Below the pieces are notes generated by a model. The model worked only from the letters and a program-made list of their open reading frames with translations, searched no databases and had not been told where the DNA came from. From the NCBI RefSeq assembly GCF_000147815.2, contig NC_015957.1, positions 2,480,001 to 2,544,000 of the forward strand: a stretch of 64,000 nucleotides of DNA. Direction: 5' to 3'. This document shows, piece after piece, positions 1 to 64,000 of this stretch. The DNA is from Streptomyces violaceusniger Tu 4113. GTDB lineage: Bacteria > Actinomycetota > Actinomycetes > Streptomycetales > Streptomycetaceae. The translations under genes were made by a program, and so were the position numbers. How positions within the stretch are numbered: the stretch's first letter is position 1; every line of letters begins with the position of its first letter.

Positions 1-1338
1 GCAACGAGCGGCGGCGATGCCAACCGCGGCACCCACGCGGCCCTGCACACCCGGCACCAAGCCGTGCTCCCCGACTGGCTCGCCGTCTACTACCAGCGCC
101 CCATCGAGATCACCCACGGCGAGGGCCGCCATGTCTGGGACGCCGAGGGCAACCGCTACCTCGACTTCTTCGGCGGCATCCTCACCACCATGACCGCGCA
201 CGCCCTCCCCGAGGTCACCAAGGCCATCAGCGAGCAGGCGGGCCGGATCCTGCACACCTCCACGCTCTACCTCGACCGGCCCATGGTCGACCTGGCCGAG
301 CGGGTCGCCACCCTGTCCGGCATCCCGGACGCGCGGGTCTTCTTCACCACCTCCGGCACCGAGGCCAATGACACGGCCCTGCTGCTCGCCACCACCTATC
401 GCCGCTCCAACCAGATCCTGGCGATGCGCAACAGCTACCACGGCCGTTCGTTCTCGGCCGTCGGCATCACCGGCAATCGCGGCTGGTCGCCGACCAGCCT
501 GTCCCCGCTGCAGACGCTGTATGTGCATGGCGGGGTGCGCACCCGGGGGCCGTTCGCCGGGCTGTCCGACGGGGAGTTCATCAAGGCGTGCGTCGCCGAT
601 CTCGAGGACGTCCTCGGCCAGGCGCACGGCAATGTCGCCGCGCTGATCGCCGAGCCGGTCCAGGGCGTCGGCGGTTTCACCTCGCCGCCCGACGGGCTGT
701 TCGCCGCCTTCCGCGAGGTGCTCGACCGGCACGGCATCCTGTGGATCACCGATGAGGTGCAGACCGGCTGGGGCCGCACCGGTGACCACTTCTGGGGCTG
801 GCAGGCGCACGACCGCTCCGGGCCGCCCGACATCCTCACCTTCGCCAAGGGCATCGGCAACGGCATGTCGATCGGCGGTGTCGTCGCCCGCGCCGAGGTC
901 ATGAACTGCCTGGGCGCCAACTCCATCTCCACCTTCGGCGGCAGTCCCATCACGATGGCCGCCGGTCTGGCCAACCTCACCCACCTGGTCGAACACGATC
1001 TGCAGGGCAACGCCCGCCGGGTCGGCGGGCTGCTGATCGAGCGGCTGCGCGCCGCCTGCGCCGGTCTGGACACCGTGCGCGAGGTCCGCGGCCGGGGGCT
1101 GATGATCGGCATCGAGCTGGTCGAACCGGGCACCGGCGCCCCGTACCCCGAGGGCGCGTCCGCCGTTCTGGAGGCCGCCCGGGAGGGCGGGCTGCTCATC
1201 GGCAAGGGCGGCGGGCACAACAGCAGCGTGCTGCGGATCGCCCCGCCGCTCAGCCTCACCGTCGCCGAGGCCGAGGAGGGCGCGGAGATCCTCGAGGCCG
1301 CTCTCAAGACCACCCGGTCCGGAAGGAGCGTGAGCTGA
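1..1338 (+). CDS. Class III PLP aminotransferase (5' end outside window)
   Basis: A pyridoxal-phosphate omega-aminotransferase of the aspartate/beta-alanine type. The frame is open from the first base, so the start lies upstream; a GTG at 64 is internal. Visible marks are the GTEAND phosphate-binding segment, the ITDEVQTGWGRTG motif containing the PLP-ring Asp, and TFAKGIGNG with the Schiff-base Lys (codon 283 from the window edge). Its stop overlaps the next start (TGATG), so it is translationally coupled to the dihydropyrimidinase. From context it probably moves the amino group of beta-alanine or 3-aminoisobutyrate at the end of pyrimidine breakdown. The substrate is inferred; the family call is firm. 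Confidence 0.88.
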   Translation, partial: ATSGGDANRGTHAALHTRHQAVLPDWLAVYYQRPIEITHGEGRHVWDAEGNRYLDFFGGILTTMTAHALPEVTKAISEQAGRILHTSTLYLDRPMVDLAERVATLSGIPDARVFFTTSGTEANDTALLLATTYRRSNQILAMRNSYHGRSFSAVGITGNRGWSPTSLSPLQTLYVHGGVRTRGPFAGLSDGEFIKACVADLEDVLGQAHGNVAALIAEPVQGVGGFTSPPDGLFAAFREVLDRHGILWITDEVQTGWGRTGDHFWGWQAHDRSGPPDILTFAKGIGNGMSIGGVVARAEVMNCLGANSISTFGGSPITMAAGLANLTHLVEHDLQGNARRVGGLLIERLRAACAGLDTVREVRGRGLMIGIELVEPGTGAPYPEGASAVLEAAREGGLLIGKGGGHNSSVLRIAPPLSLTVAEAEEGAEILEAALKTTRSGRSVS

Positions 1339-2738
1339 TGTCCCGTACCGTGATCCGCGGCGGTCTGGTCGTCACCGCCGCCGAGGAGACCTTGGCCGAT
1401 GTGCTGATCGAGGACGGGAAGGTCGCCGCCCTCGCCTCGTCCGGCAGCGCGTACGCCGAGGGCTGGACGGCCGACCGTACGATCGACGCCACCGGCAAGT
1501 ACGTCATCCCGGGCGGGGTCGACGGGCACACCCATATGGAGATGCCGTTCGGCGGCACCTACGCCGCCGACACCTTCGAGACCGGCACCCGGGCGGCGGC
1601 CTGGGGCGGCACCACCACCATCGTGGACTTCGCCATCCAGACGGTGGGCCACGCCCTGCGCGAGGGGCTGGACGCCTGGGACCTGAAGGCGCGGGGCAAC
1701 TGCGCCATCGACTACGGCTTCCACATGATCCTCTCCGATGTGAACGAGAGCGCGCTCAAGGAGATGGATCTCCTGGTGGGGGAGGGCGTGACCAGCTTCA
1801 AGCTGTTCATGGCCTATCCGGGGGTCTTCTACAGCGACGACGGACAGATCCTGCGGGCCATGCAGCGCGCCTCCGCCAACGCCGGGCTGATCATGATGCA
1901 CGCCGAGAACGGCATCGCGATCGACGTCCTGGTGGAACAGGCCCTGGCCGAGGGCAGGACCGACCCCCGCTATCACGGTGAGGTCCGCAAGGCGCTGCTG
2001 GAGTCGGAGGCGACCCATCGCGCCATCCAGCTCGCCCGGGTGGCCGGCGCCCCGCTGTATGTCGTCCATGTGTCGGCCCAGGAGGCCCTCGCGGAGCTGA
2101 CGCAGGCACGTGACCTGGGGCTTCCGGTCTTCGGCGAAACCTGTCCGCAGTATTTGTTCCTGTCCACGGACAACCTCGCAGAACCGGACTTCGAGGGCGC
2201 CAAGTACGTCTGCTCCACACCGCTTCGGCCCGTCGAGCACCAGGCCGCGCTGTGGCGGGGGCTGCGGACCAACGACCTCCAGGTGGTCTCCACCGACCAC
2301 TGCCCATTCTGCTTCACCGGGCAGAAGGAGCTGGGCCGGGGCGACTTCTCCAAGATCCCCAACGGGATGCCGGGGGTGGAGCACCGGATGGACCTGCTCC
2401 ACCAGGCCGTGGTGGACGGCCATATCTCCCGCCGCCGCTGGATCGAGATCGCCTGCGCCACCCCGGCCAGGATGTTCGGCCTCTACCCGCGGAAGGGCAC
2501 CATCGCGCCGGGGACCGACGCCGATATCGTCGTCTACGATCCGGCGGCCCAGCAGACCCTGTCCGTCGAGACCCACCACATGGACGTCGACTACTCGGCG
2601 TACGAGGGCAAGCGGATCACCGGGCAGGTCGAGACCGTGCTGTCGCGCGGTGTCCCCGTCATCGACCGGCGGGAGTACACCGGGCGTGCCGGGCACGGCC
2701 AGTTCCTCGTCCGCGACACCTGTCAGTACCTCGGCTGA
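1338..2738 (+). CDS. hydA: Dihydropyrimidinase / D-hydantoinase
   Basis: A cyclic amidohydrolase of 466 residues that opens dihydropyrimidine or hydantoin rings to N-carbamoyl amino acids. The binuclear zinc ligands are all visible: HTH at 64-66, the Lys of FKLFMAYPG (K155, carbamylated in the family), H188 in MMHAEN, H244 in VVHVS and D320 in STDHCPF. Length is normal for the family. The ATG overlaps the preceding stop by one base, with GGAAGGAG about 9 bases upstream. It is the middle gene of a three-gene operon with an aminotransferase and an LLM oxidoreductase, the usual actinobacterial pyrimidine-catabolism grouping. The exact ring substrate cannot be read from sequence. Confidence 0.93.
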   Translation: MSRTVIRGGLVVTAAEETLADVLIEDGKVAALASSGSAYAEGWTADRTIDATGKYVIPGGVDGHTHMEMPFGGTYAADTFETGTRAAAWGGTTTIVDFAIQTVGHALREGLDAWDLKARGNCAIDYGFHMILSDVNESALKEMDLLVGEGVTSFKLFMAYPGVFYSDDGQILRAMQRASANAGLIMMHAENGIAIDVLVEQALAEGRTDPRYHGEVRKALLESEATHRAIQLARVAGAPLYVVHVSAQEALAELTQARDLGLPVFGETCPQYLFLSTDNLAEPDFEGAKYVCSTPLRPVEHQAALWRGLRTNDLQVVSTDHCPFCFTGQKELGRGDFSKIPNGMPGVEHRMDLLHQAVVDGHISRRRWIEIACATPARMFGLYPRKGTIAPGTDADIVVYDPAAQQTLSVETHHMDVDYSAYEGKRITGQVETVLSRGVPVIDRREYTGRAGHGQFLVRDTCQYLG

Positions 2739-2752
2739 GCCAGGGAGCGAGC

Positions 2753-3754
2753 ATGGACTTCGGACTCGTCCTGCAGACCGATCCGCCCGCCTCGGCCGTC
2801 GTCGAGCTGATGCGCCGCGCCGAGCGCAACGGCTTCGGCTACGGCTGGACCTTCGACTCCGCCGTGCTGTGGCAGGAGCCGTTCGTCATCTACAGCCAGA
2901 TCCTGGCCCGGACCGAGCGGCTGATCGTCGGCCCCATGGTCACCAATCCGGGCACCCGCACCTGGGAGGTGACCGCCTCCACCTTCGCCACCCTCAACGA
3001 GATGTACGGCAACCGCACCGTCTGCGGTATCGGCCGTGGTGACTCCGCGCTGCGGGTGGCCGGTCGCAAGCCCAACACCCTCGCCCGCCTCGGCGAGGCC
3101 ATCGACGCCATCCGCGATCTGGCGGAGGGCAGGGAGGCCGTCGTGGACGGCAGCCCGATGCGCATCCCCTGGATCGAGGACAGCAGGCTGCCGGTGTGGA
3201 TGGCGGCGTACGGCCCCAAGGCGCTCGCGCTGGCCGGGCAGAAGGCCGACGGATTCATCCTGCAGCTCGCCGACCCCTTCCTGACGGAGTGGATGGTCAA
3301 GGCGGTGCGCACCGCCGCCGCCGAGGCCGGGCGCGATCCGGACGCGGTCACCATCTGCGTCGCCGCCCCCGCGTATGTCGGCGACGACCTGGCCTACGCC
3401 CGTGAGCAGTGCCGCTGGTTCGGCGGCATGGTCGGCAACCATGTGGCCGACCTGATCTCCCGCTACGGCGAGCACTCCGGCGCCGTGCCCGAGTCCCTGA
3501 CCGCGTACATCAAGGAGCGGCAGGGGTACGACTACGCACACCACGGCCGCAGCGGCAATCCGGACACGGCCTTCGTCCCCGATGAGATCGTCGACCGGTT
3601 CTGCCTGCTCGGCCCGGCCGAGGCGCATATCGAGAAGCTGGAGCGGCTGCGCGCCCTGGGGGTCGACCAGTTCGCCGTCTACGCGATGCACGACGCGAAG
3701 GAGCGCACGCTCGACGCGTACGGCGAGCGGGTCATTCCCGCGCTCACCGGCTGA
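2753..3754 (+). CDS. LLM-class F420-dependent oxidoreductase (TIGR03842-like)
   Basis: A 333-residue luciferase-like TIM-barrel oxidoreductase, cytoplasmic, expected to use coenzyme F420. The frame stays open about 500 bases further upstream inside hydA, but the ATG at 2753 follows a GGGAG element and gives the family N-terminus (MDFGLVLQTDPP). The segment GPMVTNPGTRTWEVTAS near residue 63, the glycine-rich CGIGRGDSALR region near 95 and LPVWMAAYGPKALALAG near 145 are typical LLM signatures. It sits 14 bases after hydA as the last gene of the operon. I recall this subfamily as regularly linked to dihydropyrimidinase genes, so a step in pyrimidine breakdown is likely, but its reaction is not established. 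Confidence 0.88.
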   Translation: MDFGLVLQTDPPASAVVELMRRAERNGFGYGWTFDSAVLWQEPFVIYSQILARTERLIVGPMVTNPGTRTWEVTASTFATLNEMYGNRTVCGIGRGDSALRVAGRKPNTLARLGEAIDAIRDLAEGREAVVDGSPMRIPWIEDSRLPVWMAAYGPKALALAGQKADGFILQLADPFLTEWMVKAVRTAAAEAGRDPDAVTICVAAPAYVGDDLAYAREQCRWFGGMVGNHVADLISRYGEHSGAVPESLTAYIKERQGYDYAHHGRSGNPDTAFVPDEIVDRFCLLGPAEAHIEKLERLRALGVDQFAVYAMHDAKERTLDAYGERVIPALTG

Positions 3755-3809
3755 CCGCTCAGCCGCGCGCTCGCACCACCCGCACCCGTACGTCCGCGTA
3801 TCGCGCGAC

Positions 3810-3836
3810 TGCCGGCCGGCCGACCACCGGCCGGCA
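3810..3836 (+). terminator. Hairpin after the pyrimidine-catabolism operon
   Basis: A perfect 10-bp inverted repeat (TGCCGGCCGG / CCGGCCGGCA) with a 7-base loop, 56 bases after the LLM stop. There is no T-run, which is common for Streptomyces terminators. It would separate this operon from the methyltransferase unit. Confidence 0.55.
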
Positions 3837-3947
3837 TCCGGGCCCCCGGGATCATTCGCCGTACCCTTCTCGCGATTCCGCCTCCCAGCCCGGCAAAGGC
3901 CCTTTCTCAAGGAAGGGTCAATTCCGTTTTTGGGGCCCGGAGAATAA

Positions 3948-4010
3948 ATGACACTCCCGTCCCCTGAACCTTCGAACATGGCTACAATCACCTCGGATTT
4001 TGTGCTCTGA
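3948..4010 (+). CDS. Possible 20-residue leader peptide or small ORF
   Basis: An ATG at 3948 preceded by GGAG with 5-base spacing opens a 20-codon frame (MTLPSPEPSN...TSDFVL) ending in TGA at 4008-4010, 43 bases before the methyltransferase start. The surrounding 3895-4060 is noticeably less GC-rich than neighbouring DNA. It could be a translated leader that controls the methyltransferase, a tiny peptide gene, or chance. I recognise no homologue and see no run of regulatory codons. Confidence 0.3.
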   Translation: MTLPSPEPSNMATITSDFVL

Positions 4011-4053
4011 TATGCCGTCGGCCGAACGACTCCTTGGCAGAGAAGGGTTGGGC

Positions 4054-5091
4054 ATGACGCAAACCGAGGTACCGATAGAAGTGGAGCTCAGAGGGCTCTA
4101 CAAGGCCCACTATCGGTTTCAGTTCCTGAGCGCGGGATTCCAGTTGGGGCTCTTCGCGCTGGCGGAGAAGGAGCCCGGCCTGGCCGTACGGGAGATCGCC
4201 GCACGGCTGGATCTCAAGGAGCAGCCCACCCGCATCCTCCTTCTCGGTTGTACGGTCTTCGGGCTTTTGCGCAAGGACGGCGAGGGTTACCACACCACTC
4301 CGCTCTCGAAGCCGCTGACCGCGAACTTCGACGAGTCGCCCGCGTCCAACATTCCCTGGGAACAACACGGTATCTACCGGGCGATGGCCTGGTTCTGTGA
4401 ATCCCTCAAGGAAGACACCAACATCGGTCTGCGGCGGGAAATTCCGGGAACGGCGTCCACGCTCTACGGGCGGCTCGCCGAAAATCCCGAGCTGGAGAGC
4501 ACATTCCACACCATGATGTCGTCGGTGAGCAGGCTCGTGGGCGCCGAGCTGGGGGAGAGGCTGGAGCTCTCGGGGTGCGGCCACCTCCTGGACATCGGCG
4601 GCGGAACGGCCATCAACGCCGCGAGCCTCGCCGCCCGCTGGCCGGACCTGCGCATCACCATCGCCGATCTGCCCTCCGTGACGACCGCCGCCAACGAGAA
4701 GATCGAGAAGCTCGGGCTGGCCGACCGGGTGCGGGCGGTGAGCCTCGACGCCCTCCACGACGAGTTCCCGGCCGGCTGCGACGGAGTGCTCTTCGCGCAC
4801 TTCCTGGAGATCTGGTCCCCCGAGCGGATCCAGGAACTGCTCGCCAAGGCCGCCCGAGCCCTCCCGCCCGGCGGCGGGATCTACGTGGTCACCCCGCGCC
4901 AGGACGACGACGGCACCGGACCCGAGCGGGCGGCGATGCTGTCCGCCTACTTCCACACCATCGCCTCCGGCGAGGGCATGGTCTACACGGGCGCCGAGTA
5001 CGAGCAGTGGTTCCGCGCGGTGGGCTTCGAGCCCACCGGACGGCTGCCCCTCGGTGCGGACACCGTCGTGATCACCGGCCGCAAGGCATAG
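4054..5091 (+). CDS. Class I SAM O-methyltransferase-family protein (acetylserotonin-OMT type)
   Basis: A 345-residue protein of the dimeric small-molecule O-methyltransferase family. An N-terminal winged-helix dimerisation domain (about 10-95) precedes a Rossmann SAM domain with motif I DIGGGTA at 180-186 and an acidic ribose-binding Asp in TIADLP. The ATG at 4054 has AGAAGGG 6 bases upstream; an in-frame ATG at 4012 lacks a ribosome site. At the position where the family carries the catalytic His of HDW, this protein reads E252-I253-W254, so it may not use classical O-methylation chemistry. It is followed 119 bases later by a DHA2 exporter, suggesting a pair that modifies and exports a small molecule, possibly for self-protection (inference). 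Confidence 0.85.
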   Translation: MTQTEVPIEVELRGLYKAHYRFQFLSAGFQLGLFALAEKEPGLAVREIAARLDLKEQPTRILLLGCTVFGLLRKDGEGYHTTPLSKPLTANFDESPASNIPWEQHGIYRAMAWFCESLKEDTNIGLRREIPGTASTLYGRLAENPELESTFHTMMSSVSRLVGAELGERLELSGCGHLLDIGGGTAINAASLAARWPDLRITIADLPSVTTAANEKIEKLGLADRVRAVSLDALHDEFPAGCDGVLFAHFLEIWSPERIQELLAKAARALPPGGGIYVVTPRQDDDGTGPERAAMLSAYFHTIASGEGMVYTGAEYEQWFRAVGFEPTGRLPLGADTVVITGRKA

Positions 5092-5108
5092 CCGGCCGCA
5101 AGGCATAG
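5075..5108. repeat. 17-bp perfect tandem duplication across the methyltransferase stop codon
   Basis: CCGGCCGCAAGGCATAG occurs twice back to back (5075-5091 and 5092-5108). The first copy holds the TAG stop; the second is untranslated. Because 17 is not a multiple of three, the duplication leaves the protein unchanged only because the stop lies in copy one. Confidence 0.95.
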
Positions 5109-5210
5109 TCCGGAACCAGGCGAGGCACCCCCGGCGGGCGGACCCTTCGATGCGGAGGTCGCAGCGGTCCGTGCGCCGGGGCATGACCCGCCCCGACCAG
5201 GAGGTGAACC

Positions 5211-6701
5211 ATGGCCGGCGCCACGAGCCAAGCCACCCCGGGCGACGCGGACGGCGAGGGAGACGGTCCGCCGCCGCACCACCGCCACAAGTGGCTGATC
5301 CTGGGGATCTGCTGCATCAGCCTGTTCATGGTCGGCCTCGACACCACCATCGTGAATCTCGCCCTGCCGTCCATCCAGGACGATCTGGACGCCTCGCCCT
5401 CGGGGCTGCAGTGGACGGTGGACTCCTACACCGTGGTGCTCGCCAGTCTGCTGATGCTCTCCGGCTCCATGGCCGACCGGTTCGGCAGGCGCCGGACCTT
5501 CCAGACCGGGCTGCTGCTGTTCAGCCTGGGGTCGCTGCTGTGCGGGCTCGCCACCGACACCGGTTCGCTCATCGCCTTCCGGATGGTGCAGGCCATGGGC
5601 GGCGCCATGCTCAACCCCGTCGCGGTCTCGATCATCGCCAACACCTTCACCGACCTCAGGGAGCGGGCCAGGGCGATCGGGCTGTGGGGTGCGGTCGCGG
5701 GGGTGAGCATCGCGCTGGGGCCCGTCGTCGGCGGTGCGCTGGTGGACTCGACCGGCTGGCAGGCCGTCTTCTGGGTCAACCTCCCGGTCGCCGCCCTCGC
5801 CCTCGTCCTCACCGCGCTCTTCGTCCCCGAGTCCAAGGCCCCGCGGCCGCGCAGGCTCGATCCGGTGGGGCAGCTCCTGGTGATCGTGCTGTTGGCGACG
5901 CTCACATTCGGCATCATCGAGGGCCCGGTCAGGGGCTGGGGCTCGGCACAGATCATCGGCTGCTTCACCGTCGCGGCCGTCGCCGCCGCCACCCTCATCC
6001 GCTACGAACTCCGCCGCGCCGAACCGCTGCTGGACGTCCGCTTCTTCCGCAGCCCCTCGTTCAGCGGCGCCATCGCCTCGGCGGTGTGCGGATTCGCCGC
6101 GCTCGCCGGGTTCCTCTTCCTCAACGCCCTGTATCTGCAGGACGTACGGGACTTCTCCCCGCTGCACACCGGGCTGCTCACGCTGCCGATGGCGGCCATG
6201 ACCCTGATCTCCTCACCGCTCGCGGGCCGTATCGTCGGCGCCCGCGGCCCGCGTATCCCCATGGTGATCGCCGGGGCCGGTACGGCGGGGTGCGGACTGC
6301 TGCTGACCCGGGTGGGCGCGGACACCCCGATCTGGTACCTCGTGATCGCGTATGTGGCGTTCGGCATCGGCTTCGGCATGCTCGACGCCCCGCTCACCTA
6401 CTCGGCCGTGTCCGGGATGCCGCGCTCCCAGGCCGGGGTGGCCGCCGCGGTCACCTCCACCGGCCGCCAGGTGGGGGCGGCCCTCGGCGTCGCCGTCCTC
6501 GGCTCGGTCTCCACCGCCCGGGTGCACGGCCCCTTCGCCTCCGGCTTCCCCGAGGCCAGCCATCTGGGCTGGGCGATCATGGCCGGCTGCGGTCTCGCCA
6601 TCGTGACGTTGGGCCTGCTCACCACCGGCCCCCGAGCCCGCGGCCCGGCAGACCCCAGCCCGAATCCGGCCCCCGACCGCCCCGCCCAGCGCGTGCGCTG
6701 A
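5211..6701 (+). CDS. MFS drug exporter, DHA2 (14-TM) family
   Basis: A 496-residue major-facilitator efflux protein in the cytoplasmic membrane. The N-terminus is a short His-rich cytoplasmic tail. TM1 contains the DHA2 signature LDTTIVNLALPSIQ; the TM2-3 loop has GSMADRFGRRR; motif C-like WGAVAGVSIALGPVVGG lies in TM5. Length and hydrophobic segments fit 14 helices. The start has a near-ideal AGGAGGTGA ribosome site. It follows the methyltransferase on the same strand, and no dedicated regulator is next to it. The substrate is unknown; co-export of a methylated metabolite or drug resistance are both reasonable. Confidence 0.92.
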   Translation: MAGATSQATPGDADGEGDGPPPHHRHKWLILGICCISLFMVGLDTTIVNLALPSIQDDLDASPSGLQWTVDSYTVVLASLLMLSGSMADRFGRRRTFQTGLLLFSLGSLLCGLATDTGSLIAFRMVQAMGGAMLNPVAVSIIANTFTDLRERARAIGLWGAVAGVSIALGPVVGGALVDSTGWQAVFWVNLPVAALALVLTALFVPESKAPRPRRLDPVGQLLVIVLLATLTFGIIEGPVRGWGSAQIIGCFTVAAVAAATLIRYELRRAEPLLDVRFFRSPSFSGAIASAVCGFAALAGFLFLNALYLQDVRDFSPLHTGLLTLPMAAMTLISSPLAGRIVGARGPRIPMVIAGAGTAGCGLLLTRVGADTPIWYLVIAYVAFGIGFGMLDAPLTYSAVSGMPRSQAGVAAAVTSTGRQVGAALGVAVLGSVSTARVHGPFASGFPEASHLGWAIMAGCGLAIVTLGLLTTGPRARGPADPSPNPAPDRPAQRVR

Positions 6702-6709
6702 CCCCCTGC

Positions 6710-7845
6710 CCGGCACCGCGCCCGTTCCTGTGCCACCTCTGGCGCGCGGCGGGGCACCCGTCCCCGGGCTCCTGGCGCGCGGCGGGGCGTCCGTCCCCGG
6801 GCTCCTGGCGCTCGGTAGCGTGCTCGTTCCCGGGCCCTGGGCCCCTGGGGTCTGGCAGCGCTGCGGTTCCGGACCCCGGGGCTCCTGGCAGCGCTGCGGT
6901 TCCGCGCCCGCGGCGCCCGGCGCCGCACCCGTTCCTGTGCCGCCTCCTGGCGCGTGGCGGCGTGCTCGTTCCCGCGCCTGCGGTGCCCGGCACCGTGCTC
7001 GTTCCCGGAACCCAGGTGTCTGGCAGCGCTGCGGTTCCGGGCCCGGGGGGCCTGGCAGCGTGCCTGTTGCGGTGCCGCCCCTTTGCGTTGCGCGCGGCGG
7101 GGCGTCCGTCCCCGGGCTCCTGGCGCGCGGCGGCGTGCTCGTTCCCGGGCCCTGGGCCCCCGGCGTCTGGCAGCGCTTGTGTTCCGGGCCCGCGGCGCCG
7201 GGCACCGTGCTGGCTTCCGGACCCCGGGGACCGCGCCTGGCAGCGTGCCCGTTGCTGTGCCGTCCCTTTGCGTTGCGCGCGGCGGCGCGTCCGTTCCCGG
7301 GCTCCTGGCGCGTGGCACCGTGCTCGTTCCCGCGCCCGCCGCCGGGCCCGCGGCGCCCGGCACCGTGCTGGCTCCCGGACCCCGGGCACCGCGCCTGGCA
7401 GCGTGCCTGTTGCTGTGCCGTCCCTTTGCGTTGCGCGCGGCGGCGCGTCCGTTCCCGGGCTCCTGGCGCGCGGCGGCGTGCTCGTTCCCGCGCCCCCCGG
7501 GCCCGCGGCGCCGGGCACCGTGCTGGCTTCCGGACCCCGGGGACCGCGCCTGGCAGCGTGCCTGTTGCTGTGCCGTCCCTTTGCGTTGCGCGCGGCGGCG
7601 CGTCCGTTCCCGGGCTCCTGGCGCGCGGCGGCGTGCTCGTTCCCGCGCCCCCCGGGCCCGCGGCGCCGGGCACCGTGCTGGCTTCCGGACCCCGGGCCCG
7701 CGGCGCCGGGCACCGTGCTGGCTTCCGGACCCCGGGCACCGCGCCCGGCACCGTGCTGGCTCCCGGACCCGGGGCACCGCGCCGGGCACCGTGCTGGCTC
7801 CCGGACCCCGGCAACGCGCCCGGCACCGGGCCCGTTGCCGTATAT
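6710..7845. repeat. Repeat array 1: about 1.1 kb of degenerate GC-rich tandem repeats, no supported gene
   Basis: The gap between the exporter and the phosphatase gene is almost entirely repeats. A long unit starting CTTTGCGTTGCGCGCGG recurs at 7081, 7266, 7424 and 7579 (spacings 185, 158 and 155). Shorter units such as CACCGTGCTGGCTTCCGGAC and GTGCTCGTTCCCG recur inside it, becoming a 30-40 bp tandem near 7660-7830. Long frames on both strands stay open here simply because stops are absent from the repeats; they give only Arg/Ala/Pro-rich repetitive peptides. I therefore call no gene. From 7846 to 7968 the DNA is unique and should hold the promoter of the next gene. Confidence 0.85.
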
Positions 7846-7968
7846 CGACGGGGTAAGCCCTGATGCCGGTCGAAAAGGGATTTGCGGCGGTCGCTCCCTT
7901 CACCTCGATGACACCGTCTGGCAGTCGGTATGCCACCTGCCGTCGCTGAGACATGATTCGATGAACGC

Positions 7969-8796
7969 ATGATCGATGAATTTCTCGCCGGTGATCTCGG
8001 CGCGGTGGAGCAGGCGATCCGCACGGCGGTCGCCGACGAGGTCATGCCGCGCTACCGGCAGCTCGCCGCCCACGAGATCGTGGAGAAGAAGGGTCCGCAC
8101 GACCTGGTGACCACCGCCGACCGGCAGGCCGAGGAGCATCTGACCGGCGCCCTCACCAAGCTGCTGCCCGGCTCCGTGGTGGTGGGCGAGGAGGCGGTGC
8201 ACGCCGACCCGGCCGTGCTCACCGCCCTCGGCGGCGACGCACCCGTATGGATCGTCGACCCGGTCGACGGCACCCGGCAGTTCGTCCACGGCGACCCCGG
8301 CTTCGCGACGCTGGTCACCCTCGCCCACGGCGAAGAGCTCCTCGCGTCCTGGACCTACGCCCCGGTGTTCGACCAGATGGCCATCGCCCGCCGCGGCGGG
8401 GGCGCCCTGCTGAACGGCGAGCCGATCCACTGCGGCTCCCCGGAGCCCGGCGCGGTCCTCCACGTGGCCGTCTCCCACTACGACTTCACCACCGACGAGG
8501 AGAAGCGCGCTCTGTCGGGGCTGCAGGTGCCGGGAGTTGAGGTGCGCCCCTGCGGTTCGGCCGGCCTGGAGTATCTGAACGTGGCCCGAGGGCTGCTCGA
8601 CGCCGTCGCCTTCACCTGGGAGAACGCCTGGGACCACGCCGCCGGTCTGTTGCTGGTCGGCGAGGCGGGCGGGGCGCATGCCACGCTGGCCGGCGAGCCG
8701 TTCCGGATCACCGGGGGCAATGCCCTTCCTTTCACGGCCGCCAGGGACGAGGCGACCGTTGCGCATATCCTGGGCTTGCTGGCCGCCGCCGGCTGA
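7969..8796 (+). CDS. Inositol monophosphatase family phosphatase
   Basis: A 275-residue Mg2+-dependent, Li+-sensitive-type phosphatase. All metal-site motifs are present: DLVTTAD ending at D51, GEE at 73-75, the signature VDPVDGTRQF (D97, D100) and WDHAAG (D221) with a following G-x-G turn. Family members act on inositol phosphates, histidinol phosphate or 3'-phosphoadenosine phosphate; the sequence alone does not separate these. ATG start at 7969 with no strong ribosome site. The next gene, an FAD oxidoreductase, begins 36 bases after its stop, so they probably share a transcript. Confidence 0.9.
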   Translation: MIDEFLAGDLGAVEQAIRTAVADEVMPRYRQLAAHEIVEKKGPHDLVTTADRQAEEHLTGALTKLLPGSVVVGEEAVHADPAVLTALGGDAPVWIVDPVDGTRQFVHGDPGFATLVTLAHGEELLASWTYAPVFDQMAIARRGGGALLNGEPIHCGSPEPGAVLHVAVSHYDFTTDEEKRALSGLQVPGVEVRPCGSAGLEYLNVARGLLDAVAFTWENAWDHAAGLLLVGEAGGAHATLAGEPFRITGGNALPFTAARDEATVAHILGLLAAAG

Positions 8797-8832
8797 TCGT
8801 TCCACTGATTCCTCAAGGACGAGGGGGCCGAG

Positions 8833-10254
8833 GTGCCGTCCATGCTCGACGCGGTCGTTGTGGGAGCCGGGCCGAACGGGCTGACCGCGGCCGTCGAACT
8901 CGCCCGCCGCGGCTGTGCGGTGGAGATCTTCGAGGCCGCGGACACCATCGGCGGGGGCTCCCGCACCGAGGAGCTGACCCTCCCCGGCTTCCGGCACGAC
9001 CCCTGCTCCGCCGTGCACCCCCTCGCCATCGGCTCCCCCGCCTTCGACCGGATGCCGCTCGCCCGGCACGGCCTGGAGTGGCTCCACCCCGAACTGCCGC
9101 TGGCCCACCCCTTCCCGGACGGCACGGCCGCGGTGCTGGCCCGCTCGGTCGGTGAGACGGCCAGGTCGCTCGGCCCGCGCGATGCCGGTACCTACCGTCG
9201 GCTGATCGCGCCCTACCTGGGCAAATGGGCCACCCTCGCCCCCGATATGCTGCGCACCCCCTGGGACGGGGTGCCCCGCGACCCGATTACCTGGGCCCGC
9301 TTCGGGCTGCACGCGCTGCAGCCGGTCTCGCTGCTCGCCGGGCCGCTCCGCTTCCGGGACGAGAAGGCGCGCGCCCTGTTCACCGGGCTGGCCGGGCATG
9401 CCATCGCGCCGACCAGCGCACTGGTCACCGGCGGACTCGCCCTGATCTTCGCCGTCGCGGCCCATGAGGTCGGCTGGCCGATTCCGCGCGGCGGCTCCCA
9501 GTCGATCGTGGACGCGCTGGGGGCGTATCTGCGCGAGAACGGCGGGACGATCCACGTCTCCACCGAGGTCAAGCGGCTCGACGAGCTGCCGCCCGCCCGC
9601 GCGTACATCTTCGACACCTCGCCCCGCGCCCTGGCCCGTATCGCCGGTCTCGGCAACGCCTACCGCCACTACCGTTACGGGGCCGGCGCCTTCAAACTCG
9701 ACTACGCGCTGTCCGGCCCGGTGCCCTGGACCGCGCCCGAGGCCCGGCGCGCGGGCACCGTCCATGTCGGCCCCACCTCGGGCGAGATCGGCGCGGCGCT
9801 ACGGGCCGCCGTCGACGGGCGCGACCCCTCCGTCCCGTTCTTGATCACCTCATCGCCGACCCTGCTCGACCCCTCCCGGGCCCCGGAGGGCAAGCACACC
9901 TTCTGGGCGTACGGCCATGTGCCCAGCGGGTGGAAGGGCGACGCCACGGAGGTGATCGAGCGTCAGCTCGAGCGCTTCGCCCCCGGCTTCCGCGATCTGG
10001 TCCTGGCCCGCGCGGTGGCCGGACCGCCCGAACTCGCCGCGCGCAACGCCAACTACATCGACGGCGACATCGCCTGCGGCGCCTTCGAGGGCATCCAGGC
10101 GGCCATACGGCCCAAGCTCGCCCGCGTCCCGTACGCCACCGCCCACCCGGCGGTCTTCCTGTGCTCCTCCGCCACCCCACCGGGGCCCGGCGTCCACGGC
10201 ATGTCGGGACACCACGCGGCGCGGGCGGTGTGGCGGAGGCTGCGGGCGCGGTAG
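8833..10254 (+). CDS. Phytoene-desaturase-like NAD(P)/FAD-dependent oxidoreductase
   Basis: A 473-residue flavoprotein with an N-terminal dinucleotide-binding fold: [17 protein letters not shown] at about 10-26 followed by the acidic E of IFEAAD that contacts the FAD ribose. A C-terminal FAD segment occurs near [18 protein letters not shown]. The family covers carotenoid desaturases and related amine or isoprenoid oxidoreductases, but no carotenoid genes are nearby, so the substrate is open. The GTG at 8833 was chosen because GAGGGGG lies 5 bases upstream; an ATG at 8842 is the alternative. It converges on hemC with only 25 bases between them. Confidence 0.88.
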
Positions 10255-10279
10255 GGCCCGGACGGCGGCGGGAGCTGCC

Positions 10280-11239
10280 TCAGTGCGGGATCGTGTCGAT
10301 GACCTCGCGGGCGCCCTGCCGCAGCAGCGCCACCGCGACCGACGTGCCCAGGGTGGCCGGGTCCAGCGGGCCCGCCCACTCGTGGGCGTCCAGCACTCTC
10401 TTGCCGTCCGGGCTGAAGACCCGGGCGCGCAGTGAGAGCCGCCCGTCGCGCTCGGCCTTGGCGTAGCCGGCGATGGGGGAGTTGCAGTGCCCCTGCAGCA
10501 CATGCAGCAGCATCCGCTCCGCGGTGATTTCCTTCCAGACGTCGGCGTCGCCGAGCCCGGCCACGGCCTCGATCGTCTCGGTGTCGTCCTCGCGGCACTG
10601 CAGCCCCAGCACCCCGGCCCCGATGGGCGGGCACATGGTGTCCACCGGGAGGATCTCGCTGATCCGGTCCGTACGGCCGATCCGCTCCAGCCCCGAGACG
10701 GCCAGCATCAGCGCGTCGCACTCGCCCGCCTCCAGCTTCTCCAGCCGGCGGTTGGCGTTGCCGCGCATCGGCACGCACTCCAGCTCCGGGTGGGTGATGG
10801 CGAGCTGGGCGACGCGCCGGACCGAGGAGGTGCCGATCCGGGTCCCCGCGGGCATCTCGTCGAGGGTCAGCCCCTCGGGGTGGATCACGGCGTCGCGGAT
10901 GTCGTCCCGCTTGAGGTACGCGGCGAAGACCGTGCCCGCGGGCAGCGGCCGGTCGGCGGGCACGTCCTTGATGCAGTGCACCGCGAGGTCCGCCTCGCCC
11001 GCCAGCAGCGCGGCGTCCACCTCCTTGGTGAACGCCCCCTTCCCGCCCAGCTTCGACAGATCACCCATCCACCGGTCCCCGGAGGTGGTGACCGGCACGA
11101 CCTCCGTACGGATGCCCGGCCGCAGCGCGGCCAGCTCGGCGCGGACCCGCTCCACCTGGGCCAGGGCCATGGGGGAGGAACGGGAGACGATGCGGATGAG
11201 TTCGGCGGAGCCGTGACCGGAGTCGGAGACGGAAGACAT
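10280..11239 (-). CDS. hemC: Hydroxymethylbilane synthase (porphobilinogen deaminase)
   Basis: A 319-residue enzyme that polymerises four porphobilinogen units into hydroxymethylbilane for heme, siroheme and B12. The catalytic Asp is D92 in HCIKDVP (usually HSMKDVP), the substrate-binding RIGTSSVRR lies at about 134-142, and the dipyrromethane cofactor Cys is C252 in GHCNSPIAG. No hemA, hemB or hemD is adjacent, although streptomycetes normally carry hemC in such a cluster, so this is probably a second copy. The downstream neighbour (minus sense) is the convergent FAD oxidoreductase; the large conflict-system gene ends 30 bases upstream. Confidence 0.93.
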
Positions 11240-11269
11240 GGCCTAGAGGATAGGCCCTCGGGGCGGGCG

Positions 11270-14200
11270 CTATGTCCGGGCCCCGGGGAACCCCTCCGCG
11301 ACCAGCGCCGCGAGATCGAGGTAGGCGTCGAAGGTCCTGGGCGCCAGCTGCTCGAGGTCGATTTCCCTTCCAGCGGCCACATGGTCGTCGTACGGCACGA
11401 CGACCACGTCGCGGCAACGGGCCCGGAACTCCGTGACCGGGTCTTCTCTCGGGTCGGGCTGGGACGTCTCGTGTGATGTGCTGATCACGGTGATGGCGTT
11501 TCGTGCCAGGTCCCCGTGGCCGTCCTCGGCCAGCCGGTCCAGGATCGTGTGCGCGCTGTTCGTGAGTTCCGCGGACGGGGTGGTGACGATGATGAGCTGG
11601 TCGGCGAGGTCGAGCACGCCCCGCATGCCGGTGCGGGACGCGCCGGCGTCCGAGTCGGCGAGAATGATCGAGTAGTGCCTGCTCAGCGCCCCGATGACGC
11701 GGCGGTACTCCTCGTTGGTGACCGGGACTCGGGGGGTTCCCAGGCTCCTTTGGTCATAGTCCCCCGCGAGGATCTCGAGTCCGGACGGCTTCTGTGTGGT
11801 GAATTGCTCCAGGGACGCATGGTCGTCCGGAAACGGATCGCTGTGCGCCAGATCACGGATGGTCGCCCTGGTCTCGTGCCGAACGCGACGGGTGAGACCC
11901 CGGCCGCCGAGGATCGCGTCGACCGCGAGGACCTGCTCCTCGCGCTCAGTCGCGAAGATGGCGCCGAGCGCGAGGGTCGTCGCGGTCCGCCCGACCCCGA
12001 TCGGGTGGCTGATCACCGCGATGCGGTGACAGACCGTCAGGTCCCTCAGGATCACCTTCCGTTTACGTTGCCGCCGGGCACTTCTGCCGAATCCGGCGTT
12101 CCGGAGAATGGTCGTCAGACGGCTGGGGCGCGCGGCGCGGGCGGGCGGGGCCTCGGGCTGTTCCGGAAGCGGCACCTGAGAGCCGGGGACGGAGGTGTCC
12201 GGCGGCGAGTCGTCCGGGAGTTGGGCGTCCGTCGGGAGTTGGGCGTCCGTCGACTCGAGCTCGTACAGCGTCTCGTGGCCGAACGTCGGCATGGTCGTCA
12301 GGCACTGGACGAAGACGTCCGCCACCCGCCCCGCCGACGGTCGCCTGCTCGGCCGGTCGTCCAGACAGGCGGAGATGGTCGAGAGCAACTGGGGGTTGCG
12401 CCACAGGTCCATGGTGCGGATGAGCTCTCCGGTCGGCTGCGTGTCGCTCAGGGTGCGGAGGATCTGGCCCAGGGCGTAGACGCTGTCCGGGGTGGTGGGA
12501 GCTCCCTGGAGGCGGTCGCCGACACTCGCCTCGGTCCAGCCGATCAGTTTCACCGTGCTGTCGGTGACGAGCACGGTGTCCGCCGTGAGCGGCCCTGGCA
12601 CAACGCCCTTCAGCGAGCACATGTTCACCGCTTCGGCGATGCGGAGGCCGATGGTGGCGGCGTGTACGGCGTCCAGCCGGGGTGAGCCGTCGGGCCTTCG
12701 GCCCATGAGCGAGGACAGCGGTGGGGCCGGGGAGCCGTCGGGCAGTCGGACGCATTCCACCACGAGCCCCGGAGGGTTGAGCGAGGAGGCGTCGACGAAG
12801 AGCCGGGGGGCGTAGTGCCCGGCCATCCGCCGCAGCGCGTCCGCCTCGGCCCGCAGTCGCCGCCCGCTGCCCTGGGCGGTGCCGCCAGGGGCGATGCGTA
12901 TCACCACATCGTTCGACGCGCCCGGCCGACGGGCCAGATAGACGCCCTCCCCCCGACTGCCACCCAGCCTGCGGTAGGCCCGATACGCGTTGATCGACGG
13001 CAGGCCGCTCTCGGGCTCCGGGCGGGAGGCGCGAACGGAGTCGGGTGGCGCCGACGATGGTGGGGCCGTCAAGACATCCGAACCGCAGGTATCGCAGAAG
13101 CGGTCGTCCGGGGCCAGCGGACTGCCGCACTGCGCGCAGACGATGGGCCGCTCGGTCCGGGGGCGTCGGGCGCGGGGCTCCGGAGCCCCGGCCTCCGGCC
13201 GGAAGTGCGTGAGGAACTCCCAGACCTCGTGCGCGGTGTGGCCGTGGGGCCTCTCCCGGCACGACATCACCAGGGCGCGGAGCGGCTCCCAGGCGGCACT
13301 GCTCCAGCGCGGCATGAAATAGAGCCCCGGGGCGGGCCGACGCGTCGGCGCCCCGCCGCCGAGGCTCACCAGGATGTCGCCCAGCGCCCTGACGTTGTCC
13401 TCGGGGGTCGGCGGGCGGTCGCCGCCGAGTGCCGGCGACGGCACACCGTCGATGGACGCCGATGACCAGCCGGTCAGGAGGATGTCCGCACCAGCGACAT
13501 GCACGGTGCTGATGGTGAGGTCACCGTGCACCATGCCCGCCTCCTCGGACAGCCGTACCGCGTCCGCGACTTGGCGGGCGAGCCCGAGGGCGGTGCGCCC
13601 GTCCCACCGCCCGGGGTCGGTACGGGTGGCCTCGTCCAGCCGGTCGTCCCATCGCTCGGCGTCGCCGCGCAGGACGTCCAGCCGGTGGTCCCATCCCTCG
13701 GCGTCGCCGCGCAGGATGTAGTCCAGCCGGTCCCCGATGAAGGCTTCCTCCGCGAGCCACGGAACGTCGTCGCCCAGCCCTGTGCGCAGCAGACGCCGGG
13801 AGTAGCGCCCGTCCATCCGGCGCAGTGCCTCTGCCTCCACGCCCAGCAGGTCGGCGGCTTGCTGTCCGCGCAGATGGCGGGCGATCCGGACGATGGCCTC
13901 CGCACCGTAGGCGTCCTGGCCCAGAAAGGGATTGACTCGCGCTCCCGGCGGCCCGGCCATCGTCAGCCGGTACGGCCCGAGCGTGGGCGGGTCACCGGGT
14001 TCCGGGCGGCGCCACTCCTGCGCTGCGGTGGGGGTCGCGAACGCCGACGGCAGCGACGGCGCCCCCAGCCGGGTCGCCAGCCGTCGCTCCAGCGCGCTGA
14101 ACGGCCGGGCGCCGGCCGGAAGCCGGTCGGTGCCGCGCGTGTCGGCCAGCCAGGCCGGGAAGTCGGGGGAGCGGCCCGCCAGTTGTTCCAGCCGTTGGCC

Positions 14201-16129
14201 GATCAGCCTGCTGGTCGCGACCAGTTCGGACAGCGGTACCGCGCCCAGCAGGGCCCGCTGCGCCGCGTCGGCGAAGGCGAAGGGACGGTGTTCGGGCGGC
14301 AGCGGGTCCGGTCCCGCCGAGGCGGGCGGTTCGACGGGGTGCATCAGCCCGCCCAGGAACACCTCGGCGAGACGTCCGGTGTCGGTCCGGCCGTCCACCG
14401 CCTTCTGCACCATCCGCATCACCGGAACCGGCAGCGGAGCCACGGCGGCCAAATGGGCCGCCAGCCGGTACGCCTCCGGGGACGCCGCGTCCCGGAAGCG
14501 CTGCACGCGGCTCAGCTCATCGGCCGGGGTCGGGGCGGCGGCCGGGCCGGGGGATGTGGCGGCCGGGGTGGGGCGGGGGCCGCCGCGCCCCGGGTCCAGC
14601 AGCGGCAGGACGGCCGTACCGCTCGCGGAGGCGATCAGCCGGGCCCAGTCGGCCAGCGGTCCGGCGTCCGGTTCCAGCACCGGCACCGGAACCCCCTCGA
14701 ACCGCGCCAGGGCGGCGGGCAGCACCGGATCCGCGACCGTCCAGTCCGTATTGGCCGAGCCCGGTCTGCGGGTCCGCACCTGCCAGCGCCGCGCCCGGAT
14801 CCCGGAGCCCTCCCACAGCCGGGGCGGCAGCGCGTGCACCACCGCCGTGGGGCCGACCCCCGCCCAGCGCGCCAGCACCCGGCCCATCCGCCCGTCGCGC
14901 CACGCCGCCCCCACCCCGTCGCTCACCACGAGCACCAGCGTGTGCCCGGAGGGGTCGGAGAGCGCCGTCGTGGGGAGCCTGGGCGCGTCCGGGGCGTAGG
15001 GCCGGGCGCGCAGCGCGGGGGCGTCGGTGCCGCGCGTATGCAGCCCGAGGACGCGTACGACGCGGAACGCGCCCGAGCGCTGCAGCACCGTGCGCAGTTC
15101 GACGGCGAGCCGCCGCCACAGCAGCATCGACATCCCGTCGTCGATGACGAGCGCGAGATCGAGCCAGCGCTCGCGGGCGGGGCGGGTCACCACGTCCGGC
15201 AGACCGGTCTCGGCGAGCGCGGTGGCGGTGGCGGCCTCGTCGAACTCCCGCTTGAGCGGATTGGGGCGGTGCTGTTTCAGCGGGCGCAGGGCACGGCCGA
15301 TGGACAGCTCCTGGCGCAGCGCCTTGTCCTCGGGCACGCGCAGCGGCAGTGCGCGCCGCGCGTCGGGCGCCCCATCCGTACCGGGGCCCTGGCTTCCGCC
15401 GTACAGGCCGCGCAGCCGCTGATCGCCACGGGGGTGGGGGCGGGGCTGGTCCGGCGGGTCGTCCGGGCGCCCCTTCGCGGGGGCGGACGGCTGGGCGCCG
15501 GGGCCCTCGGCTTCGGGGGTACGGGCGGGGGCGGTCGGCTCGGGGGTCGGCTGGGCGGACGCGGCCGGGGAGGCCGTGGCGGGGGGACGGGCGGTCTCGG
15601 GGCGCGTGGCGGGCAGCGCCGTCCCGCCACCTGTCACCGCGCGGGCCAGGGGTGCCCACTCCACGCCGTCCTCGGGCAGCCGGCCGGCCAGCCAGAGCGC
15701 GTCGAGCAGCTCCTCCCTGGACAGTTCGAGACCGCTGGAGGCGAGGACCACCATCGCCTCGTCGAGCCGCCCCAACCGCTCGGTGCCGTCCTGCCCTGCG
15801 CGGTCTTGCACTGCACCGCTCGGCTTGGCGCGGTCTTGTCCGGCGTCGCTCGGCTCGGTGCCGTCCTGCCCTGCGCGGTCTTGCTCGGCGTCGCTCGGCT
15901 TGGCGCGGTCTTGCTCGGTGTCGCTCGGCTCGGTGTCGCTCGGCTTGGCGCAGTCTTGCCCGGCGCCGCTCGGCTTGGCGCAGTCTTGCTCGGTGTCGCT
16001 CGGATTGGCGTCGCTCGGCTCGGTGCCGCCCTGCCCGGCGCCCCCCTGCCCGGCGTCGCTCGGCTCGGCGTCGTCCCGCCCGGCACCGCCCTGCCCCGTG
16101 CCGCCCCGCCCAGCGTCCCCCCGGCTCAT
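11270..16129 (-). CDS. Giant multidomain vWA protein: SAV_2336-type / vWA / two pseudokinases / zinc ribbon / ParA-EspI-like domain
   Basis: A 1619-residue protein. In order: 23 imperfect pentapeptide repeats (5-119); a SAV_2336-like helical segment with ALWLAGRLP (about 121-155); a Pro-rich linker; a vWA-like domain (about 322-515) with MIDAS-like DDGMS at 330-334 and SDG at 403-405; a helical region; a kinase-like domain (about 718-975) where HRD reads HGD and DFG reads TGW; a zinc ribbon C998/C1001/C1012/C1015; a second kinase-like domain (about 1044-1280) with PGPLTADTV and IGW; and a ParA/EspI-like domain (1366-1615) with deviant Walker A IGVGRTATT. It starts 6 bases after the MoxR stop. 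The start is uncertain because no ribosome site is visible and the first 119 residues are repetitive. Likely the vWA partner of the MoxR and VMAP proteins. Confidence 0.8.
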   Translation of the reverse strand: MSRGDAGRGGTGQGGAGRDDAEPSDAGQGGAGQGGTEPSDANPSDTEQDCAKPSGAGQDCAKPSDTEPSDTEQDRAKPSDAEQDRAGQDGTEPSDAGQDRAKPSGAVQDRAGQDGTERLGRLDEAMVVLASSGLELSREELLDALWLAGRLPEDGVEWAPLARAVTGGGTALPATRPETARPPATASPAASAQPTPEPTAPARTPEAEGPGAQPSAPAKGRPDDPPDQPRPHPRGDQRLRGLYGGSQGPGTDGAPDARRALPLRVPEDKALRQELSIGRALRPLKQHRPNPLKREFDEAATATALAETGLPDVVTRPARERWLDLALVIDDGMSMLLWRRLAVELRTVLQRSGAFRVVRVLGLHTRGTDAPALRARPYAPDAPRLPTTALSDPSGHTLVLVVSDGVGAAWRDGRMGRVLARWAGVGPTAVVHALPPRLWEGSGIRARRWQVRTRRPGSANTDWTVADPVLPAALARFEGVPVPVLEPDAGPLADWARLIASASGTAVLPLLDPGRGGPRPTPAATSPGPAAAPTPADELSRVQRFRDAASPEAYRLAAHLAAVAPLPVPVMRMVQKAVDGRTDTGRLAEVFLGGLMHPVEPPASAGPDPLPPEHRPFAFADAAQRALLGAVPLSELVATSRLIGQRLEQLAGRSPDFPAWLADTRGTDRLPAGARPFSALERRLATRLGAPSLPSAFATPTAAQEWRRPEPGDPPTLGPYRLTMAGPPGARVNPFLGQDAYGAEAIVRIARHLRGQQAADLLGVEAEALRRMDGRYSRRLLRTGLGDDVPWLAEEAFIGDRLDYILRGDAEGWDHRLDVLRGDAERWDDRLDEATRTDPGRWDGRTALGLARQVADAVRLSEEAGMVHGDLTISTVHVAGADILLTGWSSASIDGVPSPALGGDRPPTPEDNVRALGDILVSLGGGAPTRRPAPGLYFMPRWSSAAWEPLRALVMSCRERPHGHTAHEVWEFLTHFRPEAGAPEPRARRPRTERPIVCAQCGSPLAPDDRFCDTCGSDVLTAPPSSAPPDSVRASRPEPESGLPSINAYRAYRRLGGSRGEGVYLARRPGASNDVVIRIAPGGTAQGSGRRLRAEADALRRMAGHYAPRLFVDASSLNPPGLVVECVRLPDGSPAPPLSSLMGRRPDGSPRLDAVHAATIGLRIAEAVNMCSLKGVVPGPLTADTVLVTDSTVKLIGWTEASVGDRLQGAPTTPDSVYALGQILRTLSDTQPTGELIRTMDLWRNPQLLSTISACLDDRPSRRPSAGRVADVFVQCLTTMPTFGHETLYELESTDAQLPTDAQLPDDSPPDTSVPGSQVPLPEQPEAPPARAARPSRLTTILRNAGFGRSARRQRKRKVILRDLTVCHRIAVISHPIGVGRTATTLALGAIFATEREEQVLAVDAILGGRGLTRRVRHETRATIRDLAHSDPFPDDHASLEQFTTQKPSGLEILAGDYDQRSLGTPRVPVTNEEYRRVIGALSRHYSIILADSDAGASRTGMRGVLDLADQLIIVTTPSAELTNSAHTILDRLAEDGHGDLARNAITVISTSHETSQPDPREDPVTEFRARCRDVVVVPYDDHVAAGREIDLEQLAPRTFDAYLDLAALVAEGFPGART
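15773..16117 (-). repeat. 15-bp tandem repeats encoding 23 pentapeptides in the giant protein
   Basis: Consecutive five-residue units of the form [DGRC]-[AT]-[EGKN]-[PQ]-[SDG], such as DAEPS, DTEQD and RAKPS, occupy residues 5-119. The DNA repeats with 15-bp period and drifts at single bases. The run keeps one frame, so either it is translated or an internal start (a GTG in the 21st unit) skips most of it. Confidence 0.85.
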
Positions 16130-16135
16130 GCGTCG

Positions 16136-17161
16136 CTACACCGCCCCGCCCAGCCGGTGCAGCACCGCTTCCAGGAGCCCGTCCGCCGTCACGTCCATGC
16201 CGCCCGCCCGCAGGAACACGGCGTTCAGCAGTTGGTCGGTCGCCAGCTCGCGGGCCGCGCGCCGACGGAGGAAGGCGTCCAGCAACTGATCGACCTCCTC
16301 CAGCGCGTCGTCCCCCAGATGCGCGGTGACGATCGCGCGCAGTCGCCCCTCGTCGGGGGTGGGCAGCTCCAGCCGTACGCAGCGGCGCAGGAAGGCGGGC
16401 GGGAAGTCGCGCTCGCCGTTGCTGGTGATCACCACGACCGGGAACTCCTCGCACACCAGCCGGCCCCGACGCACCGTGGCCCGCTCGCCCGCCCGTGCGG
16501 TGAGCACCTCCACCACCGACTGGTCCTCCGGCAGCCGGGCCAGCTCGGGGATCTCGAACTCGCCCTCCTCGAAGACGGTCAGCAGGTCGTTCGGCAGGTC
16601 GACATCGCCCTTGTCGAGTTCGTCGACGAGCAGCACCCGGGGGCGTTCGTTCGGCACCAGCGCGGTGCCCAGCGGTCCGAGCCGCACGAAGCTGCCGATG
16701 TCGGGCTCGGCCTCGCCACGGTCGCGGGTCAGGGCCGTCTCGCGCAGCCGCCCGATGGCGTCGTAGCGGTAGAGCGCGTCCTGCACGGTGGAACGGCTGT
16801 TGACCGGCCAGCGCAGCACCTCGCCCAGCCCCATCTCGTGCGCGACCGCCTGCGCGAGCGAGGACTTGCCGGTCCCCGGGCTGCCGGTGACGAGCAGCGG
16901 ACGTCGCAGATGGAGGGCGGCATTGACCACGTCGGCGTGTTCGGGCGAGATGAGATACGGCGCCGGGCCCGCCGGACCGGAAGCGGACGGCGCCTGCTCC
17001 CCGCCGGGGGCTTCCTGGTCCCCGCCGTCGAAGCGGCGCCACGGCGGGGCGGGTGGCATCTCCACGCGCCGGGGCACGCCGTCCCCCCGGAACAGCCGCC
17101 AGTCGTGCCGGTCCCGTGGATTCATCGGGGAACCTCCCTTTCGGTCCGCCTCAGCGGACAT
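16136..17161 (-). CDS. MoxR-type AAA+ ATPase of a vWA-MoxR-VMAP system
   Basis: A 341-residue AAA+ ATPase. Walker A GSPGTGKS is at 93-100, Walker B VLLVDELDK at 176-184, sensor-1 TSNGE at 246-250, and an arginine-finger candidate in FLRRC (259-260). MoxR ATPases remodel or load a partner with a vWA domain, here the giant protein encoded next. Two in-frame starts each carry a good ribosome site: ATG 17161 behind AGGAGG (7 bases) and ATG 17125 behind AAGGGAGG (about 7 bases). I chose the outer one; the inner removes 12 residues. The frame stays open upstream into the protease gene, but that part is not MoxR-like. Confidence 0.9.
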   Translation of the reverse strand: MSAEADRKGGSPMNPRDRHDWRLFRGDGVPRRVEMPPAPPWRRFDGGDQEAPGGEQAPSASGPAGPAPYLISPEHADVVNAALHLRRPLLVTGSPGTGKSSLAQAVAHEMGLGEVLRWPVNSRSTVQDALYRYDAIGRLRETALTRDRGEAEPDIGSFVRLGPLGTALVPNERPRVLLVDELDKGDVDLPNDLLTVFEEGEFEIPELARLPEDQSVVEVLTARAGERATVRRGRLVCEEFPVVVITSNGERDFPPAFLRRCVRLELPTPDEGRLRAIVTAHLGDDALEEVDQLLDAFLRRRAARELATDQLLNAVFLRAGGMDVTADGLLEAVLHRLGGAV

Positions 17162-17225
17162 CGCGCGCCTCCTGTCATCATCACGTCCTGCCGTCCGCGC
17201 CCAGCACGGCCACCGCGCCCCACCG

Positions 17226-19436
17226 TCACTCCGTCGGGTCCGCGAGGTCCAGCCGTGGCAGCGCCCGTCCGGCGTCGGCCCAGGCGAGCACCGGCCGCCC
17301 GCTGTACTCCTCGGGTCTCTGCAGGGTTTTCGTGCGGTAGGTCCGTACCGCTTCGGGCAGTTCACGGGTGCTCACCCCCGCCGCGTGGCGCACGGCCGGG
17401 GATCCCGCCTCCCCGCTCCGGTCCCACAGCACCACCGGAATACCCGCGGCGAGACACATCTGCACCACACCGGTGCGCCGGTGGGCCGCCACATCGATGG
17501 TGACCCGGGCGGTGAGCCGCTCCATGACCAGCCCGCACACCGCCTCCGGGTCCGGGGCCGTGGCGTCGTCGATGTGCACGGGCTCCTCGGCGTCCAGCCG
17601 GACCCAGCGCTCCCGCCACTGGTCGAGCATGGTGCCGCCGTTCAGCTCCCGCAGCTCGGGGCAGTTGACGACCAGGGGGTACGGAGTGCCGAGCCGCATG
17701 GGGAGCACCGCGCCCGGGCCCGCGGCCTTCCAGCGGTCCACGGGCACCTCCAGGGCGTCCCGGTCCACGATCAGTTCGATGACGGGCCGTGGCCCCGAGG
17801 GGTCGGGTCGGCGCAGCGAGCCCACGGCGGCGAAGATCTCCTGGGCCACCTCCTCGGCGCCGCGCGGCCGTTCACTGTCGTCCGACACCTGGCGCAGCCC
17901 GTCCCCGTCGTCGCACCACAGCCGCAGCCGGTACCGCTCCGGCTCCTCCCGCGCCGTCGCCGACGTGCCACCCGATGGAGCCCCGCAGAGGTCCAGCTTC
18001 GCCACGACGCGGGGCGCGGAGCCCCGGGAGGCGCTCTGTGCCCACTGCTCGGCCTCGAGGCGGCGTTCGGTCATGGCGGCGTCATGGACGCCGAGGCGGC
18101 GGGCGACCGCCGCGTTCCACCGCCGCAGCGGGGTGCGCTGGTCCGCCGGACAGCACCCGGCGGCCACGAACTCCACGGCGCGCAGCAGCCCCGGCACGGC
18201 CATGACCCCGTCGTCGATCGGCGAGCTGTCGCCGTGCAGCCCCTCCAGATGGGCGATCAGAGCCTCGAACCGCCCGGCGGGGCCGGTGCTGTTCCTGCCC
18301 TCATCACAGTGGCCGCCGTCACCGCCATGTCCGCCGTCACCGCCGGTGAGCAGCGCCGCGGGCAGGGCCGCCAGCGGCAGCGCCGCCCGTACGGCCCCGG
18401 GGACACCCGCCGCGGCGGCCGTGGGCAGGGCGCGCAGCAGCACCAGCAGCCGCTCGTGCTCACCCGGCGAGAGCAGCTTGGGCAGACCGCAACGGCGTCC
18501 GATCGCGAGGAGGTCGTCGGCCGCCGTGCCCGCCGTGCCCGCCGTGCCGCGCACCGCCTCGACCAGCGCGGGCAGGGCACGCCCCCGGGTGAGCAGCAGA
18601 TGGGCGAACTCGTCGGCGGAGGGCACGCCGTCCGCACGATGGCCGAGGCCGCACTGCCGGGCGACCGTCCGGCAGGAGCGTATCCAGCCCTCGGACCGCG
18701 GCAACGGCCCGTCCAGCAGGGAGACGAGCTCCGCGTAGCCCGGGTGGTCGCGTACGTCCTCCTCGGGCTGCCGGGGCAGCAGATGGCCCGCCCCGGCGTC
18801 GTGCAGCTCCCGCGCCACGCGCTGCCAGGGGATTCCCCAGGCGCGGCGCAGCGTCCCCTGGATGCGGAGCTTCGCCGTCACGAGCCCGACGACGGCGCCC
18901 TCCTCGTTGGACCACAACGGGCCGCCGCTGTAGGCGGGTTCGATGTCCAGGGCGCGCTCGGCTCCGTCGAAGTAGCCGAACCGCCCGTCGCATTCGCTCA
19001 CTTCGGCATCGGCGAAGACCCCCGGCTCACCGCTGCCGTGCCAGGCCCGTACGAGCTGCCGCTGGGCCATCGGGTGCCAGCGCGGTGGCTCGATCGCGGG
19101 CGGCAGGGCCGCGGACAGCCGCAGTACGGCGAGGTCGCCGTTCCACTCGAAGGCGCCCAGGCCGCCGTCGTCCGTCCGGGGCGGTATCCAGACCGCCAGC
19201 TCGGCCTCGGCCTCGACGGTGTGCTCCGGTCCGTGGAGCCTTACGGGAACGGCGACCGGGCCCGGGTGATCCGGGGCCAGCCTGTCCTTTCCAAGGGCGC
19301 TGTTGACCACATGAGCGCAGGTCAGCAGATGGCGGCGGGGCAGCAGGACGCCCGCGCCCGCCGGTCTTCCGTCGGCCTTGGCGAGAATGGATACGGCGGG
19401 CCGCGACAAGGACCCGTGCGCGTGGAACCACCCCAT
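17226..19436 (-). CDS. Trypsin-like serine protease fused to VMAP modules
   Basis: A 736-residue protein. Residues 1-215 form a trypsin-fold protease with an intact triad: H42 in LTCAHVV, D101 in NGDLAVLRL and S170 in YSGGP. A helical middle region (about 225-345) and linker lead to a C-terminal VMAP-C-like domain (about 510-700), recognisable from PVIELIVDRDALEVPVDRW and the later DQWRERW and GIPVVLWDR segments. VMAP proteins are described as effector-bearing partners of vWA and MoxR proteins in predicted conflict systems; here the effector would be proteolysis. There is no signal peptide, so it acts in the cytoplasm. The start lies 3 bases after the Trypco1 stop, implying coupling. Confidence 0.85.
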   Translation of the reverse strand: MGWFHAHGSLSRPAVSILAKADGRPAGAGVLLPRRHLLTCAHVVNSALGKDRLAPDHPGPVAVPVRLHGPEHTVEAEAELAVWIPPRTDDGGLGAFEWNGDLAVLRLSAALPPAIEPPRWHPMAQRQLVRAWHGSGEPGVFADAEVSECDGRFGYFDGAERALDIEPAYSGGPLWSNEEGAVVGLVTAKLRIQGTLRRAWGIPWQRVARELHDAGAGHLLPRQPEEDVRDHPGYAELVSLLDGPLPRSEGWIRSCRTVARQCGLGHRADGVPSADEFAHLLLTRGRALPALVEAVRGTAGTAGTAADDLLAIGRRCGLPKLLSPGEHERLLVLLRALPTAAAAGVPGAVRAALPLAALPAALLTGGDGGHGGDGGHCDEGRNSTGPAGRFEALIAHLEGLHGDSSPIDDGVMAVPGLLRAVEFVAAGCCPADQRTPLRRWNAAVARRLGVHDAAMTERRLEAEQWAQSASRGSAPRVVAKLDLCGAPSGGTSATAREEPERYRLRLWCDDGDGLRQVSDDSERPRGAEEVAQEIFAAVGSLRRPDPSGPRPVIELIVDRDALEVPVDRWKAAGPGAVLPMRLGTPYPLVVNCPELRELNGGTMLDQWRERWVRLDAEEPVHIDDATAPDPEAVCGLVMERLTARVTIDVAAHRRTGVVQMCLAAGIPVVLWDRSGEAGSPAVRHAAGVSTRELPEAVRTYRTKTLQRPEEYSGRPVLAWADAGRALPRLDLADPTE

Positions 19437-19439
19437 GGC

Positions 19440-19877
19440 TCAGGCCGAGGGGCCGGGCCGGGACGGCTGTGGCGGCTGCGGCGGCACCGTCGGCTCGGGC
19501 CGCTCCGACGGCCTCCAGGTGGCCGAGAGCGTCAAGTTGGCGTTCCCATTGGCGCCCACGATGCCGAGTTTGAGGTCCTGGCCGACCTGCACCCCGAACT
19601 GCACGGTGAACTCCTGGGGCGGATGGGGAGTCGAGCGGACGGCGTCGTGCACATCCTCCAGCACCGACCCCAGCCCTTGGAGGATGACGTTCAGGCTGGC
19701 GTTGGCGAGCGTGACCGCGGCCTGCGCACCGCGCCCCACCGGGGTCACGCCACCGACGCCGCCGTACGCGTCCTCGAGAGAGGCGTCCCCTACGGGGGCC
19801 AGTTCCAGCCGTACGGTGGTGCCGTTCGCCAGGGGTATCTCACGGTGTTCCGTCACATTCCTCATCATGCCGATCAT
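19440..19877 (-). CDS. Trypco1-like (trypsin-co-occurring, CU044_2847-type) protein
   Basis: A small protein of about 145 residues and first gene of the minus-strand locus. It carries the beta-rich N-terminal pattern IPLANGTTVRLELAPV and a C-terminal FTVQFGVQVGQDLKLGIVGANGNANLTLSATW, which match what I recall of Trypco1 proteins found beside protease-type effectors. The tail is Pro-rich. The start is unsettled: ATG 19877 follows a GGGGG stretch, while ATG 19868/19865 or GTG 19910 are possible. It lies directly before the protease-VMAP gene and probably binds or restrains that protease (inference from linkage). Confidence 0.72.
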   Translation of the reverse strand: MIGMMRNVTEHREIPLANGTTVRLELAPVGDASLEDAYGGVGGVTPVGRGAQAAVTLANASLNVILQGLGSVLEDVHDAVRSTPHPPQEFTVQFGVQVGQDLKLGIVGANGNANLTLSATWRPSERPEPTVPPQPPQPSRPGPSA

Positions 19878-20018
19878 CAGGCCCCCGGTCTGCCCCTTCG
19901 CACCAAACACCGCCGGAACGGGGACATGGCGCGGGGCGAGGCGGGCGGGCGTCGCCCGGTGAGGTCAACGTCGGATTCCCGCGAGAACGGACCCGCCCCG
20001 CTGACGGATGCTGGACCC

Positions 20019-21494
20019 ATGCACACCGACACCGACCGCTGTCTCCGCGCCGCACAGGCGAAGGACGCCCGCTTCGACGGGTGGTTCTTCGTCGCCGTCG
20101 TGACCACCGGGATCTACTGTCGGCCGAGCTGTCCGGTCGTCGGGCCCAAGGCCGAGAACATGCGTTTCCACCCCAGCGCCGCGGCCGCCCAGCAGGCCGG
20201 GTTCCGGGCCTGCAAGCGGTGCCGTCCGGACGCCAGCCCCGGATCGCCGCAGTGGAACGAGCGCGCCGACCTCGTCGCGCGGGCCATGCGGCTGATCGCC
20301 GACGGCGTGGTGGACCGGGACGGGGTGCCGGGGCTGGCGGCCCGGCTGGGATACAGCACCCGGCAGGTCGAGCGGCAGTTGCTCGCCGAGCTCGGCGCGG
20401 GCCCGCTCGCGCTGGCCAGGGCGCAGCGGGCACAGACCGCGCGGCTGCTCATCGAGACCAGCGCGCTCCCGATGGCGGACATCGCCTTCGCGGCCGGGTT
20501 CGCCAGCGTCCGCGCGTTCAACGAGACCGTACGGGAGGTCTTCGCGCTCTCCCCGACCGAGCTGCGGCAGCGGGCCACCCGCGGGCCGCGCACCAGCGTG
20601 CCGGGGGCGCTCACCCTGCGGCTGCCGTTCCGGGCGCCGCTGTGCCCGGACAACCTCTTCGGGCATCTGGCCGCCACCGCCGTCCCCGGAGTCGAGGAGT
20701 GGCGCGACGGCGCCTACCGGCGGACGCTGCGGCTGCCGTACGGGCCCGGGGTGGTCACCCTGAGCCCACGGCCGGACCACATCGCCTGCCAGCTCTCGCT
20801 TGCCGACCTCCGCGACCTGGCCGGGGCGATCAGCCGCTGCCGACGGCTGCTGGACCTCGACGCGGACCCGACCGCCGTGGACGACCTGCTGCGTACGGAC
20901 CTTCAACTGGCGCCGCTGGTCGACAAGGCCCCGGGGCGGCGGGTGCCGCGCGCGGTGGACGCGGACGAGTTCGCGGTGCGCGCCGTGCTCGGCCAGCAGG
21001 TGTCCACGGCCGCCGCCCGCACCCACGCCGGGCGGCTGGTGGCGGCGCACGGCGAGCCGGTGGAGGACCCGGGGGGCGGCCTGACCCACCTCTTCCCGTC
21101 CGTCCAGGCCCTCGCCGGGCTGGACCCCGAGACGCTGGCCATGCCCCGCACCCGCCGCGCCACCCTCACCGGGCTGGTCGGCGCGCTCGCCGAGGGCCGG
21201 GTCGCACTCGGCGTCGGCAGCGACTGGGACGACGCCCGCGCGGCCCTGGGCACGCTGCCGGGGCTCGGCCCCTGGACCGTCGAGGTGATCGCGATGCGCG
21301 CCCTCGGCGACCCGGACGCCTTCGTCCCGACCGACCTCGGGGTGCGGCGCGCCGCCGCCGAACTGGGACTGCCCGCCACGCCCGGCGCCCTCACCCGCCA
21401 CTCGGCACGCTGGCGCCCCTGGCGCGCGTACGCCGTCCAGCACCTCTGGGCGACGGATGCCGCCCACGCCATCAACCGCCTGCCCGCGGCGTGA
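20019..21494 (+). CDS. alkA: Ada-AlkA fusion: methylphosphotriester sensor, AraC-type HTH and 3-methyladenine glycosylase
   Basis: A 491-residue alkylation-repair protein. The N-terminal Ada zinc domain has its four Cys (C34, C38, C65, C68; CRPSC and CKRC). An AraC-type helix-turn-helix region (about 80-185) contains GLAARLGYSTRQVERQL. The AlkA half (about 200-490) has the HhH motif LPGLGPWTVEVIAMR and the catalytic Asp D439 in PTDLGVR. It would sense methylphosphotriesters, activate repair genes and excise alkylated purines. It lacks the O6-methyltransferase part of E. coli Ada; that function sits in the next gene. ATG 20019 was chosen because it begins the Ada domain; the much longer open frame upstream is spurious. 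Confidence 0.93.
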   Translation: MHTDTDRCLRAAQAKDARFDGWFFVAVVTTGIYCRPSCPVVGPKAENMRFHPSAAAAQQAGFRACKRCRPDASPGSPQWNERADLVARAMRLIADGVVDRDGVPGLAARLGYSTRQVERQLLAELGAGPLALARAQRAQTARLLIETSALPMADIAFAAGFASVRAFNETVREVFALSPTELRQRATRGPRTSVPGALTLRLPFRAPLCPDNLFGHLAATAVPGVEEWRDGAYRRTLRLPYGPGVVTLSPRPDHIACQLSLADLRDLAGAISRCRRLLDLDADPTAVDDLLRTDLQLAPLVDKAPGRRVPRAVDADEFAVRAVLGQQVSTAAARTHAGRLVAAHGEPVEDPGGGLTHLFPSVQALAGLDPETLAMPRTRRATLTGLVGALAEGRVALGVGSDWDDARAALGTLPGLGPWTVEVIAMRALGDPDAFVPTDLGVRRAAAELGLPATPGALTRHSARWRPWRAYAVQHLWATDAAHAINRLPAA

Positions 21495-21508
21495 TGGCCC
21501 GCCGGGCC

Positions 21509-21656
21509 GCACCCGGCAACGAAACGGTGGAAACCGGCTGGGCGACGAACCGGTTTGTGGGCAATCGTCCCGCAGGGGGGCCTCCCAGCGGTAGCTGGGG
21601 GAGGGACGGGTGGGCACAAACCGGCCACCGGCCCGCACCCGGCGACGAGACGGTGG
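21509..21656. repeat. Intergenic hairpin flanked by a 22-bp direct repeat
   Basis: Imperfect 22-base inverted arms at 21550-21571 and 21603-21624 (CCGGTTTGTG... against ...CACAAACCGG) enclose a smaller hairpin at 21581-21604, CCTCCCAGC-GGTA-GCTGGGGGAGG. Outside are direct copies of GCACCCGGCAACGAAACGGTGG (21509-21530 and 21635-21656, 20 of 22 equal). The inner hairpin resembles a dispersed element I recall from many Streptomyces intergenic regions. It may act as terminator or processing site between alkA and ogt. Confidence 0.7.
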
Positions 21657-21702
21657 CCCGCCACCCGGGGAAGCCGCCCAACCCGCACCCGAGAGGAACT
21701 TC

Positions 21703-22206
21703 GTGCATCGCACCCACACCGTCGTAGACAGCCCCTACGGCCCCCTCACCCTCGTGGCCACCGGCCCGCAACTGTCCGGCCTCTACATGGTCGAGCAACG
21801 CCACCGCCCGCCCGAGGAGACCTTCGGCGCGCCCGGCGGCCCCGACGACGCCCCCTTCGCCGAGACCGTCCGCCAGCTCGCGGCCTACTTCGAGGGCGAG
21901 TTGACCGCGTTCGACCTGCCGCTGCACCTGGACGGCACGCCCTTCCAGCGGCGCGTCTGGGCCGAGCTGCGGCGCATCCCGTACGGCGGGACGTGGTCGT
22001 ACGGGCAGTTGGCCGACCACATCGGGCAGCCGACCGCGTCCCGTGCCGTGGGCCTGGCGAACGGCAAGAACCCGGTCGGCATCATCGTCCCCTGCCACCG
22101 CGTCGTCGGCTCCAGCGGCAGCCTCACCGGCTACGGCGGCGGCCTGGACCGCAAGCGGCGGCTGCTGGAGTTCGAGGCGCGGCAGCAACTGCCCGGCCTC
22201 TTCTGA
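21703..22206 (+). CDS. ogt: Methylated-DNA-[protein]-cysteine S-methyltransferase
   Basis: A 167-residue suicide repair protein that takes O6-methyl groups from guanine. The active site IIVPCHRVVG places the acceptor at C131, preceded by the recognition helix region SYGQLADHIGQPTASRAVGLANGKNP. The GTG at 21703 has GAGAGGAA 4-5 bases upstream and matches the family N-terminus; the open frame upstream to 21610 is Arg/Pro-rich and not conserved-looking. It follows the Ada-AlkA gene, forming an alkylation-damage repair pair probably induced together. Confidence 0.94.
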   Translation: MHRTHTVVDSPYGPLTLVATGPQLSGLYMVEQRHRPPEETFGAPGGPDDAPFAETVRQLAAYFEGELTAFDLPLHLDGTPFQRRVWAELRRIPYGGTWSYGQLADHIGQPTASRAVGLANGKNPVGIIVPCHRVVGSSGSLTGYGGGLDRKRRLLEFEARQQLPGLF

Positions 22207-22226
22207 ACGCCTTTCGGGCCCGGTGC

Positions 22227-22988
22227 TCAGCCGCCGCCGCCCCCGCCGCCTGCGGCAACGCGGTCCAGCACGGCGGGCAGCGCCGTACTGATGGGCTCGC
22301 GGACGACCTCGTCCGCGAGCTCGTCGTACGGCGTCGGCTCGGCGTTGACGATGATCAGCCGGGCGCCGTGCTCGGCGGCCAGCCCGGCGAGCGAGGCCGC
22401 GGGCTGGACCTGGAGGCTGGTGCCGACCGCGATGAAGATCTCGCACGCCTGCGCCACCGCGACCGCCTCGGTCAGCACCTCCGGATCGAGACTCTCCCCG
22501 AACATCACCGTGGCCGACTTCAGGATCCCGCCGCACTCCCGGCACGCCGGATCCGGATCACCCGCCGCGACCCGCTCCAGCGCCTCCTCCATCCCGGACC
22601 GCGCCTCGCAGTGGGTGCACAGCACGGCCCGCGCGGTGCCGTGCAGTTCGAGCACCTTGCGCGTGGGCATCCCGGCGATCTGGTGCAGCCCGTCCACGTT
22701 CTGGGTGATCACCCGCACCGGCACCCCCGAGCGCTCCAGCCGGGTGACGGCCTCATGCGCCCCGTTGGGCCGGGCGCGCAGCGTCTCGCTGTCGCGCCGC
22801 ATCTGCCAGGAGCGGCGCCGGATCTCCGGGTCGGTCATGTAGTACTCGTACGTCACGAGCTTCTCGGCCTCGGGGTCGCGCCGCCAAAGACCCTGCGGAC
22901 CGCGGTAGTCGGGGATGCCGGAGTCGGTGGAGATGCCCGCCCCGCTCAGGATCGCCACCAGCGGCCGGTGCGTTGTCTCGCTGCTCAT
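22227..22988 (-). CDS. Sir2-family NAD-dependent protein deacylase
   Basis: A 253-residue sirtuin. The NAD-binding GAGIS is at 16-20 followed by [17 protein letters not shown] is at 95-102, the catalytic base is H116 in ELHG, and the structural zinc is held by C124, C127, C149 and C152. It removes acyl groups from protein lysines, releasing nicotinamide and O-acyl-ADP-ribose. The protein ends in a seven-Gly run. ATG 22988 was chosen at the domain boundary; the open frame continues about 200 bases upstream without sirtuin features. It converges on ogt with a 20-base gap and lies downstream of an ADP-ribosylglycohydrolase on the same strand. Confidence 0.92.
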
Positions 22989-23204
22989 GCGGCGAGCGTA
23001 CGCACGCCGCACGGCCGACGGCGACCGCCTTTCCCCGGCCGGGTGAAGTCCGTCCGACACCGGGACGGACGCGGCGGACGGGGAGAGTGGGGGCGAGCGG
23101 GCCCGGGCAGGTTCGGTACGTCCGAACGGGGCCTCCTGCGGGAGTGGCTCGACCGGATCGCCGATCCGGGCGGCCCACACCGTCATCGGGCCGACTGAGA
23201 CCGG

Positions 23205-24281
23205 CTAGCGCTCCGCCGCGACCGCCAGCCGGTGGGTACGGGCCGCCAGGTCGCTGATGCGGGCGCCGTCGAAGCCGAAGACGGCGCTGCGCACCCGGTC
23301 CTCCAGCGGCTCGGTCCACTGCGGCGGGATGGCCGCCGCGCCGCACAGCACCCCCGCGACCGACCCGGCCGTGGCGCCGTTGGAGTCGGTGTCCAGGCCG
23401 CCGCGCACCGTCAGGGCGATCGTCTTCGTGAAGTCGCCCGCGCCGTAGAGCAGTCCGGCCGTAAGAACGGCGGCGTTGGGGACCACATGGATCCAGGGCA
23501 GCCCGGCGGTCTCCCGCTCCAACTGGGCGAGCGTGTCCGCCCACGCCACGCCCGCGTCGTGCAGGGACGCGGCCCGGCGCACCGTACGGGCCAGTCGGCA
23601 GCGCGGCGGGATCCGGTCCAGGGCGCTCGCGACGGCGGCGCGCGGACCGTCCGCCGTGAACGCGGCCGCGATCAGCGCGGCCGCCCACATCGCCCCGTAC
23701 ACCCCGTTGCCGGTGTGGGAGAGGACGGCGTCCCGGCGGGCCATCGCGGCGGCCCGGTGCGGATCGCCGGGGTTGACCCAACCGTGGACGTCGGCGCGGA
23801 TCAGGGCGCCGATCCACTCCTGGTAGGGGTTGTCGAGGGTCGCGCTGAGCGGCGGCCTCACCCCGGCCGTGAGGTTGCGGTAGGCGGCCCGCTCGGCGGT
23901 GAAGGTCTGCAGATACGGCAGCCGCAGCAGCCACACCTCGCCGACCTGCTCGGTGGTGAAGCCGGGGCCGTGGGTCTCCAGCAGGTGCAGGCCGAGGACG
24001 GAGTAATCCACGTCGTCGTCGCGGCAACTGCCGTGGATCCGGCCGCGGACGCAGCTCTGCCACTCGGGGCGCAGCGCGAACTCCACCGGGTCGGGCGGCG
24101 GCTCCAGCGCGGGGAGGTAGCCGGTCAGCGGCAGGGCGTCGGCGCGGCGCAGATACCGGTCGATCCGGTCGCGGGTCCAGTGGTTGCCGTCTTCGATGGG
24201 CTTGCCGAGCATGTTCCCGGCGATCCGGCCGAGCCAGCCGCCGTGGATCCGGTCCGCGAGTGCGCTCCCGCTGAGGGCCAT
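23205..24281 (-). CDS. ADP-ribosylglycohydrolase (ARH / DraG-like)
   Basis: A 358-residue all-helical ADP-ribosyl hydrolase. The N-terminal HGGWLGRIAGNMLGKPIE, an Asp cluster DDDVD at 88-92 and the second metal motif GGLDTDSNGATAGSVAG starting at 294 supply the binuclear Mg2+ ligands. Family members cut ADP-ribose from proteins or small molecules, including O-acetyl-ADP-ribose, the sirtuin by-product. The sirtuin gene is 216 bases downstream on the same strand, so a metabolic link is plausible but not shown. It is divergent from glycerate kinase across about 100 bases. Confidence 0.88.
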   Translation of the reverse strand: MALSGSALADRIHGGWLGRIAGNMLGKPIEDGNHWTRDRIDRYLRRADALPLTGYLPALEPPPDPVEFALRPEWQSCVRGRIHGSCRDDDVDYSVLGLHLLETHGPGFTTEQVGEVWLLRLPYLQTFTAERAAYRNLTAGVRPPLSATLDNPYQEWIGALIRADVHGWVNPGDPHRAAAMARRDAVLSHTGNGVYGAMWAAALIAAAFTADGPRAAVASALDRIPPRCRLARTVRRAASLHDAGVAWADTLAQLERETAGLPWIHVVPNAAVLTAGLLYGAGDFTKTIALTVRGGLDTDSNGATAGSVAGVLCGAAAIPPQWTEPLEDRVRSAVFGFDGARISDLAARTHRLAVAAER

Positions 24282-24380
24282 GGGTCAGGTGTACCCATAT
24301 GAGGTGGGTGTACCGGTGAGCCCGCGCCGGATAGGGTCACAGCGGCGCGACCGCCTGTGCGAATGCGAGGAGTTACCAAG

Positions 24381-25664
24381 GTGACGGACGCTTCGACGGA
24401 GACTTCGGGCGCTACGGGCGCTTCGAGAGCAGAGGCCGCGGCAGACGCAGAGACAGCGACAGAGACAGACACAGACACCAAACCAGAGACCAAGACGTGG
24501 GCGGAGGGGCAGGCGACGCGTCCGAAGCGCGTACTGATCGCCGCGGACAAGTTCAAGGGCTCGCTCACGGCGGTGGAGGTCGCCGAGCGCGTCACGGCGG
24601 GGCTGCGCCGCGGCGCGCCCCACGGCGGCGAGGGACTGCGGATCGCGGCGCTGCCCGTCGCCGACGGCGGGGACGGCACGGTGGACGCGGCGGTCGCGGC
24701 CGGGTTCGAACGGCGCGAGGCGCAGGTCACCGGGCCGCTGGGCGCACCGGTGACGGCGGCCTACGCGCTGCGCGGGACCACGGCCGTGGTGGAGATGGCC
24801 GAGGCGTCAGGGCTGCGCCATCTGCCGGCCGGGGTGTTCGCACCGCTCACCGCGACCACGTACGGCAGCGGCGAGCTGCTGCGCGCGGCGCTCGACGCGG
24901 GCGCCCGCACGATCGTCTTCGGCGTCGGCGGCAGCGCCACGACGGACGGCGGCGCCGGGATGCTCAGCGCGCTCGGCGCGCGCTTCCTGCGCGAGGACGG
25001 TACGCCCGTGGCACCGGGCGGAGGCCCGCTGCGCGACCTCGCCACGGCCGATCTGTCCGGCCTCGACCCGCGCCTGGCCGACACCGAGACCGTCCTGGCC
25101 AGCGATGTCGACAACCCCCTGACCGGCCCGAAGGGCGCGGCGGCGGTCTACGGCCCGCAGAAGGGCGCGGGCGAGGACGATGTGGCGGCCCTGGACGCCG
25201 CCCTCGCCCACTACGTACGCGTCCTGGAGCGCGCGGTCGGGGCCTCGGCCGCCGAGGACGCCCTCGCGCCCGGCGCGGGCGCGGCGGGCGGCATCGGCTT
25301 CGGCGCCCTCGTCGGCCTGGGCGCGGCCTTCCGCCCCGGCATCGAGGTGATGCTCGACGTCCTCGGCTTCCCCGCCGCGCTGGAGGGCACGGACCTGGTG
25401 ATCACGGGGGAGGGCTCGCTGGACGAGCAGACCCTGCACGGCAAGGCCCCGGCGGGCGTCGCGGCGGCGGCCCGGGCGCGGGGCATCGAGGTGGTCGCGG
25501 TCTGCGGCCGTCTGGCCCTCGCCCCGGTGGCCCTGGGCAACGCGGGCATCCGCCGCGCCTACCCCCTCACCGACCTGGAGCCGGACCCGGCCCGCTGCAT
25601 CGCCGAGGCCGGCCCCCTCCTGGAACGCGCCGCAGAACGCCTGGCGGCAGACTTCCTGACCTGA
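24381..25664 (+). CDS. glxK: Glycerate kinase (GlxK type)
   Basis: A 427-residue kinase of the GlxK family, phosphorylating D-glycerate from glyoxylate or serine breakdown. Signatures are IAADKFKGSLTAVEVAE, PVADGGDGTVDA, FGVGGSATTDGGAGML and NPLTGPKGAAAVYGPQKGA. GTG 24381 follows GAGGAG with 8-base spacing. About 50 residues precede the usual family start; they are rich in Thr, Glu, Ala and Asp and come from unusually A-rich DNA, so the tail is either an extension or a misjudged start. A candidate -10 (TAGGGT) is at 24332-24337. Confidence 0.9.
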   Translation: MTDASTETSGATGASRAEAAADAETATETDTDTKPETKTWAEGQATRPKRVLIAADKFKGSLTAVEVAERVTAGLRRGAPHGGEGLRIAALPVADGGDGTVDAAVAAGFERREAQVTGPLGAPVTAAYALRGTTAVVEMAEASGLRHLPAGVFAPLTATTYGSGELLRAALDAGARTIVFGVGGSATTDGGAGMLSALGARFLREDGTPVAPGGGPLRDLATADLSGLDPRLADTETVLASDVDNPLTGPKGAAAVYGPQKGAGEDDVAALDAALAHYVRVLERAVGASAAEDALAPGAGAAGGIGFGALVGLGAAFRPGIEVMLDVLGFPAALEGTDLVITGEGSLDEQTLHGKAPAGVAAAARARGIEVVAVCGRLALAPVALGNAGIRRAYPLTDLEPDPARCIAEAGPLLERAAERLAADFLT

Positions 25665-25736
25665 CCCCGGGCTGGGCCACCGGGGGCCCTTCCCCACCCC
25701 GCCCCACCCCCGAACCGGGGGAAGCCTCCGGCCCCA

Positions 25737-25940
25737 CCGGGGCTGCGCCCGGGGCCTCACCGGGGCTGCGCCCGGGGCCTCACCGGGGCTGGGCCCGGGG
25801 CCTCACCGGGGCTGGGCCCGGGGCCTCACCGGGGCTGGGCCCGGGGCCTCACCGGGGCTGGGCCCGGGGCCTCACCGGGGCTGGGCCCGGGGCCTCACCG
25901 GGGCTGGGCCCGGGGCCTCACCGGGGCTGCGCCCCTGGAC
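25737..25940. repeat. Repeat array 2: eight near-perfect 23-bp tandem copies plus a partial ninth
   Basis: Unit CCGGGGCTGGGCCCGGGGCC+TCA repeats from 25737 to 25920 in exact 23-base register, with a truncated ninth copy after it. The first two copies have CTGCG in place of CTGGG. Each unit is rich in self-complementary GGGCCCGGGG. It lies between convergent glycerate kinase and pssA and codes for nothing convincing; degenerate relatives of the unit continue to about 26270. Confidence 0.97.
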
Positions 25941-26074
25941 GCCCGTCTGGGGCTGTGCCCCTGGCCTCGCCTTGGGGCCTGGGCGCTGTACCGGCTCTGG
26001 CCGTAGCTGCCGGGCCCGCGTCTCGGCCCTGCGATGTCCTCGGCCCATCAGCCCGGCGTCCGGCCGGATGCCCG

Positions 26075-26370
26075 GCGGGGGTTGTTCCCCACCCCGCCCC
26101 TTCCGGAACCGGGGGCAAGCCCCCGGGCCCCAACGGGGCTGCGCCCCGGACCCCCACGGGGGCTGTGCCCGCGGGCCTCGACTGGGGCCGTGCCCTGGGC
26201 CCGTACCAAGTTCGTGCCTTTGGGCCCTCGACTGGGGCGGTGTCCTGGGGCCCGTACCGGGGACACGGTAGGCGGCGGGGCTTGCCCCGATGGGGGCGGG
26301 GGTGCGGCCCGGGGGTCCGGGGGCTTGCCCCCGGGTTCGGGAAGGGGCGGGGTGGGGAACAGCCCCGGCA
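26075..26370. repeat. Long inverted repeat (arms about 55 bp) in the glxK-pssA gap
   Basis: The left arm 26075-26130 (...GTTGTTCCCCACCCCGCCCC...) pairs with the right arm about 26314-26370 (...GGGGCGGGGTGGGGAACAGC...) with few mismatches; about 180 bases separate them. A shorter third copy of the GGGGTGGGGAACAGC core is at 26389-26404. The core resembles a common Streptomyces intergenic repeat. No gene is supported in 25941-26559. Confidence 0.85.
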
Positions 26371-26559
26371 GGCGACGCGGCGGACGCGGGGTGGGGAACA
26401 GCTCCCGGCACCCGCGGCCTGCGCGGCGAGCGTCCGCGCCGCCCAAGCCGCCGCCGGGAGCGCCACGCGCCCGCCGGCCACGGCCCCCGGGCCGCGTCGG
26501 CCCACCCGGCCTCGAGCCGCAAGCTCCCGCCGCGGAGCGCAACGCACCGGGAACGGCGA

Positions 26560-26598
26560 ATGGGGTGGGCCCGAGCGCAAAGCTCGGGCCCACCCCAT
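26560..26598. terminator. Bidirectional terminator hairpin beside pssA
   Basis: A perfect 17-bp stem (left arm beginning ATGGGGTGGGCCCGAGC) with a GCAAA loop lies 24 bases beyond the pssA stop. It can end pssA transcripts from the minus strand and glycerate kinase read-through from the plus strand. Confidence 0.85.
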
Positions 26599-26621
26599 CC
26601 GGCAGGTGCGGCCGAAGGCCG

Positions 26622-27482
26622 CTACGGCAGCTGCGCTGCCCTCGCCTCGCGGCGGTTGTCGCGGAAAGCGTTCACCCGGCGGGCCGTGGCGAAGAGGGGG
26701 ATCACCGCGCCCATGACGACCTGCAGGGCGCAGGCCGACTGGAGCAGCAGCTCGCCGCCGGGGGCCTCGAAGGCCCAGGCTGCCAGCAGCGCCATGCTGG
26801 TGACGATCCAGCCGAGCATGGCCACCGCGAGCCGGCCGCGCGGCTTGGGGTACTCCACCCGGCTCACCATCAGCCAGGCGACGCCGATGATCGCGAGCAG
26901 CGTCGGCACGAACGGCAGGCCCAGCAGGACCACCGAGACCACCGTCAGGGCGCCGAAGGGGCTCGGCATGCCCTGGAAGACGCCGTCACGCAGCGTGACA
27001 CAGGAGAATCTGGCAAGCCGTAGCACCACCGCCAGCAGCACCACGATCGCGCCCACCACCGAGACCCGCTGATACGCGTCGTCGGAGACCATGCCCCAGA
27101 CGAGGACGAAGTACGCGGGGGCCAGGCCGAAGCTGATCAGGTCGGAGAGGTTGTCCAGCTCCGCGCCCATCGCCGAGCTGCGCAGCTTCCGCGCGACCAG
27201 TCCGTCGAAGAGGTCGAAGACGGAGGCGAGCAGCATCAGCATGACGGCCGACGCCGCGCTGTGCCGGGCCATCCCGCCGTCCTCGCTGCCCGTCAGGTGC
27301 GGGATGAGGACGCCGGTGGTGGTGAAGTAGACCGCCAGGAAGCCACAGGTGGCGTTGCCCAGGGTCAGCGTGTCGGCTATCGACAGTCGCGTCGACAGCG
27401 GCATGTCGTCCGTCTCGTCGACGGCGTCCACCTCGGCCTCGGGGACCCAGGCGGCCTGTGTGTCGGGATCAATCACGGTCAA
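26622..27482 (-). CDS. pssA: CDP-diacylglycerol-serine O-phosphatidyltransferase
   Basis: A 286-residue integral membrane enzyme making phosphatidylserine from CDP-diacylglycerol and serine. The CDP-alcohol phosphotransferase motif is complete: D93-G94, A97-R98, G106, D110 and D114 within FDGLVARKL...ELDNLSD. A 30-residue acidic cytoplasmic N-terminus precedes about seven hydrophobic segments. Its start lies inside the end of psd (14-base overlap), so the two genes are translated together and form the phosphatidylethanolamine branch. Confidence 0.93.
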   Translation of the reverse strand: MTVIDPDTQAAWVPEAEVDAVDETDDMPLSTRLSIADTLTLGNATCGFLAVYFTTTGVLIPHLTGSEDGGMARHSAASAVMLMLLASVFDLFDGLVARKLRSSAMGAELDNLSDLISFGLAPAYFVLVWGMVSDDAYQRVSVVGAIVVLLAVVLRLARFSCVTLRDGVFQGMPSPFGALTVVSVVLLGLPFVPTLLAIIGVAWLMVSRVEYPKPRGRLAVAMLGWIVTSMALLAAWAFEAPGGELLLQSACALQVVMGAVIPLFATARRVNAFRDNRREARAAQLP

Positions 27483-28125
27483 GGCGTGTCACCCCCGCGG
27501 TGGTGGCCTGGCCGACCTCGACCGCGATATCGACACCCTCGGGAAGGTAGATGTCGACCCGCGAGCCGAAGCGGATGAGACCGATCCGCTCACCCTGCTC
27601 GACCTTCGTGCCCTGTGGCACATAGGGCACGATACGCCGGGCGACCGCACCGGCGATCTGGACCATCTCGATGTCGCCGAGCTCGGTGTCGAAGTGCCAG
27701 ACGACCCGCTCGTTGTTCTCGCTCTCCTTGTTGAACGCGGGAACGAAGCCGCCGGGGATGTGCTCCACGGAGGTCACCGTGCCGGCCAGCGGGGCGCGGT
27801 TGACGTGGACATTGAGCGGGCTCATGAAGATGGCGACGCGGGTGCGCCCGTCCTTCCACGGCATGATGCTCTGCACCACGCCGTCGGCCGGGGAGATCAC
27901 ACGGCCGTGCGTGATCTCTCTCTCGGGGTCGCGGAAGAACCACAGCATGCCCGCCGCGAGCGCGGTGGCGGGCACGGCGACCGCCGCCCAGCGTCCGGAG
28001 CGGCGGGCCCGGGCAAGACTGACCGCCGCGGTGGCGACGGTCGGCAGGAGCCACGGCGATGCTCCGCGCGCGAGGCGTACACCGACCGGGCTGTCGCGTT
28101 GTGCAGAGGATTGGCTGTGGGGCAT
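27469..28125 (-). CDS. psd: Phosphatidylserine decarboxylase proenzyme (short form)
   Basis: A 218-residue proenzyme converting phosphatidylserine to phosphatidylethanolamine at the membrane. Autocleavage should occur in IRFGSRVDIYLP between G187 and S188, with S188 becoming the pyruvoyl group. The motif ISPADGVV (78-85) and MSPLNVHVNR (101-110) are typical of the short form. A membrane-anchoring hydrophobic stretch lies at about 46-64. ATG 28125 follows GAAGG; the open frame upstream is not family-like. Between its start and mcd (28126-28305) I see no gene, so the promoter should be there. Confidence 0.92.
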   Translation of the reverse strand: MPHSQSSAQRDSPVGVRLARGASPWLLPTVATAAVSLARARRSGRWAAVAVPATALAAGMLWFFRDPEREITHGRVISPADGVVQSIMPWKDGRTRVAIFMSPLNVHVNRAPLAGTVTSVEHIPGGFVPAFNKESENNERVVWHFDTELGDIEMVQIAGAVARRIVPYVPQGTKVEQGERIGLIRFGSRVDIYLPEGVDIAVEVGQATTAGVTRLDRD

Positions 28126-28305
28126 GGATGACCTTCGTAGCGGAGGATGCCGCGACGCAAGACTGGGGACGGCGGCTTTACCGGATGGTATCGGTTGCGA
28201 GCGGTAACTGGGCAAGCGCCGGGGCCTGTCGGTGGCTGGTCAGTGACCGAAGACCCTCGGCGCGGTGTGACCTTCTTCTCTCGGATACCACCCCAAAAGG
28301 GACGT

Positions 28306-29508
28306 TCAGTCTTGGGCTCGGTATTCCTCCAGGAGCCTCCGTCCAATAATCATTTTCTGAATCTCGGCGGTACCTTCGCCGATGAGAAGCATCGGTGCCT
28401 CGCGGTAGAGGCGCTCGATCTCGTATTCCTTGGAGAAGCCGTACCCGCCGTGGATGCGGAAGGCGTCCTCCACGACCTCTTTGCAGTACTCCGAGGCGAG
28501 GTACTTGGCCATTCCCGCTTCGAGGTCGTTGCGCGCGCCCGAATCCTTCTTCCGGGCCGCATTGACCATCATCGCATGGGACGCCTCGACCTTTGTTCCC
28601 ATTTCGGCCAGTTTGAACTGGATGGCCTGGTGCTGCGCGATCGGCTTACCGAAGGTATGCCGCTGCTGTGCGTATGCAACGCCAAGCTCGAATGCGCGCC
28701 GCGCCACACCACAGCCGCGGGCGGCGACATTCACCCGGCCGACCTCGACTCCGTCCATCATTTGGTAAAAACCTCGGTTCGGCATCCCGCCGAGCACCCG
28801 ATCGGCCGGAATGCGCAGTCCGTCCATGATGAGCTCGGTGGTGTCGACACCCTTGTAGCCCATCTTGTCGATCTTGCCGGGGATGGTCAGACCGGGCCGG
28901 ACCTCGCCGAAGCCCGGCTCCTTCTCGATCAGGAAGGTGGTCATCGCCTTGTGCGGCGCGACCCCCTCCTGGGCGTCACCGGTCCGGCACAGGACCGCCA
29001 CCAGAGTGGAGGTGGCGCCGTTGGTCAGCCACATCTTCTGCCCGTTCAGGACGTACTCGTCGCCGTCCCGCACAGCCTTGCTGGTGATCGCCGACACATC
29101 CGAGCCCAGCCCCGGCTCCGACATCGAGAAGGCGCCCCGGATCTCGCCCAGCGCCATCTTGGGAAGGAAATACTCCTTCTGTTCCTCGGTGCCGTGCTGC
29201 TTGAGCATGTACGCCACGATGAAGTGGGTGTTGATGATGCCCGAGACGCTCATCCAGCCGCGTGCGATCTCCTCCACGCACAGCGCGTAGGTGAGCAGTG
29301 ACTCGCCCAGACCGCCGTATTCCTCCGGGATCATCAGCCCGAAGACGCCGAGCTCCTTCAGCCCTTCGACGATCGCGGTCGGATATTCATCGCGATGTTC
29401 CAGTTCCGTCGCGACCGGCAGGATCTCCTTGTCGACAAAATCCCTGACCGTGGAGAGAATCTCCCGCTGGATGTCGGTCAGGCCCTCGGTCTGCGCCAGG
29501 CGGCTCAT
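28306..29508 (-). CDS. mcd: Acyl-CoA dehydrogenase, probable (2S)-methylsuccinyl-CoA dehydrogenase
   Basis: A 400-residue flavin-dependent acyl-CoA dehydrogenase. The FAD-contact segment FSMSEPGLGSDVS is near 128, WLTNGATST follows near 160, the conserved QRHTFGKPIAQHQAIQFKLAEM is near 285 and the C-terminal IGEGTAEIQ carries the Glu position of the catalytic base. By itself this would be a generic call. It is the last gene of the ccr operon, where the missing step is oxidation of methylsuccinyl-CoA to mesaconyl-CoA, which fixes the likely substrate. One base separates it from the hydratase gene. Confidence 0.88.
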   Translation of the reverse strand: MSRLAQTEGLTDIQREILSTVRDFVDKEILPVATELEHRDEYPTAIVEGLKELGVFGLMIPEEYGGLGESLLTYALCVEEIARGWMSVSGIINTHFIVAYMLKQHGTEEQKEYFLPKMALGEIRGAFSMSEPGLGSDVSAITSKAVRDGDEYVLNGQKMWLTNGATSTLVAVLCRTGDAQEGVAPHKAMTTFLIEKEPGFGEVRPGLTIPGKIDKMGYKGVDTTELIMDGLRIPADRVLGGMPNRGFYQMMDGVEVGRVNVAARGCGVARRAFELGVAYAQQRHTFGKPIAQHQAIQFKLAEMGTKVEASHAMMVNAARKKDSGARNDLEAGMAKYLASEYCKEVVEDAFRIHGGYGFSKEYEIERLYREAPMLLIGEGTAEIQKMIIGRRLLEEYRAQD

Positions 29509-29509
29509 A

Positions 29510-30016
29510 TCACTGCTCTCCCAGCTCCGGGCGGCCCGGCTGCTCGCCGCCCCGTTCCTTGATGTACGTGGCGGTCGGCACCATCACCTTGCGCCGGAAG
29601 ATGCAGACCAGGGTGCCGTCCTGCTTGTAGCCCTTGGTCTCCACCTGCACGATGCCCCGGTCCGTCTTGGACTTCGACGGCGTCTTGTCGAGGACCGTCG
29701 TCTCGCCGTAGATCGTGTCGCCGTGGAAGGTGGGCGCGACATGCCGTAGCGACTCGACCTCCAGATTGGCGATGGCCTTTCCGGAGACATCGGGGACGGA
29801 CATCCCCAGGAGCAGTGAGTAGATGTAGTTCCCGACCACCACGTTCTTGCCGAAATCGGTCGTCTTCTCGGCGTAGTTGCTGTCCATGTGCAGCGGGTGG
29901 TGGTTCATGGTGAGCAGACAGAAAAGGTGGTCGTCGTACTCGGTGACCGTCTTCCCCGGCCAGTGCCGGTAGACGTCGCCCACCGTGAACTCCTCATAGG
30001 TACGGCCGAACTGCAT
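29510..30016 (-). CDS. mch: MaoC-family dehydratase, probable mesaconyl-CoA hydratase
   Basis: A 168-residue hot-dog-fold hydratase. The MaoC catalytic element is seen in TVTEYDDHLFCLLTMNHHPLHMD (Asp...His spacing), followed by VVGNYIYSLLLG and SLRHVAPTFHGDTIYGETTV. In the ethylmalonyl-CoA pathway the expected reaction is mesaconyl-CoA to beta-methylmalyl-CoA, the step between the neighbouring dehydrogenase and lyase. The protein is a single hot-dog domain, about half the length of the two-domain hydratases of some proteobacteria. Spacing to both neighbours is 1-3 bases, consistent with one operon. Confidence 0.86.
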   Translation of the reverse strand: MQFGRTYEEFTVGDVYRHWPGKTVTEYDDHLFCLLTMNHHPLHMDSNYAEKTTDFGKNVVVGNYIYSLLLGMSVPDVSGKAIANLEVESLRHVAPTFHGDTIYGETTVLDKTPSKSKTDRGIVQVETKGYKQDGTLVCIFRRKVMVPTATYIKERGGEQPGRPELGEQ

Positions 30017-30019
30017 GGC

Positions 30020-31000
30020 TCATGCCTCCGGGGGCTGGAAGGTGGACGTACGGGTCATCCCGGCCGCACGGCCCTTGCCCGCGACGACCAGGGCCATCTT
30101 GCGGCTGGCCTCGTCGATCATCTCGTCGCCGAGCATCGCCGAGCCCTTCATGCCGCCTTCCGCCGAGGTGCAGTAGTCATAGGCGTCCAGGATCAGCTCG
30201 GCGTGGTCGTAGTCCTCCTGGGACGGCGAGAAGACCTCGTTGGCCGCCTCCACCTGGCCGGGGTGCAGCACCCATTTGCCGTCGTAGCCGAGGGCGGCCG
30301 CGCGCCCGGCCACCTCGCGGAAGCCGTCCACGTTCCGGATCTGGAGGTAGGGGCCGTCGATCGCCTGGAGGTCATGCATGCGGGCCGCCATCAGGATCCG
30401 CATCAGGATGTAGTGATAGGCGTCCGCCGGATAGCCGGGCGGCTGCTCGCCCACGACCAGCGACTTCATGTTGATGGACGCCATGAAGTCGGCCGGGCCG
30501 AAGACGATGGTCTCCAGACGCGACGAGGCGCCCGCGATCTCGTCCACGTTGACCAGGCCCTTGGCGTTCTCGATCTGCGCCTCGATGCCGATCCGCCCGA
30601 CCTCGAAGCCCATCGTCTTCTCGATCTGGGTGAGCAGCAGGTCGAGCGCGATCACCTGCTGGGCGTCCTGCACCTTGGGCAGCATGATGCAGTCCAGGTT
30701 GGGGCCCGCGCCCTCGACGACCGTGATGACGTCCCGGTACGTCCAGTGGGTGGTCCAGTCGTTGACCCGCACCACCTTGGTCTTACCGGTCCAGTCGCCC
30801 TCGTTCAGCGCCTTGACGATGGTGTGCCGGGCGTCCTCCTTGGCCAGCGGCGCACAGGCGTCCTCCAGGTCCAGGAAGACCTGGTCGGCCGCGAGCCCCT
30901 GGGCCTTCTCCAGGAAGCGCGGATTGGAGCCGGGGACGGCCAGGCAGGAGCGGCGAGGGCGCAGACGGGTCGCGGCGTCTGCGCGGTCGGGGGCGGTCAT
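30020..31000 (-). CDS. mcl: HpcH/HpaI-family CoA ester lyase, probable beta-methylmalyl-CoA / malyl-CoA lyase
   Basis: A 326-residue TIM-barrel lyase. RRSCLAVPGSNPRFLEKA (about 16-33), VFLDLEDACAP (about 41-51) and IEAQIENAKGLVNVDEI are the CitE-like CoA and Mg2+ sites. It should split beta-methylmalyl-CoA into glyoxylate and propionyl-CoA, and may also join acetyl-CoA and glyoxylate. Its start overlaps the mutase stop by four bases (ATGA). Operon position agrees with the ethylmalonyl-CoA route. Confidence 0.9.
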   Translation of the reverse strand: MTAPDRADAATRLRPRRSCLAVPGSNPRFLEKAQGLAADQVFLDLEDACAPLAKEDARHTIVKALNEGDWTGKTKVVRVNDWTTHWTYRDVITVVEGAGPNLDCIMLPKVQDAQQVIALDLLLTQIEKTMGFEVGRIGIEAQIENAKGLVNVDEIAGASSRLETIVFGPADFMASINMKSLVVGEQPPGYPADAYHYILMRILMAARMHDLQAIDGPYLQIRNVDGFREVAGRAAALGYDGKWVLHPGQVEAANEVFSPSQEDYDHAELILDAYDYCTSAEGGMKGSAMLGDEMIDEASRKMALVVAGKGRAAGMTRTSTFQPPEA

Positions 31001-33024
31001 ACGAGAACCTCCAGAGGGGGAAGCGTGTTCGCGGCGCGGATCTCATCGACAATACGGCCGATGATCTCCGTGATACCGAAGTCCTTGGGGGTGAAAACGG
31101 CGGCGACACCCGCGGCCCGCAGCGCGGCCGCGTCCGTGGCCGGGATGATCCCGCCGACGATGACGGGGATCTCCTGGGCGCCCGCGTCGCGCAGCCGCTC
31201 CAGGACGTCCGGCACCAGCTCGGCATGCGAACCGGACAGGATGGACAGCCCGACGCAGTGCACGTCCTCGGCCACGGCCGCCGAGACGATCTGCTCGGGG
31301 GTGAGCCGGATCCCCTGGTAGACCACCTCGAAACCGGCGTCCCTGGCCCGTACGGCGATCTGCTCGGCGCCATTGCTGTGCCCGTCCAGACCGGGCTTGC
31401 CGACCAGCAGCCGCAGTCTGCCGCCGCCGAGCTCGGCCGCCGTCTTCTCGACCTTGTCGCGGACGGAGGACAGCAGGGAGCCCGCCTCCGTGGCGACGGC
31501 CAGGGGCGCGCCGCCGACCCCGGTGGGCGCGCGGTACTCGCCGAAGACGTCGCGCAGCGCCCAGGACCACTCCCCGGTGGTCACGCCCGCGCGGGCGCAG
31601 GCCAGGGTCGCCGGCATCAGGTTCTCGGTCCCCGCGGCGGCCTTACGGAGGGCGGTGAGGGCCTCCTGGGCGGGGCCCTCGTCGCGCTGCTCGCGCCAGG
31701 AGTGCAGGGCCGAGACCACCCGCGCCTCGTTCTCCGGGTCCACCGTCATGATCGCGGTGTCCAGATCGGCGGTGAGCGGATTGGGCTCGGTGGACTCGAA
31801 GCAGTTGACGCCGATGATCTTCTCTTCGCCCGCCTCGATCCGCGCCCGGCGCTCGGAGTGCGACGCCACGAGCTGCGCCTTGAGGTAGCCGGACTCGACG
31901 GCGGCCATCGCCCCGCCCATCTTCTCGATCCGCTCGATCTCGGCCTCGGTCTCCTCGACCAGCGCGGCGACCTTGGACTCGATCACATGGGAGCCCTCGA
32001 AGATGTCGTCGTACTCCAGCAGATCGCTCTCCAGGGCGAGGACCTGCTGGATGCGCAGCGACCACTGCTGGTCCCAGGGGCGGGGGAGGCCCAGCGCCTC
32101 GTTCCAGGCCGGGAGCTGGACGGCGCGGGCGCGGGCGTCCTTGGAGAGGGTGACGGCCAGCATCTCCAGGACGATGCGCTGGACGTTGTTCTCCGGCTGG
32201 GCCTCGGTCAGGCCGAGCGAGTTCACCTGGACGCCGTAGCGGAACCGGCGGTGCTTGGGGTTCTCGATGCCGTACCGCTCACGGGTGATCCGGTCCCAGA
32301 TGCGGCCGAAGGCGCGCATCTTGCACATCTCCTCGATGAAGCGGACGCCCGCGTTCACGAAGAAGGAGATCCGGGCCACCACATCGCCCTTACGGTCCTC
32401 GGGAACCTGGCCGGAGGCGAACACCGCGTCCAGGACGGCGATCGCCGTGGACATCGCGAAGGCGATCTCCTGCACCGGAGTGGCCCCGGCCTCCTGCAGG
32501 TGGTAGCTGCAGATGTTGATCGGGTTCCACTTGGGGATGTGGTTCACCGTGTACGCGATCATGTCGGTGGTCAGCCGCAGGCTCGGGCCCGGCGGAAAGA
32601 CATGCGTACCGCGCGAGAGGTACTCCTTGACGATGTCGTTCTGCGTCGTCCCCTGGAGCTTGCCGATGGCGCTCTGGTCAAGGCCCTGCTCCTCCGCGAC
32701 GACCTGATACAGCGCCAGCAGCCACATCGCGGTCGCGTTGATGGTCATGGAGGTGTTCATCCGCTCCAGGGGGATCTCCTGGAACAGCCGCCGCATGTCG
32801 CCCAGATGGGAGACCGGGACCCCGACCCGGCCCACCTCGCCGCGGGCGAGGATGTGGTCGGGGTCGTAGCCGGTCTGGGTGGGCAGGTCGAAGGCGACCG
32901 AAAGCCCGGTCTGGCCCTTGGCCAGGTTGCGCCGGTACAGCTCGTTGGACGCCTCGGCGGTGGAGTGCCCGGCGTAGGTGCGCATCAGCCAGGGCCGGTC
33001 CTTGGGGCGGGGTGTGCCACTCAT
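30997..33024 (-). CDS. ecm: B12-dependent ethylmalonyl-CoA mutase
   Basis: A 675-residue single-chain acyl-CoA mutase. The N-terminal substrate barrel (about 1-510) includes TYAGHSTAEASNELYRRNLAKGQTGLSVAFDLPTQTG-type sequence. The C-terminal cobalamin domain has DGHSNG with the Co-ligand H549, then SILSGSH and VGGIIP. It isomerises ethylmalonyl-CoA to methylsuccinyl-CoA. Close relatives act on methylmalonyl- or isobutyryl-CoA; assignment to ethylmalonyl-CoA rests on its place immediately after ccr. The ATG shares one base with the ccr stop (TGATG). I saw no cobalamin riboswitch upstream of the operon. Confidence 0.92.
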   Translation of the reverse strand: MSGTPRPKDRPWLMRTYAGHSTAEASNELYRRNLAKGQTGLSVAFDLPTQTGYDPDHILARGEVGRVGVPVSHLGDMRRLFQEIPLERMNTSMTINATAMWLLALYQVVAEEQGLDQSAIGKLQGTTQNDIVKEYLSRGTHVFPPGPSLRLTTDMIAYTVNHIPKWNPINICSYHLQEAGATPVQEIAFAMSTAIAVLDAVFASGQVPEDRKGDVVARISFFVNAGVRFIEEMCKMRAFGRIWDRITRERYGIENPKHRRFRYGVQVNSLGLTEAQPENNVQRIVLEMLAVTLSKDARARAVQLPAWNEALGLPRPWDQQWSLRIQQVLALESDLLEYDDIFEGSHVIESKVAALVEETEAEIERIEKMGGAMAAVESGYLKAQLVASHSERRARIEAGEEKIIGVNCFESTEPNPLTADLDTAIMTVDPENEARVVSALHSWREQRDEGPAQEALTALRKAAAGTENLMPATLACARAGVTTGEWSWALRDVFGEYRAPTGVGGAPLAVATEAGSLLSSVRDKVEKTAAELGGGRLRLLVGKPGLDGHSNGAEQIAVRARDAGFEVVYQGIRLTPEQIVSAAVAEDVHCVGLSILSGSHAELVPDVLERLRDAGAQEIPVIVGGIIPATDAAALRAAGVAAVFTPKDFGITEIIGRIVDEIRAANTLPPLEVLV

Positions 33025-34469
33025 CAGATGTCCCGGCTGTGCTTGTTGGTCCGCGCCGAGGAGTCGTCACGGCTGTGCTTGTTGGTCCGCGCCGAGGAGT
33101 CGTCCCGGCTGTGCTTGTTGGTCCGCTCCGACGAGTCGTTACGGAACAGATTGATGCCGTCGATGTGCTGCTCGCGCATCGCCTGGTCGCGCACGCCCAT
33201 GCCCTCCTCGGGGGCCAGGCACAGCACGCCGACCTTGCCCTGGTGGAGGTTGCGGTGGACGTCATGCGCGGCCTGTCCGGTGTCTTCCAGCCGGTAGGTC
33301 TTGGACAGCGTCGGGTGGATCTTGCCCTTGGCGATCAGGCGGTTGGCCTCCCACGCCTCGCGGTAGTTGGCGAAGTGCGAGCCGATGATCCGCTTGAGCT
33401 GCATCCACAGGTAGCGGTTGTCGTACTCGTGGGTGTAGCCGGAGGTCGACGCGCAGGTGACGATCGTGCCGCCCTTACGGGTGACATAAACGGACGCGCC
33501 GAAGGTCTCCCGGCCCGGGTGCTCGAAGACGATGTCCACGTCCTCGCCGCCGGTCAGCTCGCGGATCTTCTTGCCGAACCGCTTCCACTCGCGCGGGTCC
33601 TGGGTGCCGTCGTCCTTCCAGAACTTGTAGTCCTCGGCGGTGCGGTCGATGATCGCCTCGGCGCCCATCCGCCGGCAGATCTCGGCCTTCTGCGACGAGG
33701 AGACCACGCAGATCGGGTTGGCGCCGCCGGCCAGCGCGAACTGGGTGGCGTAGGAGCCGAGCCCGCCGCTCGCGCCCCAGATCAGGACGTTGTCGCCCTG
33801 CTTCATCCCGGCGCCGTTACGGGAGACGAGCTGCCGGTAGGCGGTGGAGTTGACCAGGCCCGGGGCGGCCGCCTCCTCCCAGCTCAGATGCTTGGGCTTG
33901 GGCATCAGCTGGTTGGACTTGACCAGGGCGATCTCGGCGAGCCCGCCGAAGTTGGTCTCGAAGCCCCAGATGCGCTGCTCGGGGTCGAGCATGGTGTCGT
34001 TGTGGCCGTCGGAGCTCTCCAGCTCGACCGACAGACAGTGCGCGACGACCTCGGCGCCCGGCTGCCAGGCGTTCACACCGGGTCCGGTGCGCAGCACGAC
34101 GCCCGCGAGGTCGGATCCGATGATGTGGTACGGCAGATCGTGCCGCTTGGCCAGGGGGGAGAGCTTGCCGTACCGCTCCAGGAAACCGAAGGTCGGCAGC
34201 GGTTCGAAGATCGAGGTCCACACGGAGTTGTAGTTGACCGAGCTGGCCATCACGGCGACGAGTGCCTCGCCGGGGCCGAGCTCCGGCACCGGCACCTCGT
34301 CCACGTGCAACGACTTGCGGGGGTCCTTCTCCCGGGTGGTGAGGCCCGCGAACATCTCGGCCTCGTCCTTGCGCACGGTCACCGCGCGGTACGACTCGGG
34401 GATGCGCAGTGCCGCGAAGTCCTCGGGTGCTGTGTCCGACGCCAGGATCGCGTCAAGTATCTCGTTCAT
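33024..34469 (-). CDS. ccr: Crotonyl-CoA carboxylase/reductase
   Basis: A 481-residue MDR-fold enzyme that reduces and carboxylates crotonyl-CoA to ethylmalonyl-CoA with NADPH. The nucleotide-binding WGASGGLGSYATQFALAGG is at 231-249. The four residues reported to hold CO2 in this family (N81, F170, E171, H365) are all present at exactly those numbers. ATG 34469 is chosen over the longer open frame because it gives the usual N-terminus MNEILDAI. The C-terminus is odd: after LFR (441-443) come three 12-residue repeats ending at 479, a tail I do not know from other Ccr proteins. It heads the ccr-ecm-mcl-mch-mcd operon, which supplies C4/C5 acyl-CoA and allows acetate growth. Confidence 0.95.
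   Translation of the reverse strand: MNEILDAILASDTAPEDFAALRIPESYRAVTVRKDEAEMFAGLTTREKDPRKSLHVDEVPVPELGPGEALVAVMASSVNYNSVWTSIFEPLPTFGFLERYGKLSPLAKRHDLPYHIIGSDLAGVVLRTGPGVNAWQPGAEVVAHCLSVELESSDGHNDTMLDPEQRIWGFETNFGGLAEIALVKSNQLMPKPKHLSWEEAAAPGLVNSTAYRQLVSRNGAGMKQGDNVLIWGASGGLGSYATQFALAGGANPICVVSSSQKAEICRRMGAEAIIDRTAEDYKFWKDDGTQDPREWKRFGKKIRELTGGEDVDIVFEHPGRETFGASVYVTRKGGTIVTCASTSGYTHEYDNRYLWMQLKRIIGSHFANYREAWEANRLIAKGKIHPTLSKTYRLEDTGQAAHDVHRNLHQGKVGVLCLAPEEGMGVRDQAMREQHIDGINLFRNDSSERTNKHSRDDSSARTNKHSRDDSSARTNKHSRDI
33034..33141 (-). repeat. Three in-frame 36-bp tandem repeats at the ccr 3' end
   Basis: Copies at 33034-33069, 33070-33105 and 33106-33141 encode DDSSARTNKHSR twice and the diverged NDSSERTNKHSR once. 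The last two translated copies differ by one base, so the duplication is recent. Frame is kept and the stop then overlaps the ecm start. Confidence 0.97.
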
Positions 34470-34692
34470 CGGTGCCTCCGGCGAAGCGTCCAGAAAGGAC
34501 GCCTGAGGGAACGCTGGGCTCGTGACGGGTGATGCTGATGCGGTGCCGTCGGTTCGGCGGAGGTGGTGCTCGATGCGGCGCGGGTGGCGCCGATTGCCTG
34601 GTGACGCAGGCGTTGTCCGGGCGCACAAAGCGGTTTGCGGGGACAGCCGGCGCACGAAGGTTGGCAGTGCGCCGGCCGCCCGGACTCCACTC

Positions 34693-34735
34693 ACGGTATG
34701 GCACGCCGTGCCACCCCGCAAGACACTGCGTGCCA
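34693..34735 (-). promoter_or_regulatory. Predicted ccr operon promoter with two palindromic operators
   Basis: On the minus strand TTGCGG (34716-34721) and TACCGT (34693-34698) are 17 bases apart. The spacer begins with the perfect palindrome TGGCACGCCGTGCCA (34699-34713). A weaker copy, TGGCACGCAGTGTC, lies at 34722-34735 beside the -35, its centre about 22 bases (two helical turns) away. The predicted transcript would have a leader of about 215 bases. This fits repression by a dimeric regulator; the TetR gene at 40161 is the nearest candidate. Confidence 0.5.
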
Positions 34736-34777
34736 ACAAATTCCCTCAGTTGTCATCTCGGCTGCACACATGAGCAA

Positions 34778-34808
34778 TGACGGCCGCCCTGGAGCAGGGC
34801 GGCCGTCA
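34778..34808 (-). terminator. Terminator hairpin after the GH95-like gene
   Basis: A perfect 13-bp stem (TGACGGCCGCCCT / AGGGCGGCCGTCA) with a 5-base loop, 29 bases beyond the stop at 34837. It also insulates the ccr promoter that lies just downstream. The rest of 34470-34836 contains no gene. Confidence 0.8.
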
Positions 34809-34836
34809 CGGTGGGTATGCGGTTATGCGTGTTTTG

Positions 34837-37704
34837 TCAGTCGTTCTTCTCCAGCGAGAGCGCGAAGACATGGGCCCGTGCGGTGCCCGAGGGGGCGGTC
34901 AGCGTGATCGCCGACAGCTCCTTGGCCGGGTCCAGCTCCACCACCTGGTGGAAGATCGCGGCCTTGGTGCCCAACGGGCCGGTGCGGGTGTGGATCTGGC
35001 TGGTCCGCACCGCCTCCGTCTCGCCGTACGCCGGACCCGACATCCAGCCCGTCAGTTGGATGGTCGGCGTGCCCGTGGAGCCGTCGGCGTACGTGGCCCG
35101 GGCGGGCACGGACACATTGCCGGTGTCGCCCGCGCCCAGCACGTGCAGCTTCGCGTAGCTGCCCGCCGGGACCGCGACCTTCTGGCCCGCCGCGATCACG
35201 TTGTTGTCGGAGCCCTCGCTGCCGTTGGTGAACGCGAAGGTGATCCCGTCGTCCTCGGTCTGCCCGGTCTGCGGCAACTGCGCCATCGGATAGGTGCGGC
35301 CCGTACCGTCGAAGTCGCCGTCCCCGTAGTACATCTCGGTGGTGATGGCGTCGTTGTCGAAGTGCCCGGTCAGATCGACCTGGGTGACCGCGCCCGCCTG
35401 CGGCAGCTCCGGCAGGCCCCAGGGCTCGGCCGGGGTGGTGACCTTGACCGGGGCGATCCGGAAGTCCGGCCGGGTGCCCGCCGGATAGATCACCGCCTCG
35501 TCCTCCCGGTCCAGCTCCAGCTCGATCTCGCCGTTCCCCAGGTCGCGCCACTTCGGCGCGGGTCCCCCGACCCCGGCGACCGCGACCCGGCCGCCGATCG
35601 AATGGCGGACTCGGCAGGCCTCCCCGGCCAGGCTGCGCACCCGCACCCAGCGCGTCCTGCCGCCCGCCCGCACCGCGCTGACCAGGAACGCGCCCTCGGT
35701 ACGGAAGTCGTGCAGCGTGACGTCCTTCCACTCGCCCGGCACCCCCGGGAAGAAGCGGATGGTCCCGCCCCAGCTCTGGCAGAGCATGTCGTGGATCGCC
35801 TGCGCACCCGACAGCGGGGTCTCGATCACCGGACCCGCCTCGTAGTAGTGGGTATTGGGCTGGATGAACCGCGCCACCAGCTCCCGCAGATACGTCAGCG
35901 CGTCATCGCCGCGCCCCATCTGGGTCGAGATCGAGGCCGCGCCCGAGAAGCTGTAGCCGCGCAGCGCGCCCTCGAAGCTGATCCAGTGCTTCAGCGACCG
36001 GGCGATCAGGTCCCGGTGCTCCTGCTGGTCCCAGTTGACCAGGTAGAGCGGGTAGACCGAGAGCATATGGGAGTAGTGGCGGTGGGACTTGGCGAACGGG
36101 ACACCGGTGCCGATCATGAAGCCGTTCTCGTCCACCGGATAGTCGACCAGCTTCTCCAGCACCTCGCGCCACTTGGGCACCAGCGGATCGTCCTTGTCCA
36201 GCAACTCGACCGTCGTCAGCAGGGTCTGGCAGGACCAGCGCAGCAGCGCCAGGTCGTAGGTGCAGTCCGGGGCCGCGCCGTACTCGGGCGAGAAGGTCTT
36301 CGGCAGATGCAGCCTGCCGTCCGACTGCTCGGTGAGAAAGTGCAGGTAGTAGTTGGTGGAGCGGCGCAGCAGCGGATAGAGCACATCCTCCAGCACGCCC
36401 CGGTCCATGGTGTGGCGGTAGGTCAGCCAGACGTTGTGCAGCGCCCAGGGCAGATTGCCGACCTCGGGGGAGTCCCCGACGCCGGGCACCGGGACCGTGC
36501 CGTTGTCCTCGCACTGCGCGTCCGTGGAGCGGCGCAGCCCGGCCGAGTCGGCGCGGTACTCGGGCTTGAGCGCGCCGATGAGCACATCGGTGTTCTCGGC
36601 GAGGGTGCGCGGAATCGCGTCCAGCTCCAGGTGGTTGGAGCCGTGGACCGGCCAGTACTCGAGCTGGACGTTGAGGTTCCACCACACGCCGGGCCAGGGG
36701 GTCGGCTCCACCCACGGGCCGGTGGTGGCCATGACGGGCGCGTGCTCACGGGCGGCGCAGGCCAGCTTGTAGAGCTGGATCCAGTAGAAGCTCTGCAGCA
36801 TCCCGTCGGGCACCGAGATGAAGCTCTTGCGGTAGAAGCGGTGCCACCACTCGTAGTGGGTGCGCCGCAGGCTGGAGACCGGCAGCGCCGACGCCTTGCG
36901 CACGGTGGTCCGGGCCCGGCCCTCCGCGTCCGTACCGGGGTGGGAGTGCGCCACGGCCAGGTAGTACGTGCGCTCCCGGCCGCTGCCGCGCTGCCTGTAC
37001 GCGCTCACCGTCTGCCCGCCCGCCACCAGCGACTGGACAGTGATGCCGAGCCCGTCCTCGGTACGCGTGACCGGGGCCGGGTTGGGCTCGAAGCCCTTCG
37101 GCGGATCCTCGCGGACGATGCGCGGGCTGACCGCCGGTGACGGCTTGAACTCCCAGCCGAAGCCCTCCTCGCCGGCGCTCGCCTCGACGGTGGCCAGCAG
37201 CATGGTGCGGTCGTTGTGCACCAGGGCGCGGAGCTTCAGCTTCCCCTTGTCCGTGGTGATCGTGCCGCGCAGCTCGGCGTTCCACAGATCCAATCGCAGA
37301 TCGACGCCGGTGATGGCGCCGACCGGGCGCAGCAGCAGATTGCCGACCGGAAGCCGTGCCACGCCCCAGTCGCTGCCGCCTTCGGTGGGCCGGTGGTCCT
37401 GCACCTCGCTGTGGTGGATGGTGAACCGCAGCGCGTTCTCGCCGGGCTCCTGATAGATCATCGAGCCGAGCAGCCCATTGCCGAGGAAGGGCCCCTCGTA
37501 CCAGGTCCTCGGCAAGCGCTTCCAGATCAGATCCTGGCCGCCCAGAAAGCGCTCCCACTCCCGGTCGGTGCGCATGCCCCGCAGGACCATCGATTGCTGT
37601 GGCTGTGCGGCCGCCTCCTGTTCGGGGAGGGCCGCGCCGACGGCCGTGCTCGCGGCCGCACCCGCCGCCACCCGGCCCAGGAACCCACGTCTGCTGACTG
37701 GCAT
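34837..37704 (-). CDS. Secreted GH95-like glycoside hydrolase (probable alpha-L-fucosidase) with C-terminal beta-sandwich
   Basis: A 955-residue exported enzyme. The N-terminus SRRGFLGRVAAGAAAS is a Tat signal. The catalytic part (about 50-760) is an (alpha/alpha)6-barrel GH95-type region with WYEGPFLGNGLLGSMIYQEP near the start and VWWNLNVQLEYWPVHGSNHLEL in the middle. Residues about 770-955 form an added beta-rich accessory domain, perhaps carbohydrate-binding. GH95 enzymes mostly cut alpha-1,2-fucose, with some alpha-galactosidases, so the exact sugar is uncertain. It is divergent from a GH97 gene, suggesting joint use of a branched plant or microbial glycan. Confidence 0.82.
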   Translation of the reverse strand: MPVSRRGFLGRVAAGAAASTAVGAALPEQEAAAQPQQSMVLRGMRTDREWERFLGGQDLIWKRLPRTWYEGPFLGNGLLGSMIYQEPGENALRFTIHHSEVQDHRPTEGGSDWGVARLPVGNLLLRPVGAITGVDLRLDLWNAELRGTITTDKGKLKLRALVHNDRTMLLATVEASAGEEGFGWEFKPSPAVSPRIVREDPPKGFEPNPAPVTRTEDGLGITVQSLVAGGQTVSAYRQRGSGRERTYYLAVAHSHPGTDAEGRARTTVRKASALPVSSLRRTHYEWWHRFYRKSFISVPDGMLQSFYWIQLYKLACAAREHAPVMATTGPWVEPTPWPGVWWNLNVQLEYWPVHGSNHLELDAIPRTLAENTDVLIGALKPEYRADSAGLRRSTDAQCEDNGTVPVPGVGDSPEVGNLPWALHNVWLTYRHTMDRGVLEDVLYPLLRRSTNYYLHFLTEQSDGRLHLPKTFSPEYGAAPDCTYDLALLRWSCQTLLTTVELLDKDDPLVPKWREVLEKLVDYPVDENGFMIGTGVPFAKSHRHYSHMLSVYPLYLVNWDQQEHRDLIARSLKHWISFEGALRGYSFSGAASISTQMGRGDDALTYLRELVARFIQPNTHYYEAGPVIETPLSGAQAIHDMLCQSWGGTIRFFPGVPGEWKDVTLHDFRTEGAFLVSAVRAGGRTRWVRVRSLAGEACRVRHSIGGRVAVAGVGGPAPKWRDLGNGEIELELDREDEAVIYPAGTRPDFRIAPVKVTTPAEPWGLPELPQAGAVTQVDLTGHFDNDAITTEMYYGDGDFDGTGRTYPMAQLPQTGQTEDDGITFAFTNGSEGSDNNVIAAGQKVAVPAGSYAKLHVLGAGDTGNVSVPARATYADGSTGTPTIQLTGWMSGPAYGETEAVRTSQIHTRTGPLGTKAAIFHQVVELDPAKELSAITLTAPSGTARAHVFALSLEKND

Positions 37705-37728
37705 CCCGTCATCTCCCGTCCTCGAAGC

Positions 37729-37790
37729 GATCAGATTGATCCGATGATTTGGCTAGACGGGAGCGTAGGAACGGGCTAATGATGCGTCAA
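37729..37790 (-). promoter_or_regulatory. Predicted promoter and operator of the GH95-like gene
   Basis: On the minus strand TTGACG (37785-37790) and TACGCT (37762-37767) are separated by exactly 17 bases. Just downstream of the expected start site is the palindrome GATCA-GAT-TGATC (37729-37741), placed where a repressor would block early transcription. The same 147-base gap must also serve the divergent GH97 gene, so one sugar-responsive regulator may control both. Confidence 0.5.
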
Positions 37791-37851
37791 GGTAGGCGAT
37801 TGCTCTGATGTATCGAGCGCCGCGTCGAGGTGCGGTGTACGAGGAGGAACG

Positions 37852-39702
37852 ATGCATACGGCACGATCAAAGGTCACCAGAGCCGTGGCCGCGCTCGCCT
37901 GCGCGGCCGCCGTGCTGGTGCCGCTCCGGGCGGCGGCGGCATCGGACGGTCGTGCGCAGGACTGGCGGCTGACCGGAGAGGGGCAGGTCAGCGGCGAGCT
38001 CAGACTGAGCAACGAGGGCGGTCTTACGCTGTCCGCGCGCCATGGCGGCACCACCGTGCTGCGGCCGTCGGGCCTGGGAATCCGCACTGCGGAGACCGAT
38101 TTCAGCAAGGGCTTGCGGTTCGCGGGGCGCAGCGACCGTAAGGTCCACGAGACCTACCCGACCACCACCGGCCGCCGCACCCACCACACCTCCGACGCCT
38201 CCGAGTCGACCTTCACCTTCCGCAAGGACGGGCGGACGCTGAAGGTGGTCATCCGGGTCTCGGCCGACGGACTGGCCTACCGCTATGTGGTGCCGGACAA
38301 GGGGACGGTCACGGTCCTCGGCGAGCACTCGGAGTTCGCCGTCCCGCCGTCCGCCGACTCCTTCCTCCTGCCGTACGACAACGGCCGCCAGGACTACGAA
38401 TCCGCCCATGACCACGGCACGGTCGCCGACGCCGAGGCGGGCGACTACGGCTATCCGTCGCTCTTCCACATCGGCAAGAGCTGGATGCTGATCGAGGAAG
38501 CGGACCTGAACAGCTCGTACGGCGGTTCCCGGCTCGCCCTCGACTCCGCCACCGACCGCTTCGAGCTCACCCTCCCCGACCCCGCCGAGGTCAGCGGCCC
38601 CGGGCTGACCACCCCCTGGCGCACCATGGTCATCGGGGACCTCGCCACCGTCACCGAGAGCGATCTGCCGACCGATCTGGCCGCCCCCTCGAAGGTCGCC
38701 GACACCTCATGGATCAAACCGGGCCGGGCGGCGTGGTCCTGGTGGTCCGACGGGCAGAGCCCGACCAGCCTGGACGCCCAGAAGAAGTTCGTGGACTTCG
38801 CGGCGCGCGAGGGCTGGGAGTACATCCTGGTGGACTCCGGCTGGAGCGACTCCTGGATGCCCGAGCTGACCGCGTACGCCAAGGAGAAGGGCGTCGGCGT
38901 CTGGCTGTGGGCCCGCTGGCAGACCATCGACGCGCAGAGCGAGCGCGACCGGCTGTTCCCGCTGTGGAAGTCCTGGGGGATCGCCGGGCTGAAGATCGAC
39001 TTCCTGGAGTCGGACGGCCAGGACCGGATGCGCTGGTACGACGCGGTCTTCAAGGACAGCGCCCGGAACGAGCTGATGCTGAACTTCCACGGCGCCACCA
39101 TCCCGCGCGGCCAGGAGCGGACCTGGCCGCAACTGATGAGCACCGAGGCGGTCAAGGGCGCCGAGGGCACCCGCCCCAAGCCGGGCCGCCAGCCCTTCCC
39201 GGCGGCGCACTACACGACCCTGCCCTTCACCCGGAACCTCATCGGGCCCATGGACTTCACACCGGTGACCTTCACGGGCGTGCGGCCCACGAGTGACGCG
39301 GCCGAACTCGCGCTCTCGGTCGTCTACGAGTCCGGGGTGCAGCACTTCGCCGACAGCGTCGAGTCGTACGAGAGCCGGCCGGTGGAGCTGAAGTTCCTGA
39401 ACCAGGTGCCCACGGTGTGGGACGAGACGCGGCTGGTCGACGGCGACCCCGGCGACCGCGCCGTCCTGGCCCGCCGCTCCGGCGACACCTGGTACCTGGG
39501 CGCGATCACCTCGGGCGCGGCCCGCACGCTGGACGAGCCGCTGAGCTTCCTCGGCAAGGGCGGCTGGCGGATCGAGGTGTGGAAGGACGGTCCGGACGGC
39601 AAGGTCGTCACCGAGACCCACGAGGTCACACGGGACTCGCGGCTCTCGGTGGACGTCCCGAAGAACGGCGGCTTCGCCGCGAAGCTGACCAAGATCGGCT
39701 GA
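37852..39702 (+). CDS. Secreted GH97 family glycosidase
   Basis: A 616-residue exported enzyme. A Sec signal peptide (about 1-30, hydrophobic AVAALACAAAVLVPL) is followed by the GH97 N-terminal beta-sandwich, the TIM barrel (about 280-540) with SWIKPGRAAWSWWSDGQSP and GLKIDFLESDGQ, and a C-terminal beta-domain. The Asp of KIDF (D383) corresponds to the nucleophile of retaining GH97 alpha-galactosidases, whereas inverting alpha-glucosidases use Glu; the retaining type is therefore likelier. GAGGAGG precedes the ATG. Divergent from the GH95-like gene. Confidence 0.88.
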   Translation: MHTARSKVTRAVAALACAAAVLVPLRAAAASDGRAQDWRLTGEGQVSGELRLSNEGGLTLSARHGGTTVLRPSGLGIRTAETDFSKGLRFAGRSDRKVHETYPTTTGRRTHHTSDASESTFTFRKDGRTLKVVIRVSADGLAYRYVVPDKGTVTVLGEHSEFAVPPSADSFLLPYDNGRQDYESAHDHGTVADAEAGDYGYPSLFHIGKSWMLIEEADLNSSYGGSRLALDSATDRFELTLPDPAEVSGPGLTTPWRTMVIGDLATVTESDLPTDLAAPSKVADTSWIKPGRAAWSWWSDGQSPTSLDAQKKFVDFAAREGWEYILVDSGWSDSWMPELTAYAKEKGVGVWLWARWQTIDAQSERDRLFPLWKSWGIAGLKIDFLESDGQDRMRWYDAVFKDSARNELMLNFHGATIPRGQERTWPQLMSTEAVKGAEGTRPKPGRQPFPAAHYTTLPFTRNLIGPMDFTPVTFTGVRPTSDAAELALSVVYESGVQHFADSVESYESRPVELKFLNQVPTVWDETRLVDGDPGDRAVLARRSGDTWYLGAITSGAARTLDEPLSFLGKGGWRIEVWKDGPDGKVVTETHEVTRDSRLSVDVPKNGGFAAKLTKIG

Positions 39703-39780
39703 CGCGCCCGCGCCGCCCCGACCCGGCACCGGGGCGGCGCCGAGCCGGGCCCCCGCCCCGGCGGGGACGGGGACCCGGCC

Positions 39781-39817
39781 GGGGCGGGACCTGCCTGTGG
39801 GGGGCGGGTCCCGCCCC
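39781..39817 (+). terminator. GC-rich hairpin after GH97
   Basis: GGGGCGGGACC (39781-39791) pairs perfectly with GGTCCCGCCCC (39807-39817) across a 15-base loop, 78 bases after the GH97 stop. The surrounding 39703-39960 is GC-rich low-complexity DNA with no supported gene. Confidence 0.55.
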
Positions 39818-39972
39818 TCCGTGTCCCACCCTGGGCCCGCAAGCGGGGGCGGCCCCCGCTCCTCCTCCCCGCCGCGACGGCGAGACGCGGGCGGGCCGCC
39901 GGCCGCGGGACGGACGGCCACCGGCGGGGAGCCGCCGTGAGACGGGAGGGGGTGGGGTCGGAGGGGTGGTGT

Positions 39973-40057
39973 CCTGGACGCTTTCGCATATTTGTGGCGC
40001 CAATCCCCGGCCCACCCAACGCCCCCGAGCACCGGCGCCGTAAATATGCGGTCCAGG
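39973..40057. repeat. Extended inverted repeat with AT-rich stem
   Basis: CCTGGAC...CGCATATTT...GGCGCC (39973-40001) pairs with the complementary GGCGCC...AAATATGCG...GTCCAGG (40034-40057), leaving a 5-base bulge in the left arm and a 32-base loop. The ATATT core stands out in otherwise GC-rich DNA. It lies between GH97 and the 3' end of the TetR gene, so it may be a two-sided terminator or the footprint of a small mobile element. Confidence 0.75.
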
Positions 40058-40160
40058 GCGCCGCACCGGAGGCCCCGCCCCCGGCACCCACCACATCCGC
40101 ATGGCGGGCCACCCCGCCCCAGGAGGCGCGCCCCGGACCGGCGCACCCGGACCGCCAGAG

Positions 40161-40985
40161 CTACCGCTTAAGCGCTTCCTTGATCGTGCGCATCACCTCG
40201 GCCAGTGGCGCGTCCGTCCGCGCCACCATCACCACCACCTCGTCCTCGTCCGTCGCCGACACCTTCGCCGCGGGGCGGCTGCCGGACGGGACGGGGCGGG
40301 CGCCGATGCCGCTCCCGAAGGTTTCGCGGACGATCGCGAAGGCGTGGTCCAGCTGGGTCTCCACATCGCCCTGGCCGCCCGCCCGCAGCCAGCGCCGCAG
40401 CACATGGTTGTGGGCCGTGACCACGGCCGACGCGGCGACCTCGGCCAGCAGCGGATCGTCGTCGCCGTCGTGGTGGGCGCCCTCGTCGAAGTGGCCCAGC
40501 AGATAGCTGGTGAACAGCCGCTCGTAGCGGGCCACCGAGGCGATCTCCCGCTCCCGCAGCGCCGGTACCTCACGGGTCAGCCGGTAGCGCTCCACGGAGA
40601 CGGTCGGCGCGCCCGCGTACATCCGCATGACCTCCTTGATCCCGCGGCACACGGTGTCCAGAGGGTGCTCATGCGGAGGCGCCGCGTCCAGCACCGCCGC
40701 GGCCCGCACCAGTGTGTCGTCGTGGTCCGGGAAGATCGCCTCTTCCTTGGAGCGGAAGTGCCGGAAGAAGGTGCGGCGCGCCACTCCCGCCCTGGCCGCG
40801 ATCTCGTCGACGGTCGTCGCCTCGTACCCCTGCGTCGCGAACAACTCCATCGCCGCGGCCGCGAGTTTGCGGCGCATGGACAGACGTTGGGCCGCGGCGC
40901 GGCGACTTCCCGCGCTCTCACCGCCACCGGATGAGGGGGATCGCTTCGTACGCTCCGTACGCGTGGCCTTCACGGGCTGGGACAT
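40161..40985 (-). CDS. TetR-family transcriptional regulator
   Basis: A 274-residue regulator. The N-terminal HTH domain (about 35-85) reads RKLAAAAMELFATQGYEATTVDEIAARAGVARRTFFRHFRSKEEAIF across the canonical helices; the remainder is a ligand-binding helical domain, and the C-terminal 30 residues are basic and acidic patches. It lies 115 bases downstream of the 3-hydroxyacyl-CoA dehydrogenase gene on the same strand and near the ethylmalonyl-CoA operon, so an acyl-CoA ligand is likely. I recall a TetR repressor of short-chain acyl-CoA supply (AccR) in S. avermitilis; orthology is untested. ATG 40985 was chosen at the domain start; no clear ribosome site. Confidence 0.88.
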   Translation of the reverse strand: MSQPVKATRTERTKRSPSSGGGESAGSRRAAAQRLSMRRKLAAAAMELFATQGYEATTVDEIAARAGVARRTFFRHFRSKEEAIFPDHDDTLVRAAAVLDAAPPHEHPLDTVCRGIKEVMRMYAGAPTVSVERYRLTREVPALREREIASVARYERLFTSYLLGHFDEGAHHDGDDDPLLAEVAASAVVTAHNHVLRRWLRAGGQGDVETQLDHAFAIVRETFGSGIGARPVPSGSRPAAKVSATDEDEVVVMVARTDAPLAEVMRTIKEALKR

Positions 40986-41100
40986 GTGGGGAACGTAACA
41001 CGCTTGTGAGTGCCGGTGCGGGGGCAGACCGACGGAAGGTTCCAGCAGCCCGCCCCACCCGGAACCGGACTCAGACGGTCCGCCCCACCCGGAGCAGAAT

Positions 41101-42939
41101 TCAGGCTTTTGCATACTCGCGGAAGCCGCGCCCGGTCTTGCGCCCCAGGCACCCCGCGGCCACCAGATGCTCCAGCAGCGGCGCCGGCGCCAGGCCCGGT
41201 TCACGGAACTCCCGGTGCAGCACCCGCTCGATGGCCAGCGACACATCGAGCCCCACGACATCGAGCAGTTCGAAGGGCCCCATCGGATAGCCGCCGCCCA
41301 GCTTCATCGCGGCGTCGATGGCGTCCGGGGTGGCGTAGTGCTCCTGCACCATCTTCACGGCGTTGTTGAGGTACGGGAACAGCAGGGCGTTCACGATGAA
41401 GCCCGCCCGGTCGCCGCAGTCCACCGGATGCTTGCCCACCGCCGCGCACACGGCGTGCGCGGTCGCGCGCACATCGTCCGCGGTCAGCACGGTGCGCACC
41501 ACCTCGACCAGCTTCATCGCGGGCGCCGGGTTGAAGAAGTGCAGGCCCACCACGTCCTGTGGGCGCGAGGTCGCCCGCGCGCAGGCCACGACGGGCAGCG
41601 AGGAGGTGGTCGTGGCCAGCACCGCACCCGGCTTGCAGACCTTGTCGAGCACCTTGAAGAGCTCCCGCTTGACGACCAGATCCTCGGCCACCGCCTCCAC
41701 GGCCAGATCCACCTCGGCGAACGCGTCGAGTGCGTCGGCCGCGGTGATCCGCTCCAGCGCCTGCTCCCGGGCCCGTTCGGTCATCCGCCCCTTGGACACC
41801 GAGCGTTCCAGGGATTTCCCTATGCGGGCCTTCGCCCGCTCGGCCTTCTCCAGGGTCCGGCCGGCCAGCACCACCTCCAGGCCCGCCTTCGCGAAGACCT
41901 CGGCGATCCCGGAGGCCATCGTGCCCGAGCCGGCGACGCCCACGGCGCGCACCGGGCGCGCCCCTTCCGTGGAGTGCCGCACCTCGGCCGTCGCGGCGTC
42001 CGGGACGACGGTGGCGCTGCCCGGCGCCTCGTACGTATAGAAGCCGCGGCCCGCCTTACGGCCGGTGAGACCGGCCTCGGAGAGCTGTCCCAGGATCGGC
42101 GCGGGTGCGTGCAGCCGGTCGCCGGAGGCGGCGTACATGGCCTCCAGGACGGTACGGGCGGTGTCGATGCCGATCAGGTCGAGCAGGGCCAGCGGGCCCA
42201 TCGGCAGCCCGCAGCCGAGCCGCATCGCGGCGTCGATGTCCTCCCGCGCCGCGTACTTGGCCTCGTACATCGTGGCGGCCTGGTTGAGATAGCCGAACAG
42301 CAGCCCGTCGGCGACGAATCCGGGCCGGTCGCCGAGCGCCACCGGCTCCTTGCCCAGATCGCGGGCGAGCGCGGTGACCGCCTCGATGGCCGCGGGGGCG
42401 GTCAGCACGCTGGAGACGATCTCGACGAGCTTCATCGCGGGCGCCGGATTGAAGAAGTGCAGGCCCAAGACCCGCTCCGGATGGGCGGATTCGGCGGCCA
42501 GCCGGGTCACCGACAGCGCGTTGGTGCCGGTCGCGATGATCGCCGAGGGGCTGACGACGGTGTCCAGCGCGGCGAAGATCTCGTGCTTGGTGTCGTAGTC
42601 CTCGGGCACCACCTCGATCACCAGCTCCGCGTCGGCGGCGGCGCGCAGATCGGTGGAGATGCGGAAGCGGTCGAGGATCCCGGCGCGCTCCCGCTCGCTG
42701 ATCCGCTCGCGGTGCACGGCGCGGGCGGTGGCGACCTCGAGCGCGGTGACGGCTCGGCGGCAGGCGCTTTCGTTGATGTCGACGCCGATCACCTCGCGGC
42801 CCGCCCGGGCCAGGATTTCGGCGATGCCGGTGCCCATCGTGCCGAGCCCGACGACGGCGACAGTAGTGAGCGGGGCCCGGGAGGGGGAGAGATCAGAGGG
42901 GGACGTAGTGCTGACGCCGGTGTGTGGCAGACGGTCCAT
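41101..42939 (-). CDS. Tandem-domain 3-hydroxyacyl-CoA (3-hydroxybutyryl-CoA) dehydrogenase
   Basis: A 612-residue protein made of two complete dehydrogenase units. Unit 1 (about 25-305) has the NAD motif GLGTMGTG at 31-38 and catalytic H161 in HFFNPAP with the paired Glu in LVEIV. Unit 2 (about 330-612) has GSGTMASG at 337-344 and its own HFFNPAPAMKLVEVV; each ends in a GRGFY/GRGF element. Both units appear catalytically intact. Single-unit enzymes are half this length and dimerise, so the fusion mimics a dimer. It should provide or consume acetoacetyl-CoA/3-hydroxybutyryl-CoA, upstream of crotonyl-CoA and Ccr. ATG 42939 has GGAG 8 bases upstream. Confidence 0.9.
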   Translation of the reverse strand: MDRLPHTGVSTTSPSDLSPSRAPLTTVAVVGLGTMGTGIAEILARAGREVIGVDINESACRRAVTALEVATARAVHRERISERERAGILDRFRISTDLRAAADAELVIEVVPEDYDTKHEIFAALDTVVSPSAIIATGTNALSVTRLAAESAHPERVLGLHFFNPAPAMKLVEIVSSVLTAPAAIEAVTALARDLGKEPVALGDRPGFVADGLLFGYLNQAATMYEAKYAAREDIDAAMRLGCGLPMGPLALLDLIGIDTARTVLEAMYAASGDRLHAPAPILGQLSEAGLTGRKAGRGFYTYEAPGSATVVPDAATAEVRHSTEGARPVRAVGVAGSGTMASGIAEVFAKAGLEVVLAGRTLEKAERAKARIGKSLERSVSKGRMTERAREQALERITAADALDAFAEVDLAVEAVAEDLVVKRELFKVLDKVCKPGAVLATTTSSLPVVACARATSRPQDVVGLHFFNPAPAMKLVEVVRTVLTADDVRATAHAVCAAVGKHPVDCGDRAGFIVNALLFPYLNNAVKMVQEHYATPDAIDAAMKLGGGYPMGPFELLDVVGLDVSLAIERVLHREFREPGLAPAPLLEHLVAAGCLGRKTGRGFREYAKA

Positions 42940-43333
42940 CGCGGACTCCAGAGGGTGTTCCCCGCAAAAGGGGATGAAGTGACGACTGAGGGGAGCTCGT
43001 GCCATGCCACTGCTGCCGTTCACGCCACGCATGCGCGGGGGGCTGACGCGGCTGACACAAATCCCCGATGGAAGGGCTTGCACGCTCCCTTACGGACAGC
43101 GCCGCACGGAGGAAACTGCCTGTGGGAGACACGCGGCCGGCCCTGTCCCGGGGCCATGCCGTACTCGCTTTTCTGGAACTGCCGAACCGACGTCACACAA
43201 GGCGGCTGCGTCACCAGGCCGCCGGAGCAGGGGTGCTGCTCGTGTCGCCATATTAACTCGTGGGTAACCAAGATGCCAGAGCTCATAGTGCGGCCGTGCC
43301 CGGGCGCGGCCCACCGGGGAGGGGAGACCTCGT
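42940..43333. promoter_or_regulatory. Divergent promoter region with an AT-rich spot
   Basis: This 394-base gap between the dehydrogenase (minus) and the HEAT protein (plus) has no supported gene. The one compositional anomaly is TATTAACTCGTGGGTAACCA at 43251-43270, partly palindromic (TTA..C..G.GTAA), a candidate -10/operator. A CGTGCCA half-site like the ccr operator lies at 42998-43004. Neither element is strong enough to name a regulator. Confidence 0.3.
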
Positions 43334-44014
43334 ATGGACGAAGAATTCCGGACGCTGACGGAGCGGGTACGGGCCTCGCTCTCAACCCCGCAGGAAACGG
43401 CGGCCCATGCCTCGCTGCTCGCGCTCGTACGGCAGGGCACCCCCGCCGCGCGTGAACAGCTCGCCCGCATCCTGGTGGCGCCGGAGCAGCCGCTGTGGGC
43501 GCGGGAGACGGCCGCCTTCGTGCTCGGCAGCGCAGGAGACCGCAGGGCCTTCGAAACCCTTGTCCTGCTGCTCAACTACCGTGAGCCGGCCCGCTGTGCG
43601 ACCGCCGCCCGGGTGCTGGCCCGCCTCGGCGATCCGCGCACCGCGCGGGCCGCCGCCGCCCTGGCCACGAACCCGCTGCGCACCGCGTACTCCCTGCATC
43701 CCATCCGGCTGCTGGTGGAGCTGCGGGCCGCGGAGTCCGTGCCGTCCCTGGTCGCCGCGCTGGAACGGCAGTTGGCGGCCCGTGACCGCCACTGGGTGAT
43801 CGCCCGCGCCTGCGTCGAGGGCCTGGGGGCGATCGGCGACGAGCGCGCCATCCCGGCCCTGACCGCCGCCGCGCAGCACATACGCCTCAGCGCGGCTGCC
43901 GCCGCCGCCCTGGCCCGCATCACCGGCGAAGGCGCCGTCACGGGCGGAGGCGCCCCGGAGCCGGCGGGCAAGGGCGGCGCGGCGGAGAAGGTGGGTGAGG
44001 CGCGCGTGCCGTGA
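43334..44014 (+). CDS. HEAT-repeat protein
   Basis: A 226-residue all-helical scaffold-type protein. At least four HEAT-like helical pairs are visible between residues 20 and 200, for example RETAAFVLGSAGDRRAFETLVLLL, ATAARVLARLGDPRTARAAAALA and ACVEGLGAIGDERAIPALTAAA, with the recurring LG-D-R/P turn. Such repeats bind proteins or lipids; no enzyme motif is present. The last 30 residues are Gly/Ala-rich and probably disordered. GGGGAGGGGAG precedes the ATG. It converges on the radical SAM gene across 76 bases that hold three GTGCTCAC copies. Confidence 0.8.
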   Translation: MDEEFRTLTERVRASLSTPQETAAHASLLALVRQGTPAAREQLARILVAPEQPLWARETAAFVLGSAGDRRAFETLVLLLNYREPARCATAARVLARLGDPRTARAAAALATNPLRTAYSLHPIRLLVELRAAESVPSLVAALERQLAARDRHWVIARACVEGLGAIGDERAIPALTAAAQHIRLSAAAAAALARITGEGAVTGGGAPEPAGKGGAAEKVGEARVP

Positions 44015-44090
44015 GGGGCAGCAGGGACACCGCCCGCCGCGGGGTGCGTGTGCTCACGGCGGTGACGCGCGTGCTCACACGCGCGCGTGC

Positions 44091-45134
44091 TCACAGCAGG
44101 GAAAGCTGGGCGGGCGCCGGCGGCGAGTCGGCCCGGGCGTCCGGCTCCTCCGGCTCCTCCGGCACATTGCGGTGGGTGCCCGCCGCGTACGGGCCGATGC
44201 CGTACTCGGCGGCGAAGTCGTGGACCATCCCGGTGATCCGCCGCTGGTACCACTTCGGGGCGTACGAGCCGCCCTCGTAGAGCGCGTCGTACCGCCGCAG
44301 AAGCCGAGGGTGGTGGTGGGTGAGCCAGGTGGTGAACCACTCGCGGGCGCCCGGGCGCAGATGGAGCGCCAGCGGGGTCACGGAGGTGGCTCCGGCCTGA
44401 GCGATCGCCCTTACGGTGGCGCGCAACTGCTCGGCGGAGTCGCCGAGGAAGGGGATCACCGGCGCCATCAGCACGCCGCACGGGATCCCGTGGGAGGACA
44501 GCGTCCGTACGACGTCCAGGCGCCGCTCGGGCGAGGGCGTGCCCGGCTCGACGGTGCGCCACAGCTCGCCGTCGGTGAAGCCGACCGAGACCGAGACGCC
44601 GATGTCGGTGACGCGTGAGGCCCGCCGCAGCAGCTCCAGATCGCGCAGGATCAGCGTGCCCTTGGTGAGGATCGAGAAGGGGTTGGCGCGCTCCACGAGC
44701 GCCGTAAGGATGCCGGGCATCAACTGATACCGGCCCTCGGCGCGCTGGTAGCAGTCCACGTTGGTCCCCATGGCGATGTGCTCGCCGGCCCAGCGGCGGG
44801 AGGCCAGCTCGCGGCGGAGCAGCTCCGGCGCGTTGGTCTTCACCACGATCTGGGAGTCGAAGCCGATTCCGGTGTCCAGGTCGAGATAGCTGTGCGTCTT
44901 GCGTGCGAAGCAGTAGACGCAGGCGTGGGTGCAGCCGCGGTACGGGTTCACCGTCCACTCGAAGGGCATCCGGGACGCCCCGGGCACCCGGTTGATGATC
45001 GAGCGCGCCCGGATCTCATGGAAGGTGATCCCGCGGAACTCCGGGGTGTCGAAGGTACGGGTGGTCACCGCGTCCGCCGCGAAGAGGGCCGGGGTGGCCG
45101 ATGTGTCGTCTCGGGTCAGGTTGTCCCAGCGCAT
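44091..45134 (-). CDS. Rv2578c-family radical SAM protein
   Basis: A 347-residue radical SAM enzyme of the SplB/Rv2578c type. The 4Fe-4S motif is CTHACVYC (C68, C72, C75), followed by MGTNVDCYQRAEGRY and a TIM-barrel with SVSVGFTDGELWRTVEPGTPSPERRL. The final 30 residues are acidic and Pro-rich. Relatives include spore photoproduct lyase, and the mycobacterial gene is, as I recall, part of the LexA regulon, pointing to DNA repair. ATG 45134 follows GGAGG by 8 bases. An SOS-box-like sequence lies 37 bases upstream of the start. Confidence 0.88.
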   Translation of the reverse strand: MRWDNLTRDDTSATPALFAADAVTTRTFDTPEFRGITFHEIRARSIINRVPGASRMPFEWTVNPYRGCTHACVYCFARKTHSYLDLDTGIGFDSQIVVKTNAPELLRRELASRRWAGEHIAMGTNVDCYQRAEGRYQLMPGILTALVERANPFSILTKGTLILRDLELLRRASRVTDIGVSVSVGFTDGELWRTVEPGTPSPERRLDVVRTLSSHGIPCGVLMAPVIPFLGDSAEQLRATVRAIAQAGATSVTPLALHLRPGAREWFTTWLTHHHPRLLRRYDALYEGGSYAPKWYQRRITGMVHDFAAEYGIGPYAAGTHRNVPEEPEEPDARADSPPAPAQLSLL

Positions 45135-45170
45135 CGCAGGCACCTCCGGGTCTCGCTCGTTACCACAATA

Positions 45171-45182
45171 GAACACATGTTT
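45171..45182 (-). promoter_or_regulatory. LexA (SOS) box-like site upstream of the radical SAM gene
   Basis: Top strand TAGAACACATGTTTGA (core 45171-45182) matches the actinobacterial SOS consensus TCGAAC-N4-GTTCGA at most positions, with GAAC intact and GTTT for GTTC. It sits between a TTGACG at 45193-45198 (minus-strand reading) and the gene, a position suited to LexA repression. It also lies upstream of the SRPBCC gene on the other strand. Confidence 0.6.
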
Positions 45183-45292
45183 GATTGGTTTTCGTCAACC
45201 CCCGATTTGGGCGGGTGACCCTGAGGTGGTTGGCTTGCGCTCGTCAAGGCGTCACGGGCTGGGGCGCCACGTCGAGCGCGGAGGGACATGCG

Positions 45293-45745
45293 ATGGGCCA
45301 GGTCGAGGCCACTACGGAGCGGATCGTCACGGGTAAGCCCGAGGACGTGTTCGACGCACTCGCCGACTACCGCGAGACCCGCCCCCGGCTGCTTCCGCAG
45401 CAGTTCAGCGAGTACGAGGTACGCGAGGGCGGCGACGGTGAGGGCACCGTCGTGCACTGGAAGCTCCAGGCCACCAGCAAGCGGGTGCGCGACTGCCTGC
45501 TCGAGGTCTCCGAGCCGAGCGACGGCCAGTTGGTCGAGAAGGACCGGAACTCCTCCATGGTCACCACCTGGACCGTCACCCCGGCGGGTGAGGGCAAGTC
45601 GCGGGTCGTCGTCACCTCGACCTGGACCGGTGCGAGTGGCATCGGCGGCTTCTTCGAGCGGACCTTCGCCCCCAAGGGGCTGGCCCGGATCTACGACGAG
45701 CTGCTGGCCAAGCTCGCCGCCGAGACGGCCCAGACCGCCCAGTAG
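45293..45745 (+). CDS. SRPBCC-superfamily (START/polyketide-cyclase-like) protein
   Basis: A 150-residue helix-grip protein. The pattern ATTERIVTGKPEDVFDALADYRETRPRLLP at the N-terminus, the central beta strands (GTVVHWKLQ; VTTWTVTPAG; SRVVVTSTWTG) and the long C-terminal helix ARIYDELLAKLAAE match the fold, which binds lipids, polyketides or other hydrophobic ligands. No catalytic residue can be assigned. ATG 45293 follows GGAGGGA by 6-7 bases; longer versions of the frame are not supported. Probably monocistronic; the following MFS gene is 209 bases away. Confidence 0.85.
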   Translation: MGQVEATTERIVTGKPEDVFDALADYRETRPRLLPQQFSEYEVREGGDGEGTVVHWKLQATSKRVRDCLLEVSEPSDGQLVEKDRNSSMVTTWTVTPAGEGKSRVVVTSTWTGASGIGGFFERTFAPKGLARIYDELLAKLAAETAQTAQ

Positions 45746-45954
45746 CGCTCGGCGCGTCCTGATTCCGTCCCCCGGACCGAACGTCGCACTCACCGGTTCG
45801 GGTGGTTTTCTCCGCGGTCCGGCATACCCCCCGCACACACTCCCACCGGGGGGAATGCCGTCGATGGCCCCTCGTCGGTGATTCGTCGCTGTTTGCCCCT
45901 GGTTGCGCGTGATGCGAGAAATGGGCGGCGCAGGCGTGACGAGGGGAGAAGGAC

Positions 45955-48504
45955 GTGGGCGGCACCACCGGGACCACCGGGGCCACCGTGCCGAAGCGGC
46001 GAGAGAGCCACGAGCGGCACGGGGGGTACGAACCGGCGGGCCCTCCCGCCCACACCACCGACGAGGGAACCGACGGGGCCGGGGGCGCCGGGGCGGGCGC
46101 GGCCCCGCCTCCGGTGGCGGGCGCCGCCCCGGAGCCCGCCCCGCTCAGCCCCGCCCGGGTCCGGATGGTCTTCTTCGGGCTGATGCTCGCGCTGATGCTC
46201 GCGGCCCTCGACCAGACCATCGTCGCCACCGCCCTCCCCGAGGTGGTCGGCGAACTCCACGGCCTGGACAAGATGTCCTGGACCGTCACCTCCTACCTCC
46301 TCGCGGTCACCATCGTGCTGCCGGTCTACGGCAAGCTGGGCGACCTCATCGGCCGTAAGAGCGTCTTCGTCTTCGCGATCGTCGTCTTCGCCGCCGGATC
46401 CGCGCTCGCGGGCTGGTCCCGCACGATGGACGAGCTGATCGCCTTCCGCGCGGTGCAGGGCGTGGGCGCCGGCGGTCTGATGATCGGCGTCCAGGCGATC
46501 ATGGCCGATATCGTTCCGCCCCGGGAACGTGGCCGCTATATGGGGCTCATCGGCGCCGCGTTCGGCCTCGCCTCGGTGGCCGGGCCGCTGCTCGGCGGCT
46601 TCTTCACCGACCATGCCTCCTGGCGCTGGTGCTTCTACGTCAACGTCCCCTTCGGGCTGGTGACCCTCGCCGTCGTGGCCGCCGTCCTCAAGGTCCCGGA
46701 GCCGCCGCGGCGGGCGCGCTTCGACTATCTGGGCGCGCTGTTCCTGTCGCTGTTCTCCACCTGCGCGGTGCTGCTGACGAGTTGGGGCGGCACGGAGTAC
46801 GCGTGGGGTTCCCGCGTCATCCTCGGGCTCGCCCTGGGGGCGGCGGGCTCGGTGATCCTCTTCGTCGTCGTGGAGTGCGTCGTCCCCGAACCGATCATCC
46901 CCATGCGGCTGTTCCGCGACTCGGTCTTCTGCGTCAGCGGGCTGATCGGCGCCGGCATCGGCGTCGCCCTCTTCGGCGCCGCCAGCTATCTGCCGACCTT
47001 CCTGCAGATGGTCGACGGCGTCTCGGCCACCGAGTCGGGGCTGCTGATGGTGCCCATGATGGGCGGCATGGTGCTGGCCTCGATCATCTCCGGCCAGCTC
47101 ATCAGCGCCACCGGCCGCTACAAGGTCTTCCCCATCGTCGGCGGGCTGATCTCCGTCGTCGGCATGTGGCTGCTCTCCCGGCTGGAGGAGGACACCTCCC
47201 GCCAGGACTACAGCCTGTGGATGGGCGTCCTCGGACTCGGCCTCGGACTCGTCCTGCCGGTGCTCATCCTCGCCGTGCAGAACGCCGTGCCCGCGGCCGA
47301 CCTCGGCTCGGCCACCAGCGCCAACAACTACTTCCGGCAGATCGGCGGCAGCGTCGGCGCGGCCGTCTTCGGCACGCTCTTCGCCAACCGGCTCGCCGAC
47401 CGCTTCGAGGTCGACCTGCCCTCCGGAGCGGCGTACGGGCGCGGCGGCGACGGAACCGGTCTGCCCGACCCCGACTCGGTCACCCCGCAGATGGTGCACG
47501 CGATGCCGGGCGCCCTGCGGGACGGCTACATCGCGGCGTACGCCCACGCCATGCCGCGGATCTTCCTCTATCTCGTGCCGGTGCTCGTCCTGGGCTTCCT
47601 GCTCGCCTTCCTCCTGAAGGAGAAACCTCTGGTGTCCCACACCGACTATGTCGTCCAGCAAGACCTGCAAGACCCCGTGGTGCCGGCCGCGCGCACGGGC
47701 GCCCGGCCCTCCGCGGCGGCCGCGCCCTCCGCGCCGCCGCCCTCCGCTGGCGTCCCGGTCTGCGGCACGGTCCAGCACCATGACGGCACCTCGGTCCCAC
47801 GGGCGGCCCTGACCCTCATCGACATCGGCGGACGCCAGATCGGGCGCGGTGCCACCGGGGAGGACGGGCGGTACGCGCTGAGCACGCCCGGCGCCGGGTC
47901 GTACGTCCTGATCGCGGCGGCCGGCGGTCACCAGCCGCGGGCGGTCAGCGTCACCGTCGGGGACCGGCCGGTCGACCTGGACGTGGTCCTCGGCGGGGCG
48001 GGGCGGCTCGCCGGTGCCGTCCTTACGGCGGACGGCACCCCCGTAAGGGAGGCGACCGTCACCCTGACCGATGTGCGCGGCGAGGTCGTCGCGGCCACCC
48101 GCAGCGGCCGCGAAGGGGGCTATGTGATGGAGGAGTTGGTGGCGGGTGAATACACCCTCGCCGCCAGCGCCCCCGCGTTCCGCCCCGCCGCCCTCCCCAT
48201 CACCGTCCAGGCCGCCCGCGAGACCCGGCAGGACATCGAACTGGCCGGTGGCGCGGTCCTGCGCGGGGTCGTCCGGGCCACCGGCGGCCGGGTGGTGGAG
48301 GACGCCCGGGTCACGCTGCTGGACGCGGCGGGCAATGTGGTCGACACGGCGACGACGGGCCCCGACGGCGCGTTCCGCTTCATCGACCTGTCGGCGGGCG
48401 AGTACACGGTCATCGCGGCCGGCTACCCGCCGGTGGCGACGGTCCTCCAGATCGCGGGCGGCGGCCGTACGGAGCGCGATCTCCAACTGGGCTACGAGGA
48501 CTAG
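45955..48504 (+). CDS. DHA2 MFS transporter fused to three carboxypeptidase-regulatory-like beta-sandwich domains
   Basis: An 849-residue membrane protein. After a 65-residue Gly/Ala/Pro-rich tail, residues about 68-555 are a 14-TM DHA2 exporter ([17 protein letters not shown] in TM1; [14 protein letters not shown] loop; motif C-like [17 protein letters not shown]). Residues about 600-849 are three tandem CarboxypepD_reg/Cna-B-like domains, each with the G.V....G.PV..A.VTL.D..G.......G.DG.Y....L..G.Y...A pattern. For a 14-TM protein the C-terminus is cytoplasmic, odd for domains usually found outside the cell. The start is GTG 45955 behind GGGGAGAAGGA. Confidence 0.88.
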
Positions 48505-48515
48505 GCCGGCGCCCC

Positions 48516-48545
48516 GCCGGGAGGCGCGCCGCGGCGCCTCCCGGC
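48516..48545 (+). terminator. Terminator hairpin after the MFS fusion gene
   Basis: GCCGGGAGGCGC pairs perfectly with GCGCCTCCCGGC around a 6-base loop, 12 bases after the stop. It cleanly separates the transporter from the SpoIIE regulator gene. Confidence 0.85.
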
Positions 48546-48669
48546 AACAACTCCTTCGCACCTGCACACACATGACACCTATTCGGGTATTGCCTCCCCC
48601 GGACGCCCGCAACAGCCGTACCGTGGGTAGCGCTGTCGCAGATCTTGCGTGCGAAGGAGTCTTCCGCCT

Positions 48670-51156
48670 ATGGAGTACGGCACGTCGCGCTGCGACGACG
48701 GCCAGGGCGAGCGGCCCGCGGTGCCGGAGCAGCGCAGGGGTGTCCCCGGAAGGATGCCGCTCGCGGTCGTCGTCATCGACGCCGAAGGGCGCGTCACGCA
48801 CTGGAGTTCGGGGGCCCGCAGGCTCTTCGGACCCACGCGCGAACAGGCCGTCGGCTGCCCCGCCGTCGACCTGATGCCGGTCTCGGGGGCGTTACGCGGC
48901 GCGCAGGTGCGCACCGACGCGACGGGTCACCCGGAGCTCGACGATTCGCAGCTCGGCGCCATGTACTACCCCACCGCGGGCCGGGCCCGTATGGCGGACC
49001 CGGACCATGGCCGGGCGGACGTCCTGTGGTGGGCGTATCCCCTGGTGGGCCCCGGGCCGGAGCGGCTGCTCGTACTGGCGGCGGACGCCAACGCAGTGGG
49101 CGGGGACGCGCTGGGGCCGGACGGGCGGATCGCGCCCGGATTCGCGCTGCACACCGAGTTCCCCGGCGCCGAGCGGCTGGCCGGCCGGCTGCCGGACATC
49201 CTGCCCAACATGGGCCCGGCCACGGTCGGCCGGATCGTCGCCCAGGTGCTGGAACTGGGCTATCCGGTACTGGAGATCAGCCACTACGAGCGCGTCCCGG
49301 TGACGCCGGACTGGGGGATGCCGCGCTACCGCGAGCGCCGGGCGCGCCAGGAGGCCGTAGGACAGCGCGCGGTCACGGCGGACGGCGCACCGGATCGCGC
49401 GCACGCCTCCGGGCGGTCGCTGGACCCCGATGAGGTGGACCTGGAGTACGCGGCGGTCCGTGAGCGGCTGGAGTTCCTCAACGAGGTCAGCGGCCGTATC
49501 GGCACCTCCCTGGACCTCGCCCGCACCATCCGCGAGGTGACCAGCGCCGCCGTACCGCGCTTCGCGGACTTCGCCGGTACCCATCTGCGCGCCCAGGTCC
49601 TGGCGGGCGAGGGGTTCCCGGACGGCCCGCCCGACGTCACCACCGTCTGGCACCGCGTCTGGGTCGAGCACAACGACGAACCGGGCCGCTGGGACGACAC
49701 CGTGCCGGTCGGGGAGAGCATCGCGTTTCCCGAGCACACTCCGTTCTTCCAGTGCATGGTCACGGGCGAGCCGGTGCTGATCCCTTACATCGGCGACGAG
49801 GTGGGCGACCGGATCGCCGGGCAGTTCGAGAAGCGCGACCTCAGACCGCTGATCAACGGCCGGTCGATCCTGATCGTGCCGCTCAAGGCGCGCGATGTGG
49901 TGCTGGGCTTCATGGTGCTGCTGCGGCGCCCCGGGCGTGAGCCGTTCGACGACATGGACCGCACGACCGGCGCCGAACTGGCCGCCCGCGCAGGGCTCGT
50001 CCTCGACAACGCCCGGATGTACACCTACCAGGAGAACGTCGCCGAGACGCTCCAGGACAGCATGCTGCCCCAGGTGCCCCCGCGCATGACGGGCTGCGAC
50101 ACCGCGACCCGCTATCTGCCCGGGACCCGGCTCGGCAGGGTCGGCGGAGACTGGTTCGACACCATCAAGCTGCCCGGGTCGCGCACCGCGCTGGTGGTCG
50201 GCGACGTGATGGGACACGGGCTCACCTCGGCGGCGATGATGGGGCAGTTGCGCACCGCCGTGCAGACCATGGCCGCGCTCGATCTGCCGCCCGCCCAACT
50301 GCTCCGCAACCTCGACGATCTGGCCCAGCGGCTCGGCGAGCACTATCTGGCCACCTGTCTGTACGCCGTCTACGACCCCGTCTGCTCCGAGCTGGTGCTC
50401 TCCAACGCGGGCCATATCCCGCCCGTGCTGGTGCGGGCCCAGGACGGCCGCAGCGAGCTGCTGGACCTGCCGACCGGGGCGCCCATCGGCGTGGGCGGGG
50501 TGCCCTTCGAGACGGTGACGGTGCGGGTGGAACCCGGGGACCGGCTGGTGCTGTGCACGGACGGCCTGGTCGAGGTGCGCGGCCAGGACATCGGCGCCGG
50601 GATCGCCGCGCTGTGCGAATCCGCGGCGCATCCGGCGGCGTCCATGGACGACGCGTGCGACACCATCATCCGGGCGCTGGCCGCCGCCTCCCGCGACAAG
50701 GACGGCCGTGACGGCCGTAAGGACGACGTGGCGCTGCTGATGGCCCGGCTGGGCGGCATACCGGCCGAGCAGGTCGCCCAATGGCGGCTCGCGCTGGACC
50801 CCAGCGAGGTCGGGCGGGCCCGCCGGCTCGTCCGCGAGCGGCTGCTGCGGTGGGGGCTGCCGGAGTCCGTGGAGACCGCCGAGCTTCTGGTGAGCGAGGC
50901 GGTGACCAACGCGATACGGCATGCCCACACCCACCATGTGCGGCTGCGACTGGTCCGCACCGACGCCCTGCTGTGCGAGGTCACCGACGACGACCACGAA
51001 CTGCCGGCGCTGCTGAGCGCGGACCGCGACGACGAGAGCGGGCGCGGGCTGCGAGTGATCAGCGAACTGGCGCGCGAGTGGGGTACGAGTCGCACGGGGC
51101 GCGGTAAAACAGTGTGGTTCGAGCAGGCGTTGGCACACCCAGGGGAGCGGCGATGA
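48670..51156 (+). CDS. PAS-GAF-SpoIIE phosphatase-HATPase regulator
   Basis: An 828-residue signalling protein. A PAS-like domain (about 30-105, VVVIDAEGRVTHWSSGARRLFG) and a second sensory region precede a GAF domain (about 265-430). The PPM/SpoIIE phosphatase (about 445-665) has VGGDWFDTIKLPGSRTALVVGDVMGHG with the metal Asp residues and LVLCTDGLVE. The C-terminal HATPase_c anti-sigma-kinase domain (about 680-820) has LLVSEAVTNAIRHA (N-box) and GRGLRVISELAREWG (G-box). Such proteins can both phosphorylate and dephosphorylate anti-anti-sigma factors; none is encoded nearby. ATG 48670 has GAAGGAG upstream with 10-base spacing. It overlaps the next start. Confidence 0.92.
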   Translation: MEYGTSRCDDGQGERPAVPEQRRGVPGRMPLAVVVIDAEGRVTHWSSGARRLFGPTREQAVGCPAVDLMPVSGALRGAQVRTDATGHPELDDSQLGAMYYPTAGRARMADPDHGRADVLWWAYPLVGPGPERLLVLAADANAVGGDALGPDGRIAPGFALHTEFPGAERLAGRLPDILPNMGPATVGRIVAQVLELGYPVLEISHYERVPVTPDWGMPRYRERRARQEAVGQRAVTADGAPDRAHASGRSLDPDEVDLEYAAVRERLEFLNEVSGRIGTSLDLARTIREVTSAAVPRFADFAGTHLRAQVLAGEGFPDGPPDVTTVWHRVWVEHNDEPGRWDDTVPVGESIAFPEHTPFFQCMVTGEPVLIPYIGDEVGDRIAGQFEKRDLRPLINGRSILIVPLKARDVVLGFMVLLRRPGREPFDDMDRTTGAELAARAGLVLDNARMYTYQENVAETLQDSMLPQVPPRMTGCDTATRYLPGTRLGRVGGDWFDTIKLPGSRTALVVGDVMGHGLTSAAMMGQLRTAVQTMAALDLPPAQLLRNLDDLAQRLGEHYLATCLYAVYDPVCSELVLSNAGHIPPVLVRAQDGRSELLDLPTGAPIGVGGVPFETVTVRVEPGDRLVLCTDGLVEVRGQDIGAGIAALCESAAHPAASMDDACDTIIRALAAASRDKDGRDGRKDDVALLMARLGGIPAEQVAQWRLALDPSEVGRARRLVRERLLRWGLPESVETAELLVSEAVTNAIRHAHTHHVRLRLVRTDALLCEVTDDDHELPALLSADRDDESGRGLRVISELAREWGTSRTGRGKTVWFEQALAHPGERR

Positions 51157-51872
51157 GCGTCTCGGAGCGCTACCGGCAGGCGTGGGAGAGCTACTGGCAG
51201 CAGACCTCGGATGCCCCGGGGGAGGCCATCTGGGACGCGGACCCCTCGCTGAGCGCCGCCCCGCATCTGGACCTGCTGGCGCCGTACGCCGACTCCTCGC
51301 TGCCGGTCGTCGACCTGGGCTGCGGCAACGGCACCCAGACCCGCTATCTGGCCGCCCGCTTCGGGCGGGCGGTGGGCGTCGACCTGTCCCGCGCCGCGGT
51401 GGAGCACGCGCGGCGCGCCGATCCGGCGGGCACGGCGGAGTACCGGCAACTGAGCCTGACGGACGCGGCCGGGGTGGCGGAGCTGGCCCGGCGGCTCGGC
51501 GACGCCAATGTGTATATGCGCGCCGTCATCCACCAGAGCGACGCCGTCGACCGGCATCCGGTCGCGGAGGCGGTGGCCACGCTGCTGGGGCGGCGCGGGC
51601 GGGGGTTCGTCGTGGAGCTGACGGCGGAGTCCAAGGCCGTGCTGGCGGAGCTGACGGCGAGCCCGGACGGTCCGCCGCTGAAGCTGCGCCGGGTCTTCGA
51701 CCACGGGCTGCGGCCGGCCGACGCGGCGGACAAGGAGGTGCCGGAGGTGCTGGCGGAGGCCGGGCTGGAGATCCTTGCCGAGGGCCCGACGGCGCTGGCC
51801 CAGACGGAGCAGTGGCCGGACGGCTCACGGGTCGAGCTCCCGGCCCGCTGGTTCGTGGTCTCGCGGGCGTAG
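51153..51872 (+). CDS. Class I SAM-dependent methyltransferase
   Basis: A 239-residue Rossmann methyltransferase. Motif I is VVDLGCGNGTQTRYLA (about 56-71), with the acidic residue of VGVDLS after the second strand. The C-terminal half lacks recognisable substrate motifs, so the acceptor is unknown. Its ATG overlaps the SpoIIE-protein stop (ATGA) with AGGGGAG 5 bases upstream, which indicates coupled translation and perhaps joint function. An open frame reaching back to 51114 lies within the preceding gene and is not needed. Confidence 0.85.
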   Translation: MSVSERYRQAWESYWQQTSDAPGEAIWDADPSLSAAPHLDLLAPYADSSLPVVDLGCGNGTQTRYLAARFGRAVGVDLSRAAVEHARRADPAGTAEYRQLSLTDAAGVAELARRLGDANVYMRAVIHQSDAVDRHPVAEAVATLLGRRGRGFVVELTAESKAVLAELTASPDGPPLKLRRVFDHGLRPADAADKEVPEVLAEAGLEILAEGPTALAQTEQWPDGSRVELPARWFVVSRA

Positions 51873-51892
51873 GGCCCTTGCCCGCGGGCGAT

Positions 51893-51938
51893 TGGGGCGC
51901 GGGTTCGCGGGTGGTCGGGGCGCGGGTTCGCGGGTGGT
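51893..51938. repeat. Two tandem 23-bp copies
   Basis: GGGGCGCGGGTTCGCGGGTGGT plus one leading base occurs at 51893-51915 and 51916-51938 with a single mismatch, between the methyltransferase stop and the M55 gene. A shortened further relative follows to about 51975. No coding role is seen; the M55 promoter should be in 51975-52077. Confidence 0.9.
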
Positions 51939-52077
51939 CGGGGCCCTTCTCGGCGCACGGTCGGGGCGCGGCGGGCATGCCCCGGACGAGGCGGACACGG
52001 GCCGGGCGCGACAGTGGACTGGACCAGTTATCCACAGGGGTGGTTCGGGTCGGGCGCGGCGCGTAACGTGACGAGGC

Positions 52078-52911
52078 ATGAAGATCCTCATCAGCGCCGA
52101 CATGGAGGGCGCCACCGGCGTCACCTGGCCGGCTGATGTGCTGCCCGGCACCCCCCAGTGGGAGCGCTGCCGCCGTCTGTTCACCTCCGATGTGAGCGCG
52201 GCCGTCGCCGGATTCCTCGACGGCGGTGCGGACGAGGTGCTCATCAACGAGGCGCATTGGACCATGCGCAATCTGCTGCTGGAGGAGCTGGACGATCGCG
52301 CCCAGATGCTCACCGGCCGGCACAAGAGCCTGAGCATGGTCGAGGGCGTGCAGCACGGTGATGTGGACGGAGTGGCGTTCGTCGGCTACCACACCGGCGC
52401 GGGCACCGAGGGCGTCCTCGCCCACACCTACCTGGCCAACTCGATCACCGGAGTGTGGGTGAACGGCGCGCGGGCGAGCGAGGGGCGGCTCAACGCTCTG
52501 GTGGCCGCCGAGTACGGGGTGCCGGTGGTGCTGGTGACCGGGGACGACAAGACCTGTGAGGACGCCGGGGACTATGCGCCGGACGCCCGGTCGGTCGCGG
52601 TCAAGGACTATGTCTCGCGCTATGCGGCGGTCTGCCGCACCCCCGCCCGCACGGCCGCCGACATCCGGGCGGCGGCGCGGGAGGCGGCGGTGCTGGCGGT
52701 GCGCCACGAGCCCGCCCGCGGCGGGCCGTTCACGGTGGAGCTGGAATTCGACGCCGAGCATCTGGTGGGGGCGGCGAGCGTCGTCCCGGGCGTGGAGCGC
52801 AGTGGCGAGCGGCGCGTCGCGTACACCTCACCGACCATGTACGAGGGGATCCGCTGCTTCAAGGCCGTCACGACGGTCGTCTCGGCCGCGGTGGAGGAGC
52901 AATATGGCTGA
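52078..52911 (+). CDS. M55 family metallopeptidase (D-aminopeptidase DppA-like)
   Basis: A 277-residue zinc peptidase. The ligands known from B. subtilis DppA (D8, E10, H60, H104, E133) correspond to D8 and E10 in SADMEG, H60 in NEAHW, H105 in GYHTGAG and E135 in RASEG. DppA forms a self-compartmentalised decamer that releases D-amino acids from short peptides such as D-Ala-D-Ala. It is first in a five-gene run with M20 and S9 peptidases, suggesting uptake and recycling of peptidoglycan-derived or unusual peptides. It overlaps the M20 start by eight bases. Confidence 0.9.
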   Translation: MKILISADMEGATGVTWPADVLPGTPQWERCRRLFTSDVSAAVAGFLDGGADEVLINEAHWTMRNLLLEELDDRAQMLTGRHKSLSMVEGVQHGDVDGVAFVGYHTGAGTEGVLAHTYLANSITGVWVNGARASEGRLNALVAAEYGVPVVLVTGDDKTCEDAGDYAPDARSVAVKDYVSRYAAVCRTPARTAADIRAAAREAAVLAVRHEPARGGPFTVELEFDAEHLVGAASVVPGVERSGERRVAYTSPTMYEGIRCFKAVTTVVSAAVEEQYG

Positions 52912-54244
52912 CACGGACCGTCCGGAGACCATCGACGCCCAGACGCTCGAGGAGGTGGTGCGGTTCACCTCCGAGCTGATCAGGATCGACACCACCAACC
53001 GCGGCGGCGGTGACTGCTCGGAGCGCCCGGCCGCCGAGTATGTGGCGGAGATGCTCGGCGATGTGGAGATCGAGCCCACCTTGCTGGAGCGCTCGCCCGG
53101 GCGCACCAATGTCATGGCCCGGATCGAGGGCACCGATCCGTCCGCGCCCGCGCTGCTGGTCCACGGCCACCTGGACGTGGTGCCCGCCGAGCCCGCCGAC
53201 TGGACCGTGCACCCCTTCTCCGGGGAGGTGCGCGACGGCGTCGTCTGGGGCCGGGGCGCCATCGACATGAAGAACATGGACGCGATGGTGCTCGCGGTCG
53301 TCCGGGCCTGGGCGCGGACGGGCGTGCGGCCGCGCCGGGACATCGTGCTGGCCTTCACCGCCGATGAGGAGGACAGCGCCGCCTGGGGCTCCGGCTTCCT
53401 CGCCGAGCGCCATGCCGACCTCTTCGAGGGCTGCACCGAGGGCATCAGCGAGTCCGGAGCCTTCACCTTCCACACCGGGCCCGGAGCGCGGATCTACCCC
53501 ATCGCGGCGGGGGAGCGCGGCACGGCCTGGCTGAAGCTCACCGCGCACGGCCGTGCCGGACACGGCTCCAAGGTCAACCGGGACAACGCGGTCAGCCGGC
53601 TGGCCGCCGCCGTCGCCCGGATCGGCGAGCACCGCTGGCCGGTCCGGCTGACGCCCACGGTGGAGGCCGCGCTCACCGAACTGGCTGCACTCCAGGGCAT
53701 CCCGGCCGATGTGGACGCCGCGGACTTCGACGTGGACGCCCTGCTGGCCAAGCTGGGGCCCGCCGCCGTCCTGATCGAGCCGACCGTGCGCAACAGCGCC
53801 AACCCCACGGTGCTGGAGGCCGGTTACAAGGTCAATGTGATCCCCGGCAGCGCCACCGCCTATGTGGACGGGCGGATGCTGCCCGGCGGCGAGGACGAAT
53901 TCCACGACACCCTGGACCGGCTCACCGGGCCGGACGTGGAGTGGGAGTTCCTCCACCGGGAGCGCCCGCTGGAGGCGCCGATCGACACCCCCACCTACCG
54001 GGCGATGCGCGCCGCCGTCGAGCACTTCGACCCCGGCGCCCGGGCCGTGCCGTACTGCATGTCGGGCGGCACCGACGCCAAGCAGTTCTCCCGGCTCGGC
54101 ATCGCCGGATACGGCTTCTCACCGCTGCTCCTGCCCGAAGGCTTCGACTACCAGGCGCTCTACCACGCCGTGGACGAGCGGGTCCCGGTGGAGGCCCTGC
54201 ACTTCGGCGTCCGGGTGCTCGACCACTTCCTGCAGAGGGCGTGA
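52904..54244 (+). CDS. M20-family metallopeptidase / amidohydrolase
   Basis: A 446-residue co-catalytic zinc hydrolase of the ArgE/DapE/CPG2 group. Metal and catalytic residues are visible: HGHLDVVP (H89, D91), GRGAIDMK (D121), TADEED with E155 as general base and E156 as ligand, and a C-terminal His in ALYHAVDE. The lid dimerisation domain (about 200-330) contains GRAGHGSKVNRDNAV. GGAGGAG is 5 bases before the ATG, which lies inside the M55 coding end, so translation is coupled. The natural substrate is probably a short peptide or N-acyl amino acid. Confidence 0.9.
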   Translation: MADTDRPETIDAQTLEEVVRFTSELIRIDTTNRGGGDCSERPAAEYVAEMLGDVEIEPTLLERSPGRTNVMARIEGTDPSAPALLVHGHLDVVPAEPADWTVHPFSGEVRDGVVWGRGAIDMKNMDAMVLAVVRAWARTGVRPRRDIVLAFTADEEDSAAWGSGFLAERHADLFEGCTEGISESGAFTFHTGPGARIYPIAAGERGTAWLKLTAHGRAGHGSKVNRDNAVSRLAAAVARIGEHRWPVRLTPTVEAALTELAALQGIPADVDAADFDVDALLAKLGPAAVLIEPTVRNSANPTVLEAGYKVNVIPGSATAYVDGRMLPGGEDEFHDTLDRLTGPDVEWEFLHRERPLEAPIDTPTYRAMRAAVEHFDPGARAVPYCMSGGTDAKQFSRLGIAGYGFSPLLLPEGFDYQALYHAVDERVPVEALHFGVRVLDHFLQRA

Positions 54245-54250
54245 GGATCG

Positions 54251-56323
54251 GTGCGAACGGTGCAGCAGCGGACGGCCGTCATGGCCCCCTACGGAGCCTG
54301 GAGTTCCCCGGTCGACGCCGCGCTCGTCGCCTCGTACGACGGCCATCCGGAGTATGTGGGCACGGTCGGCGAGGAGGTGTGGTGGACCGCGCCGCGCCCC
54401 GGCGAGGGCGGCCGCCGCGCCCTGATCCGGCGGCGCACCGACGGCGCGGAGGTCCCGGTGCTGGCCCCGCCGTGGAATGTGCGCAGCAAGGTGATGGGGT
54501 ACGGCGGGATGCCCTGGGCCGCGGTGGACCGCGCGAGCGGCCCGTTGGTGGTGTTCGTCCACTTCGCCGACCAGCGGTTGTACGTCCATGAGCCGGACGC
54601 CCCGGCCGGGGGCGCGCCGCGCCCGCTGACCCCGCTGTCGGCGGTGGGGGAGGGGCTGCGCTGGGTGGATCCGGTGCTGCGCCCGGAGCGCGGCGAGGTG
54701 TGGTGTGTGCTGGAGGAGTTCACGGGCGAGGGGCCGACGGATGTGCGGCGGGTGATCGCCGCCGTACCGCTGGACGGTTCGGCCGCCGAGGACCGCGCGG
54801 CGGTGCGCGAGCTGACCGACGACCGGCATCGCTTCCTCACCGGGCCCCGGCTCTCGCCCGACGGCCGGCGGGTCGCCTGGATCGTCTGGGACCACCCCCG
54901 GATGCCCTGGGACGGCACGGAGGTGATGCTGGCCGATGTCGCGGAGGACGGCTCCTTCACCGGCGCCCGGGCGGTGCTGGGCGGGCCGGATGAGTCGGTC
55001 GCCCAGATCGAGTGGGCCGAGGACGGCGCGCTGCTCGCGGCCACCGACCGCACCGGCTGGTGGAATCTGCACCGTCTGGAGCCGCCGGCGGAGGTGGCCG
55101 GTGCGCGGGAATGGGCCCGGGCCGGGCGGCCGGTGGCGCTGTGCCCCCGCGAGGAGGAGTTCGGCGGGCCGCTGTGGAAGCTGGGCCACCGCTGGTTCGC
55201 CCCGCTGGCCGGCGGTCTGATCGCGGTGCTGCACGGCCGGGGCGCGGCTGCCCTCGGCATCCTCGATCCACGGACCGGCGGGACGGCCGATGTGCCGGGC
55301 CCCTGGACCGAATGGGAGCCGACGCTGGCCGTGAACGGCACGCGCGTGGTCGGCGTCGCGGCGAGCCCGCACAGTGGCCATGAGGTGATGGAGCTGGACG
55401 TCTGCACCGGCCGCTCCCGGGTCATCGGCAACGCCCACACCGACCCCGTGGACCCCGCGTACTACCCCCGGCCTCTGGCCCGCACCTTCACCGGACCGGA
55501 CGGCCGGGAGATCCACGCCCAGCTCTATCCACCGAACCATCCCGGCCACACCGCACCGGACGGAGAGCTTCCGCCGTATGTGATCTGGGCCCACGGCGGG
55601 CCCACCGGCCGCGCCCCGCTCGTGCTCGACCTGGAGATCGCCTATTTCACCTCACGCGGCATCGGCGTCGCCGAGGTCAACTACGGGGGCTCCACGGGCT
55701 ACGGCCGCGCCTACCGCGAGCGGCTGCGCGAGCAGTGGGGCGTGGTCGACGTCGAGGACTGCGCCGCCGTCGCCGGGGCGCTCGCCGACGAGGGCATCGC
55801 CGACCGCGCCCGGCTCGCGATCCGCGGCGGCAGCGCGGGCGGCTGGACGGCGGCGGTCTCTCTCACCGCCACGGATCTCTACGCCTGCGCCACCGTCACC
55901 TACCCCATCCTCGACCTGGTCTCCTGGGCCACCGGCGGCACCCATGACTTCGAGTCGTGCTACACCGAATCGCTGGTCGGCCCGCTCGCGGAAGTGGCGG
56001 ACCGCTACCGGGGGCGCTCCCCGCTGCACCGGGCCGACCGCATCGGCTCGCCCTTCGTACTGCTCCAGGGGCTGGACGACACCATCTGCCCGCCCGAGCA
56101 GTGCGAGCGGTTCCTGGAGGCGATCTCCGGGCGCGGCATCCCGCACGCCTGCCTCACCTTCGAGGGCGAGGGCCATGGCTTCCGCCGCGCCGATACGATG
56201 ATCCGCGCCCTGGAGGCCGAATTGTCGCTGTACATCCAGACCTTCGGGCTGATCAGATCCGATGTGCCTACCCTGGAGCTGCTGACCTCAGCGGCCCCGA
56301 ACTCCACTGGAGGAGCGAGTTGA
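54251..56323 (+). CDS. S9 family prolyl-oligopeptidase-like peptidase
   Basis: A 690-residue peptidase. An N-terminal beta-propeller (about 20-420) is followed by an alpha/beta-hydrolase domain with nucleophile S528 in GGSAGGWTA, the Asp in GLDDTICP (609-610) and H642 in GEGHGF, so the triad is intact. The oxyanion-region YVIWAHGGPTGR lies near 440. There is no signal peptide, so it acts on peptides in the cytoplasm, consistent with the coupled M55 and M20 genes. The GTG at 54251 follows GAGGAT; an ATG at 54281 is an alternative. Its stop overlaps the next start. Confidence 0.9.
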   Translation: MRTVQQRTAVMAPYGAWSSPVDAALVASYDGHPEYVGTVGEEVWWTAPRPGEGGRRALIRRRTDGAEVPVLAPPWNVRSKVMGYGGMPWAAVDRASGPLVVFVHFADQRLYVHEPDAPAGGAPRPLTPLSAVGEGLRWVDPVLRPERGEVWCVLEEFTGEGPTDVRRVIAAVPLDGSAAEDRAAVRELTDDRHRFLTGPRLSPDGRRVAWIVWDHPRMPWDGTEVMLADVAEDGSFTGARAVLGGPDESVAQIEWAEDGALLAATDRTGWWNLHRLEPPAEVAGAREWARAGRPVALCPREEEFGGPLWKLGHRWFAPLAGGLIAVLHGRGAAALGILDPRTGGTADVPGPWTEWEPTLAVNGTRVVGVAASPHSGHEVMELDVCTGRSRVIGNAHTDPVDPAYYPRPLARTFTGPDGREIHAQLYPPNHPGHTAPDGELPPYVIWAHGGPTGRAPLVLDLEIAYFTSRGIGVAEVNYGGSTGYGRAYRERLREQWGVVDVEDCAAVAGALADEGIADRARLAIRGGSAGGWTAAVSLTATDLYACATVTYPILDLVSWATGGTHDFESCYTESLVGPLAEVADRYRGRSPLHRADRIGSPFVLLQGLDDTICPPEQCERFLEAISGRGIPHACLTFEGEGHGFRRADTMIRALEAELSLYIQTFGLIRSDVPTLELLTSAAPNSTGGAS

Positions 56324-57063
56324 CACCCCCATCGGCCCCGCGCATCGTCGGCCCCGAGCCGCTGCCCACCGCCGTCGCCGGTGCCTGGCCGCTGGGCGGC
56401 GAGCCAGAGACCTGGCTGCTCAGCGTCTCCCGGTACACCGCGGCCATGGACCCGGGCGCGCCCGGCACGATCCTGGACGCCGAGGAGCGGGAGCGGGCCG
56501 CGAAGTTCCTGCGGGCGGAGGACCGCGAGCGCTATACGGCGGCCCATCTGGGGCTGCGCGAGCTGCTCGGCGCCTATCTGGGCATGCCCCCGGCCGACGT
56601 TCCGTTCACCCGCGAGGCATGCCCCGGCTGCGGCGGTCCGCACGGCCGCCCCGCCGTATCCGGCACCCCGCTGCACTTCAACATGTCGCACGCCGGTGAT
56701 CTGGTGCTCTTCGCCTTCGCGGGCTCCCCGGTCGGCGTGGACGTGGAGAAGCTGCAGCCCGCCTCGGTGGTGGACCAGGTCGCCGAGAGCCTGCATCCCA
56801 AGGAGCGCGCCGAGCTGGACGCGCTGGCGCCGGCCGACCGGCCCGCCGCCTTCGCCCGCTGCTGGACCCGTAAGGAGGCCTATCTCAAGGGCCTGGGCAC
56901 CGGCCTGTCGCGGGACCCGGCGGTCAACTATGTCGGCACCGGGCTCTCCCCCGTGCCCGTCGGCCCGTGGGCGATGACCGACATCCCCGTGGACCAGGCT
57001 ATATCCGGCGGCTCCGGCTATGCGGCGGCCATGGCGCTGCTGTCATCATTGCCGCATGCCTGA
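56320..57063 (+). CDS. Sfp-type 4'-phosphopantetheinyl transferase
   Basis: A 247-residue enzyme that loads the phosphopantetheine arm of CoA onto carrier proteins of polyketide or peptide synthases. Both signature motifs are present: GVDVEKL (D141, E143 for Mg2+) and WTRKEAYLK (182-190). A CPGCGGPHGRP segment (101-111) is typical of this subgroup. The start is a TTG at 56320, four bases after GGAGGAG and overlapping the peptidase stop; the ATG codons further in would lose the N-terminal domain. No carrier protein or synthase is in the window, so it acts in trans. Confidence 0.9.
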   Translation: MTPPSAPRIVGPEPLPTAVAGAWPLGGEPETWLLSVSRYTAAMDPGAPGTILDAEERERAAKFLRAEDRERYTAAHLGLRELLGAYLGMPPADVPFTREACPGCGGPHGRPAVSGTPLHFNMSHAGDLVLFAFAGSPVGVDVEKLQPASVVDQVAESLHPKERAELDALAPADRPAAFARCWTRKEAYLKGLGTGLSRDPAVNYVGTGLSPVPVGPWAMTDIPVDQAISGGSGYAAAMALLSSLPHA

Positions 57064-57610
57064 CGTCCGGTATGTCACTGAGGGAACCCGGGCGGCCATC
57101 CGCCGCACCACCCGCACGGACGGTGCGGAGTTCGTCAGGCGCGCCCGGGAGAGCATGGAGTTCCACCGCCCCTGGCTCACCCTCCCCACCACCGAGCAGG
57201 CCTATCTGCACTACATCGCCCAGCTTGAGCGCGAGGACCGCGAGGGCTTCCTCGTCTGTGCCCGGGAAACCGGGGACATGGTCGGCTTCATCAACATCAA
57301 CAACATTGTGCGCGGCGCCTTCCAGTGCGGATCGATCGGCTACGGAGCCTTTCCGCCCGCCGCCGGACAGGGCTATATGTCCGAGGCGCTGGGGCTCGTT
57401 CTGCGCCATGCCTTCGGGCCCCTGGGGCTGCACCGCGTCGAGGTCAACATCCAGCCGGGCAACAAGGCGTCGTTGGGGCTGGTGAAGCGCCATGGCTTCC
57501 GGCTGGAAGGGTTTTCCCCAGACTTCCTCTATATCGAGGGCGCGTGGCGCGACCATGAGCGCTGGGCCATGACCAGCGACATGCTGGACCAGCCGACCGG
57601 TCCTGGCTGA
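57056..57610 (+). CDS. GNAT N-acetyltransferase (RimJ/RimL-like)
   Basis: A 184-residue acetyl-CoA-dependent transferase. The RimJ-like order is visible: an N-terminal TRAAIRRTTRTDGAEFVRRARES segment, the core strand MVGFININNIV, the acetyl-CoA loop GYGAFPPAAGQGYMSEALGLVLRHAF with Q/G-x-G, and the C-terminal HRVEVNIQPGNKASLGLVKRHGF. Substrates of this group include ribosomal-protein N-termini and small amines. ATG 57056 lies inside the end of the phosphopantetheinyl transferase gene and completes the five-gene run. Confidence 0.87.
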   Translation: MPDVRYVTEGTRAAIRRTTRTDGAEFVRRARESMEFHRPWLTLPTTEQAYLHYIAQLEREDREGFLVCARETGDMVGFININNIVRGAFQCGSIGYGAFPPAAGQGYMSEALGLVLRHAFGPLGLHRVEVNIQPGNKASLGLVKRHGFRLEGFSPDFLYIEGAWRDHERWAMTSDMLDQPTGPG

Positions 57611-57726
57611 CGGGGCACCATGATCGGTCCGAAGCGGCTCTGTTCAGCGGCCCCACGACGTTGTTCCATGGTCATCGGACGGTCGCCGCACCGAGGTGAC
57701 CCAAGGCAGTCGGAGCGAGGCAGCCC

Positions 57727-59952
57727 GTGGCCACGAGCGTGCGACGTACCACCCTGACCCTTCCCACCGCCCCCCTCGGGCCCGACAACCCCCTGCCCGT
57801 GCTGCGCCCCCTCGACGAGGTGCACCGCGTGGACGACCGCGTCCGGGCCACGCTCCCCTCCGACATGGCCCGTCAGGTCGCCCATGCCCCCCTGCGGTCG
57901 GTGCTGCCGGTGCGGCTGCGCGACGGCTACGGCCGCGACCGCGCCCCCGCCACGCTCGACGCCATCGTCCTGGAGAACGACCGGCTGCGGGCCACGGTGC
58001 TGCCCGGGCTCGGCGGCCGGGTCCACTCGCTGATCCACAAGTCCACCGGCGATTCCGCCGACATCGAGCTGCTGTACCGCAACCCGGTGCTCCAGCCCGC
58101 CGACTTCGCCCTCAACGGCGCCTGGTTCTCCGGCGGGATCGAGTGGAACATCGGCGCCACCGGCCACACCACCCTGTCCTGCGCACCCCTGCACGCCGCC
58201 CGCGTCCCCGCCCCCGACGCCGCCGACGGGGGCGCGATGGTGCGGCTGTGGGAGTGGGAGCGGCTGCGCGATCTGCCCTTCCAGGTGGATCTGTGGCTGC
58301 CCGCCGACTCCGCGTTCCTCTACGTGGGCGTCAGGATCCGCAACCCCCACCACCTCCCCGCCCCCGTCTACTGGTGGTCCAACATCGCCGTCCCCGAGGA
58401 CGAGCACACCCGCGTCCTCGCCCCCGCCGACGACGCCTGGCACTTCGGCTACGCCCGCACCCTCAGCAAGGTCCCGGTCCCGGAGTGGGACGGCGCCGAC
58501 CGCACCTATCCGCTGCGCGGCGCCTACCCCGCCGACTACTTCTACGAGGTGCCCGACGGCGCCCGCCGCTGGATCGCCTCCCTCGGCGCCGACGGCAGCG
58601 GACTCGTCCAGACCTCGACCGATCTGCTGCGCGGCCGCAAGCTCTTCGTCTGGGGCGCGGGCCCCGGAGGACGGCGCTGGCAGCAGTGGCTGACCGAGCC
58701 CGGCACCGGCGGCTACGCCGAGATCCAGGCCGGGCTCGCCCGCACCCAGCTCGAGCACATCCCGCTGGAGGCAGGCGAGGAGTTCGCCTGGCTGGAGGCG
58801 TACGGTCCGCTGACCGCCGACCCGGTCGCCGTCCACGGCACCGACTGGGCCGCCGCCCGCCGCGAGACCGAGACCCGGCTGGAGGCGGCGCTGCCGCGCG
58901 CCGCGGTCGACGCGGCCTACGCCACCTGGCGTCCGTACGCCGACGCGGAACCGGCGGAGCGCCTCGCGACCGGCTCCGGCTGGGGCGCGCTGGAGGCCGA
59001 GCGCGGCGGGTTCCAGTTGCCCGGTACGCCGTTCGATCCGGGCACGCTGGGGGAGGACCAGGAGCCGTGGCGCCGGTTGCTGCGCACCGGCGCCCTTCCC
59101 GACTGGGAGCCGGGCCCCTCCCAGGCCGACCCCGGCGCCTCCCTGGTCGCGCCCGCCTGGCGCGACCTCCTCGAAGCGGCCCCCTCGACCGCGGGCGCCG
59201 AATACCACCTGGGCGTCGCCCAGTGGCATGCGGGCGACCGCGCACAGGCCGAGCGGAGCTGGGAGCGGTCGCTGCGGTGCGCCGAAACGCCCTGGGCACT
59301 GCGCTGTCTGGCCGTCGCCGACACCGCCTCCGGCCATCCCGCGCGCGCGGCGGACCGGCTGCTGCGCGCCGTACAGCTCCTCCTCGCCTCGGGCACCGTC
59401 CCGCTGCGGGAGGCGGCCCCGGTGCTCGAAGCGGACCCGGTGCTCGAAGCGGCGGGAGCGGGGCAGGGGCCGGGAGTGGGAGTGGGAGCGGGAACGGGAC
59501 AGGGGGCGGAGGCGGCCGGAGCACCGACCGCCGTCTCGCTGGCCGCACCGCCCCTCGCTGCCGCCGCCGACCCGGTCGCCCTGGAGGCGGCGGAGGCGGC
59601 ACTCGGCCGGGAGGCGATCGTCGCGCTGCTCGCGGCCGACCGCGCCGACGACGCCCGAGCGGTCCTCGACGCCCTGCGCCCCGCCATCCGGGCCCGCGGC
59701 CGCTTCCGGCTGCTGCGCGCACAGGTGCTACTGGCCCAGGGCGACGCCTTGGCCGCCCGCGCCGTCTTCGACGAGGGCTTCGAGGTCTGCGATCTGCGCG
59801 AGGGCGACGAGGCGTTGAGCGACACCTGGTACGCGATCGTGGAACGGCTGGTGACGGGGACCGAGGAACCTCTGACCGAGGAGGCACGAGCACAGGCCAG
59901 GACCGAACACCCGCTACCCGGCCGCTACGAGTTCCGCATGCGCCCCACATAG
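57727..59952 (+). CDS. DUF5107 protein with C-terminal TPR-like helices
   Basis: A 741-residue protein. The first about 350 residues form a galactose-mutarotase-like beta-sandwich recognised as DUF5107, with LENDRLRATVLPGLGGRVHSLIHKSTG, FSGGIEWNIGATGHT and PVYWWSNIAVPEDEHTRVLAPA. The last 220 residues are TPR-like (EYHLGVAQWHAGDRAQAERSWERSL; RFRLLRAQVLLAQGDALAARAVFDEGF), interrupted near 575-600 by a Gly/Ala low-complexity insert. The family is linked to sugar metabolism in other bacteria, but no reaction is known to me. GTG start at 57727 behind a weak GGAGCGAGG site. No sugar genes are adjacent. Confidence 0.83.
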   Translation: MATSVRRTTLTLPTAPLGPDNPLPVLRPLDEVHRVDDRVRATLPSDMARQVAHAPLRSVLPVRLRDGYGRDRAPATLDAIVLENDRLRATVLPGLGGRVHSLIHKSTGDSADIELLYRNPVLQPADFALNGAWFSGGIEWNIGATGHTTLSCAPLHAARVPAPDAADGGAMVRLWEWERLRDLPFQVDLWLPADSAFLYVGVRIRNPHHLPAPVYWWSNIAVPEDEHTRVLAPADDAWHFGYARTLSKVPVPEWDGADRTYPLRGAYPADYFYEVPDGARRWIASLGADGSGLVQTSTDLLRGRKLFVWGAGPGGRRWQQWLTEPGTGGYAEIQAGLARTQLEHIPLEAGEEFAWLEAYGPLTADPVAVHGTDWAAARRETETRLEAALPRAAVDAAYATWRPYADAEPAERLATGSGWGALEAERGGFQLPGTPFDPGTLGEDQEPWRRLLRTGALPDWEPGPSQADPGASLVAPAWRDLLEAAPSTAGAEYHLGVAQWHAGDRAQAERSWERSLRCAETPWALRCLAVADTASGHPARAADRLLRAVQLLLASGTVPLREAAPVLEADPVLEAAGAGQGPGVGVGAGTGQGAEAAGAPTAVSLAAPPLAAAADPVALEAAEAALGREAIVALLAADRADDARAVLDALRPAIRARGRFRLLRAQVLLAQGDALAARAVFDEGFEVCDLREGDEALSDTWYAIVERLVTGTEEPLTEEARAQARTEHPLPGRYEFRMRPT

Positions 59953-59989
59953 CGGGCCTACGGCCCGCATTGGAACGGCCCGGGTGCGC

Positions 59990-60720
59990 CCGCAGGCGGT
60001 CTCGCCCGGGGGCGGGCCTGCCCGGGGCGTGAGCGTGAGCGGTCTGCGTCCTGTCAGTGGCCTGCAGGCCGCAGGGCGGCCTGCCCGGGTTGCGCCCTCG
60101 CATGTGGCGCGTGGCTTGGCCGGGTTGTGCCCGCAGGCGGCTTTGTCTGGAGGCGGGCTTGTCTGGGTTGTGCCCGCAGGCAGTCTCGCCTGGCAGTGAG
60201 CCTGCCCGGGGTGCGGCCGCGAGCGGCCTGCATCTCGCGTGGGGCGTGTTCGGATTGCGCCGCATGGCGAGTTTCTTGACCGGGTTGTGCTCGCAGACGG
60301 TCTCGTCTGGAAGCGGGCCTGCCTGGCAAGCGGCTGCCCTGCGGTCTGCGTCCTGTCAGTGGCCTGCGGGCCGCAGGGCGGCCTGCCCGGGTTGCGCCCC
60401 CGCATGTGGCGCGTGCCTTGGCCGGGTTGTGCCCGCAGGCGGCTTCGCCCGGAAGCGGGCCGTCCGGCTTGTGTCCGCAGGCGATCTTGGCCGAGAGCGG
60501 GCCTGCTTGGGGCGTGCCCGCAGGCGGCCTGCGCCGTCCAAGTGGCCTGCGGCCCGCATACGGGCCTGACCGGGTTGTGCCCGCAGGCGGTCTCGTCCGA
60601 GAGCGGGAGTACGGGCCTGCCCGGTGGCGGGGGCGGGCGGCCTGCCCCTGCGAGTGGGGTGCATCCCCCATGGATGCCGCGCGGCTGCCGCGCGTGTGGC
60701 CCGCATAGGGCTGGCGCAGG
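59990..60720. repeat. Repeat array 3: dispersed GC-rich repeats, including a 105-bp direct repeat
   Basis: The gap after the DUF5107 gene holds repeats of GGGTTGTGCCCGCAGGCGG-type units at 60122, 60165, 60282, 60424 and 60572, alternating with GGAAGCGGGCC-like parts. A segment of about 105 bp (60038-60143) recurs at 60341-60445 with only a few changes. Several frames on both strands are open throughout but encode Arg/Pro/Gly-rich repeats only. The unit is unrelated to arrays 1 and 2. No gene is supported in 59953-60777. Confidence 0.85.
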
Positions 60721-60777
60721 GGGCACCCGGTCGTGGACGTCGGCATAGCGCACGAGCTAGCGGAAGGAGCCGCGACC

Positions 60778-61221
60778 GTGAGGACACCGCATGACCCCGG
60801 CGCGGATCCCGAGGATGAGGGGATCCCCGATCTGCAGGACGGTACGCCCGCGCAGCAGCGGGCCGAGGATCCTGAGCAGTTGCCCGTGCCCGGGGACGAG
60901 CCGACGATCGCCGAATACCGGGACACCACGAGCGCGGAGACGCATGAGCGGGAGTCGCTCGAGGAGCGCTTGACCGATGAGGAGCCGGAGACGGGGGAGC
61001 CGGTCGGCATCGAGGCGGAACGGGCGGGGCTGCTGTACGACGAGCCGGACCCCGACTTCCCGCGCGAGCAGGACGTCTACTCCCAGGAGGGCTCGACCAG
61101 CGGGCTGTCCGCCGAGGAGGAGGCGGTCCGGATCAAGAGCGATGAACTCCGTGATGTGGACGATCTCTACGAGGAGTTCGACGACGAGGAGCTCACCGAG
61201 GACCCGGGACCGCCCTCCTGA
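60778..61221 (+). CDS. DUF5709-type small acidic protein
   Basis: A 147-residue, strongly acidic, largely disordered protein recognised as DUF5709-like from the order ...IPDLQDGTPAQQ..., ERESLEERLTDEEPE, AERAGLLYDEPD, and SAEEEAVRIKSDELRDVDDLYEEFDDEE. Its function is unknown; the family is common in actinomycetes. The GTG at 60778 follows GGAAGGAG by 8 bases and is preferred over the upstream GTG at 60733, which has no ribosome site. A proposed stress role elsewhere is not supported by anything here. Confidence 0.82.
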   Translation: MRTPHDPGADPEDEGIPDLQDGTPAQQRAEDPEQLPVPGDEPTIAEYRDTTSAETHERESLEERLTDEEPETGEPVGIEAERAGLLYDEPDPDFPREQDVYSQEGSTSGLSAEEEAVRIKSDELRDVDDLYEEFDDEELTEDPGPPS

Positions 61222-61254
61222 CGGGTCTGCCGGACGGTTGAGTTCACGGGCGGG

Positions 61255-61608
61255 TCACGCCATCGGATTCCGGTCGACGTACTCGAAGATCGAGCCGTCG
61301 GGGTGGCGCGCCACCAGGGTCCGGCCCACGGGGGCGGGCAGCGGACCGGCCACGATCTGCCCACCGACCGCCGTGAGATCCGCGATCGCCTCGTCCACGT
61401 CCTTCACCGCGATCGTCGCCGTGATCTTGCGAAGAATCGACAGCTCCGACTCCGGACCGCTCATCAGAAAGAAGCAGCCGACCGCCGCGACCGAGACGGG
61501 GCCGCGCTGGAAGCGCACCGCCTCGGCCCCCGTCAGCCGTTCGTAGACGGCGATCGCCGAATCCAGATCGTCGACGCACACGCGGAGTGAAGTCCCCAGA
61601 ATATCCAT
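61255..61608 (-). CDS. VOC-family (glyoxalase/dioxygenase fold) protein
   Basis: A 117-residue single-domain VOC protein with paired beta-alpha-beta-beta-beta units: MDILGTSLRVCVDDLDSAIAVYERLTGAEAVRF at the start and TIAVKDVDEAIADLTAVGGQIVAGP...VARHPDGSIFEYVDRN at the end, where the Glu of IFEYVD is the usual metal position. Such proteins are metal-dependent enzymes or drug-binding proteins, usually dimers. The substrate is unknown. It lies 23 bases downstream of the minus-strand methyltransferase stop and could share its transcript. Confidence 0.85.
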   Translation of the reverse strand: MDILGTSLRVCVDDLDSAIAVYERLTGAEAVRFQRGPVSVAAVGCFFLMSGPESELSILRKITATIAVKDVDEAIADLTAVGGQIVAGPLPAPVGRTLVARHPDGSIFEYVDRNPMA

Positions 61609-61631
61609 GCGGGCGAGCCTAGTTGAACTGC

Positions 61632-62447
61632 TCAGACGCGGCAGAGGATCTCACCGTGCAGGACGGCGAACCAACCGTCCGGGGCCTCGCCCCACGCCCG
61701 CCACGCCTCCGCGATCGACCGCAGTTCCTCCTCGGTGGCATGGCCGCCGTCCACCGCGCGCCGGGCGTAGGAGGAGGCGACCGTGCGGTCCGCCCACAGC
61801 CCGCTCCACCACGCCCGCTCCTCCTCGGTGGCGTAGCACCACGCCGAGGCGGTCGAGGTGATGCCGATGTCGGTGAACCCCGCCTCCAGCGCCCAGGAGC
61901 GCAGCCTGCGACCGGCGTCCGGCTCACCGCCGTTGGCCCGCGCGACCCGGTGGTAGAGGTCCAGCCAGCCGTCCAGGCCGGGGACGGACGGGTACCAGGT
62001 CATGGCGGCGTAGTCGGAGTCGCGCACCGCCACGATGCCGCCCGGCGCGCACACCCGGCGCATCTCGCGCAGCGCCCCCACCGGGTCGCCGACGTGCTGC
62101 AGCACCTGATGGGCGTGGACCACGCAGAAGGAGTCGTCGGGGTAGTCCAGTGCGTGGACGTCGGCGACCGCGAAGGACACGTTCGTCAGCCCGCGCTCCT
62201 CGGCCACCGAGCGGGCCCGCTCCAGGATGGAGTCCGCGGCGTCGACGCCCGTGACCTGCCCCTGGGGGACCAGTTCGGCCAGGTCGGCGGTGATGGTGCC
62301 GGGGCCGCAGCCGATGTCCAGGATCCGCATATGGGGCCGGAGATGGCCGGTGAGATACGCGGCGGAGTTGGCCGCCGTGCGCCAGGTGTGCGAGCGCAGC
62401 ACCGACTCATGGTGGCCGTGGGTGTAGACGGCGGCGTCCTTCGACAT
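61632..62447 (-). CDS. UbiE/menaquinone-type class I SAM methyltransferase
   Basis: A 271-residue methyltransferase. Motif I ILDIGCGPGTITADLAELVP begins near residue 43, motif II AVADVHALDYPDDSFCVVHAHQVLQHV follows, and motif III MRRVCAPGGIVAVRD completes the SAM site. The C-terminal helical part (EEERAWWSGLWADR) resembles ubiquinone/sterol-type enzymes. The ATG at 62447 follows GGGGAG by 7 bases. Only about 60 bases upstream the sequence turns into an IS30 transposase remnant, so its promoter may be partly replaced. Confidence 0.87.
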   Translation of the reverse strand: MSKDAAVYTHGHHESVLRSHTWRTAANSAAYLTGHLRPHMRILDIGCGPGTITADLAELVPQGQVTGVDAADSILERARSVAEERGLTNVSFAVADVHALDYPDDSFCVVHAHQVLQHVGDPVGALREMRRVCAPGGIVAVRDSDYAAMTWYPSVPGLDGWLDLYHRVARANGGEPDAGRRLRSWALEAGFTDIGITSTASAWCYATEEERAWWSGLWADRTVASSYARRAVDGGHATEEELRSIAEAWRAWGEAPDGWFAVLHGEILCRV

Positions 62448-62507
62448 GGCGGAACTCCCCCTTCGGGACCGGTGAGCGGGTGGCTCCACGATAGAAGGCG
62501 TCTCGCA

Positions 62508-63119
62508 TCACGAGAAGAACCGTCTCACTATGCAAGCAGTGTGGGTCACGTGCATCTCCGGCCGGTCGGGGAACTTCTGCCGCAGAGCCTGGCATATCTG
62601 CTCCGGGCTCCACTTCTCGTCCAGCATCGCCTGGACAGCGTCCCGCAGCCCGGGAGCTTCGTTGATCTTGCGGGGCTTGGGGCGGGGGCGGCGGGCGTCC
62701 GCGCGAGCCTGGGCCGCGTGCGGGCGGTAGTGCCATGTGCCGCGAGTGCCCATGGTGCGGTTGCGGCGGACTTCCCGGCTGACCGTGGACGGGCTGCGGC
62801 CCAGTTCGGCGGCGATCGCGCGGATCGTGGCCTTCTCCCGCAGCCGGTCCGCGATGTGAATGCGGTCTGCCTCAGGCAAGTACCGGGACGGCCCGGAAGG
62901 CGCTGCCACCGCGTTGACCGGTGGCAGCGCCTTCCGGTTTCCGTATGCGTGACGCCCGTTGCGCCACTTCTGGCCGGTCCGTTCGTCGATCCCGACGATC
63001 CGGCACGCTTCCCGGTTGCTCACGCCCTGCTGCATGAGCCGGGAGTATGCCTCCCGCTCCCGGGTCAGCTTCTTCCTACCCTGAGGCTTCGTCCGGTCCT
63101 TACGGATCTCGAAGTCCAT
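62508..63119 (-). pseudogene. IS30-family transposase, N-terminal fragment
   Basis: A frame of about 203 codons from ATG 63119 matches the first half of an IS30 transposase: helix-turn-helix regions SRLMQQGVSNREACRIVGIDERTGQKWRNGR and ATIRAIAAELGRSPSTVSREVRRN, and the linker WSPEQICQALRQKFPDRPEMHV. After VTH (near 62550) the expected HETIYQ and the whole DDE core are missing; the frame runs out within ten codons of unrelated sequence. It cannot transpose. A longer frame from 63146 would start within the element's terminal sequence and is less likely. Confidence 0.88.
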
Positions 63120-63158
63120 CGCATCCCCTGAACTGGGGTGTTGCAACGACTCCTAGAA
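62548..63158 (-). mobile_element. Remnant of an IS30-family insertion sequence
   Basis: The 5' end of the element is preserved: GGGGTGTTGCAACGACTCC (top strand about 63138-63156) looks like an IS30-type terminal repeat next to the transposase start. The other half and the second end are deleted at about 62550, where methyltransferase upstream sequence begins. The boundaries are estimates because no matching second terminus is present in the window. Confidence 0.65.
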
Positions 63159-63204
63159 CCCAAGGGACCCCCACCGCCCCTTCGGCGGAACGTGCTGCGG
63201 GAAT

Positions 63205-63588
63205 TCAGGGCGGCTCGGCCACATCGCCCAGGCTGATCACGCCCAGTGGACGCCCCGCCTCGACGACCGGAAGCCGCCCGACCGCATATCTCCGCATCAG
63301 CGCGGCCGCCTCGGCCACCTCCTCGTCCGGCCCGATGGTCACCGGGTCCGGAGTGCACACGGCGTGGCAGGTGACGGCGAGGGGGTCGATGCCCTCGGCG
63401 ACAGCGCGGAGGGTGATGTCGCGGTCGGTGAGCACACCGAGCAGCTCCCCGTCGCTGGCGACCAGCACATCGCCGATGCCCTGTGCGCGCATCAGTTGAG
63501 CTGCTTCCACCAGCGAGGCATCGGGGTGCACCCAGATCACGGGCCGCGTCATGACTTCCCGCACATAGCGAGGTGGGTCCTGGGACAT
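63205..63588 (-). CDS. Tandem CBS-domain protein
   Basis: A 127-residue protein consisting of one CBS pair: VREVMTRPVIWVHPDASLVEAAQLMRAQGIGDVLVAS...LLGVLTDRDITLRAVAEG and VCTPDPVTIGPDEEVAEAAALMRRYAVGRLPVVE...LGVISLGDVA. CBS pairs bind adenosine nucleotides as energy sensors. The second domain ends quickly at DVAEPP, somewhat shorter than relatives of about 140 residues; the IS30 remnant begins about 50 bases beyond its stop, so a shortened end caused by that insertion is possible. The 5' region 63589-63720 holds no gene. Confidence 0.87.
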   Translation of the reverse strand: MSQDPPRYVREVMTRPVIWVHPDASLVEAAQLMRAQGIGDVLVASDGELLGVLTDRDITLRAVAEGIDPLAVTCHAVCTPDPVTIGPDEEVAEAAALMRRYAVGRLPVVEAGRPLGVISLGDVAEPP

Positions 63589-63720
63589 CTGTCCACCTCC
63601 CCTTCGTGGGTGATGTGCTGCCCGCAGTACCCGCGCGGGGCGGGGGCTATGCGTGCCGGTGTGCGCCGTCCCTCGGTGTGTCGCCGTCGCTCCATGTCTT
63701 ACGACGGTCTTGCGAGGGTC

Positions 63721-64000
63721 TTACGAGGCCGGGCGCAGCCCCAGCGCCGAGACCACCTCCTGCACCGTGTGGAACGTCCGGTCCGCGGGCAGTTCCTCGG
63801 CCAGAGCGATCAGACCATCCGGTGTGTGCCGTTCCTCCAGGACGCGCAACAGCTCCTCACGATCGGCGGGGAACGACGTACGTCCCAGCCGGCGCGCGAA
63901 CTCGAACCGCACCGTCTCGGCCTCACCGGTCGTCCCGCGGGCCGGGATCGGCCCCTGGGTCACGTCCGGGTCGTCGTCGGCGGCCGGCTCCGGGTCGTGC
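63721..64000 (-). CDS. DUF2795 protein (5' end probably outside window)
   Basis: The C-terminal part reads FPADREELLRVLEERHTPDGLIALAEELPADRTFHTVQEVVSALGL, the DUF2795 pattern of small actinobacterial proteins of unknown function. A GTG at 63963 could start an 80-residue form, but the frame stays open to the window edge with acidic residues (HDPEPAADDDPD), typical of the disordered N-terminus of this family, so I treat it as running off the end. Confidence 0.75.
   Translation of the reverse strand, partial: HDPEPAADDDPDVTQGPIPARGTTGEAETVRFEFARRLGRTSFPADREELLRVLEERHTPDGLIALAEELPADRTFHTVQEVVSALGLRPAS

Follow-up and report, generated by a model that had tools for sequence, protein, structure and literature searches.

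A Streptomyces VMAP ternary system with a captured SCO5717-type ATPase domain and mosaic alleles, a possible integrated decoy

The ParA-like module at the C-terminal end of the vWA protein in a VMAP ternary system of Streptomyces violaceusniger Tu 4113 derives, to judge from sequence comparison, from the ATPase domain of a host protein, SCO5717, by capture; this origin is new here. In this system a nearly invariant vWA core is joined to deeply divergent, recombining alleles of the ParA-like module and of a pseudokinase (K1), and the predicted output enzyme—a trypsin-like protease—is intact in sequence while the variable end is predicted to be dead. We tentatively read the locus as a conserved protease switch whose readout may depend on dead, interchangeable mimics of a host protein that act as bait, and give this reading slightly less than an even chance.

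Gene content of the locus

The window, a stretch of 64,000 nucleotides of NC_015957.1, contains four abutting minus-strand genes that encode Trypco1, trypsin-VMAP, MoxR and vWA proteins, as observed in the preliminary description. Their coordinates in the window, with those of the modules and flanking genes, are as follows.

19440..19910, minus strand: Trypco1-domain protein (Pfam PF19493, 1.7e-17; NF041216), with an alternative ATG start at 19877
17226..19436, minus strand: VMAP protein (Pfam), consisting of a trypsin-like protease (residues 27–185), a variable middle and VMAP-C (residues 500–722)
16136..17125, minus strand: MoxR AAA ATPase (motifs WRLFRG and PPWRRF, Walker A GSPGTGKS), its start picked by likeness to relatives
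11270..16129, minus strand: vWA protein, 1619 amino acids, five modules
15770..16129, minus strand: N-terminal repeat tail of the vWA protein (residues 1–120), length-variable among orthologs
14174..15718, minus strand: SAV_2336 N-terminal/vWA core (residues 138–652; NF041121, 2.2e-114)
13190..14005, minus strand: predicted pseudokinase 1 (K1; residues 709–980), a hypervariable cassette
13076..13138, minus strand: four-cysteine zinc ribbon (residues 998–1018)
12272..13006, minus strand: predicted pseudokinase 2 (K2; residues 1042–1286)
11273..12106, minus strand: captured SCO5717-type MinD/ParA ATPase domain (residues 1342–1619), a hypervariable cassette
11984..12007, minus strand: degenerate Walker A of this domain (HPIGVGRT, against KGGVGKT in host SCO5717)
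10280..11239, minus strand: flanking hemC-like porphobilinogen deaminase (Pfam), outside the system
20118..21494, plus strand: flanking Ada/AlkA DNA-repair protein (most of the protein; Pfam), outside the system and a recurring neighbour

The modules of the vWA protein thus follow one another in the order vWA, pseudokinase, zinc ribbon, pseudokinase and ParA-like domain, behind a repeat tail that ranges from approximately 2 to 186 residues among close orthologs. By its predicted features the locus is a VMAP ternary system, a class of predicted conflict devices described by Kaur, Burroughs, Iyer and Aravind in 2020; the available text of that paper reports VMAP, MoxR and vWA genes in a fixed order, two MoxR motifs, Trypco1 adjoining trypsin-type VMAPs, and multicellular hosts (PMC7159879). 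The family assignment made in the preliminary description holds on each of these genomic features: the window has VMAP, MoxR and vWA in this order, a VMAP-C domain (PF20028, 116.3 bits; cut-off, 27), a trypsin-type VMAP with Trypco1 alongside (PF13365 and PF19493), and a MoxR protein in which WRLFRG and PPWRRF satisfy the VMAP-system N-terminal motifs WxhapG and PsWRxa. The protease had been called intact, and its catalytic triad (H42/D101/S170) is indeed present and kept in all 120 homologs listed of the 277 found; its structure model matches HtrA/trypsin folds. The MoxR Walker A is intact. Reading by eye, we found both MIDAS-type aspartates in the vWA domain (VIDDGMSM, a MIDAS-like DDGMS, and VVSDGVG, an SDG), and SREELLDALWL as a loose fit to the vWA N-terminal motif [D/E]xxx[D/E]xxx-aromatic. 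PADLOC gave weak AAA-type matches to MoxR (best, 9e-6), one vWA match at E 0.022 and none for the Trypco1 or VMAP protein. The same chromosome (G000:C3) carries a second, different VMAP system at 3.89 Mb (phosphorylase-EAD2, EAD2-VMAP, MoxR and vWA-NB-ARC-TPR), and the two differ at the vWA C-terminus, as is usual for paralogous systems (not a strict criterion).

Active protein kinases carry a beta-3 lysine, an HRD motif with a lysine and an asparagine, and a DFG aspartate. Read by eye against these motifs, K1 (IVRI, HGDLTISTV and LTGW) lacks the beta-3 lysine, both catalytic-loop residues (lysine and asparagine) and the DFG aspartate, and K2 (VIRI, PGPLTADTV and LIGW) lacks the same residues together with the HRD aspartate, so that both are predicted to be pseudokinases, in agreement with the two degenerate kinases described earlier. 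Their assignment to the kinase fold comes from a structure model, with one domain dominating the matches listed; phmmer searches with K1 and K2 among solved structures returned no noteworthy kinase. Against their own genome, K1 and K2 found only each other (39% over 84–90 amino acids) and, for K1, two weak N-lobe matches; no source kinase could therefore be traced. Most of K1 (≥241 residues) is covered in 37 of 52 aligned vWA proteins (P0001–P0036 and P0044); the remaining 15 align over ≤107 residues of K1 and therefore seem to be one-kinase proteins, and the zinc ribbon is absent from several rows of this alignment. The doubled kinase with its zinc ribbon is thus apparently a local elaboration. 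The theme as such, which had been presented as an unknown architecture, is not new, because Kaur et al. report vWA C-terminal kinases, mostly disrupted, coupled to MinD/ParA domains predicted to be inactive (PMC7159879, available text).

Origin of the ParA-like module

Residues 654–1619 of the vWA protein matched 58 of 61 Streptomyces genomes; the best matches were SCO5717-type proteins, 47–51% identical over residues from approximately 1330 onwards, and the three genomes without a match comprise two that are 79–82% complete and one (G046) that is 99% complete. SCO5717 is near-universal in Streptomyces and encoded beside type VII secretion genes. The copy of S. violaceusniger itself (C3:1965150; NF041021, 86.6 bits; cut-off, 35) stands with EccE and EccB, in the company of small WXG100-like genes and a gene resembling a subtilase (both assigned by eye). 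NCBI names of relatives agree with the SCO5717 family, for which 'growth-regulating ATPase' is the NCBI name; a literature search for SCO5717 found no paper. Relatives of SCO5717 (E up to 1e-20) occurred in 23 of 60 class genomes sampled, four of them Streptomyces. A cell-division MinD/ParA origin was rejected: SCO5717 is approximately 50% identical to the module, whereas no solved MinD-type sequence does better than E 3.8e-4. The 'ParA/EspI-like domain' of the preliminary description is this module; the SCO5717 origin and the mosaic alleles, which are the most informative features, had been missed. The SCO5717 N-terminal domain (NF041021) was not among the NCBIfam matches of the window vWA protein up to E 1.

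All 74 SCO5717-type proteins (P0048–P0121, taken as such by names or domains) contain KGGxGK[ST], and the module in the window has HPIGVGRT instead of this deviant Walker A. Among 52 vWA copies, the motif is intact in 4, altered with GK[ST] kept in 5 (counting SGKST of L032) and lost in 43; some captures keep an intact Walker A, so deadness does not appear to be required. One of them, L104, carries a domain with KGGVGKT whose identity to the main SCO5717 copy is 80–88% across 33 sampled genomes, with 84% for its own genome and 88% elsewhere. By these identities the L104 module is clearly SCO5717, yet apparently no fresh copy of its own gene, and the idea that captured copies track the host gene of their own genome is not supported, since the L104 copy is not closest to its own SCO5717.

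Phylogenetic analysis suggests that capture occurred two to five times among the vWA copies. In a tree with an outgroup (23 rows from other genera of the class), 20 Streptomyces SCO5717-type proteins and all 20 vWA rows formed one clade (100/100), the vWA rows nesting within Streptomyces SCO5717. The best tree requires five label changes for the vWA rows, no fewer than two of them forced by well-supported branches; such changes may be losses as well as gains. P0042 and P0046 grouped with an SCO5717 protein (98/95), apart from the group of the window. In a tree without outgroup, a single clade for the 22 vWA rows was rejected (p-AU 0.026, for a group already seen on a quick tree beforehand), with four changes, three of them forced. 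Adding plasmid copies left the overall picture as in the outgroup tree; P0039, P0041 and P0043 lay within the window clade in the outgroup tree (95/91) and outside it in the plasmid-copy tree. Inner forks among SCO5717 rows were weak. The quick tree was midpoint-rooted and held all 52 vWA rows, of which five (L028–L032) fell outside the SCO5717 clade on long branches; the later trees used 22 and 20 of the 52 (the plasmid-copy tree, 20 plus L104, L106 and L107) and exclude the long-branch rows L028–L032, P0044 and P0029.

In mobile elements, the ParA module gave one remote match (28.5%) among 50,697 phage records and matched 261 plasmid records, all at <60% identity. SCO5717-like genes (~49%) are found on three Streptomyces plasmids; in two cases the annotation is MinD/ParA or AAA ATPase. 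A scan of the genome contigs with the C-terminal part returned one locus.

Distribution and mosaic alleles

Searched as DNA, the vWA core found matches in 70 of 392 Streptomyces genomes, a lower bound because such a search needs likeness at the DNA level. Trypco1, VMAP, MoxR and vWA genes stand in order at 24 of 26 related loci, the other two being cut by contig ends, which bears out co-inheritance of the four genes; the C-terminal regions are fused in relatives, as the five-module protein of the preliminary description supposes, and not separate genes (the vWA gene of L027 is interrupted). A ParA match lies at the vWA end in 25 of the 26 loci (the exception is L113), a share biased upwards because L027–L032 were picked by their match to the C-terminal query. 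Of the ten loci obtained with that query, one (L026) holds host SCO5717 itself, and three (L033, L034 and L035) fall outside the 26. At L035 a VMAP-like gene accompanies MoxR and a vWA protein that gave no ParA match, and no Trypco1 gene was seen nearby. An apparent loss of VMAP-C in L103 was discarded, as a run of 1364 N covers the middle and C-terminus of its VMAP.

The orthologous locus stands beside hemC in seven genomes (the window and L098–L103; L100 ends before the ada/alkA side), with hemC flanks of 89–97% DNA identity in the six orthologous loci. Different system lineages lie between hemC and ada/alkA in L106 and beside hemC in L107, and L030, L031, L110, L113 and L114 adjoin ada/alkA and ogt in other genomes; the hemC–ada/alkA neighbourhood therefore looks like a favoured site.

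Within this conserved setting, sequence divergence is concentrated in two cassettes. Between the window and L098, DNA identity is 98% in Trypco1, 99% in the protease, 97–98% in the rest of VMAP, 97% in MoxR, 97% in the vWA core, 92% in K2 and 94% in hemC, against 68% in K1 and 66% in the ParA module; the repeat tail and the linker before the ParA module also differ. L099 shares the ParA allele of the window (95%) and has another K1 (80%), and L100 is close to the window in K1 (96%), K2 (92%) and ParA (94%). Across 36 orthologous proteins (including one fragment, P0008; 630 pairs), median identity is 91% in the vWA core, 67% in K1, 71% in K2 and 56% in the ParA module. K1 falls into three clusters and ParA into six (depending on the chosen distance cuts), and 11 of the 18 possible combinations occur. 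Some pairs differ in a single cassette: P0004 and P0011 (named S. antimycoticus) are 99% identical in the core, 97% in K1, 94% in K2 and 47% in ParA, and P0014 and P0015 (named S. javensis) are 99% identical in the core, 61% in K1, 100% in K2 and 99% in ParA, indicating recombination.

Nei–Gojobori estimates for the window and L098 gave dN 0.013 and dS 0.07 in the vWA core, against dN 0.40 and dS 0.56 in the ParA module; across the compared pairs, dN/dS was 0.14–0.25 in the core and 0.59–0.80 in ParA. The host SCO5717 domain of the same two genomes has dN 0 and dS 0.047 (0 amino-acid changes in 256), and host SCO5717 in all seven genomes is 97–100% identical to the host copy of the window genome, to which the captured copies are 40–50% identical (40% being a partial match in G235). 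The dS contrast between ParA (0.56) and core (0.07) argues against relaxed constraint alone. Positive selection inside an allele class was not seen: dN/dS within one ParA class was not consistently >1 (0.55–1.38, the upper value resting on 2 synonymous changes), which counts against a simple codon-by-codon arms race.

Possible function and relation to known systems

The published VMAP models, as far as their available text goes, disagree on which end senses and which acts: in Kaur et al. the vWA C-terminal domains are the effectors (PMC7159879), and Dore et al. (2024) propose the reverse, in which vWA senses, MoxR relays and the protease acts (PMC10907252). An open-access literature search found no experimental test of either VMAP sensing model; a further paper ties trypsin-like proteases to other defence systems, with no mention of MoxR, vWA or VMAP in its available text (PMC12799240). 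The preliminary description placed sensing at the vWA end and action in VMAP, which agrees with the proposal of Dore et al. and runs against the direction of Kaur et al., to whom it had wrongly credited the VMAP N-terminus as effector. From the pattern of conservation, we likewise favour the variable vWA end as the probable sensor and the protease as the actor. With a dead module traced to a named host protein and with natural single-cassette pairs, the question is directly testable.

A bait receptor fits the observations because the live protease, ATPase and vWA core are conserved and the dead modules are variable and host-derived. Each step of the following chain, up to activation of the protease, is an inference. 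A foreign factor with affinity for SCO5717-type ATPases (or kinases) would dock on the dead mimic, its docking would be converted into remodelling of the complex by the vWA domain together with the MoxR ring, and VMAP-C would pass this on to the trypsin domain. The latter may then cleave a target, possibly one linked to Trypco1 or else the vWA protein, which would stop the cell or block the invader, and allele turnover would answer the counter-adaptation of the invader. Several observations count against this reading: the single remote match among phage records, the lack of codon-level positive selection within a ParA allele class, the captures that keep Walker A, the L104 copy that does not track its own host gene, and the placement of L028–L032 outside the SCO5717 clade. 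The broader proposal of integrated-decoy immunity—a MoxR-driven protease guarding a host ATPase by means of repeatedly captured dead copies of it, and of kinases, as bait—is a possibility that we lean against. In this proposal the deep allele classes of the bait cassettes would be traded between Streptomyces species, much like the polymorphism of plant NLRs or of the vertebrate MHC. Candidate triggers are phage, plasmid or rival factors directed at ATPases of the SCO5717 type, possibly including SCO5717-like proteins on Streptomyces megaplasmids. Plant integrated-decoy NLRs are immune receptors with a built-in bait copied from a host protein. Should the bait reading hold, the locus would be their bacterial counterpart, and SCO5717 would be marked as something that invaders attack.

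The same dead copies could instead be weapons against the host. The VMAP middle would then sense, trypsin would cleave the vWA protein and the freed modules would have a dominant-negative effect: the ParA module would poison host SCO5717 and thereby growth or type VII secretion. Such poisoning by a dead copy is conceivable because MinD/ParA proteins work as dimers, and it would suit a growth-regulating ATPase, as NCBI names SCO5717; effectors at this end are also what Kaur et al. published (PMC7159879, available text). However, the alleles can differ at about half of their residues where SCO5717 is 97–100% identical, and some captures are intact; variable modules facing an invariant presumed target weaken this account, which we consider rather unlikely. 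A further reading is a SCO5717-derived domain that only places the complex at the site of SCO5717 (membrane, type VII apparatus or nucleoid), with the kinase folds as scaffold and the variety due to drift and horizontal exchange. A module dN/dS of about 0.6–0.8 without visible positive selection agrees with this, but a domain that marks a fixed partner would be expected to change little, and synonymous divergence in ParA also exceeds that of the neighbouring core about eightfold in one pair, which points to imported or long-kept alleles and weakens relaxed constraint alone; we regard such an address tag as unlikely. Deep allele classes that recombine at a fixed site between conserved flanks, and are common to several species, would also suit allorecognition, in which polymorphic modules mark the strain and the protease kills or seals unlike fused hyphae, by analogy with fungal heterokaryon incompatibility. 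The multicellular hosts noted by Kaur et al. (PMC7159879, available text) are in line with this, but it leaves the repeated capture of the same host ATPase unexplained and no partner gene of the opposite allele was noticed, so that we hold allorecognition to be improbable.

The window shares with the systems of Kaur et al. the gene set and order, the MoxR motifs, a trypsin with Trypco1, the vWA core, and a pseudokinase and inactive MinD/ParA domain on the vWA protein; the available text of that paper calls the MinD/ParA part a cell-division family with no source protein given, and mentions neither a zinc ribbon with a pair of pseudokinases nor the SCO5717 origin, several captures or mosaic alleles (PMC7159879). 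With the systems diversified by diversity-generating retroelements (DGRs) in Dore et al., it has in common a hypervariable vWA C-terminus as the proposed sensor and a trypsin-VMAP effector, although in the available text C-type-lectin domains are varied there by a retroelement, in contrast to the exchange of alleles of dead enzyme modules here (PMC10907252). MADS proteins show weak likeness: the window MoxR scores 64.3 bits with MadB (NF047784; cut-off, 475), which places it outside that system, and the pseudokinases of P0042 and P0046 score 45.1 and 49.5 bits with MAD6 (NF047741; cut-off, 460). The SCO5717 family (NF041021) is the source of the module (identity about 50% for the window copy and as high as 88% for that of L104), from which the window copy differs in lacking the N-terminal domain and the Walker A. 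Plant integrated-decoy NLRs are unrelated receptors; the bait idea is common to both, for the present locus as a proposal.

The hemC / ada-alkA interval

The window system lies between hemC and ada-alkA flanks:
10280-11239 and 20118-23186, flanks of the hemC / ada-alkA interval

In different Streptomyces (the window and the loci L106 and L107), this interval is occupied by VMAP systems belonging to two or more lineages, and it is possibly a hotspot for conflict systems. Sir2, ogt and ada/alkA are recurring neighbours.

The vWA gene and tandem repeats

An in-frame tandem repeat encodes the tail with which the vWA protein begins at its N-terminus; in close orthologs this tail can be as short as about 2 residues or as long as 186. 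The vWA gene of a related locus, L027, is interrupted, so that the allele is dead or, alternatively, the assembly is wrong at this point. Other tandem repeats were found elsewhere in the window; the adjoining pair at 7184-7828, in a strongly AT-skewed, G+C-rich setting, is flanked by two plus-strand genes.
15770-16129 (window), in-frame repeat of the vWA N-terminal tail
4130-8409 (L027), interrupted vWA gene
within 7184-7828 (window), 155-bp repeat, 3.3 copies, 96% matches
within 7184-7828 (window), adjoining 38-bp repeat, 4.6 copies
25730-25934 (window), 23-bp repeat, 8.9 copies, 98% matches

Related genes elsewhere

Short SCO5717-like ATPases are present on three Streptomyces megaplasmids (L118, L119 and L120), in each case within approximately 5–9 kb of a ParA gene of the plasmid and of an HTH/MarR regulator, a neighbourhood that recurs across all three. 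The genome of the window itself encodes a second VMAP ternary system, comprising a nucleoside-phosphorylase/EAD2 protein, an EAD2-VMAP protein and a vWA protein that ends in NB-ARC and TPR:
3852-12469 (L005; G000:C3, 3.89 Mb), second VMAP ternary system
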